This document shows, in pieces, positions 1-35,210 of a DNA stretch of 35,210 bases. A program made the translations under genes and the position numbers. Below the pieces are notes generated by a model. That model did not search any database, had not been told where the DNA came from, and saw only the letters and a list, made by a program, of their open reading frames with translations. Positions within the stretch are counted from its first letter, which is position 1. Each line of letters opens with the position of its first letter. The stretch comes from Candidatus Palauibacter australiensis. Lineage in GTDB: Bacteria > Gemmatimonadota > Gemmatimonadetes > Palauibacterales > Palauibacteraceae. Where the stretch lies: NCBI GenBank assembly GCA_026705295.1, contig JAPPBA010000143.1, positions 1-35,210 on the forward strand, given 5' to 3'.

Positions 1-204
1 CAGCAACCGGTCGCAGCGGGTGGGGCTGTTCGGTCCGGACAGCGTCGACTCCGTGGCGGCTCCCTGCACCAGGCCGATGCCCATGGACACGTAGAGCCCG
101 CGCGATCCCTGTGCGGAGAGCGTCGAGACCCCGGCGAGCAGGGCCGCAACAAGGACGGCCCCGGCCGCGAGCGTCTGCCGCCGGGTTGATTCTGAATCTC
201 TCAT
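1..204 (-). CDS. Exported protein, N-terminal fragment (possible outer-membrane barrel)
   Basis: An open frame reads leftward from ATG at 204 and runs off the window, giving 68 residues. The N-terminus is a clear signal peptide: charged start (MRDSESTRRQ), hydrophobic core (LAAGAVLVAALLAGVSTL) and an S-A-Q cleavage site near residues 31-32. The mature part begins GSRGLYVSMGIGLVQGAA, where alternating small and aromatic residues resemble the first strand of a small outer-membrane beta-barrel. That family reading is a guess. The gene lies 113 bases downstream of the methyltransferase/reductase gene on the same strand and may have its own promoter. Confidence 0.6.
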   Translation of the reverse strand, partial: MRDSESTRRQTLAAGAVLVAALLAGVSTLSAQGSRGLYVSMGIGLVQGAATESTLSGPNSPTRCDRLL

Positions 205-317
205 GATCGTCTTGTATTGGCGTAGAGCCTGTTGGTGCTTCCACCAGAAGGCAGGAATCGTCGCCGACAACATATCGGACGCATGGGAAACATGCAGGCA
301 CCAGGGGCCGCGTAGAG
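205..317. other. Intergenic gap with a small hairpin
   Basis: This gap separates the stop of the MTHFR fusion gene from the start of the exported protein (both minus strand). It contains a short inverted repeat, TGGTG (233-237) and CACCA (242-246), with a 4-base loop and no T-run, so it is at best a weak terminator. A 9-base direct repeat, GCGTAGAGC, occurs at 220-228 and 310-318. No convincing promoter is visible. Confidence 0.3.
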
Positions 318-2162
318 CTATCGCTCCTTGAGCACGGCGGCGGCGCGGTCGACCTCGTTCCCGGGCGTGCTGACCAGGGCGCCAGCGACGCGGGGCCGCA
401 CGGCTTCCAGCACCTCGCGAGCCACGTCGACACCCTCCCGCGCGGCCGCTTCGACGCCGCGCGCCTGAGCCCCCGCCATGCGCTCCAGCACCTGCGGCGG
501 CACGTCCACGCCGGGCACCTCGTGCGCCAGGAATTCGGCGTTCTCCAGCGACAGGGGGGGCCACAGACCCACGAGGAGCGGTACGCCGAAGTCATCGATC
601 TCGCGGGCGAAGGCGAGGAACTTATTCGGGTCGAAGATGGGCTGCGTGACGGCGAAGTCCGCGCCCGCCTCGGCCTTCCAGGCGAAGCGCCGGATCTCCT
701 CTTCCGGATCGACGGCGCCGGGGTTCACGGCGACCCCCTTCACGAACGAGGTCGGGGCGCCGATCGAGCTTCCCCCCGGATCGAGGCCGAGGTTGAGCTG
801 CCCGACGACGTTCGTGAGACCGATGCTGTCGATGTCGTACACGCCGCCCGTGTCGTAGGGACCGCCGCGCGGGGGATCGCCGGTGATGAGGAAGACGTTC
901 CGCAGACCGGCCGCGGCGGCGCCGAGGAGATCGCTCAGCATGCCGAGCATGTTGCGGTCGCGGCAGCTGTAGTGCGGGACGGTCTCCAGGCCGAGTTCGC
1001 GTTCGATGACGATGGCGGCGGGGAGCGCGGCGATGCGGCTCCGGTGCGCGGGGCCGTCGACGACGTGGACGGCATGCACGCCGGCGTCGCGGAGCCGGCC
1101 GGCTCCCGCCAGCAGCTCGCCCGGGTCCCACCCGTGCGGCGGCGTCAACTCTACGGCTCCGACGAACTCGCCGCGCGCGAGTCGGCGTCCGAGCGCCGAG
1201 CGGTCGGCGAGCGGAGGAGGCTCGCTCGCCGCGCGGCCATCCGTCTCGCCCGGAGAGGAGACGGACACGCGAGCCGGGCCGGGTCCGTCGGTTCCGAGCA
1301 GCGTCGCGGTGAGGCGCGTGTGTTCGGGCGACGTGCCGCAGCACCCTCCCACGAAGCGGGCGCCGGCCTCCGCCATGCGCCGGGCGTAGCGGGCCATGTA
1401 CTCCGGGCTCGCGAGGTAGATCTTCCGGTCACCGATGTCGCGCGGCAGCCCCGCGTTGGGCATCGCGGACACGGGCCGCGAGGTGGCCGCCACCATGCGC
1501 TCGACGCCGAACAGCATGGAGGAGGGGCCGACGGAGCAGTTGAGGCCTATGACGTCCGCCCCGGCCCGCTCCAGCGCCGCCGCCGCAGCCTCGATCGTGG
1601 CGCCGTACTCCGTGTGGCCCTGGTCTCCGAACGTCATCTGCGCGAATGCCGGAACGGCCCCCGCAACCCGCCGCACCGCCCGCACCGCCTGCAGCAGTTC
1701 GTCGAGGTCGGAGAACGTCTCGAGCATGAAGCCGTCGACGCCGCCCTCCGCGAGCCCCGCGACCTGTCGCCCGAAGAGGTCCGCCGCCTCGTCCACCGAC
1801 GTGGGGCCCCAGGGTTCGATGCGGATGCCGAGCGGCCCCATCGCGCCCAGCACCGCCGCGCGCCCGCCGGCCGCCTGCCGGGCCAGGCGCGCCGCCGCCA
1901 CGTTGATCTCATGCGTCGACGGTTCGAGGCCGAACGGCTCGAGCTTGACGGGGTTCGCGCCGAAGGTGTTGGTCTCGATGAGCTGCGCCCCCGCCCGCAC
2001 GTAGTCGGCGTGGACGCCCAGCACCCGGTCGGGCTCCGTGAGGTTCAGTTCGTCGTAGCACTGGTTCACGAACACGCCGCTCTCGTACAGCACGGTCCCC
2101 ATGGCGCCGTCGATGAGGTGGATACCGTCTCCCTCGATCCACTCCCGCAGCCGCTCGCTCAC
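318..2162 (-). CDS. Bifunctional homocysteine S-methyltransferase / 5,10-methylenetetrahydrofolate reductase
   Basis: This 614-residue fusion matches the length and layout of Bacillus YitJ (about 612). Residues 15-290 form the homocysteine methyltransferase barrel: DGAMGT near 18-23, and zinc-ligand cysteines at C209 (GLNCS) and C274/C275 (GGCCGT). Residues 330-600 form the FAD-dependent MTHFR barrel: [22 protein letters not shown] and TQPIFD. The reductase makes 5-methyl-tetrahydrofolate, the methyl donor used by the MetH encoded just upstream. The methyl donor of the N-terminal half cannot be told from sequence. The GTG start at 2162 overlaps the metH stop as GTGA, so translation is probably coupled. 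A longer in-frame extension exists but would run into metH and adds non-homologous sequence. The gene should share the SAM-II control of metH. Confidence 0.93.
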
Positions 2163-5100
2163 GCCGTCGCCTCCGGCACCGGATCCCGGTCGTACCCGAG
2201 GTTGGGCGAGAGGCGGCGCTCCGCCTCGGCGAGGGAGATCCCGCTGCGCGCGGCGTAGTCCTCCACCTGGTCGAGCCCGATGCGGCCGAGGCCGAAGTAG
2301 CGGGCTTCCGGCCGCGCGAAGTACCACCCGGACACCGACGCGGCGGGATGCATGGCGTAGTTCTCCGTGAGGCGGATCCCGAGACGGCGCTCCACGCCGA
2401 GGAGGTCGAAGAGGAGCGCCTTCTGCGAGTGGTCGGGACACGCCGGGTAACCGGGCGCCGGACGGATCCCGACGTAGCGCTCGGCGATCCGGGACTCGTT
2501 GTCGAGCGCCTCGTCCGGCGCATAGCCCCAGAGGTCGGTGCGCACGATCTCGTGCAGACGCTCGGCGAGCGCCTCGGCAAGTCGGTCGGCAAGCGACTTC
2601 GCAAGGAGGCTCTGGTAATCGTCCACGGCGGCCTCGAAGCGGGCACAGAGCGCGTCCAGGCCGATCCCGGCGGTCACGGCGAAGGCGCCGCTCCAGTCGG
2701 TTGCGCCGGCCGTCTCGGGCAGGAGGAAGTCGGCCAGGCTGACGTTCGGGCCCGAGGAACGGTCCATCTGCTGGCGGAGGTGCGGCACGCGGAGCACCTC
2801 GCGACGCCCCTCCCCCGGCGCCCTGTCCCCCGCAGCCCTGTTCTCCGGCACCCCGTTCGCCGGCGCGAAGAGGACGATGTCGTCCCCGCGCGCGTTCGCC
2901 GGATACAGCCCCGCGATCGCGCGCGCCGTCAGAGATCCGTCACGGATGATCTCGTCGAGCAGCCGGCGAGCATCGTCATACAGCGACCGGGCCGCTCCTC
3001 CCCGCTCCGGATGGTCGAGCAACCGCGGGAAGCGTCCCTTCATCTCCCAGGTCTGGAAGAAGGGCGTCCAGTCGATGTAGTCGACCAGTTCCTCCAGCGG
3101 GAACGGATCGTACACGTGCACCCCGGGCGACCGCGGCGGCGCCCCCGCGGTCCCATCGAGCGGGAGCCGGTTCGCGCGGGCGCGCTCGAGCGTCGCGAGC
3201 GGGCGCCTCCCTCCCCGGTACGCCTCGCGCACGCGCCGGTATTCGGCGCGCGTCCGCTCCACGAAGTCCGCCCCGCCGTCGTCGCCCAGGAGCTTCCCCA
3301 CGACCCCGACCGCGCGCGAGGCATCGAGCACGTGCACGGTCGCCCCCGAGTAACGTTCCTCGATCTTGACCGCCGTGTGCTTCCGCGACGTCGTGGCGCC
3401 TCCGATAAGGAGAGGCACCTCGAACTCCTGCCGTTCCATCTCGCTCGCCACCCGCACCATCTCGTCCAGCGACGGCGTGATGAGGCCGCTGAGCCCGATC
3501 GCGTCCGCGCCGTGGGCCCGGGCCTCGGCCAGGATGCGGTCCGGGGGGACCATGACGCCGAGGTCCACGGTGTCGTAGCCGTTACACTGCAGCACGACAC
3601 CGACGATGTTCTTTCCGATGTCGTGGACGTCTCCCTTCACGGTCGCGAGGAGAATCGTTCCCTTCCCCGCTACCTTGCCCGACTTGCCCTTCTTCTCCGC
3701 CTCCAGGTGGGGGACGAGGAAGGCGACGGCCCGCTTCATCACGCGCGCCGACTTCACGACTTGAGGCAGGAACATGCGCCCGCTCCCGAACAGGTCGCCG
3801 ACGCGGTTCATCCCGGCCATGAGCGGCCCTTCGATGACCTGGAGCGCCCTGCCGTACAGGAGGCGGGCCTCCTCGGCGTCCTCCTCGATATGCTCGACGA
3901 TCCCTTCCACGAGCGCGTGCTCAAGCCGCGTCTCGACGCCCTCCGAGCGCCAGGCGTCGTCCACCCGGGTCTCGATCCCCTCGTCCCGGATCCGGCCCGC
4001 GAGGTCCGTCAGCCGCTCCGTGGCGTCGGGCCGGCGGGCGAGCAGGACGTCCTCCACCGCTTCGAGCAGTTCCGGGTCGATGTCGTCGTAGAGCGGAAGC
4101 CGTCCCGCGTTCACGATGCCCATGTCGAGTCCGGCCGCGATCGCGTGGTACAGGAAGGCCGTGTGCATCGCCTCCCGCACGGCGTCGTTTCCCCGATAGG
4201 AGAAGGAGATGTTGCTGATCCCGCCGCTTGTCATCGCGCCGGGGAGTTCACGCTTGATCCGACGGACGGCCTCGATGAACGCGACCCCGTACTCGTCATG
4301 TTCCGCGATTCCCGTCCCCACCGCGAAGACGTTGGGGTCGAAGATGATCTCCCCGGGCCGGAAGCCGGCGCCGAGCAGGAGGCGGTAGGCGCGGGCGCAG
4401 ATCTCCAGCTTGCGGTCCACGGTGTCCGCCTGCCCCCGCTCGTCGAAGGCCATGACGATGACGCCGGCCCCGTAGCGGCGGATGAAGGCGGCCTGCTCGA
4501 GAAACGACTCTTCCCCCTCCTTGAGCGAGATCGAGTTCACGACCGCCCTCCCCTGCGTGCACTTCAGCCCCGCCTCGATGACCTCCCAGCGCGAGGAGTC
4601 GATGACGGTGGGGATACGGGCGATGTCGGGTTCCGCCGCAATCAGGTTCAGGAAGCGGGTCATGGCGGCTTCGGAGTCGAGCAGGCCCTCGTCCATGTTC
4701 ACGTCGAGAAGCTGCGCCCCATTGACGACCTGGTCGCGCGCGACCTCGACCGCCTCGTCGAAATCGTCATCCCGGATCAGCCGCCTGAAGCGGGCCGAAC
4801 CCGTGACGTTCGTGCGCTCGCCGATGTTCACGAACAGCGTGTCCGGCCGGATCGCGAGCGGCTCCAGACCCGAGAACCGGGGCAGCGGCTCGATCGCGGG
4901 CACCCGTCGCGGGGGCACCCCTTCCATGCGCTCCGCCATGGCTCGGATGTGTTCCGGCTCGGTCCCGCAGCAGCCGCCGACGAGGTTGAGAAGCCCGCGA
5001 TCCGCGAAGTCGCCCAGCAGGTGGGACATGTGGGCGGGCGTGTCGTCGTAGCCCCCGAACTCATTCGGGAGGCCCGCGTTGGGGTGACAGCCCACGGGGA

Positions 5101-5941
5101 CGTCGGCCACGGCGGAGAGTTCCGCGACGTAGGGCTCGAGTTCCTCGGCTCCGAGCGCGCAGTTGAGACCGACGAAGAGAGGGTCCGCATGACGGATCGA
5201 GAGCCAGAACGCTTCCACGGTCTGGCCCGACAGGGTCCGCCCGGAGAGATCGGTGATCGTGCCGGAGACCGCGATCGGCAGCGGCTCGCCGAGATCCGCC
5301 TCGAGTTCGAGGATCGCGAAGATCGCGGCCTTCGCGTTGAGCGTGTCGAAGATCGTCTCGACGAGCAGCACGTCGGCGCCACCCTCGACGAGCCCTTCCG
5401 CCTGCTGACGATAGGCGCGCGCGAGTTCATCGAAGGAGACGGCGCGGAAGGCCGGGTTCTCGACGTCCGGCGACAGCGAGGCGGTCCGATTGGTCGGCCC
5501 CATGCTCCCGAGCACGAAGCGGGGGTGCGAGGGGTCCGCCCGCGTCGCCTCGTCGGCTTCCTGCCGGGCGATGCGCGCCGCCGCGCGATTGATGTCGTGG
5601 ATGAGGTGGGCGTTACCGGCCTCGCCGCAGATGCCGTAGTCGGCCTGGGAGATGGCCTGGGCGTTGAAGGTGTTCGTCGTGATGAAGTCGGCCCCCGCCT
5701 CCAGGTAGCTGCGGTAGAGGGACGCGACATCGCCGGGACGAGTGAGGCTCAGCACATCGTGATTCCCGAACAGGGGCTGGGGATGATCCGCGAGCGGCCC
5801 CGCCCGATAGGCGGCCTCGTCGAGGCCCAGCCGCTGGATCATCGTTCCCGCGCCGCCGTCCATCAGGAGGATGCGCCGCTCGAGCGCCTCCCGAATCCGT
5901 GCGACACGTTTTCCTCGCGCTGTTCCTCGCGCCTCGGACAC
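2159..5941 (-). CDS. metH: Cobalamin-dependent methionine synthase MetH
   Basis: The 1260-residue protein is full length and transfers a methyl group from 5-methyl-tetrahydrofolate to homocysteine through methylcobalamin. All four modules are present. The homocysteine barrel covers about 20-340, with DGGAGTMIQ at 28-36 and zinc ligands C261, C324 and C325. The folate (pterin) barrel covers about 365-640, starting with [12 protein letters not shown]. The cobalamin module covers about 660-900, with the DxHxxG motif at D771-H773-G776; His773 is the lower axial ligand. The activation domain covers about 930-1240, with [12 protein letters not shown] and the [10 protein letters not shown] motif for SAM-dependent reductive reactivation. 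The start is GTG at 5941, preceded by GAGGGG at 5948-5953 (6-base spacing). Its length before DGG agrees with E. coli MetH. It is preceded by a SAM-II-like leader and terminator, and overlaps the downstream fusion gene. Confidence 0.97.
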
Positions 5942-5953
5942 GTCGTTCCCCTC

Positions 5954-5993
5954 AAAAAAAAGACCCCGGCCGCCAAAGAATCGCGCCCGGGGC
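5954..5993 (-). terminator. Intrinsic terminator between the SAM-II leader and metH
   Basis: On the minus strand, CCCCGG (5992-5987) pairs perfectly with CCGGGG (5969-5964), and a U·G pair can extend the base of the stem. The loop can add a CGC/GCG inner stem. The stem is followed within two bases by eight consecutive T (5961-5954). This is a textbook Rho-independent terminator placed just before the metH ribosome-binding site, so it must be conditional for metH to be expressed. Together with the riboswitch at 5996-6047 it suggests SAM-controlled transcription attenuation. An obvious antiterminator was not identified. Confidence 0.78.
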
Positions 5994-5995
5994 GT

Positions 5996-6047
5996 GGCTC
6001 TTTAGCGATTGTTTTACGTGGCTGCAATCCGCCTCAAATCACCACGT
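5996..6047 (-). promoter_or_regulatory. SAM-II-class (SAM-II/SAM-V fold) riboswitch upstream of metH
   Basis: Read on the minus strand, this segment shows the conserved SAM-II features in order. P1 5' strand ACGTGG (6047-6042) pairs perfectly with CCACGT (6021-6016). The loop begins TGATTTGA (6041-6034) and contains GGATTGC (6030-6024). The tail carries AATC (6010-6007), then GCTAAA (6006-6001), then GAGCC (6000-5996). The H-type pseudoknot can form from GATT (6029-6026) with AATC, and GGC (6033-6031) with GCC (5998-5996). The TGATTT, ATTGC and GCTAAA blocks are those conserved in SAM-II (Rfam RF00521) and in the related SAM-V. Position before metH fits S-adenosylmethionine feedback on methionine synthesis. 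SAM-II versus SAM-V cannot be settled by eye. Confidence 0.88.
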
Positions 6048-6160
6048 CCGGTACGCTCCGGCGGGTCAAAGCTAGCGCGCGCGCCGTGAATCGGAAACTT
6101 TGCGCCCGCACGCTTCGCGCACGGTTAAACAACGGGACGGCGGGATGTGTTTCGGCTGAT

Positions 6161-8959
6161 ATGAGATACAGACATGAAGCGGGCCGCGCGGCGTTCGCCC
6201 TCGCGGCTCTTGCGATAAGCGGGATGGGGTGGGGGGTTCACGGGCAGCAGGAGGGGCTTTCACCGCCCGAAGGGCCCGAGGCGACGGTCTTCCGGGGCGG
6301 CGTAGCGCCGGCGGCCGTGGACGCGGTGCGGCGCGAGGGCGCGCTCTCGATCGACGGTCGGCTCGACGATCCGGCATGGCAGCCGGCCCCCGTCATCACC
6401 GATTTTGTCCAGGGCGTGCCTCTGGAGGGGGCGGAGCCCTCCGAACCCACCGAGGTTCGGGTCGTGTTCGACGACGCGGCGATCTACGTGGCGGCGCGGA
6501 TGTACGAGAGCGACCCGCGCGTGATCCGGGCGCGCCTCACCCGTCGTGACGAGCGCGGCTCCTTCGATTCCTTCAAGCTCTCTCTCGATCCGAACCGGGA
6601 CGGGCTGACCGGTTACGAATTCGAGGTCAGCGCCGCCGGGGCGGAGACGGATCGGTATCTGTTCGGCGATACCCAGGAAGACACGAACTGGGACGCGATC
6701 TGGGACTCCGCCGTGCAGGTCGACGACCGTGGGTGGACGGTGGAGATGCGGATCCCGCTCTCCCAGATCCGCTACGAAGCCCGCCCCGGCATGCAGACCT
6801 GGGGGATCAACTTCGAGCGCCGGCGTCTTGAGACGAACGAGACGGACTACTTCGCCTTGCAGTCGCGCACGGCGCGCGGACGGGTCAGCCAGTTCGGCAC
6901 GATCGACGGGCTTCAACTCCCCCGGTCGAGCCGCAGGTTCGAGGTTCGGCCCTTCGCCGTGTCCCAGTACCACACCGCGCCCGCAACGCCGGGGAATCCG
7001 CTGTTCGACGGCACCGAGATGGAGCCGCGCGGAGGCCTCGACATGAGCATGGGAATCGGCTCGGCGTTCAGCCTCGATGCGACCATCTATCCCGACTTCG
7101 GGCAGGTCGAGGTGGACCCGGAGGTCATCAACCTCACGGCGTTCGAGACCTTCTTCCCCGAGAAGCGCCCCTTCTTCGTGCGCGACGCGCAGATCTTCAC
7201 CTTCGCCGGCTCGCGCGGCGGGCGCTTCGGCGGCGGCAAGGCGCTCTTCTTCAGCCGGCGCATCGGGCGTGAACCGCGGGGATCCGGGCCCTGGGACGCC
7301 AGCTTCCGCGAGACGCCGAGTCTGACTTCGATCCTCGGAGCCGCAAAGCTGACCGGCCGCACGACGGGCGGTCTCTCTGTCGGGGCACTGGCGGCCGTGA
7401 CCGGGCAGGAGAGCGGGCAGGCGTACTTCGCGCAGGACGATTCGCTGGGCCGGTTCGTGGCCGAGCCGCAAGCCGAGCATGCGGTGGTGAGGCTGCAGCA
7501 GGACTTCCGCGGGGGCGCGAGCAAGGTCGGCGTCATCGGCACTGGGCTGAAGCGGGAACTCCCGGGCGACGGCTCGTTCGACTTCCTCCCGTCGGAGGCG
7601 TTCAGTTTCGGCCTGGATTTCGAGCACCAGTGGGGCGGACGCCGGGGTCGCGACTACCGTCTGTGGGGCTTCTACTCGGGCAGCCTGATCCAGGGGTCGA
7701 GCGAGGCGCTCATCCGGCTGCAGCGCAATCCGACCCATTACTACCAGCGGCCCGACGCCACCTACCTGGCGGTCGACTCCACGGCCACCTCCATGTTCGG
7801 GAGCGATTGGCGCGTGCAACTCGAGAAGGAGGGGGAGCACTGGACGTGGGGAACATGGGCGGGCCAGCAGACCCCCGGCTTCGAGGTCAACGACTTCGGC
7901 TTCCTGACCACCGGGGAACGGCTCGACGTGGGAGCGCGCATCGGGTACCGGGAGATCAGACCGGGCGGCCTCTTCCGCAATTACAACATCAGCCTCTTCA
8001 CGTACCACAACTTTCGTCATTCGCTCCTGGAGAAGGTGCGGGGGCCGGACCACTTCCGCCGGTCCTACGACACGGGCGCCGCGTGGATGAGCGGAAGGTT
8101 CACGTTCCTGAACAACTGGGCCCTCAACCTCAACTTCTCGTACTCGCCCGAATCCCAGTCCGACACGCAGACCCGCGGCGGTCCGCTCATGACCGAGCCG
8201 GCGGAGTTCAACGTCCGGGTGGACGCCAACACGGACCGGAGCCGGTCGTTCCACGTGTCGCCGAACTTCTCGTACCGGGGTGCGGCGCAGCGACGCGGAC
8301 ACGACATGAGCACCGGCGTCAACATCTCCTACCGGCCGCTCCCGAACTGGCGGGTGTCGCTGAATCCGAGGTACAACGACAGGCGGGACGCTGCCCAGTA
8401 CGTGACCCGGTCGACCGCGCTGCCATACACACCGACGTACGGGGACCGGTACCTCTTCGGCGATCTCCAGCGGACCGGGTTCTCGATGGACACACGCCTG
8501 AACGTCTCGTTCACGCCCAACCTCAGCCTCCAGCTCTACGCCCAGCCGCTGCTCACGTCAGGCGACTACCGGAGCTACCGGCAACTTGCCGAAGCCGGAT
8601 CGTTCGACTTTCTCGACTACGCCGAGGGGCGGGCCTACCGCTTCGACGGCGTCGTCACCGGTTGCACGGACGGAACGACCTGCGCCTTCGACGGCGTGCG
8701 CTACTTCGACTTCGACGGCGACGGCGAGTTGGACTACTCGACCCGGGACCGCGATTTCAACATCCGTTCGCTGCGAGGCAACGCGGTGTTCCGCTGGGAG
8801 TACCGCCCGGGTTCCGAACTCTTCCTCGTGTGGCAGCACGCGCGCCGCGAGAGCGTCCTGCTCGGCAACTTCGACCTCAGCCGGGACCTCGAGGGGCTGT
8901 GGCTGGCGCCGGCCGAGAACGTCTTCATCGTCAAGGTGAGCCACTACCTCTCGATCTGA
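6161..8959 (+). CDS. DUF5916 family outer-membrane protein with N-terminal CBM9-like domain
   Basis: This is a 932-residue exported protein. Residues 1-28 form a signal peptide (hydrophobic AAFALAALAISGMGWGVHG). Residues about 40-240 look like the CBM9-type beta-sandwich that precedes DUF5916: LSIDGRLDDPAWQ, then VRVVFDDAAIYVAARMYE, then GWTVEMRIPLSQIRY. The rest (about 260-932) has the DUF5916 signature PDFGQVEVDPEVINLTAFE near EKRPFFV. It ends with alternating aromatic strands and a terminal I, typical of an outer-membrane barrel. A DxDxDGxxxD calcium-type loop sits near residues 850-858. The family is common in Gemmatimonadota and Bacteroidota, and its substrate is unknown. The start chosen is ATG 6161 because the signal peptide begins there; the frame is open far upstream on top of metH, but that part is antisense shadow. 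It is transcribed away from metH. Confidence 0.88.
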   Translation: MRYRHEAGRAAFALAALAISGMGWGVHGQQEGLSPPEGPEATVFRGGVAPAAVDAVRREGALSIDGRLDDPAWQPAPVITDFVQGVPLEGAEPSEPTEVRVVFDDAAIYVAARMYESDPRVIRARLTRRDERGSFDSFKLSLDPNRDGLTGYEFEVSAAGAETDRYLFGDTQEDTNWDAIWDSAVQVDDRGWTVEMRIPLSQIRYEARPGMQTWGINFERRRLETNETDYFALQSRTARGRVSQFGTIDGLQLPRSSRRFEVRPFAVSQYHTAPATPGNPLFDGTEMEPRGGLDMSMGIGSAFSLDATIYPDFGQVEVDPEVINLTAFETFFPEKRPFFVRDAQIFTFAGSRGGRFGGGKALFFSRRIGREPRGSGPWDASFRETPSLTSILGAAKLTGRTTGGLSVGALAAVTGQESGQAYFAQDDSLGRFVAEPQAEHAVVRLQQDFRGGASKVGVIGTGLKRELPGDGSFDFLPSEAFSFGLDFEHQWGGRRGRDYRLWGFYSGSLIQGSSEALIRLQRNPTHYYQRPDATYLAVDSTATSMFGSDWRVQLEKEGEHWTWGTWAGQQTPGFEVNDFGFLTTGERLDVGARIGYREIRPGGLFRNYNISLFTYHNFRHSLLEKVRGPDHFRRSYDTGAAWMSGRFTFLNNWALNLNFSYSPESQSDTQTRGGPLMTEPAEFNVRVDANTDRSRSFHVSPNFSYRGAAQRRGHDMSTGVNISYRPLPNWRVSLNPRYNDRRDAAQYVTRSTALPYTPTYGDRYLFGDLQRTGFSMDTRLNVSFTPNLSLQLYAQPLLTSGDYRSYRQLAEAGSFDFLDYAEGRAYRFDGVVTGCTDGTTCAFDGVRYFDFDGDGELDYSTRDRDFNIRSLRGNAVFRWEYRPGSELFLVWQHARRESVLLGNFDLSRDLEGLWLAPAENVFIVKVSHYLSI

Positions 8960-8978
8960 CCGGATGCCCCTCGGTCTG

Positions 8979-9015
8979 ACCGGTCGCGCCTGGCCCGGAT
9001 TCTGGCGCGACCGGT
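8979..9015 (+). terminator. Strong hairpin after the DUF5916 gene
   Basis: ACCGGTCGCGCC (8979-8990) and GGCGCGACCGGT (9004-9015) form a perfect 12-base-pair stem with a 13-base loop. There is no T-run after it, so Rho-independent termination is not certain, but stability and position just after the stop codon favour a terminator. It also argues against a racemase start as far upstream as 9014, which lies inside the stem. Confidence 0.55.
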
Positions 9016-9079
9016 GCCGCAACGGCTAACGTCCCGCCTCCCCCCGCCAGCGGAGACGAACGCCTTGCCGACAAGCCCC

Positions 9080-10222
9080 ATGCATCCGGTCGAAGTGACG
9101 CTGCGCGAGATCGAACTTCCGCTCCGGGAGCGGTTCATCATCTCGTCCGGATGGGTCGAGAACCGCCGGATCCTCCTCCTCGAGTTCCGCGACCAGAGCG
9201 GCGCCACGGCCTGGTCGGAGTGCGTGTGCGGGGAGCAGCCGAACTACTCTCCCGAGACCGTGGACACGGCCCGGCTGGCGTTGCGGCGCTGGCTCCTGCC
9301 GCGGGTGCTGGGGCGGGAGATCGAGGGCCCGGAGGCGGTGAGGCCCCTGCTGGATGAGGGCGTGCAGGGGCACCCCATGGCCAAGGCCGCGATCGAGATG
9401 GGGATCTGGGGCCTGAGCGCCGAGGTCCGGGGCGTCTCTCTGTCCGAACTCGTCGGGGGGACGCGCGACCGGGTGGCGACGGGGATCTCGCTCGGCCTCC
9501 AGCCTTCGCCCGCCGCGCTCGTCGAGAAGGCGCGGCAGGCGGTCGACCAGGGGTACGGCAAGATCAAGCTCAAGATCGGCCCGGAGCAGGACGTCGAGTA
9601 CGTCGCGGCAGTGCGCGAGGCGCTGGGGCCCGAGCGGGCGCTCGCCGTCGACGCGAACGCGGCCTACACGCTGGCGGACGCCGACCGCCTGGCAGAACTC
9701 GACGCGTTCGGCCTGATCATGATCGAGCAGCCGCTCGCGGCCGGCGACCTCGTGCGTCACGCCCGGCTGCAGGAGCGGCTTGCCACGCCCGTCTGCCTCG
9801 ACGAGTCGATCGTGGACCCGGCGTCGTGCGAGGACATGCTGGCGCTCGGCAGCGGGCGCATCGTGAACATCAAGCCGGGCCGGGTCGGCGGGTTCCGAAA
9901 CTCCCGCGAGATCCACGACATCTCGGCGCGGGCCGGAGTGCCGGTCTGGTGCGGGGGGATGCTGGAGAGCGGGATCGGACGGGCTTACAACGTCGCGCTG
10001 GCTTCAATGCCGAACTTCCGGCTGCCCGGCGATCTGTCGCCGAGCGCCCGCTACTGGGAACGCGACATCGTCACCCCCGAGTGGACGATGAGCGCGGACG
10101 GCTTCGTGACCGTGCCGCGCGACCGGCCGGGGCTCGGCGTGGCAGTGGACATCGAGCGCGTGGAAGCGCTCACGCGGCGGAGCGAGACGATCGCCGGCGG
10201 CGGTGTCCGCGTTCCGGCGTGA
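9080..10222 (+). CDS. N-acylamino-acid (N-succinylamino-acid) racemase / o-succinylbenzoate synthase family enzyme
   Basis: This 380-residue enolase-superfamily protein belongs to the MenC/NSAR branch. The N-terminal capping domain begins VEVTLREIELPLRERF, and the barrel carries the full catalytic set: K163-x-K165 (KIKLK), metal ligands D191 (AVDAN), E216 (IEQP) and D241 (CLDES), and K265 (NIKPGRVGG). GGMLESGIGRA near 292-302 is typical of the racemase/OSBS subgroup. No other menaquinone gene is nearby, and a GNAT acyltransferase follows directly, which favours racemisation of N-acylamino acids over menaquinone synthesis. Many members do both. The start is ATG 9080; TTG 9065, 9 bases after GGAG, is an alternative that adds five residues. 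It is the first gene of a five-gene coupled operon. Confidence 0.85.
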   Translation: MHPVEVTLREIELPLRERFIISSGWVENRRILLLEFRDQSGATAWSECVCGEQPNYSPETVDTARLALRRWLLPRVLGREIEGPEAVRPLLDEGVQGHPMAKAAIEMGIWGLSAEVRGVSLSELVGGTRDRVATGISLGLQPSPAALVEKARQAVDQGYGKIKLKIGPEQDVEYVAAVREALGPERALAVDANAAYTLADADRLAELDAFGLIMIEQPLAAGDLVRHARLQERLATPVCLDESIVDPASCEDMLALGSGRIVNIKPGRVGGFRNSREIHDISARAGVPVWCGGMLESGIGRAYNVALASMPNFRLPGDLSPSARYWERDIVTPEWTMSADGFVTVPRDRPGLGVAVDIERVEALTRRSETIAGGGVRVPA

Positions 10223-11034
10223 CCGAGTTACGCGCGCTCGAGACGCTCGAGGAGTGGCAGACGTGCGTACGGCTCCAGGAGATGACGTGGGGGGAAGGGT
10301 TCTCCGACATTGTTCCCGCTTCCGTCCTCCAGGTCTCGCGCAAGATCGGGGGCTTCGCGGGAGGGGCGTTCGAGGACGGTCGCATGATCGGTTTCGTCTA
10401 TTCCCTGCTGGGGCGGTTCGAGGGTGTCCCGTCGCACTGGTCGCACATGCTGGCCGTCGAACCGTCCGCGCGCGGGCGGGGCCTGGGCCGCGACCTGAAG
10501 CTCTTCCAGCGGGACTCTGTCCGGTTCGACGGCATCCGAACCATCTTCTGGACGTACGACCCGATGGTCGCGCGCAACGCGCACTTGAACCTGAACCGGC
10601 TCGGCGCGACGGTGCTTCGCTACGCACCGAACATGTACGGCGCCGATACGGGGAGCCCCTTGCATGGCGGCGGCGAAACCGACCGGTTCATCGTGCGCTG
10701 GGATCTCGACGGCCCGGAGACGCGCCGGGCCCTCGACGAGGGACCCCGGCGCTCGGCCCGGCGGCTCCATGTGCCGCTTCCGGACCCGGCGTGCGTCGTG
10801 CAACGGCCGGGAGGACGCGGCACGGCGGCCGCCGGACTGCCCGGGGGCGACGAGGTCTTCGTCGAGGTTCCGGCAGATGTCGAATCGCTGCCACCCGATG
10901 GGTCGCTCGAGCGGTGGCGCGAAACGGTGCGGGACGCGTTCCTGGCCTACCTCAGGAGGGGATATGCGGTGGAGAGCCTTGTCAGAAATCCCTCGGCGAA
11001 CCGGTGCTTCTATGTCCTGCGCCGGAGCGCGTGA
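10219..11034 (+). CDS. GNAT-superfamily acyltransferase (COG3375-like)
   Basis: This 271-residue protein has a GNAT fold in its first ~160 residues. A strand HMLAVEPSARGRGLGRDLK (about 76-94) carries the acyl-CoA pyrophosphate loop R-G-x-G-x-G, followed by the TIFWTYDPMVARNAHLNLNRLGA segment. About 110 more residues follow, ending in a second helical/strand segment (AFLAYLRRGYAVESL). This whole-length pattern resembles predicted acyltransferases found beside NSAR/OSBS racemases. In Geobacillus kaustophilus such a GNAT enzyme succinylates D-amino acids for the racemase; the same role here is inferred. GTG 10219 overlaps the racemase stop (GTGA). The S9 peptidase starts one base after its stop. 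Confidence 0.8.
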   Translation: MTELRALETLEEWQTCVRLQEMTWGEGFSDIVPASVLQVSRKIGGFAGGAFEDGRMIGFVYSLLGRFEGVPSHWSHMLAVEPSARGRGLGRDLKLFQRDSVRFDGIRTIFWTYDPMVARNAHLNLNRLGATVLRYAPNMYGADTGSPLHGGGETDRFIVRWDLDGPETRRALDEGPRRSARRLHVPLPDPACVVQRPGGRGTAAAGLPGGDEVFVEVPADVESLPPDGSLERWRETVRDAFLAYLRRGYAVESLVRNPSANRCFYVLRRSA

Positions 11035-11035
11035 C

Positions 11036-13162
11036 GTGAGCCCTCCGGTCGCGGCGTCCCGCGGACGGATGTGGGCGGCCGGCATCCTGGGGCTCCTCGC
11101 ACCGCTCGCTCCGGCCACGGTCGCGGCTCAGAACCCGTATTCCGTCGAGGACATCCTCGCCGCGCCTTTCGCCACGGACCTCATCGCCGCCCCGACCGGT
11201 GCCGCGTTCGCCTGGATCCGATACGATCGGGGTGCCCGCAATATCTGGATCGCAGAGGGCCCGGAGTACGTGGGCCGCCAGCTCACGAACTGGACCGAGG
11301 ACGACGGCCAGGACCTGTCCCAGTTGCGCTTCACACCCGATGGGCGCCAGATCCTCTTCGTGCGCGGAGGCGGGCCGAACCGGTCGGGCGAGATCCCGAA
11401 CCCGCGTTCCGAACCCGAGCCGGCGACACAGATGGTGTGGGTCGCCGGGCTCGACGGGGCATCGCGGCCTCTCGCCGAGGGGAGTGCCCCCACCATCGCG
11501 CCGGACGGACGCACGATCGCCTTTCTCAACCGCGGACAGATCTTCACGCTCACGCTCGATGGCTCGGCGCCCCCCGGTCCCCTGCTGCGCATCCGCGGGA
11601 GCGCGGGGTCGCTGGCGTGGTCGCCGGACGGGGACCGGCTCGCCTTCGTCAGCAACCGTGGAGATCACGCGTTCGTCGGCGTCTTCTCGCTGGACGAGGG
11701 GGAGGTCCGCTATCTCGATCCGAGCCTGGACCGCGACGGCAGCCCCACGTGGTCGCCGGACGGGACGGCCATCGCGTTCATCCGCGTCCCGAACGAGGGC
11801 GCACAACTGCCCTTCACGCCGCTCCGCAGCGCCCTGCCGTGGTCGATCCGGGCGGTGGATCCCGCCACGGGGCAGGCTCGCGATGTGTGGCGGGCTCCTC
11901 CCGGCCGCGGGAGCGCCTTCCAAGGCATGACCGGGCCGTCCCTGATCTGGCTCGCGTCGGACCGGCTCGTATTCCCATGGGAACGCGAGGGCTGGCATCA
12001 CCTGTACTCGGTTGCCGTCGCGGGAGGTCCCGCAACGCACCTCACGCCGGGCGCGTTCGAGGTCGAGTCCGTGCTCCCGTCGCCGGATGGAGAGTCCGTC
12101 TATTACGCCTCGAACGCGGGCGATATCGATCGCCGGCACATCTGGCGGGTCGCCGGCGAGGGTGAGCCCGAGGCGCTGACGTCGGGAAACGGTATCGAGT
12201 GGAACCCCGCGGTCACTCCCGACGGGGTGCTCGCATACCTGGCCGCCGACGGTCGTACGCCGGCCCATGCCGAGGTGGACGCGGGGGGAGAGCGGCGTCC
12301 GTTGGTCGACGGATTCATGCCCGACGCCTTCCCGTTCGAAAGCCTCGTGGAGCCGCAGCAGGTGACGTTCGAGTCCGAGGATGGGGTCCTGATCCACGGG
12401 CAACTCTTCCTTCCGCCCCTCTCCGTGGAGGGGGGACGCCACCCGGCGGCGGTCTTCTTCCACGGCGGATCCCGACGGCAGATGCTCCTCGGCTGGCACT
12501 ACATGCGGTACTACCACAACGCGTACGCCTTCAACCAGTACCTGGCGAGCCGCGGCTATGTCGTCCTCTCCGTGAACTATCGCAGCGGAACGGGCTACGG
12601 GCTGGAGTTCAGGGAGGCGCTAAACTACGGGGCCCGCGGCGCCAGCGAGTACCGTGACGTCGTCGCGGCGGCCCGCTTCCTCGCGGAACGGGATGACGTG
12701 GACGCCACCCGGATCGGACTGTGGGGTGGCTCCTACGGCGGCTACCTCACGGCGCTCGGCCTCGCGCGGAATTCGGATCTCTTCGCCGCGGGCGTCGACG
12801 TTCACGGCGTCCACGACTGGAACATGGTCATCCGGAACTTCGTGCCGTCCTACCAGCCGGAGACGCGCGAGGCCTTCGCCCGGCTCGCCTTCGAGTCCTC
12901 GCCGATGGCGTGGATCGACGGCTGGCGTTCGCCGGTGTTGCTGATCCACGGCGACGACGACCGCAACGTGCCGTTCTCGGAATCCGTGGATCTCATCGAG
13001 TCGCTTCGGAAGCGGGGCGTCGAGGTCGAGCAACTCGTCTTCCCCGACGAGGTCCACGGCTTCCTCCTGCACCGGAATTGGGTCACCGCCTTCGAGCGGT
13101 CGGCCGAATTCATGGACGCGCACCTGCGACGGGCGCCGGCCACGGGAGGCGCGAAGCCGTGA
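11036..13162 (+). CDS. Exported S9 family (prolyl oligopeptidase-like) serine peptidase
   Basis: This 708-residue protein starts with a signal peptide (SRGR then MWAAGILGLLAPLAPATVAAQ, cleavage near 35). Residues about 45-450 hold WD40/TolB-like propeller repeats such as LAWSPDGDRLAFVSNRG and PTWSPDGTAIAFIR. Residues about 470-700 form the alpha/beta hydrolase with triad S566 (GGSYGG), D642 (HGDDDRNVP) and H674 (EVHGF). It probably removes dipeptides or short peptides from the N-terminus of peptides in the periplasm or outside, like other S9 dipeptidyl/acylaminoacyl peptidases; exact specificity is not readable. GTG 11036 was chosen over ATG 11069 because it keeps the basic n-region of the signal peptide. 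It sits between the acyltransferase and the SDR, coupled to both. Confidence 0.9.
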   Translation: MSPPVAASRGRMWAAGILGLLAPLAPATVAAQNPYSVEDILAAPFATDLIAAPTGAAFAWIRYDRGARNIWIAEGPEYVGRQLTNWTEDDGQDLSQLRFTPDGRQILFVRGGGPNRSGEIPNPRSEPEPATQMVWVAGLDGASRPLAEGSAPTIAPDGRTIAFLNRGQIFTLTLDGSAPPGPLLRIRGSAGSLAWSPDGDRLAFVSNRGDHAFVGVFSLDEGEVRYLDPSLDRDGSPTWSPDGTAIAFIRVPNEGAQLPFTPLRSALPWSIRAVDPATGQARDVWRAPPGRGSAFQGMTGPSLIWLASDRLVFPWEREGWHHLYSVAVAGGPATHLTPGAFEVESVLPSPDGESVYYASNAGDIDRRHIWRVAGEGEPEALTSGNGIEWNPAVTPDGVLAYLAADGRTPAHAEVDAGGERRPLVDGFMPDAFPFESLVEPQQVTFESEDGVLIHGQLFLPPLSVEGGRHPAAVFFHGGSRRQMLLGWHYMRYYHNAYAFNQYLASRGYVVLSVNYRSGTGYGLEFREALNYGARGASEYRDVVAAARFLAERDDVDATRIGLWGGSYGGYLTALGLARNSDLFAAGVDVHGVHDWNMVIRNFVPSYQPETREAFARLAFESSPMAWIDGWRSPVLLIHGDDDRNVPFSESVDLIESLRKRGVEVEQLVFPDEVHGFLLHRNWVTAFERSAEFMDAHLRRAPATGGAKP

Positions 13163-13938
13163 CCCCCCGCATCGCGGGACGACTTGCGCTCGTTACGGGA
13201 GCCAGTTCGGGGATCGGCGAGGCCATCGCCCGCCGCCTGGCCGATGACGGCGCGAACCTCGTCTTGTGGGCGCGCCGGGAGGAGCGGCTGGCTCGCCTCG
13301 CGGAAGAGATCGCGGCGCGGAGCCGGGTCACCGTGGACACCGGCGTCGTCGACATCCGTGACCCGGAGGCGGTCCGTGGCGAGGCAGAGCGGCTCATCGC
13401 CGCACGCGGCGCCCCCGACATCCTCGTCAACAACGCCGGTCTCGCCTCGGGCATGGCGCTCGTCCACAACGCTGATGTGGCAGACTGGGACCGGATGATC
13501 GACACGAACGTGAAGGGGCTCCTCTACGTGACGCGCGCCTTCCTTCACGCGATGGTCGAGCGCGACTCGGGGCAGGTCGTCAACATCGGGAGCATCACCG
13601 GCCGGCAGGTCTATCCCGGAGGGAGCGTCTACGCCGCCACGAAGTACGCCGTGCAGGCGATCACCGAGGGGACGAACCTCGATGTCCTCGGCACCGGCGT
13701 CCGCGTGTCGGGCGTCCATCCGGGTCTCGTGGAAACGGAGTTCTCACTCGTGCGTTTCAAGGGCGACGAGGACCGCGCGCGAGCCGTGTACGAGGGGGTG
13801 GAGCCCCTCACCGGCGCGGATGTCGCCGACGTCGTGTCGTACGTCGTGAACGCTCCACCCCAAGTCAATCTGGCCGATGTCGTCGTGTTCGGGAAATCCC
13901 AGGGGAGCGTACACCACTTCCACCGCGCCGGCGAGTGA
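13159..13938 (+). CDS. YdfG-like short-chain dehydrogenase/reductase
   Basis: This is a classical SDR of 259 residues. The Rossmann motif TGASSGIG is at 13-20, NNAG at 91-94, and the catalytic Ser145, Tyr158 and Lys162 (YAATK) are all present. Basic residues after the second strand (WARREERL) suggest NADP use. The segments PDILVNNAGLASGMA, DWDRMIDTNVKGLLYVTRA, VYPGGSVYAATK and EFSLVRFKGDE closely follow E. coli YdfG, an NADP-dependent 3-hydroxy-acid/serine/allothreonine dehydrogenase. A beta-hydroxy amino or hydroxy acid substrate is therefore likely and would fit an amino-acid operon. GTG 13159 overlaps the peptidase stop (GTGA). Confidence 0.88.
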   Translation: MTPRIAGRLALVTGASSGIGEAIARRLADDGANLVLWARREERLARLAEEIAARSRVTVDTGVVDIRDPEAVRGEAERLIAARGAPDILVNNAGLASGMALVHNADVADWDRMIDTNVKGLLYVTRAFLHAMVERDSGQVVNIGSITGRQVYPGGSVYAATKYAVQAITEGTNLDVLGTGVRVSGVHPGLVETEFSLVRFKGDEDRARAVYEGVEPLTGADVADVVSYVVNAPPQVNLADVVVFGKSQGSVHHFHRAGE

Positions 13939-14672
13939 ACGTCGCCGGAATCGGCGGGCTCTACGTCGCCTGCCCGGAGCCCGGCCGGGTCCGCGGCTGG
14001 TACCGCCGCCACCTCGACCTCCGCTTCTCCGAGGATGGCGGCGCCCGATTCCCCTGGACACACCCCGACACCGGCAACGTCGCCGTCAGCGAACTCGATT
14101 TTCTCGATGAGGCCTCGCCCCGCTTCGATCCCGGCCGGCAGCCCTTCGTCGTCCGCTACCTCCTGCGCGACCGCGACCCGCAGGCCGATCCGCTCGGGGG
14201 ATGTGACTGGGTCCTGGACCCCGATGGGTGGAAGGCGGAATTCGCGCAGTTGACCCCCTCCACCGGGCCTCCGACCGACCACGGAGCCGTCGAGGGCATT
14301 GGGGGCGTCTTCTTCCGATCCCCCGACCCGGGCGCCAGCAAGGCGTGGTACAAGAAGGTCGGGATCCGGCCGGGCGCGGACGGTTACGTGACCTTTCCGG
14401 CCCGCTCGGTGGACGAGACGGAGACCCTCACGGTGTGGGAGGTCTTCCCGGCGGATACGACCTACTTCGATTCGAGGGGCGAGAGCAGTCCCCACCCCTT
14501 CATGCTCAACCTGCGGGTCAGGAACCTCGACGAACTCGTCGAGTCGCTGGAGACGAGGGGTGTCTGGGTCGACCCCAACCGCGAAGCGTACGAATACGGG
14601 AAGTTCGCCTGGATCCTCGATCCGCTCGGGGCCCGGGTCGAGCTGTGGGAGCCCCCTCCGGCCGCAAGCTGA
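13935..14672 (+). CDS. Two-repeat VOC (glyoxalase/bleomycin-resistance/dioxygenase) superfamily protein
   Basis: The 245-residue protein consists of two VOC modules in tandem. Repeat 1 (about 4-107) starts VAGIGGLYVACPEPGRVRGWY and ends DPDGWKAEFAQ. Repeat 2 (about 119-240) starts VEGIGGVFFRSPDPGASKAWY and ends DPLGARVELWEP. The glutamates expected as metal ligands at repeat ends are present (E102, E236). The first-strand histidine usual in metal-dependent members is Gly in both repeats, so the site may be altered or lost. Substrate unknown. GTG 13935 overlaps the SDR stop (GTGA), making this the last gene of the racemase operon. Confidence 0.82.
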   Translation: MNVAGIGGLYVACPEPGRVRGWYRRHLDLRFSEDGGARFPWTHPDTGNVAVSELDFLDEASPRFDPGRQPFVVRYLLRDRDPQADPLGGCDWVLDPDGWKAEFAQLTPSTGPPTDHGAVEGIGGVFFRSPDPGASKAWYKKVGIRPGADGYVTFPARSVDETETLTVWEVFPADTTYFDSRGESSPHPFMLNLRVRNLDELVESLETRGVWVDPNREAYEYGKFAWILDPLGARVELWEPPPAAS

Positions 14673-14706
14673 CGCCGTTTCCGGCCCTTCCCCCCGAGCC
14701 TCCGCC

Positions 14707-14735
14707 TTGCATCGTTCCGATATATCGGATACTAT
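14707..14735 (+). promoter_or_regulatory. Sigma-70-type promoter of the padR gene
   Basis: TTGCAT (14707-14712) and TACTAT (14730-14735) are spaced by exactly 17 bases, a reasonable housekeeping promoter. A perfect 12-base palindrome lies in the spacer, and a second palindrome follows the -10 box. This is how an autorepressor would block its own promoter. Confidence 0.5.
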
Positions 14736-14748
14736 TTTGATATATCGA
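14717..14748. promoter_or_regulatory. Paired palindromic operator, probably for PadR
   Basis: CCGATATATCGG (14717-14728) is a perfect palindrome. TTGATATATCGA (14737-14748) repeats the same GATATATC core with one symmetry mismatch. The two centres are 20 bases apart, about two helical turns, so two dimers would bind the same DNA face. The low-GC motif stands out against its surroundings and flanks the -10 box of the padR promoter. Binding by the PadR protein encoded next is inferred. Confidence 0.6.
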
Positions 14749-14775
14749 GACCGGTCGGAAGCAGGAGGGGCATAG

Positions 14776-15354
14776 ATGTTCACGAGCAAGGATGGATTCG
14801 GCGCCTGGGCCAACTGTAGCGGCCCCGGCGTTTTTCGTTTCGGAGGGGGATTCGGGGGCAACCGGCGCGTGGTTCGGAAGGGGGAGTTGAAGTTCGTCCT
14901 CCTCCGCCTCCTCTCGGACGAACCCATGCACGGCTACGAGCTGATGCGGCGGCTGGAGGAGGAGTCCGGCGGCCTCTACACGCCGAGTCCGGGCTCCGTA
15001 TACCCCACCCTGCAGCTGCTCGAGGACCAGGGGTACGTGTCGTCGACGCAGGAGGACGGGAAGCGCGTCTACCGGCTGACGTCGGCGGGCCGCGACTTTC
15101 TCGAGGAGCACCGCTCCCGCACCCGCGACATTTTCGGCCGCTTCGTCAACATGGGCGAGCGCTTCGCCGGGTCCGCGATGCGCGACGTGACCCGCTCCTT
15201 CATCCACCTCGCCCAGGTGAGTTTCGAGCGCGCGACGGGCGGACAGGGCGATCCGGAGACGCTCGCAAGGGTGAAGTCGATCCTGGACCGCGCGGCGCGC
15301 GAGATCGAGAGCGCGTGGCCGGAGCCCGGGGCCGCCGCCTCGCGGGAGGGTTGA
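14776..15354 (+). CDS. PadR family transcriptional regulator
   Basis: This 192-residue protein has the PadR winged helix at about 34-110: a leading LKFVLLRLLSDEPMHGYEL segment (MHGYEL at 51-56), the recognition region SPGSVYPTLQLLEDQGYV and the wing with RVYRLTSAGR. A C-terminal helical dimerisation region follows (about 110-175). The first ~30 residues are Gly/Phe-rich (FRFGGGFGG), an N-terminal extension seen in some PadR proteins. The start is firm: AGGAGG at 14763-14768 lies 7 bases before ATG 14776. It probably represses itself and the downstream membrane gene, three bases away. The effector is unknown. Confidence 0.92.
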   Translation: MFTSKDGFGAWANCSGPGVFRFGGGFGGNRRVVRKGELKFVLLRLLSDEPMHGYELMRRLEEESGGLYTPSPGSVYPTLQLLEDQGYVSSTQEDGKRVYRLTSAGRDFLEEHRSRTRDIFGRFVNMGERFAGSAMRDVTRSFIHLAQVSFERATGGQGDPETLARVKSILDRAAREIESAWPEPGAAASREG

Positions 15355-15357
15355 GCG

Positions 15358-15849
15358 ATGTTCGAGATCGTCTTCCTGGGAGGCATCGCGGCCGTAATCT
15401 ACCGTCGGCGTGTGCGCGCCGGCGACTGGAGTCGGGGGGACTTCCACCGCATCCTCGTCGGCCTGGGTCGCGCGGTGAGCCGCGCGGTGGCCGCCCTGTT
15501 GAGATCCTGGCCCGGGCTTCTGCGACAGTGCGCGGCCGATGTGAAGAGCCTTGCGCACGACATGGCAGGCGGCGTCCGGAACCGGAGGCCGCCCGCGTTC
15601 CGGACCCGGCGCTCACGGCTCGAAGGGGCCGCGTCGCCTCTCGCCCCGCCTGCCGAGGCCGCGACGAGAGCCGAGAGCCGGCTCTTCTCGCGGCTCCAAC
15701 GGCGCTACGTCTCCGGCAGGATCAGCTTCTCCGAGTACGTGGAGGGCGTACGGCGCCTCCGGGCCGACGGCGGCGCGCTGCAGGGCCTGGGCAGCAAGGC
15801 CCCGCCGCACGCGGACGGCGAGGCCGGAAGGCTGGCGGCGGAGCGCTGA
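15358..15849 (+). CDS. Small membrane-anchored protein with C-terminal SHOCT-like segment
   Basis: The 163-residue protein begins with one short hydrophobic segment (FEIVFLGGIAAVIY) followed by a basic stretch (RRRVRAG). The middle part is rich in Arg, Ala and Pro and looks disordered. Near residues 108-135 the segment RLFSRLQRRYVSGRISFSEYVEGVRRL has the pattern of a SHOCT domain, with a helix, a G-x-I-x-x-x-E/Y turn and a second helix. SHOCT segments are thought to mediate protein contacts. It sits three bases after padR, so it is probably the regulator's partner or target gene. No enzymatic function is suggested. Confidence 0.65.
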   Translation: MFEIVFLGGIAAVIYRRRVRAGDWSRGDFHRILVGLGRAVSRAVAALLRSWPGLLRQCAADVKSLAHDMAGGVRNRRPPAFRTRRSRLEGAASPLAPPAEAATRAESRLFSRLQRRYVSGRISFSEYVEGVRRLRADGGALQGLGSKAPPHADGEAGRLAAER

Positions 15850-15855
15850 CCGGAG

Positions 15856-15870
15856 CCGCCAGCCTGGCGG
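15856..15870. terminator. Short hairpin between convergent genes
   Basis: CCGCC (15856-15860) and GGCGG (15866-15870) pair around a 5-base loop. The hairpin fills the 22-base gap between the SHOCT-like gene and the symporter, which converge. There is no T-run, so the terminator call is weak. Confidence 0.35.
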
Positions 15871-15871
15871 G

Positions 15872-17569
15872 CTAGTGCTTGCGGTGCCTCTCCCACGGGC
15901 TGCGGGTGAAGTAGGACTCCGTCATCTCCTTGATCTGAGGCGCGAGGAAGATCAGCGCGATCAGGTTCGGGATGATGACGATGGCCAGGAAGATGTCCCC
16001 CAGAGACCACACCACGGCGAGCGGCAGCACCGCCCCGACGAAGTGCATCGCGACGAAGATGAGCTTGTACGGAATGATCGCGTTCGGCCCGAACAGGTAG
16101 TTCGCGCAGCGGTCGCCGTAGTAACTCCACGAGATCGCCGTCGAGATCGCGAACAGGAAGACCGAGAAGATCACGATGTAGTGGCCCCAGTCGCCGAGCG
16201 GCGACAGGCCGCGCTGGAATCCCATCTGCGTGAGCGGCGCGCCCGTCTCGTAGGCCTGCCCGTAGACGACGGCCAGTTCCCGCCCGTCGTCGGTGATCGC
16301 TACCCCTCGCGCCGGGTCGACGGCCCCGCTGAACGGCTGCGTCTGCGCCTCGTCCTCGAACAGCTGCGGCACGGAGACCTCGTGCCACGCGAGGTGCGGT
16401 TCGCTCGTGACGCCGGGCCGCCCCAGCGTATAGCGGATCGTCCCCGTGGGATCCGTCGGCACCGAGCTTCCGCCCTCGTCGAGCACCACGTAGCTGATGT
16501 CCCCGCCTTCAAGCTGGATCGCGGTCGGGACCTGCGAGTTCCAGGCGCCGGTCATGATCACGACGAGTGCGGTCATCGTGACGATGACGATCGTGTCGAT
16601 GAACGGCTCGAGCAGCGCGACGACGCCCTCTGAGACCGGCTCGTCCGTCCTCGCCGCCGCGTGCGCGATCGGGGCTGAGCCCTGCCCGGCCTCGTTCGAG
16701 AACAGCCCGCGCCGCACCCCCCACATGAGCGTGACGAGGAAGGCGCCGACGCCGGTGCCCGCCACGCCGGCGGTCGGATTGAAGGCCTCGCGGAAGATGA
16801 TCGCGAACGTCTCGGGCACCTGGCCGAGGTTGAGGATGATGATGATCATGGCGGCGGTCACGTAGACGATCGCCATGAACGGAGCCAGGATGCTGGTCAC
16901 GCGGCCGATGCGCTTGATGCCGCCCAGGATCACGAGCGCGACGATCGTCGAGGTCGTGAGGCCGGTGATCCACTTGGCGATCCCGAACTCGGCCAGCATC
17001 GCATCCGCGACCGTGTTGGCCTGGTTGGCGTTCCCCGTCATGAACGCCGTCAGCCCCAGCATGACCGCGAAAAAGGCGGCCACGGGCTTCCAGCGCGGCC
17101 CCAGCCCTTTCTCGATGTAGTACATGGGTCCGCCCGACACCGTCCCGCTGTATTTCGCCGACGTCTCGTCGACCTCGCGGTACTTCTGCGCCAGCGTGAC
17201 TTCGCTGTACTTCGTCGCCATGCCGAGGAAGGCGGTCATCCACATCCAGAAGAGCGCCCCCGGCCCCCCGAGGTGGATGGCGATCGCGGCGCCGGCGATG
17301 TTCCCGATGCCGACCGTGGCGCTCAGCGCGGTGGTGAGCGCCTGGAAATGCGACACGTCGCCCGGATCGTTCGGGGCGTCGTATCGGCCCGTGGCCACCG
17401 CGACGCCGTGCGCGAACTTGCGGATCTGCGGCAGGCCGAGCCGGAGGGTGAGGTAGGTCCCGATGCCGAGGAGGAGCAGGACCTGAAGCGTCAGGCGCTC
17501 TCCTCCGATCGTGATCCCGAACTGCGCGACGTTGCGGTCGAGCCAGTCTACGATTGTGGCGAAGTCCAT
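15872..17569 (-). CDS. Sodium:alanine/amino-acid symporter, AGCS family, with an inserted extramembrane domain
   Basis: The 565-residue inner-membrane transporter carries AGCS hallmarks: LTTALSATVGIGNIAGAA (78-95), FWMWMTAFLGMATKYSE (107-123), the GGPMYYIEKGLG region (146-157) and WGVRRGLFSNEAGQGSAPIAHAAA (283-306). It would import alanine, glycine or a similar amino acid with sodium. Most family members have about 450-490 residues. Here roughly 90 hydrophilic residues (about 349-440) are inserted between TGAWN and the GAPLTQMGF segment, before the FAISTAISWSYYG helix. The start is ATG 17569, with GGGGA 8 bases upstream. It is divergent from the glucan phosphorylase and might supply amino acids for the nearby amino-acid genes, but that link is only positional. 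Confidence 0.92.
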   Translation of the reverse strand: MDFATIVDWLDRNVAQFGITIGGERLTLQVLLLLGIGTYLTLRLGLPQIRKFAHGVAVATGRYDAPNDPGDVSHFQALTTALSATVGIGNIAGAAIAIHLGGPGALFWMWMTAFLGMATKYSEVTLAQKYREVDETSAKYSGTVSGGPMYYIEKGLGPRWKPVAAFFAVMLGLTAFMTGNANQANTVADAMLAEFGIAKWITGLTTSTIVALVILGGIKRIGRVTSILAPFMAIVYVTAAMIIIILNLGQVPETFAIIFREAFNPTAGVAGTGVGAFLVTLMWGVRRGLFSNEAGQGSAPIAHAAARTDEPVSEGVVALLEPFIDTIVIVTMTALVVIMTGAWNSQVPTAIQLEGGDISYVVLDEGGSSVPTDPTGTIRYTLGRPGVTSEPHLAWHEVSVPQLFEDEAQTQPFSGAVDPARGVAITDDGRELAVVYGQAYETGAPLTQMGFQRGLSPLGDWGHYIVIFSVFLFAISTAISWSYYGDRCANYLFGPNAIIPYKLIFVAMHFVGAVLPLAVVWSLGDIFLAIVIIPNLIALIFLAPQIKEMTESYFTRSPWERHRKH

Positions 17570-17816
17570 GCGTTGTCCCCGTTAGCGGCGAGTGTGCTGG
17601 AGGAGGGCTGAGTTTGGCCCCGTGCCGCTGAGGCTGCAACGGTTGGGCCGACGCGACGGGGCCGATCCGGGTCGCGGAAGTAGCCGGCGCCGGGGTGTGT
17701 GGCGGGCGTCACGGTGCCGTAACTTCGTTCGCGCTCCGGGTGCCTCGGAGCCCCGCCTCGCCCCGGATTTCGGCAGCGACCAGAACCCCCGCGAAAGCAA
17801 GGAGACGAAGAGGGAC
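17570..17816. other. Divergent intergenic region between symporter and phosphorylase genes
   Basis: This 247-base gap must hold both promoters. An imperfect palindrome, GTCACGGTGCCGTAAC (17708-17723), could be an operator. A wider inverted repeat pairs GGCCCCGT (17616-17623) with ACGGGGCC (17656-17663), but such repeats arise easily at this GC content. No riboswitch signature was recognised. The frame of the phosphorylase stays open back to 17592, but that sequence has no family resemblance. Confidence 0.35.
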
Positions 17817-19973
17817 GTGGGTCCGGACAACAGGATTCCCGGCAGCCTCGGGCGGCTATGGGAACTCGCCAACGACCTCTCGTGGACGTGGAACCCGGCG
17901 GCCCCTGCCCTCTTCCGGGTCATCGATCCGCCGCACTGGCGCCGTACGCGGCACAACCCCGTGGCGCTGCTGCAGGCGGTCGGGGAAACGCGCTGGCGTG
18001 AACTGGCCGCCGACGGAGCGTTCCTGCGCCGGTACGACGCGGCGTGCCAGGCGCTGGACCGCGTATCGGGCGGCGGGACGGGCGCGGCGTCCACCTGGTT
18101 CGCCCGGAGCCACCCGGAGTTCGCCGAGGGCCCCGTGGCGTACTTCTGCGCCGAATTCGCGTTGCACGAGTCCATCCCGATCTACTCCGGAGGACTCGGC
18201 GTGCTCGCCGGGGACCATCTCAAGGCGGCCTCCGAACTGGGCGTCCCCCTCGTCGGCGTCGGGCTGATGTACGCGCACGGCTACTTTGACCAGACGCTGG
18301 GGCCGGACGGTTGGCAGGAAGATGCGGACGACCCGCTCGACCCCGACCTGACTCCGCTTGAGCGGCTGCAGGGCGCGGATGGCGCACCGTGGCTCGCCTC
18401 GCTCCAGGGCGGGGGGCGCCGCATCCATATCGGGGCCTGGAAGCTGCGCGTCGGCCGCGTCTCCCTGTACCTCCTCGACACGGACCTCGAGGAGAACGAT
18501 CCCGCGGATCGGGGCCTCTCTCACCAGCTCTACGCGGGCGGCGCGGATCACCGCCTGCGGCAGGAGGCGATTCTCGGCGTGGGAGGCGTGCGCGTGCTCG
18601 CCGCACTCGGGATCGAGCCCGGGGCGTGGCACGCGAACGAGGGGCACGCGGCGTTCATGATGGTGGAGCGCGTGCGCCGGCTGATGCGGGACGGCCAATC
18701 CTTCGCGAACGCGGTGTCCCAGATCCGTGCCTCGACGGTGTTCACGACGCATACACCCGTCTCCGCGGGCCACGACGTGTTCTCCCACGCACAGATGCGG
18801 GAATGGATCGGCGAGACGTTCTGGGAAGAGATCCCTCACCGCGACGAGCTGCTGGGGCTCGGGCTCCACCCCGACGACGATGCGCAGGACCGGTTTCACA
18901 TGACGGCGGCGGCGATCCGGCTTTCGCGGCGAGTCAACGGCGTTTCCGCGCGGCACGGTCGCGTGAGCCGTGACATCTGGCGCGGCCTCTGGGGGGACCG
19001 GGCGGCCGGAGAAGTGCCGATCCGGCACGTGACGAACGGGGTCCACCTCGCCACCTGGATGAGCGACGACGTCGCCGGCCTCCTCGACGAATGGCTCCCG
19101 GGCGGGTGGCGGGACGGTTCGGGCGACGAAGCCGTGTGGCGCGCGGTGCGCGACGTTCCCGCGGAGGCGCTGTGGCGCGTGCGGCGCCGGCTGAAGCTCC
19201 GGCTTCTCGATCTGATGCGGGAGGAGGCCCGGCGGCGGTGGCCGGACCATTGGCCGGAATCGGCGCACCTCGCCGGAGCCGGCACGCTCATGAGCCCCGG
19301 ACCGCTCACGATCGGATTCGCGCGGCGCTTCGCCACCTACAAGCGCGCTGACCTCATCTTCCGCGACCGCGACCGCCTCCTCGCGCTGCTCTCCGACCCC
19401 GCCCGTCCCGTGCAGCTGATCTTCGCCGGGAAGGCGCACCCGCGGGACGACGACGGCAAGCGCGTCCTCCAGCGCGTGTACGAGCATACGCGCGATCCGG
19501 AGTTCGAGGGCAGGGTCGCCTTCATCGAGAACTACGGCCTTCATACGGCGCACGGTCTCGTCGAGGGCGTCGACCTGTGGCTCAACCTTCCCCGGGTCCC
19601 GCTGGAGGCGAGCGGGACGAGCGGGATGAAGGCCGCCCTCAACGGTGTCCCCCAGCTCGCGACCGCGGACGGCTGGTGGGAGGAGGGGTTCGAGGGCGAC
19701 AACGGGTGGATCATCCCGCCCGCCCCCGCCACAGCGAGCGAGGAGGAGGTGGACGAGCACGACGCCGAGCACCTCTTCCGGCTCCTGGAGGAGGACGTCG
19801 TCCCGCTCTATTACGATCGACCCGGTGCGGGTGCCGGGGATGACGCTCCGGCGGGCTGGCTCGCCCATGCGCGGCGTGCGATCGAGGTGGCCGGCGCCCG
19901 ATTCACGGCGGGCCGCATGGTGCGGGACTACGCGCGGGACTACTACGTCCCATCGCTGCGCGGGGACGACTGA
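17817..19973 (+). CDS. glgP: Alpha-glucan (glycogen) phosphorylase, GT35, DUF3417 type
   Basis: This 718-residue enzyme cleaves alpha-1,4-glucan with phosphate to glucose 1-phosphate. Residues about 8-60 match the DUF3417 N-terminal segment (LWELANDLSWTWNPAAPALF). The GT35 fold follows: YFCAEFALHESIPIYSGGLG (109-128), GDHLKAASELGVPLVGVGL, WHANEGHAAF (271-280), THTPVSAGHDVF and RFATYKRADL (504-513). The PLP-binding lysine is K605 in SGTSGMKAALNG. It is shorter than the roughly 820-860 residues usual for this type. The start is GTG 17817, where homology begins, with AAGGAG at 17799-17804 and GAGG nearer by; the exact start is not certain. It belongs functionally with the glycogen genes at 28769-35210. 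Confidence 0.92.
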   Translation: MGPDNRIPGSLGRLWELANDLSWTWNPAAPALFRVIDPPHWRRTRHNPVALLQAVGETRWRELAADGAFLRRYDAACQALDRVSGGGTGAASTWFARSHPEFAEGPVAYFCAEFALHESIPIYSGGLGVLAGDHLKAASELGVPLVGVGLMYAHGYFDQTLGPDGWQEDADDPLDPDLTPLERLQGADGAPWLASLQGGGRRIHIGAWKLRVGRVSLYLLDTDLEENDPADRGLSHQLYAGGADHRLRQEAILGVGGVRVLAALGIEPGAWHANEGHAAFMMVERVRRLMRDGQSFANAVSQIRASTVFTTHTPVSAGHDVFSHAQMREWIGETFWEEIPHRDELLGLGLHPDDDAQDRFHMTAAAIRLSRRVNGVSARHGRVSRDIWRGLWGDRAAGEVPIRHVTNGVHLATWMSDDVAGLLDEWLPGGWRDGSGDEAVWRAVRDVPAEALWRVRRRLKLRLLDLMREEARRRWPDHWPESAHLAGAGTLMSPGPLTIGFARRFATYKRADLIFRDRDRLLALLSDPARPVQLIFAGKAHPRDDDGKRVLQRVYEHTRDPEFEGRVAFIENYGLHTAHGLVEGVDLWLNLPRVPLEASGTSGMKAALNGVPQLATADGWWEEGFEGDNGWIIPPAPATASEEEVDEHDAEHLFRLLEEDVVPLYYDRPGAGAGDDAPAGWLAHARRAIEVAGARFTAGRMVRDYARDYYVPSLRGDD

Positions 19974-20049
19974 CGCACGACGCCATCTCCATCGCCACAA
20001 TGTCGCCGAAACGCCCGATCCTGCCGCCCTAAGATCGCATACGCCCGGC

Positions 20050-20055
20050 TATCAT
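20050..20055 (+). promoter_or_regulatory. Candidate -10 element (TATCAT) of the small secreted protein gene
   Basis: TATCAT matches the TATAAT consensus at five of six positions in GC-rich surroundings. I see no good -35 element at 16-18 bases. Transcription from here would start just before the inverted-repeat region at 20078-20151, giving a leader of about 125 bases. Confidence 0.35.
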
Positions 20056-20077
20056 ATGGAGTTGCGCTGGCTTGAGG

Positions 20078-20151
20078 GGGATTGGGCGGTGTCCGCATGA
20101 CCGCAAGGCTTGCGGTGGGCTCCTCGGCTCAGCATAGCGCCGTCCAATCCC
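20078..20151 (+). repeat. Nested inverted repeats, possible structured leader RNA
   Basis: GGGATTGG (20078-20085) pairs perfectly with CCAATCCC (20144-20151), and with G·U pairs the helix can extend to 20092/20137. Inside it, ACCGCAAG (20100-20107) and CTTGCGGT (20109-20116) form a near-perfect palindrome around one central G. Smaller hairpins GCGG/CCGC (20086-20096) and CGGC/GCCG (20125-20142) offer alternative pairings. The element lies between glgP and the start of the small secreted protein gene. It could be a folded 5' leader, a binding site or a relic. It does not show conserved tRNA bases. Confidence 0.45.
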
Positions 20152-20189
20152 ACTCTTCCACACAAGCCGTTCAAGAGCCGGGTAGAGGA

Positions 20190-20723
20190 ATGCACCACGC
20201 CGCGAGGTTGATGGCTGCGATGGTTGTCGCGGTGGCTTGCGTGACGCTGAGCCCTGCCTTCGCCGTGACGCAGGAGCCGGGTGAACGGATTCGCGTAACG
20301 CTTCCGTCGAGCACGGTGATCGGTTCATTCGTCGAGATGCGGCAGGACGGGCTGGTTCTACAGGATGAAGGCGGGACACGATCCATCGCGCTCGACGCGA
20401 TTCATCGGATAGAGCGCCAGGTTGAGCGTCGTCCCCGCACGAAGGGGGCGCTGATCGGTGCGGGGTCCGGCGTGGCTGTTGCGGGGCTGCTTGGCCTTGT
20501 TAACCCTGAGCTCTATGAGGACGACTGGCTGTTCAGTGGCGCGGAGACGTTTGGACTTGTGGCCGGCACCTTCGCGGCCATCGGTGCGGGTGTCGGCTGG
20601 ATTGCTGGGTCGGTCATCCGGGGTGACGGGTGGGAGGATATGAACTTCGGCTCGACATCGAGCTTGACGGCCGGTTTGCACCGCGGATCGAACGTGTTCG
20701 TCGGCGGGCGCATTCGGTTCTGA
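20190..20723 (+). CDS. Small exported hypothetical protein with glycine-rich membrane segment
   Basis: This 177-residue protein has a signal peptide (HHAARLMAAMVVAVACVTLSPAFA). Residues about 30-72 form a small beta-rich module (RIRVTLPSSTVIGSFVEM, then GLVLQDEGGTRSIALDAIHRIE) that resembles an Sm-like or SH3-like barrel. Two Gly/Ala-rich hydrophobic stretches follow, GALIGAGSGVAVAGLLGLV and LVAGTFAAIGAGVGWIAGSVI, like glycine-zipper membrane segments. The function is unknown. ATG 20190 is preferred for the signal peptide; ATG 20211 (GAGG just upstream) and ATG 20082/20097 are alternatives. Base composition is visibly less GC-rich than its neighbours, so it may have a different history. Confidence 0.65.
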   Translation: MHHAARLMAAMVVAVACVTLSPAFAVTQEPGERIRVTLPSSTVIGSFVEMRQDGLVLQDEGGTRSIALDAIHRIERQVERRPRTKGALIGAGSGVAVAGLLGLVNPELYEDDWLFSGAETFGLVAGTFAAIGAGVGWIAGSVIRGDGWEDMNFGSTSSLTAGLHRGSNVFVGGRIRF

Positions 20724-20748
20724 AGCGCCGGAGGAAGTCGACTGACCG

Positions 20749-21501
20749 CTACGGAGCCGGAAGCAGCTCGTCGAGGTAGCGGAGGAGCATGTGGCGCCAT
20801 GTGGGCCAGTCGTGGTGCCACTCCTCGCCCCAGTCGTCCACCCGGTTCGGCACGCCCTTCCGCCCCAGGAGCGAGGCCGCGCGCCAGGATTCGCCGATGT
20901 CCTCCGCCCGCCCGCGCCCGGAGGCGAGGAGCACGAAGCGCTCGCGCAACCGGTCGAGCGTCTCGCCCGCGAGTTGAGGCAGATGGTGCACCGGCGAGGC
21001 GCGGTAGAAGTCGCTCGTCGCTCTCGCTTCGGCCCCGGTCTCGTGCTTCAGGAAGCGCTGGAGGTCGTACGTGCCGCTCATGCACACGGCGTGCGAGAAG
21101 GCGTCGGGGAACCGGCACAGCACGGCGAGCGCGTTGAACGCTCCGATCGAGGATCCCGCGACGATGACCTCGATCCCGGGATCGTTGCAGTCCTCCCGGA
21201 TCATGGGGACGAACTCGCGGTAGACGAACTCCTGGAACCGGTCGAGGACCGCCATGCGGTGTTCCGTGGTCCCCTCGCGTCCGAGCATGACGCGGCCCGC
21301 CACGCTGTCGCACGAGTAGACCTTGAGCCGGCCGTCCGCCAGGTAGTCCGCGACCGTGTCGATGACGAGGAAGCGCTCGATCTCCTCGGCGTCTCCTCCG
21401 GCGGTCGGGAACATGAGGAAGGGCACGCCGACCTCGCCCCAGCGCGCCACGTTGACCTCCTGGCCGAGGCGGTCCGACCACCAGCTGGCGTTGAGTTTCA
21501 T
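20749..21501 (-). CDS. Alpha/beta-hydrolase esterase (COG4947-like)
   Basis: This 250-residue putative esterase resembles COG4947/PF00756 proteins. The nucleophile is S118 in AGSSIGAFNA (G-x-S-x-G). A histidine pair, H229-H230 (EEWHHDWPTWRHML), supplies the likely catalytic His. The PTAGGDAEEIERF segment (32-44) fits the oxyanion-hole region. There is no signal peptide, so it is cytoplasmic. ATG 21501 overlaps the stop of the ATP-grasp gene (ATGA). It is the last gene of the five-gene minus-strand operon. Its role there could be hydrolysis or acyl transfer on an ester or amide product; this is inference. Confidence 0.8.
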   Translation of the reverse strand: MKLNASWWSDRLGQEVNVARWGEVGVPFLMFPTAGGDAEEIERFLVIDTVADYLADGRLKVYSCDSVAGRVMLGREGTTEHRMAVLDRFQEFVYREFVPMIREDCNDPGIEVIVAGSSIGAFNALAVLCRFPDAFSHAVCMSGTYDLQRFLKHETGAEARATSDFYRASPVHHLPQLAGETLDRLRERFVLLASGRGRAEDIGESWRAASLLGRKGVPNRVDDWGEEWHHDWPTWRHMLLRYLDELLPAP

Positions 21502-22775
21502 GAGGCGAGCATCGGCACGGCGCCGGGGGGTTCTTCCCGGCGGGCCGCCTGTATGCGGTCGAAGAAGAGCGCGGTGAACTCCTCGACCTCGTGATCGGGG
21601 TAGAGCGAGGCCACCTTCGCGCGCACCGCGTCGCGGGCCGCCTCGCTGCCGAAGAAGTCGTCGGCCACCTCGTCGAGTTCCGCCAGATGCGTCCCGCAGA
21701 ACTCCACGAAGCGGTCGGTCTCGAACCGGGCTTCCGCGACTGCGGCGCAGGCCCGCACCTTCTCTCCCGTCGACATCCCCGGACGGCAGACATCGAAGAA
21801 CGGTTGCCAGTCGAGGTTGACGCGCATCCTGCGCCGCGTCGCCGCGCAGAATAGGGACCAGCGCAGATTCGCCTTGATGAGCCACGGGAAGTGGTAGTGG
21901 AGCGACGTGACCTGCGAATCCGGGCAGGGGTTCGCGAAGTCGATCGGCATCCACCGGCCGCCGCTGCGGAGCACCTCGCACGAGTTGAAGTCCCACCCGA
22001 AGAACGCGTTGATCGTGAGCGTCGTGTCCCGGATCGCGCCGGCGTCGGCGGGCTCGAGGTGGTCTCGCTCGACGGTGTAGCGGTCGTGCGCGGGGGCGCC
22101 GGGGTCGTAAAGGACGGCGCGCGTCTGAGGGCCCAGTCCGATGCAGCGGACGAAACGGTCGTGCTCCACCCCCTGCTGGAGGTGCATCACGAACTTGCCG
22201 CTCTCATCGTAGGCGGTGCCGAGCGCCTCGTCGTCCTCGATCCGCGACACGCCGCGCCAGCCGCCACCGTCGTAGGGCTTCATGAACACCGGATACCCCA
22301 GGTCGTGCGCGACGGCGGGGAGGTCGAAGAGCCGCGCGTAGCGCTTCAGGGTGACCGCCAGATCGTCCTGCGGGTCATAGGACTTGGGCGGGATGAGCCA
22401 CGTCCGCGGCACCGGGAGACCCAGCCTCATCATCGCGCAGTAGGTGGAGTGCTTCTCCATCGACTGGACGCTCCACGGATTGTTGAACACGTAGAGCCCG
22501 TCCATGATCACGGACTTCTTGATCCACTCCCGCGTCGGGAAGTACCAGTGCGTGAGGCGGTCGATGACGACGTCGTACTTCCTCTTCTGCTGCAGGTCGA
22601 AGGGCTCGATCGTGACGTCCTCGACGTGGAACCGGATCGTGCCGTCGTCCGAGGGGATCCGGGGCTTCAGCCGTTCGAGGATCGCGCGGTAGGCGACGGG
22701 CCAGCAGAGGTCCGCCCCGAGCGAGAGGCCGATGCGGCGGGTGACCTCGCGCGCGGACGCCGCCGCGGCCGTCAT
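21498..22775 (-). CDS. ATP-grasp enzyme, divergent type (ligase D)
   Basis: The 425-residue protein has an N-terminal pre-ATP-grasp domain (SLGADLCWPVAYRAIL; YDVVIDRLTHWYF) and an ATP-grasp core. ATP-binding lysines are likely K108 (MEKHST) and K166 (FMKPYDGGGWRGV). Acidic/Asn metal ligands lie in NSCEVL (E267) and IDFANPCPD (D279, N282). The C-terminal region, about 300-420, is helical. It clearly differs from the three roughly 405-residue ligases of the same locus. ATP-grasp enzymes join a carboxylate to an amine or thiol via an acyl phosphate; substrates here are unknown. ATG 22775 overlaps the stop of the upstream esterase (ATGA), and its own stop overlaps the next esterase. Confidence 0.85.
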   Translation of the reverse strand: MTAAAASAREVTRRIGLSLGADLCWPVAYRAILERLKPRIPSDDGTIRFHVEDVTIEPFDLQQKRKYDVVIDRLTHWYFPTREWIKKSVIMDGLYVFNNPWSVQSMEKHSTYCAMMRLGLPVPRTWLIPPKSYDPQDDLAVTLKRYARLFDLPAVAHDLGYPVFMKPYDGGGWRGVSRIEDDEALGTAYDESGKFVMHLQQGVEHDRFVRCIGLGPQTRAVLYDPGAPAHDRYTVERDHLEPADAGAIRDTTLTINAFFGWDFNSCEVLRSGGRWMPIDFANPCPDSQVTSLHYHFPWLIKANLRWSLFCAATRRRMRVNLDWQPFFDVCRPGMSTGEKVRACAAVAEARFETDRFVEFCGTHLAELDEVADDFFGSEAARDAVRAKVASLYPDHEVEEFTALFFDRIQAARREEPPGAVPMLAS

Positions 22776-23968
22776 TCGTAGACCATCCAGAGCGGACCCG
22801 GGAAGAGCCACGACAGGCCCTCGCGCAGGCGGTCCCGCCAGTTCTCCCAGTTGTGGCCGTCGCGCGACTCGACGAAGCGCACGTCCGCGCCGCCGCGACG
22901 GAGGACCGGGATCAGGGCCCGATTCTCCGAGACCAGCGGTTCGTAGACGCCCACCGAGACGAACGCCTTCTCGGCAATGGCGGTGGGAGCCGCCCGGTAC
23001 GCGTTCATCATGTCGACGATGCGGTCGAAGACGGGGCCGCTCTCATGGGCGCCGATGTCCGTGAACAGGAAGGAGCCCGACTGGAGCAGCAGGCGGCCGA
23101 AGCGATCGGGGTACTCGAGCGCGGCGTGGAAGGAGGCGACGGCGCCCAGGCTCGCGCCCATGAGGCCACGCGACCCGAGGTCCGGGAGGAGCGGATAGTC
23201 GCGTTCGAGGCGCGGCAGCAGCTCCTCGGCGACGAACCGCGCGTGCGCCGGATCCGCCGAGTATTCCGAAATCCGGTCGTCCGGGTGCAGGAGTGCGACG
23301 ATCATACGGGGGATCTCGAAGCGATCGATCAGCCGGTCCAGGACCCGTCTCAGGCCGGCGTACTCGACGTAGTCCCCGCCGTCGTGCACGATGAGCAGCG
23401 GGTAGCGCCGGTTGGCGTGGAACTCCGCCGGACGGTACACGGTCACGTGCCGCGCGGACGCGAGCGCCTCGCTCTCGACCGCGAGTTCGTCCATCGCGCC
23501 GGGCCGCACGTCCTCGCTCTCGCGCGCCCAGTCCGGGATCTCGTAGCCCCGGGCCTGCACGACGGAGTTCGCGCCGAACGGATCGCGGGCGCGCTGGGGG
23601 TTCAGCGGATCCTCGATCCACTCCGCGCGGCCGCGGGCGACCACCTCGATCTTGTATTCCACCCGGGACTCGTCGGGGAGCTCGAGCGTGTAGCACCAGA
23701 GATCCGTTCCGTCCAGGCGGCGGAAGGGCGCCGAGGTCTGGAGTCCGTGCACCCAGTGTCGGAGCCGTACGGCGTCGGCATGGCCCCGATACACGAAGGT
23801 GTAGAGCGGAGGCTCGGCGAGGGGGAACTCGTTCGCGTCAAGGAACGCGCCCACCGGATCCATCCCGCCGGAAGCGGACGCGAGCCGTTCCTCGAGCGCC
23901 GCGATCGCGGACGAACGCGGCATGGACGCGTCTTGCCGCTGGACCCGGGCGTGGGGATCGAACCGCAT
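22772..23968 (-). CDS. Enterochelin-esterase-like (Fes-type) alpha/beta hydrolase
   Basis: This 398-residue protein has two parts. Residues about 50-145 resemble the Fes/CBM48-like beta-sandwich (LYTFVYRGHADAVRLRHW, YTLELPDESRVEYKIEV, DPLNPQRARDPFGANSV). Residues about 165-390 form an esterase D-type hydrolase with S273 in GASLGA and H372 in SRDGHNWENW. It resembles COG2382 esterases, some of which hydrolyse siderophore lactones. No siderophore synthesis gene is present here, so that substrate is not supported. No signal peptide was seen, so it is cytoplasmic. ATG 23968 lies 7 bases after the S51 stop; ATG 23923 is an alternative, and neither has a good ribosome-binding site, consistent with coupling. 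Confidence 0.83.
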   Translation of the reverse strand: MRFDPHARVQRQDASMPRSSAIAALEERLASASGGMDPVGAFLDANEFPLAEPPLYTFVYRGHADAVRLRHWVHGLQTSAPFRRLDGTDLWCYTLELPDESRVEYKIEVVARGRAEWIEDPLNPQRARDPFGANSVVQARGYEIPDWARESEDVRPGAMDELAVESEALASARHVTVYRPAEFHANRRYPLLIVHDGGDYVEYAGLRRVLDRLIDRFEIPRMIVALLHPDDRISEYSADPAHARFVAEELLPRLERDYPLLPDLGSRGLMGASLGAVASFHAALEYPDRFGRLLLQSGSFLFTDIGAHESGPVFDRIVDMMNAYRAAPTAIAEKAFVSVGVYEPLVSENRALIPVLRRGGADVRFVESRDGHNWENWRDRLREGLSWLFPGPLWMVYE

Positions 23969-23975
23969 GGCCGGG

Positions 23976-24926
23976 CTACGCCGCCGTACGGAAGGGGACC
24001 CGGCGGCCCGCCGCGTCGAGGCGTTCGAGACCGTCACCGCCGGTCCAGCCGTCTCCGGCGCGGTCGATTCGATGACCCGGGTCGAGAAGGACGCAGGAGT
24101 CCGGGGAGAAGCGGGCCGCGAGCCGCGCTCCCCGGGTGCGATCGTCCAGGGCGAGCCGAGCCGAAGCGTGCGGCAGCGCGACAAGCCCTTCGGCGATCCC
24201 GAGCCCCGCGTCGAAGACTTCGGGATGGCCCGCGCCCCACGGCGGCCGATCGTGAAAGAGCACGACGCGCTCCGTCAGCACCATGGCGCCCGCCGACCGG
24301 CCGATCACGACCCGTCCGCCCAGGAGCTTCCTTCCCCCGAACAGGCGCAGGCGGCTCAGCAGGTTCCCGACGTGCCCGCCCTCCAGCACGATCGCCTCCG
24401 CGCCCTCGAGCCGCGCGTGCACCTCGCGCCGTTGCGATCGCACCGCGTCGCGCTCGGGGGGTGTCAGGCGGTGCTCGAACTCCGACCGGATCTCGAGCAC
24501 CCGGGCCAGGTGCCGGGCGTCGAGGCGCCGAATGGCCGCGAGGGCTTCGCCGCGCTCGGCCCGGAGCACCGACGCGTCCCCCCGCAATTCGGCCAGTCGC
24601 CGGTGCGCCTCGATGAGGCCGTGGAGGCGCAGATTGTAGGCGCGACGCAGCGACCGGAGCCGGTCCCGTGTCTCGCGGTGCGCACGCGCGAGTTCCGCGT
24701 CCGCCTCGGCGATCCGGTCGGAGCGCCGATAGAGTTCGAGATCGACGACGCGGTTGGCGAGGCCTGGATCGATGAGCCCCTCGTTCGCCTCGCGGTCCCG
24801 CCACCCGGCGGTGATGGCGGCGATCCGCGCGCCCGGGGACAGCGCGCCCCCGGCCTCCAGTTCCCGCACCACGTCCCGGAGCGCGAGGCCGCCCCCGCGC
24901 GGACCCAGCAGGACAAGCGCGCTCAT
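23976..24926 (-). CDS. Peptidase S51-like protein with long helical insertion
   Basis: The 316-residue protein has the class I amidotransferase-like fold of S51 peptidases (dipeptidase E, cyanophycinase). LVLLGPRGGG opens the first strand, and RIAAITAGWRD (34-44) follows. VLEGGHVGNLL (180-190) and the nucleophile elbow IGRSAGAMVL (S211) come next, then a possible catalytic His in ALPHASA (H253). Between about 66 and 172 lies a charged, Arg/Leu/Glu-rich helical insertion (coiled-coil-like) not found in standard members of about 230 residues. It may hydrolyse isopeptide or alpha-aspartyl bonds, or act as an amidotransferase-like partner; this is uncertain. ATG 24926 overlaps the stop of ATP-grasp A (ATGA). 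Confidence 0.75.
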   Translation of the reverse strand: MSALVLLGPRGGGLALRDVVRELEAGGALSPGARIAAITAGWRDREANEGLIDPGLANRVVDLELYRRSDRIAEADAELARAHRETRDRLRSLRRAYNLRLHGLIEAHRRLAELRGDASVLRAERGEALAAIRRLDARHLARVLEIRSEFEHRLTPPERDAVRSQRREVHARLEGAEAIVLEGGHVGNLLSRLRLFGGRKLLGGRVVIGRSAGAMVLTERVVLFHDRPPWGAGHPEVFDAGLGIAEGLVALPHASARLALDDRTRGARLAARFSPDSCVLLDPGHRIDRAGDGWTGGDGLERLDAAGRRVPFRTAA

Positions 24927-26146
24927 GCGGCGCGCACTCTCACCCAGCGTCCGACGGCGTCGAGCATGCGGCGCAGTTCGTCGTAGTCCGGGTGCCGCAG
25001 CCGGAGCCAGGCGTTGGCCATGTACCCGGCCTCCACCGGCTGGGTGGGCGTGCCGGGCGGCGGCAGGTGCGTATCGATGATCCACTCCCCGAAGCGGGTT
25101 TCCACCTTCTCCAGGCCCTCGTACCCCGCGATCCGCCCATCGTTTTCGGGCCGCAGCGTCACGATCCCCGCGGAGTAGCGGCGCGACGCGTCTCGCAGTT
25201 TCCGGCCATGCACGATGCAGGACGCCCATTCGCGGTACACGTCCATTTCGTTCGCCGCCCCGTACAGGTCCCAGGCCCGCACGCCGGGCGGGCGGCAGCC
25301 GATCTCGGAGAACTTGAGCCCTTTCTCGCCGAAGAACCATTCCATGTGGGTGGCGGATGTCCCGATCTCGAGCGCGTCGATGACCCGCCGTCCGAGTTCC
25401 CGGACCTCCGCGTAGGCGGAGGCGGTGTCGATCCGGTTCGTGGCGATGAACTGGGGCGACACCTCCCGCGTCCGCATGGCCTCGAGCACGTTCGGGTAGT
25501 AGTGCGTCATGAAATCGTGGACGACCGTGCCGCCCACCGTCAGCGTGTCATAGAAGGCCTCGTGTCCGTCCACGAACTCCTCTACGGCAACTTCGGCGCC
25601 GCGCCCCACGCCGAGGCGCGGGAGCAGTGCCGCGAGCTGTGCCTCATCGTCGACGCGAACCGTGCCCGAGGCGCCCGCCCCCGCGCGAGGCTTGACGATG
25701 AGCGGATAACCGACCCTCCGGCCGAACGCCGCGATCTCGTCCGCGTCGCCTCCGCCCATCGACTGGGCGGTCGCGATCCCCGCATCGCGAAGGGCGTCCT
25801 TCATCGCCGGCTTGTCGCGGCACAGGTGCGCGGTCTTCACGGAGGTCCCGGCCAGTCCCGCGGCTTCCCGCACGCGTGCGACCGGGAGGATGTGGGCTTC
25901 GACCGTGGCCTCGAGGCGGTCCACGGGGCGCCGCCGGTGGATCTCGTGAACGGCGTGCGCGAGCGCGCCCTCATCGCACACCGAGCCGACCTGCTCGTAG
26001 CAGGTGAGCCACCGGTGCAGATCGGAGCCCAGCGCTTCCAGCGGCGCTTCGCCCACCGCGGACACCTCGGCGCCGACTTCGTGCAGACCGCGCACGAAGT
26101 CCTTCTGGTTCCCGGGAAACAGGGGTTCGACGAATACGACGTGCAT
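24923..26146 (-). CDS. ATP-grasp ligase A
   Basis: This 407-residue enzyme has an N-terminal Rossmann-like pre-ATP-grasp domain (HVVFVEPLFPGNQKDFVRGLHEVGAEV). The core has K112/K116 (DKPAMKDAL), K152 (YPLIVKPRAGAGASGT), E189-E190 in the adenine-contact segment, E269 (THMEWF) and E281/R285 (FSEIGCRPPG). This is the layout of biotin-carboxylase-like ATP-grasp ligases, which include L-amino-acid ligases. It is a paralogue of ligases B and C across the divergent promoter, closest to C by the motif spacing. ATG 26146 is preferred because it aligns with the others; ATG 26194 would add 16 residues. It is the first gene of the five-gene minus operon. Substrates unknown. Confidence 0.87.
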   Translation of the reverse strand: MHVVFVEPLFPGNQKDFVRGLHEVGAEVSAVGEAPLEALGSDLHRWLTCYEQVGSVCDEGALAHAVHEIHRRRPVDRLEATVEAHILPVARVREAAGLAGTSVKTAHLCRDKPAMKDALRDAGIATAQSMGGGDADEIAAFGRRVGYPLIVKPRAGAGASGTVRVDDEAQLAALLPRLGVGRGAEVAVEEFVDGHEAFYDTLTVGGTVVHDFMTHYYPNVLEAMRTREVSPQFIATNRIDTASAYAEVRELGRRVIDALEIGTSATHMEWFFGEKGLKFSEIGCRPPGVRAWDLYGAANEMDVYREWASCIVHGRKLRDASRRYSAGIVTLRPENDGRIAGYEGLEKVETRFGEWIIDTHLPPPGTPTQPVEAGYMANAWLRLRHPDYDELRRMLDAVGRWVRVRAA

Positions 26147-26269
26147 TGCTTCGCCAACAACTCGGGGAAAAACTTCACTTTGAGGGCCCGACATAGTACA
26201 GTCCCTGCGCTCGAACGCCAGCCCGTCCGGCGGCGGCCGTCCGGCCCGCCGCTGCAACCCGGAAAACCC
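26147..26269. promoter_or_regulatory. Divergent promoter region of the ATP-grasp locus
   Basis: This 123-base gap separates ligase A (minus) from ligase B (plus). On the minus strand TACTAT (26198-26193) is a fair -10 element, with CTGGCG (26221-26216) a poor -35 at 17 bases. On the plus strand CATAGT (26192-26197) matches -10 at four positions. The two candidates overlap, so one regulator could control both operons. No clear operator was found. Confidence 0.4.
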
Positions 26270-27493
26270 ATGCCCAACGTAGCCTTCGTCGCCCCGTTCT
26301 ATCTCCCTGCCACGCTGCGCTTTCTGGAAGCCGCCGCGGGGCTCGCCGGCGTGCGCCTCGGGGTCGTGACCCAGGAACCGCTCGAGCGAATGCCCGCCTC
26401 CCTGCGGCGGAGGGTCGCGGCGCACGCCCGGGTCGACGACGCGCTGTCGGCGGAGGGCATCCACACCGGGCTGCGCCGGCTCTCCGGCGAACTCGGCGGC
26501 ATCGACCGTCTCCTAGGCGCGCTCGAGGAGCTGCAGGTACCGCTCGGCGAACTGCGAGACGCCCTCGGAATCGAAGGGATGGGCGCGGGGGCGGCGCGCA
26601 ACTTCCGCGACAAGTCCCGCATGAAGGACGTGCTGCGGGCGCACGGCCTGCCCTGCGCCCGGCACGCGCTGGTCCGGGACGAGGCCGAGGCGGTGGCCTT
26701 CGCGGACGCGACGGGCTTCCCGCTCATCGTGAAGCCGCCGGCCGGCTCCGGCGCCCGCGGCACATTCCGCGTCGAAACGACGGCGCAGTTGCGCACGGCG
26801 ATCGCGATGTCGCGGCCGAGCGCCGAGCGGCCGACGCTCATCGAGGAGTTCGTCGTCGGCGAGGAACACTCCTTCGACGCGGTCTCGATCGGCGGACGCG
26901 TCGTCTGGCATTCGATCAACCACTACCTGCCTTCGCCGCTCGAGGTGCTGCGCGAGCCGTGGATCCAGTGGTGCGTCCTCCTTCCGCGGGAGGTCGACTC
27001 GCCCCGGTACGACGAGATCCGGCGCGTCGCCGGACCCGCGCTCGATGCGCTCGGGATGGAGACGGGGCTGAGCCACATGGAGTGGTTCCGGCGGCCCGAC
27101 GGTCCGGTGGCGATCTCCGAAGTCGGGGCCCGGCCGCCCGGCGCACAGTTCGTCACGCTGATCTCGCAGGCGCACGACGTCGACCTTTACCGGGCCTGGG
27201 CCCGCCTCCTGATCTTCGACGAGTTCGACCCGCCGCCCCGCCCGTACGCGGCCGGCGCGGCCTATCTCCGGGGACAGGGCCGGGGCTCCGTGCGGCGGGT
27301 GGCCGGGATCGAGGAGATCGCGAAGGAACTCGGGCCGCTCTGCGTCGAATGGCGCCTTCCCCGCGCGGGACAGCCGCAGAGCGCGTCCTACGAGGGAGAG
27401 GGCTACATCATCGTCCGCCACCCGCGCACCGAGGTCGTCGAGGAGGCGCTGGAGCGGATCATCACCCGCGTGCGGGTGGAACTCGCCACGTGA
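26270..27493 (+). CDS. ATP-grasp ligase B
   Basis: This 407-residue paralogue of ligases A and C has the pre-ATP-grasp domain at 1-105 (VAFVAPFYLPATLRFLEAAAG). The core carries RDKSRMKDVL (113-122), PLIVKPPAGSGARGT with K155, IEEFVVGEEHSFD, SHMEWF with E271 and ISEVGARPPGAQF with E284. A C-terminal module about 315-405 ends in VRHPRTEVVEEALERI. It probably catalyses an ATP-dependent amide bond. The substrate pocket residues differ from A and C (for example, Trp/Gln-rich REPWIQWCVLLP at 229-239), so a different substrate is likely. It starts at ATG 26270 and is the first gene of the plus-strand arm. Confidence 0.87.
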   Translation: MPNVAFVAPFYLPATLRFLEAAAGLAGVRLGVVTQEPLERMPASLRRRVAAHARVDDALSAEGIHTGLRRLSGELGGIDRLLGALEELQVPLGELRDALGIEGMGAGAARNFRDKSRMKDVLRAHGLPCARHALVRDEAEAVAFADATGFPLIVKPPAGSGARGTFRVETTAQLRTAIAMSRPSAERPTLIEEFVVGEEHSFDAVSIGGRVVWHSINHYLPSPLEVLREPWIQWCVLLPREVDSPRYDEIRRVAGPALDALGMETGLSHMEWFRRPDGPVAISEVGARPPGAQFVTLISQAHDVDLYRAWARLLIFDEFDPPPRPYAAGAAYLRGQGRGSVRRVAGIEEIAKELGPLCVEWRLPRAGQPQSASYEGEGYIIVRHPRTEVVEEALERIITRVRVELAT

Positions 27494-27531
27494 CGAAACA
27501 GCTCACACGTAACGGAACAACACAACGGACC

Positions 27532-28749
27532 ATGAACGTATTGATGATTTCGCCGGGCTACCCGGCCGAGATGACCTGGTTCACGCGCGGGCTCGCGGAG
27601 GTAGGAGCGAACGTCATCGGCCTGGGCGATCAGCCCGGGGCGGCGCTGCCCGAGATCGCCCGGGCGAGCGTGTCCGACCACCTGCAGGTGAGATCGCTGG
27701 CCGATGAGGCGGACGTGATGCGGCAGGTTGCCGAGTTCGCCGCGCGAACCCGGATCGATCGCGTGGAGTGCCTGTGGGAGCCCTTCATGATCCTCGCCGC
27801 GCGGCTGCGCGAGATGCTGGAACTGCCGGGGCCGACCGTCGAGCAGACGCTCCCCTTCCGCGACAAGGAAGTGATGAAGGACGTGCTCGACGCCGCCGGG
27901 ATCCGGACGCCCCGCCACGGGAGGGCCACGAGCAACGCCGAGTGCCGCGAGGTCGCGGAGGGCGTCGGCTTCCCCCTCATCGTGAAGCCCGTCGCCGGCG
28001 CCGGCTCGGCCGATACCCACCGGGTCGATTCGGCGCGGGATCTGGAGCGGGTCCTTCCCGCCCTGCGGCACGTCCCCCAGGTCACGGTCGAGGAGTTCAT
28101 CGAGGGCGAGGACATGACCTTCGACACGGTCACGGTCGGAGGCGCCGTGGCGCACTACAACATCTGCCGCTACTGGCCCCGCGCCCTCGAGTCGAAGACG
28201 CACGAGTGGCTCAGCCCCATCACGTACGCGCTGCGCGACGTGGAGGCGGATGATGTCGCCGCCGGACGCGAGATGGGGTTCGCCGTGCTCGCCGCGCTCG
28301 GATTCGAGACCGGCTACACGCACATGGAGTGGTACCGGACCGCGGACGGGGAGGCCGTGTTCGGCGAGATCGCCGCGCGTCCCCCCGGCGTGCGGACGGT
28401 CGACCTCATCAACTTCGCGAGCGACATCGACACCTACCGCGGGTGGGCCGAAGGCGTCGTGCACGCGACGTGGTCGCAGCCGGTGGAACGGAAGTACAAC
28501 GCCTGCTGGATCGTCAAGCGGGCGCGTGGACAAGGCCGGATCCAGCGCATCGAGGGGCTCGGCCCGCTGCTCCAGGAGTACGGCGAGCGGGTGTGCAGCC
28601 TGGATCTGCTCCCGGTCGGATCACCCCGGCGGAACTGGCAGGCGACGCTCGTCTCCGACGGGATGATCTTCCTCCGCCACCCGGACCTGGAGGCGCTGGA
28701 GGCGATCGCCGGCGAGTTCGCGACGCGTCTGCAACTCTACGCGGCTTGA
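27532..28749 (+). CDS. ATP-grasp ligase C
   Basis: This 405-residue paralogue begins NVLMISPGYPAEMTWFTRGLAEVGANVIGLGD, very like the start of ligase A. Core motifs are FRDKEVMKDVLDAAGI, PLIVKPVAGAGSADT with K152, VEEFIEGEDMTFDTV, THMEWY with E266 and GEIAARPPGVR with E279. The spacing of K152, the E266 region and the RPPG motif is within a few residues of ligase A. A conserved C-terminal module follows (AGWAEGVVH region to the end). It lies 38 bases after ligase B on the same strand and converges with glgB. The reaction is likely ATP-dependent carboxylate-amine ligation; substrates are not readable. Confidence 0.87.
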   Translation: MNVLMISPGYPAEMTWFTRGLAEVGANVIGLGDQPGAALPEIARASVSDHLQVRSLADEADVMRQVAEFAARTRIDRVECLWEPFMILAARLREMLELPGPTVEQTLPFRDKEVMKDVLDAAGIRTPRHGRATSNAECREVAEGVGFPLIVKPVAGAGSADTHRVDSARDLERVLPALRHVPQVTVEEFIEGEDMTFDTVTVGGAVAHYNICRYWPRALESKTHEWLSPITYALRDVEADDVAAGREMGFAVLAALGFETGYTHMEWYRTADGEAVFGEIAARPPGVRTVDLINFASDIDTYRGWAEGVVHATWSQPVERKYNACWIVKRARGQGRIQRIEGLGPLLQEYGERVCSLDLLPVGSPRRNWQATLVSDGMIFLRHPDLEALEAIAGEFATRLQLYAA

Positions 28750-28768
28750 TCCCGCCCGATCCGAGGCG

Positions 28769-30775
28769 TCACGGTTCCTCCGCGCGCTGGAGCACGACGA
28801 AAGCCAGCGGCGGGAGATCGACGGCGAGCGAGGCGGGACGCGCGTGGCGGGGGACCTCCTCCGCGCGGATCCGAGGGGCCGTGCGCCCGCTCCCCCCGAA
28901 CTCCGGGTCGCCGCTGTCGAGGAGGACGCGGTACGGCCCGGCTTCGGGAAGGGCGACCCGATACCTGGGCCACGCGGTGGCGGAGAAGTTCGCCACGACG
29001 ACGACGGCCGCCTCCCACTCCGGCCGCCACCGCAGGTAGCTCAGCACGCTGCGCTTCGCGTCGTGCACGTCCAGCCACTCGAAGCCTTCCGGCGCGTGGT
29101 CGAGCGCGTGCAGCGCGGGCTCGCTCGCGTAGAGACGGTTCAGCGCGCGCACCCAGCGCCGGAGCCCGCGGTGCATCCCGTGCGCCGGGTTCGCCGACGC
29201 ATCCGGCAGACTCCAGTCGAGCGCGCCGTCCTCGTGCCATTCCCGCCGCTCTCCGATCTCCCCTCCCATGAACAGGAGTTTGGCCCCGGGGTGCGTCCAC
29301 ATGTAGCCGAGGAGGAGGCGGAGGCCGGCGAACTTCTCCTCGTCCGTCCCCGGCATCTTCTCCAAGAGAGAACGCTTTAGGTGAACGACTTCATCGTGCG
29401 ACAGGGGAAGGAGATGCCGTTCCGTATGCGCGTAGTGAAGCGAGAACGTCAGGCGCCGGTGCAGGCGCGGCCGCCGCTCCGGCGAAGCCGCCAGCACGCG
29501 GAGCGTGTCGTTCATCCATCCCATGTTCCACTTGAAGTCGAACCCGAGCCCGCCCTCGTCCACGGGCGCCGTCACGCCGGGCCACGCGCTGCTCTCCTCC
29601 GCGAAGAGGAGGACGCCGGGGAAGCGGTCATGGACCATCTCCGAGAGCGCCTTGAGGAAGGCGATCGCACCGAGGTTCTCGCGGCCCCCGAGTTCGTTCG
29701 GCTCCCACTCTCCCTCTTCCCGGGAATAGTCGAGGTGGAGCATCGATGCCACCGCATCGACGCGCAGACCGTCCACGTGGTATCGCTCGATCCAGTGGCG
29801 CGCGCTCGAAAGGAGGAAGGAGACGACCTCCGGCCGACTGAAGTCGAAGGCGAGGGTGCCCCAGTCCGGATGAACGGCCCGCGACTCCTCCCCCATCTCG
29901 TAGAGGGGCGCTCCGTCGAACGTCCTCAGGCCGTGGAGGTCGGGGCCGAAGTGGCCCGGCACCCAGTCGAGCACGACGCCCAGCCCAAGGCGGTGCGCCT
30001 CATCCACGAAATGCGCGAAATCCTCCGGAGGCCCGTAGCGGGAGGTGGGGGCGAAGTACCCGACCGTCTGGTAGCCCCAGCTCCCGTCATAGGGGTGTTC
30101 CATGACGGGGAGGAGTTCGATGTGGGTGAAGCCCAGATCGGCGGCATAGGGCAGCAGCTCCCGGGCGAGCGCGCGATACCCGAGCCACGAGCCGTCCGCG
30201 TGCCGACGCCAGGAGCCGGGGTGGACCTCGTAGATGGACATGGGATTGTCGGGGGCCGCGCGGTCCGGGCGAGTCTCGCGCCACTCGGCATCCGTCCATT
30301 CGTACGGGGCGGTCGAGGCGACGCGCGATGCGGTGCCCGGCCGGACTTCGGCGGCGCGCCCGAGCGGATCCGCCTTGTCGACCGCGACGGAGAGCCCGTC
30401 CGGTTCCCCGTCCCCGTCGGTCCCGGAACGCACCTGGAATTTGTACAGGTCTCCCGGCCCGACGCCGGGGAGGAAGCGTTCCCACACGCCGGCATCGCCC
30501 ACCGCGGACATGGGATGGGCCGTTCCGTCCCACGCGTTGAACGAGCCCACGACGCTGACGCTCCGGGCGCGCGGGGCCCACACGGCGAACCGCGTCCCCG
30601 CCTCCCCGCCGCGCTCGCACGGGTGCGCGCCGAGGAGGTCGTGGAGCGCGGACTCCCGTCCCGCGTGGAACGCCTCGAAGTCGGGAGCCTTCAGAGGGAA
30701 CGAAGGATCGCGCGCCGGGGTTTGGAGAGGTCCGGGGGGGCCGCTAGTTTTTTCGTGTTCGATCTGCCACCTCAT
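28769..30775 (-). CDS. glgB: 1,4-alpha-glucan branching enzyme GlgB
   Basis: This 668-residue GH13 enzyme introduces alpha-1,6 branches into glycogen. An N-terminal CBM48-like domain (about 58-150) reads TRFAVWAPRARSVSVVGSFNAWDG. The catalytic barrel has VHPGSWRR, LLPVMEHPYDGSWGYQ (221-236), the nucleophile D340 in DGLRVDAVASML, the acid/base E393 in FAEESSAWPGV and the third carboxylate D461 in LSHDEVVH. A C-terminal beta domain ends the protein. ATG 30775 was chosen because it lies before the PDFEAFHAGRE-x8-LGAHP segment where branching-enzyme homology begins. No good ribosome-binding site is visible, so the true start is uncertain by about 20 residues. It is divergent from glgA. Confidence 0.95.
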   Translation of the reverse strand: MRWQIEHEKTSGPPGPLQTPARDPSFPLKAPDFEAFHAGRESALHDLLGAHPCERGGEAGTRFAVWAPRARSVSVVGSFNAWDGTAHPMSAVGDAGVWERFLPGVGPGDLYKFQVRSGTDGDGEPDGLSVAVDKADPLGRAAEVRPGTASRVASTAPYEWTDAEWRETRPDRAAPDNPMSIYEVHPGSWRRHADGSWLGYRALARELLPYAADLGFTHIELLPVMEHPYDGSWGYQTVGYFAPTSRYGPPEDFAHFVDEAHRLGLGVVLDWVPGHFGPDLHGLRTFDGAPLYEMGEESRAVHPDWGTLAFDFSRPEVVSFLLSSARHWIERYHVDGLRVDAVASMLHLDYSREEGEWEPNELGGRENLGAIAFLKALSEMVHDRFPGVLLFAEESSAWPGVTAPVDEGGLGFDFKWNMGWMNDTLRVLAASPERRPRLHRRLTFSLHYAHTERHLLPLSHDEVVHLKRSLLEKMPGTDEEKFAGLRLLLGYMWTHPGAKLLFMGGEIGERREWHEDGALDWSLPDASANPAHGMHRGLRRWVRALNRLYASEPALHALDHAPEGFEWLDVHDAKRSVLSYLRWRPEWEAAVVVVANFSATAWPRYRVALPEAGPYRVLLDSGDPEFGGSGRTAPRIRAEEVPRHARPASLAVDLPPLAFVVLQRAEEP

Positions 30776-30842
30776 CGCGGCGCGTCCGTCCGGACCGGGC
30801 GCCGTCCCTTGCAGCCACACATACGCCACTTCGCGACGAAGT
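30776..30842. other. Divergent gap between glgB and glgA
   Basis: The gap is only 67 bases. A perfect small inverted repeat, ACTTCG-CGA-CGAAGT (30828-30842), touches the glgA start codon and could affect translation or be an operator half. No convincing promoter boxes were recognised; promoters may overlap the coding ends. Confidence 0.35.
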
Positions 30843-32363
30843 ATGAGCCGCATGCCTGCAATCGCCAAGCCAGCGCCGACACGACCGCGGGCGGGGGTCA
30901 AGCCGCCGGAGGAACTCGCCGTCGTGCATCTCGTCGCCGAGTACTGGCCGTACGCCCGCACGGGCGGCCTCGCGGAGGCGGTGCGCGGCATCGCGACCTT
31001 CCAGGCCGCCCAGGGAACTCCCGTCACGGTCTTCATGCCGCTCTACCGGTCGGTGCGCGAGGCCTTCCCCGACCTTGAGCCGATTGCGGACAGCTTCCGC
31101 GTGCGCGTGGGGCGCCGGGTGGAGGAAGTCCGGATTCTCCAGCACCCCGGCCCGCGCCGGAACCCGCGCGTGCTCTTCGTCGACCACCCCGGGTGCTTCG
31201 ACCGGGAGGGGATCTACGGCGAAGGCGGGGCGGACTACGCGGACAACCCGCTGCGCTTCGCGCTCTACAACCTCGCGGCGCTCCGGATTCTGCCGGAACT
31301 CGCCAACGTGCCCGTCGTCGTCCACGCGCACGACTGGCATGCGGCCCTCGCCCCCGTCTTCCTGCGCACGCGGTTCGCCGGGCGCGAGGCGCACGACCGC
31401 ATGGCGGCCGTCCTCTCGATCCACAACGCGGGCTACCAGGGACTTCAGGGGCCCGAGGTGCTGGAGGAGATCGGGCTGCCGCGCGAGCTGTTCCACTGGC
31501 GGCTCATGGAGTTCTACGGCCACCTGAACCTGCTCAAGGGCGGCCTCGTGTTCGCGGACTACGCGACGACCGTGAGTCCCACGCACGCGCACGAGCTTCG
31601 CACGGCCGACGGCGGGTTCGGTCTCCACGGCTCGTTCATCGAGATGGGCGACCGCTTTCTCGGGATTCTGAACGGCGTCGACCTGGAGGTATGGGATCCC
31701 GGGACGGACCCGGAGATCGCCGCCACGTTCTCGAGCGAAGACCTGGCCGGGAAGGCCGTGTGCAAGCGGGCGCTGCAGCGGGAGTACTCGCTGACCGAGG
31801 CGCCGGGCGTACCGCTGTACGGCATGACGGCGCGGCTCGTCGCGCAGAAGGGGCTCGACCTCCTCATCGACGGCGGGCCGCTGGAGCGGGCCGAAGGGCA
31901 GTTCATCTTTCTCGGCCAGGGTGAGGAGCGGTACGAAACAGCGCTGCGCGAGTTGGCCGGGCGGTACCCGGACCGGATCGCCGTGGACACCGAGTTCGCC
32001 GAAGCCAAGGAGCACCGGCTCCTGGCGGGCATCGACCTCCTCCTGATGCCGTCGCTCTACGAACCGTGCGGTCTCACGCAGATGCGGGCGCAGCTCTACG
32101 GCGTGCTCCCGGTCGCCCGGCGCGTCGGGGGGCTGGCCGACACCATCGAGGACCAGGTCACGGGCTTCCTGTTCGACGGCTACACGCCGGAAGATCTGGA
32201 GATCGCGCTCGGGCGGGCCGCCGCGCTGTATGCGGGGAGCCGGGAGGCATGGAACGAGCATGCCGTGCAGGCGATGACCCGCGACTTCGGCTGGGCGAGC
32301 AGCGCCGGCCGCTATCTGGACGTGTACCGGCGGGCGCTCGCCGCGCACGCCCCGGGCGACTGA
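30843..32363 (+). CDS. glgA: Glycogen synthase GlgA (GT5)
   Basis: This 506-residue GT5 enzyme extends alpha-1,4-glucan from ADP-glucose (or UDP-glucose). N-terminal motif: AEYWPYARTGGLAEAV (32-47); the family's KTGGL lysine is Arg39 here. Other hallmarks are HAHDWHAALAP (161-171), SIHNAGYQG (192-200), the LNGVDLEVWDP segment (276-286), RLVAQKGLDLL (331-341) and SLYEPCGLTQM with E407. ATG 30843 and ATG 30852 are both possible; the first was used. The gene starts 67 bases from divergent glgB, and a GH57 gene follows 14 bases after its stop. Bacterial GlgA lysine (K15 in E. coli) contacts the nucleotide-sugar phosphate, so the conservative Arg is worth noting. Confidence 0.92.
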   Translation: MSRMPAIAKPAPTRPRAGVKPPEELAVVHLVAEYWPYARTGGLAEAVRGIATFQAAQGTPVTVFMPLYRSVREAFPDLEPIADSFRVRVGRRVEEVRILQHPGPRRNPRVLFVDHPGCFDREGIYGEGGADYADNPLRFALYNLAALRILPELANVPVVVHAHDWHAALAPVFLRTRFAGREAHDRMAAVLSIHNAGYQGLQGPEVLEEIGLPRELFHWRLMEFYGHLNLLKGGLVFADYATTVSPTHAHELRTADGGFGLHGSFIEMGDRFLGILNGVDLEVWDPGTDPEIAATFSSEDLAGKAVCKRALQREYSLTEAPGVPLYGMTARLVAQKGLDLLIDGGPLERAEGQFIFLGQGEERYETALRELAGRYPDRIAVDTEFAEAKEHRLLAGIDLLLMPSLYEPCGLTQMRAQLYGVLPVARRVGGLADTIEDQVTGFLFDGYTPEDLEIALGRAAALYAGSREAWNEHAVQAMTRDFGWASSAGRYLDVYRRALAAHAPGD

Positions 32364-32377
32364 ATCCGCCTTCGGCC

Positions 32378-33805
32378 GTGGATCGCGCCACGGTTGTCCT
32401 TCACGGCCACTTCTACCAGCCGCCGCGGGAGGACCCGTGGACGGGCCGGATCCGCCACGAGCCGGGCGCGGCCCCGTTCGAGAACTGGAACGAACGGATC
32501 GCCGCGGAATGTTACGAACCGCTGGCGCGGGCGCGGGCGTTCGACTGGCTGAGCTTCGACCTCGGCCCGACGCTCGCCCGCTGGCTCGAGGGGGAGCGCC
32601 CGGACGTTCACGACGGCTTCGTCCGCGGGGACCGGGCGAGCCGCGCGCGGCTGGGGCACGGCAACGCGATCGCGCAGCCCTATCACCACATCATCCTCCC
32701 ACTCGCCTCCCGCCGCGAGAAGGAGACGGAGGTGCGCTGGGGGCTGCGGGACTTCGAGCGGCGCTTCGGCCGGAGGGCCGAGGGCATGTGGCTCCCCGAG
32801 ACGGCCGTCGACACGGAGACGCTCGACGTGCTGGCGGCGGCGGGCGTGGCCTTCACGATCCTGGCGCCGCACCAGGTCGCACAGGTGCCGGCCGGAGGCG
32901 TGGGGCGGGCCCGCCTCACGGGGGGCCGCGAGATCGCGGTCTTCATCTACGACGGCGGACTTTCGCACGGCGTGGCGTTCGGGGCCCTGCTCGACGGTCG
33001 CGACGCGTGGTTCGACGCGCTGCGGTCGGCTTCGGGCCGCGAGATTCCCTTCGTCGCGCTGGCGACGGATGGCGAGACCTTCGGGCACCACCACGGGGGC
33101 GCCGACCGCACGCTCATGCGAGTGATCCGTCGCGCCCGCGAAAGCGGAGAAGTGAAGATCGGGAACTTCGCCTCGGCGCTCGCCGCCGCGGGTGAGGTGC
33201 CGCTCGTGACCCTGGAAGAGCCCACCTCCTGGAGCTGCGCGCACGGCGTGGAACGATGGCGCTCCGAGTGCGGATGCCGGATGGCGCCTCACCACGACTC
33301 GCAACAGCGCTGGCGGGGGCCGCTCCGCGGGGCGCTTCAGTCGCTCGCGGTCGGACTCGATGAGGCGTACGCGGAGTTGGCGCCGGGCCGGTTGCCGGAC
33401 CCGGATCGGGCCATGGAGGCGCTTGGCGAGGTTCTGGGCGCGCCGCCGGGGCTGGAGGACTTCGCCGCGCGAGCCGCCGGCACGGGAACCGGCGGCGGAG
33501 AACGCCCGGACGAAGCGCTGGCGCTGCTCGAGGTCGCCCGCGACCGGGCGGCGATGTTCACATCCTGCGCCTGGTTCTTCGACGATGTCGCGGGCCTCGA
33601 GGTGAAGCAGGTGCTCGGCTATGCCGCGCACGCTCTCGACCGCCTGCGTGGGCTCGCGCCGGAGCGTGCGGAGGCTCTGGAGACCGCCTTCGTCTCAGAC
33701 CTCGCGAAGGCCCCGGCCAACGACGCCGACCTCGCGAACGCCGCGGCCGTGTACGAGCGTGCGTTCAGGTTGCGCGCCGGCGCCCCCGCCCCGGGGGACG
33801 CGTGA
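32378..33805 (+). CDS. GH57 family glycoside hydrolase with DUF3536-like C-terminus
   Basis: This 475-residue protein opens with the GH57 strand VVLHGHFYQPPREDPWTG. The likely nucleophile is E141 in MWLPETAVDTETLDVL, and the acid/base is D231 in VALATDGETFGHHHGG. The C-terminal part contains SWSCAHGVERWRSECGC and a helical bundle as in DUF3536 proteins. It probably acts on alpha-glucan (amylase, transglycosylase or branching-like), as other GH57 enzymes beside glgA do; the exact activity is unknown. It is shorter than many DUF3536 proteins, but both catalytic regions are present. The GTG start at 32378 lies 14 bases after glgA, and the stop overlaps the next GH57 gene (GTGA). Confidence 0.87.
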   Translation: MDRATVVLHGHFYQPPREDPWTGRIRHEPGAAPFENWNERIAAECYEPLARARAFDWLSFDLGPTLARWLEGERPDVHDGFVRGDRASRARLGHGNAIAQPYHHIILPLASRREKETEVRWGLRDFERRFGRRAEGMWLPETAVDTETLDVLAAAGVAFTILAPHQVAQVPAGGVGRARLTGGREIAVFIYDGGLSHGVAFGALLDGRDAWFDALRSASGREIPFVALATDGETFGHHHGGADRTLMRVIRRARESGEVKIGNFASALAAAGEVPLVTLEEPTSWSCAHGVERWRSECGCRMAPHHDSQQRWRGPLRGALQSLAVGLDEAYAELAPGRLPDPDRAMEALGEVLGAPPGLEDFAARAAGTGTGGGERPDEALALLEVARDRAAMFTSCAWFFDDVAGLEVKQVLGYAAHALDRLRGLAPERAEALETAFVSDLAKAPANDADLANAAAVYERAFRLRAGAPAPGDA

Positions 33806-35210
33806 GCCGAGGCCCGCTCCGCTTCGCGTTCGCGATTCACCTCCACCAGCCCGTGGGGAACTTCGACCATGTGTTCGAGGATCACCTGACCGGCGTGTAC
33901 CGGCCTCTGCTCAACGCGATCCACCGGCACGGCGCCTACCCCATCTCGCTTCACCTCTCCGGTCCCCTCCTCGACTGGGTCGAGCGCCACGCCCCCGACT
34001 TCCTCGATGACCTCGGGGAGCGGGCGGCGGAAGGCCACATCGAGCTCCTCGCCTCCGGACGCTACGAGCCCATCCTCGCGGCGCTCTCCACGGCGGACCG
34101 CGTGGAACAGGTCGAGTGGATGCGGGCGGATCTGCGCCGCCGGTTCGGGGTCGAGGCCCCGGGGCTCTGGCTCACGGAACGCGTCTGGGAACCCGATCTC
34201 GCCGCCGACCTGGCGCGGGCGGGCATCGAATACACGCTCCTCGACGACCGTCACTTCCTCGCCTGCGGACTCGAACGCGAGGAACTGGACGGCGTCTTCA
34301 CGACGGAGAGCGGCGGGGAGCGGCTCCGCCTCCTTCCGATCGACGAGCGGCTCCGGTACCTGATCCCGTTTCGGCCCGTGGAGGAGATCGAGCACTTCAT
34401 CGCCGGGCGGCGGCGGGCCGGGCAGCGTCAGATCGTGCTCGGCGACGACGGCGAGAAGTTCGGAGGGTGGCCGGACACCCGCGAATGGGTGTACGGCGCC
34501 GGCTGGCTGGATGCGTTCCTCGAGGCGCTGAACGCGGCGCGCGGGCGGGGCGAACTGGAGCTGGTCACGACCCGCGAGGCGACTTCCGGTCCGAGCCGCG
34601 GGCTCGTCTACCCCGCGACGGGCGCGTACCGCGAGATGGAGGAGTGGACGCTCCCCCGCCCCGCCGCGCGGCGCCTCGCCCGGCTCACCGCGACGACTTC
34701 GGGTACGGCCCGCATGGACGCCGATCCCGGCCCGCTGATCCGCGGCGGGCACTGGAAGGGCTTCCTGCGCCGCTACCCGGAGTCGAACCGCATGCACAAG
34801 GCGGCACTGCGGCTCTCTCGTCTGTGTCGAGAGCGCGGCGATCCGAGGGAGGCGCGGCGCGCCATCGGGCGGGCGCAGTGCAACGACGCGTATTGGCACG
34901 GGGTGTTCGGCGGGGTCTACCTTCCACACCTGCGCCGGGCGATCTGGCGCGAACTCGCCGCGGCCGAACGGCAGCTCCGCGAGGAAGAACGCATCGCGTT
35001 CGAGATTCTCGACTTCGACCTGGACGGCCATGACGAGATCTGGATCCACTCGGCCCGGAGTTCCATCGTGATCAGCCCCGAACGCGGCGGCGCGATCGAG
35101 AGCCTCACAGTGTTCCGGGACGGTGTGAACTACGTTGACGTCCTTTCCCGCCGCATCGAGACCTACCACCGGGATCCATCGGCGGCCTCCGGCACGACGC
35201 GCGAGGCCGA
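33802..35210 (+). CDS. GH57 4-alpha-glucanotransferase/alpha-amylase-like enzyme, 3' end outside window
   Basis: This gene starts with GTG at 33802, overlapping the previous stop, and is open through the right edge (469 codons seen). The N-terminal strand is FAFAIHLHQPVGNFDHVFE (8-26). The nucleophile is expected at E126 in LWLTERVWEPDLA and the acid/base at D215/D216 in LGDDGEKFGGWP. Residues about 300-395 match the DUF1925-type helical domain (HKAALRLSRLC; AQCNDAYWHGVFGG). The last part (SSIVISPERGGAIESLTVF) opens the beta-sandwich DUF1926. This is the layout of Thermococcus-type 4-alpha-glucanotransferases (about 650 residues), so roughly a quarter is missing here. Amylase versus transferase activity cannot be separated by eye. 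Confidence 0.88.
   Translation, partial: MSRGPLRFAFAIHLHQPVGNFDHVFEDHLTGVYRPLLNAIHRHGAYPISLHLSGPLLDWVERHAPDFLDDLGERAAEGHIELLASGRYEPILAALSTADRVEQVEWMRADLRRRFGVEAPGLWLTERVWEPDLAADLARAGIEYTLLDDRHFLACGLEREELDGVFTTESGGERLRLLPIDERLRYLIPFRPVEEIEHFIAGRRRAGQRQIVLGDDGEKFGGWPDTREWVYGAGWLDAFLEALNAARGRGELELVTTREATSGPSRGLVYPATGAYREMEEWTLPRPAARRLARLTATTSGTARMDADPGPLIRGGHWKGFLRRYPESNRMHKAALRLSRLCRERGDPREARRAIGRAQCNDAYWHGVFGGVYLPHLRRAIWRELAAAERQLREEERIAFEILDFDLDGHDEIWIHSARSSIVISPERGGAIESLTVFRDGVNYVDVLSRRIETYHRDPSAASGTTREA

Follow-up and report, generated by a model that had tools for sequence, protein, structure and literature searches.

Bacterial glycogen metabolism is regarded as the work of a short list of well-known enzymes, and decoration of glycogen with amino acids or peptides is, to our knowledge, not a known modification in bacteria. 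Among ATP-grasp enzymes, RimK glutamylates ribosomal protein S6, while LysX and ArgX are carrier-protein ligases. Cyanophycinase mobilises cyanophycin, the esterase family PF00756 also includes sugar acyl-transferases such as antigen 85, and CBS domains have a general role in adenine-nucleotide control. Iyer et al. 2009 reportedly surveyed the gene neighbourhoods of amidoligases (ATP-grasp, GCS2, FGase), and these neighbourhoods reportedly have the same building blocks as the gene set described here, namely ATP-grasp and GCS2 ligases with amidohydrolases; neither a coupling to glycogen synthase nor paired esterases are known to feature in that survey.

The present locus suggests that amino-acid chemistry and bacterial glycogen are connected in a way not described before. 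An initial annotation, made from the DNA alone, had recognised no described pathway in it, and the literature agrees: no paper was found that joins ATP-grasp ligases with glgA, none that combines ATP-grasp, glycogen synthase and enterochelin esterase, and none on this cluster. The paper on Palauibacterales genomes mentions neither glycogen nor ATP-grasp (PMC10469786).

Results

The island is encoded by Candidatus Palauibacter australiensis, a sponge-associated bacterium, at positions 20749-28749 of the window (the whole stretch of DNA analysed, 35,210 nucleotides), and consists of seven genes in two divergent arms. The minus-strand arm encodes ligase A (24923..26146, 407 aa), an ATP-grasp protein resembling L-amino-acid ligases (PF02222); an S51-like protein interrupted by a long helical hairpin (23976..24926, 316 aa), assigned by PF03575 and its AlphaFold fold; F, a Fes-like serine esterase whose N-terminal domain is of the enterochelin-esterase type (22772..23968, 398 aa; PF00756 at 82.5 bits, PF11806 weakly); ligase D, a divergent ATP-grasp of RimK/LysX/Ddl type that carries an additional helical domain at its C-terminus, assigned by predicted structure (21498..22775, 425 aa); and E, a COG4947-like second alpha/beta-hydrolase esterase (20749..21501, 250 aa; PF00756 at 33.5 bits). 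The plus-strand arm encodes two ATP-grasp paralogues of A, ligase B (26270..27493, 407 aa; PF02222 at 42.9 bits) and ligase C (27532..28749, 405 aa; PF18130 and PF02222), both placed also by paralogy and by an alignment of the three. The seven genes, their positions and the two-arm layout given initially were confirmed from the coordinates, as were ATGA overlaps at three of the four minus-arm junctions (A/S51, F/D and D/E); a 7-base gap separates S51 from F. An alternative GTG start for ligase C at 27490 would overlap the stop of B. The divergent region shared by A and B (26147..26269) is, by its spacing, exactly the 123 bases first given, and the failure to find a sigma-70-like promoter in it says little in Gemmatimonadota. 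GC3 lies between 0.87 and 0.93 in all seven genes, which fits real genes at the local G+C.

On either side of the island are genes of glycogen metabolism. An alpha-glucan phosphorylase, functionally linked, is encoded at 17592..19973 on the plus strand (TIGR02094, 743 bits against a cut-off of 192) and adjoins the island in most Palauibacter relatives as well. At the other end, the stop codon of C is 19 bases from that of the glycogen branching enzyme GlgB (28769..31036, minus strand; NF003811, 848 bits, above cut-off), followed by the ADP-glucose glycogen synthase GlgA (TIGR02095, 465 bits, above cut-off), whose open reading frame extends over 30234..32363 on the plus strand, its homologous part beginning near 30918. 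This GlgA is the only GT5 found in its genome (one PF08323 match).

The initial annotation had counted four ATP-grasp ligases, and all four stand: A, B and C have ATP-grasp domains above the Pfam cut-off, and D is recognised through its predicted structure. A, B and C are mutual paralogues with 31-37% identity. By profile comparison they are closest to L-amino-acid ligases, the best match being structure 4wd3 (E 6e-37), then 3vot and 30vh, and they retain an ATP-grasp core with its ATP/Mg residues intact: K112, K152, E190, E269, E281 and R285 of ligase A are invariant among 44 sequences, and ATP-grasp positions are common to A, B and C in the alignment of the three. With the described L-amino acid ligases (RizA-type 4wd3, BL00235 3vot, BacD 3wnz) they have in common an ATP-grasp architecture that spans most of the protein, and the conserved catalytic Lys, Glu and Arg; unlike them, they are about 400 aa long, form a set of three paralogues, and are linked to glgA. 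They are also far below the BacD equivalog cut-off (31 bits against 850), and no LAL-specific C-terminal domain is among their Pfam matches.

No Pfam family matches ligase D itself. The best structural matches to its predicted model are RimK, ArgX/LysX and Ddl (E about 1e-9), and on this model D is a RimK/LysX/Ddl-like ATP-grasp enzyme, sharing with that family both the fold and the K, K, E, D, N residues of the ATP-grasp site (K108, K166, E267, D279 and N282, invariant in 72 sequences). Unlike RimK, LysX, ArgX and D-Ala-D-Ala ligase, however, it has an extra C-terminal helical domain and no carrier protein nearby, and it falls below the cut-off of every family (24 against 143 bits for rimK_fam, 27 against 276 for LysX).

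The S51-like protein had been called an S51 peptidase and taken for an amide or isopeptide hydrolase, a description that suits the island copy better than its family. The gene narrowly passes PF03575 (27.3 against 23.9 bits), and its AlphaFold model (pLDDT 92) matches the fold of peptidase E and cyanophycinase with E 3.5e-6. The Palauibacter copy keeps Ser211-Asp226-His253, as do peptidase E and cyanophycinase, but Ser is kept in 49 of 54 family members and His in only 17, the same 17 of 54 having the full triad; His is absent from the other 37. Judged by these residues, the peptidase label overstates what can be said of the family as a whole. Also unlike peptidase E and cyanophycinase, the family has a large helical insertion, and its invariant residues Tyr97, Arg100, Asp136 and His139 cluster there. 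Models for cyanophycin synthetase CphA give at most 43 bits at the locus against cut-offs of 850 and more.

Both proposed esterases, F and E, exceed the PF00756 cut-off. F matches the Fes structure 2b20 with E 3e-25, and S273, E343, D370 and H372 are invariant in 66 sequences. It has the same domain order and Ser-His catalytic motif as Fes and the CE1 esterases with N-terminal E-set/CBM48 domains (2b20, 7b5v), and its PDB matches include CE1-CBM48 proteins, mainly through the esterase domain. In contrast to Fes, F scores below the equivalog cut-off (115.9 bits against 222) and has no enterobactin genes around it. A search of F for a glucan-binding domain gave no convincing profile match, either to the CBM48 region of GlgB (hhalign probability 6%) or to GlgX. 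E, with S118, H230 and E200 invariant in 58 sequences, has no PDB relative by sequence; a profile match to the esterase domain of F (probability 96.6%) indicates that the two are homologous.

Relatives of ligase D are encoded at 212 loci, and the best 80 of these, with about 59-97% identity, come from many phyla and have conserved neighbours. Conservation of the gene set extends, well beyond chance, over at least six major bacterial groups (Gemmatimonadota, Eisenbacteria, Myxococcota, Gammaproteobacteria, Planctomycetota and Acidobacteriota), and the catalytic residues tested in A, D, F and E are invariant across relatives. D and A/B/C are almost always found together (56 of 60 genomes), and the distances among D, E, S51, A, B, C and GlgA correlate, with r about 0.8. 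Loss of synteny in relatives, named at the outset as a result that would speak against one system, was not seen; synteny is kept both in relatives and at much greater distance. Other phyla have a larger locus, with an added PGM1/BesA-type ligase, an added GCS2 ligase fused to two CBS domains, and hydrolases resembling N-formylglutamate amidohydrolase (FGase-like) and AstE/AspA. The Palauibacter genome itself has one stand-alone YbdK-type GCS2 gene, on another contig and outside the island.

The locus had been read as a stand-alone pathway, and this reading missed the strongest property of the locus, the linkage to glycogen: in six groups, the cluster contains or adjoins glgA, glgB, glgC, phosphorylase or glgX. 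Both synthesis and breakdown of glycogen are represented among these linked enzymes. Ligase A directly adjoins glgA, in the same orientation, in 30 of the 47 A-bearing loci of other phyla. In Myxococcota and Gammaproteobacteria the order is GlgA-A; in Planctomycetota and an acidobacterium A-GlgA is transcribed divergently from B-C; and in Gemmatimonadota and Eisenbacteria glgB adjoins C. The linkage has thus persisted while gene order changed from phylum to phylum. In many genomes the linked GlgA is the sole GT5 and thus the housekeeping glycogen synthase. Within one phylum a GT5 is present in 59 of 60 D-positive genomes against 74 of 129 D-negative genomes (p = 3e-10, a statistic inflated by relatedness of the genomes by descent). 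The gene set almost never occurs without glycogen synthase, and the dependence is one-way. In the host genus (17 genomes), GlgA is found in 14 of 14 D-positive genomes and is absent from 3 of 3 D-negative ones, a co-loss that could be a single deletion of the linked block.

Discussion

The island probably functions in glycogen metabolism in some way. What it does there is a more tentative matter, and the reading we prefer, with some reserve, is a conserved accessory pathway that both forms and cleaves an amino-acid or peptide conjugate tied to glycogen or its maltodextrin precursors. As first annotated, the enzymes look like amide-forming ligases and ester hydrolases, and the active sites of A, D, F and E are intact. 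By the chemistry of their family, A, B and C would use ATP to convert carboxylates to acyl phosphates and then join amino acids; D might add a further residue or cap the product. Gene linkage and one-way dependence suggest that this product is attached to the alpha-glucan of GlgA through an ester or amide link, or is used with it. F and E may transfer or remove an ester-linked group, and the S51-like protein may be a hydrolase or a binding subunit. The adjacency of A and glgA, the linkage kept through rearrangement, the sole GT5, the one-way dependence, the co-occurrence of D with A/B/C, the correlated gene distances and the intact active sites all argue for such a conjugate. Against it stand the profile comparisons of F, with no glucan-binding domain found, and a few loci: in two alphaproteobacteria (L063, L083) F-D-E does not adjoin glgA, one of the two being without A/B/C, and in Mor1 (L067, L095) D-F-S51 and GlgA-A-B-C are far apart within one genome. 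The linkage could also reflect shared regulation rather than chemistry. The narrower version, in which glycogen or a maltodextrin primer carries, in several bacterial phyla, a covalent decoration of amino acids or short peptides that the four ATP-grasp ligases make and the two esterases edit, we consider rather unlikely.

Somewhat doubtful, but to be taken seriously, is the idea that the island makes a free peptide or amino-acid polymer, in parallel to glycogen and co-regulated with it, to store nitrogen or carbon or to act as a compatible solute. The S51, FGase-like and AstE/AspA-like hydrolases would then mobilise this product in the fashion of cyanophycinase. Three amino-acid ligases, an S51 fold nearest to peptidase E and cyanophycinase, the presence in other phyla of hydrolases that act on acylated amino acids, the linkage of both glycogen synthesis and breakdown enzymes, and the GCS2 ligase with two CBS domains, suggestive of adenine-nucleotide (energy-state) control, are all consistent with it. 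A parallel reserve would be expected also in genomes without glycogen, yet D is almost never found there; the S51 catalytic His is absent in 37 of 54; and two invariant esterases are left without a role. Should the island act on glycogen, it would be a new layer of modification or priming, not looked for so far; should it make a separate peptide, that peptide would be a widespread metabolite with a glycogen-dependent synthesis. Cultured hosts would allow a direct test of either.

Addition of amino acids by the ligases to GlgA or another protein of glycogen metabolism, with reversal by the hydrolases, is improbable: D is indeed most like RimK and the carrier-protein ligases LysX/ArgX, and the linkage to a single enzyme, GlgA, is strong, but A, B and C resemble ligases of free amino acids, the compact clusters have no conserved small protein that could serve as carrier or target, and an amide tag would not call for esterases. 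Least probable is an ordinary secondary-metabolite or siderophore-type cluster lying by accident beside glycogen genes, as might be supposed from the closeness of F to enterochelin esterase, the BacD match and the role of ATP-grasp ligases in making dipeptide antibiotics such as bacilysin, since NRPS, transporter and receptor genes were not seen in the cluster, the glycogen linkage recurs in six groups with different gene orders, gene distances track each other, unlike those of a mobile metabolite cluster, no plasmid copy was found, and many genomes have no glycogen synthase other than the linked one.

The initial annotation had seen no NRPS, PKS, transporter or precursor peptide. No NRPS or transporter gene was seen in the cluster here either, and a RiPP-type precursor is rejected because genes in the compact clusters of other phyla (L081) overlap or nearly abut, with almost no space for one. 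Transfer by plasmids was likewise rejected, with no D relative among 72,556 plasmids, as was a known anti-phage defence system, with no PADLOC match. In L056, the long open frame considered as an F-D gene fusion lies, on inspection of the coordinates, in another phase, and the fusion is rejected.

Conservation and gene layout of the island

The window spans the full length of contig C143 (35,210 bases), part of a 3.58 Mb draft genome. Its nearest relatives are MAGs of "Candidatus Palauibacter" (Gemmatimonadota), in which ligase D is 97% identical. Coordinate checks bore out the gene positions, gene overlaps and 123-base divergent gap of the initial annotation: ligase A (24923-26146), the S51-like protein (23976-24926), esterase F (22772-23968), ligase D (21498-22775) and esterase E (20749-21501) on the minus strand, and ligases B (26270-27493) and C (27532-28749) on the plus strand.

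Conserved co-occurrence of the seven families in other genomes, the check proposed there, was found both in relatives and in other phyla. A total of 212 loci with ligase D were found, and synteny was read from the best 80 of these; the resulting counts are lower bounds, as many loci run off contig ends. The genes for the S51-like protein, F and D are contiguous and in the same orientation in at least 56 of the 72 loci outside the Palauibacter group (L012-L083). Another gemmatimonadote (L030) and Eisenbacteria (L014, L028) carry the full seven-gene set with order and orientation unchanged, and Myxococcota (L018, L046), Woeseiaceae-type Gammaproteobacteria (L042, L070, L071) and Planctomycetota (L034, L035, L041) carry it in rearranged form. 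Pairwise distances for D correlate with those for E, the S51-like protein, A, B, C and GlgA (r 0.80-0.83); for F the correlation is weaker (r 0.58). Every value exceeds 299 permutations. These correlations are consistent with a unit inherited together; common descent and functional coupling both fit.

Linkage to glycogen synthase

Genes for alpha-glucan phosphorylase (17592-19973), GlgB (28769-31036) and GlgA (open reading frame 30234-32363), all scoring above NCBIfam cut-offs, flank the island. Of the 47 loci in other genomes that contain ligase A, 30 have it immediately next to a co-oriented glgA; we estimate the chance expectation for such adjacency at well below 1%, given one or two genes of the glycogen synthase family (GT5) per genome. 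Genes for glgC, phosphorylase, glgX and GH57 are likewise present in clusters elsewhere. In the acidobacterium Mor1 D-F-S51 is separated, while A remains with glgA and B-C (L095), as it does at L096, L097 and L098. The in-cluster GlgA is the sole GT5 protein in many genomes, and is therefore the cell's own glycogen synthase rather than a spare glycosyltransferase. A sodium:alanine symporter gene (15872-17569, minus strand) adjoins the phosphorylase gene; in the other phyla it was not seen to be a conserved neighbour.

Among 189 genomes from the phylum of the myxococcal locus L046, ligase D (E <1e-40) is present in 60. GT5 occurs in 59 of these 60 versus 74 of the 129 D-negative genomes (Fisher p = 2.9e-10, uncorrected for shared ancestry), and the D of the one exception is only a fragment. 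Ligases of the A/B/C type (E <1e-100) also occur in 60 of the 189, and 56 of these genomes have D as well; in the remaining four D-positive genomes the D-like matches are only weak. Within the window's genus, GlgA is found in 14/14 genomes with D and is absent from 3/3 without it, a pattern that may reflect one or a few block deletions; outside the genus, GlgA is frequent without D. Dependence thus runs in one direction only: glycogen synthase is required by the island, but does not itself require the island.

Ligases and esterases

The three ligases A, B and C are ATP-grasp paralogues. The top matches of their joint profile are L-amino acid ligases, 4wd3 (E 6e-37) followed by 3vot and 30vh, with BacD ranked lower. 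For the window copy of D a Pfam search returned no match; 15 of 31 relatives weakly match Dala_Dala_lig_C. The AlphaFold model of D (pLDDT 83.5) matches RimK, ArgX/LysX and Ddl, from which it differs by an extra C-terminal helical region. Esterase F belongs to PF00756 and has enterochelin esterase and CE1 esterases as relatives. The other PF00756 esterase, E, is homologous by profile comparison to F's catalytic domain (probability 96.6%); a sequence search of PDB gave no relative of E.

Residues K112, K152, E190, E269, E281 and R285 of ligase A are present in 44/44 sequences, and the invariant columns of the A/B/C alignment (A5) are common to all three ligases. Equally constant are K108, K166, E267, D279 and N282 of D (72/72), S273, E343, D370 and H372 of F (66/66) and S118, E200 and H230 of E (58/58). 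By these residues, the island ligases and esterases are intact. One ligase A copy (L104, G058:C102:29600-30811, labelled Microvirga soli) has an in-frame TGA, possibly a sign of decay; its genome lacks B and C.

The S51-like protein

This protein has the peptidase E / cyanophycinase fold (AlphaFold pLDDT 92; Foldseek E 3.5e-6), from which it differs by an inserted long helical hairpin. The initial annotation called it an S51 peptidase. The fold agrees, as do Ser211, Asp226 and His253 in the window copy, but the triad is not kept family-wide: Ser occurs in 49 and His in 17 of 54 aligned members, and Ser-Asp-His is complete in only 17. Tyr97, Arg100, Asp136 and His139 (window numbering, alignment A4) are invariant, and lie on the inserted hairpin outside the S51 active site. 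This sequence pattern suggests a conserved site in the family, possibly a new one, other than the classical triad; peptidase activity cannot be taken for granted.

Proposed function

The four ATP-grasp ligases and the two serine esterases keep their active sites intact and form a conserved set linked to glycogen synthase. Ligases A-C would join amino acids, D might add a residue or cap the product, which would be attached to, or used with, alpha-glucan, and F and E might transfer or remove an ester-linked group. Nearly as likely is a reserve or solute peptide made in parallel and co-regulated with glycogen. Counting against a glucan-linked product, profile comparison found no glucan-binding domain, and alphaproteobacterial versions of the island (L063, L083) do not adjoin glgA. 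We prefer the glucan-linked product over the parallel peptide mainly because of the one-way dependence on glycogen synthase.

Among 5.39 million papers, our literature search found none combining ATP-grasp with glgA, and other searches on the cluster were likewise empty. Iyer and colleagues reportedly surveyed amidoligase neighbourhoods in 2009 and could have covered parts of the island. We rate it as an amidoligase island, a known kind, whose coupling to glycogen is unreported.

Additional genes in islands and window

In Myxococcota and Eisenbacteria the island also includes a GCS2-family ligase that carries two fused CBS domains, possibly placing an amide ligase under energy-state control. 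Upstream of glgA, Myxococcota islands have an N-formylglutamate-amidohydrolase-like gene as well. An AstE/AspA-like deacylase gene is present in some islands, and several Gammaproteobacteria and L030 have a ligase of the PGM1 type that comes closest to BesA without reaching the BesA cut-off. The added genes all encode enzymes making or breaking amino-acid amide bonds. The GCS2-CBS fusion, exemplified by L046:11946-14075 (plus strand), recurs in myxobacterial islands. Away from the island, contig C65 of the window's own genome (L094) encodes a stand-alone YbdK-type GCS2 ligase (about 1255-2535, minus strand), adjoining a class-III aminotransferase gene.

Elsewhere in the window, a 2203-residue open frame (2348-8959, plus strand) has DUF5916 and CBM9-like matches confined to its C-terminal half, with no Pfam match in the N-terminal 1300 residues. 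An enolase-superfamily gene (MR_MLE, dipeptide-epimerase-like) followed by an S9 prolyl-oligopeptidase-type gene (9014-13162, plus strand) looks like a pair for peptide or dipeptide utilisation. A single frame at 318-2441 (minus strand) combines homocysteine S-methyltransferase and methylenetetrahydrofolate reductase domains.
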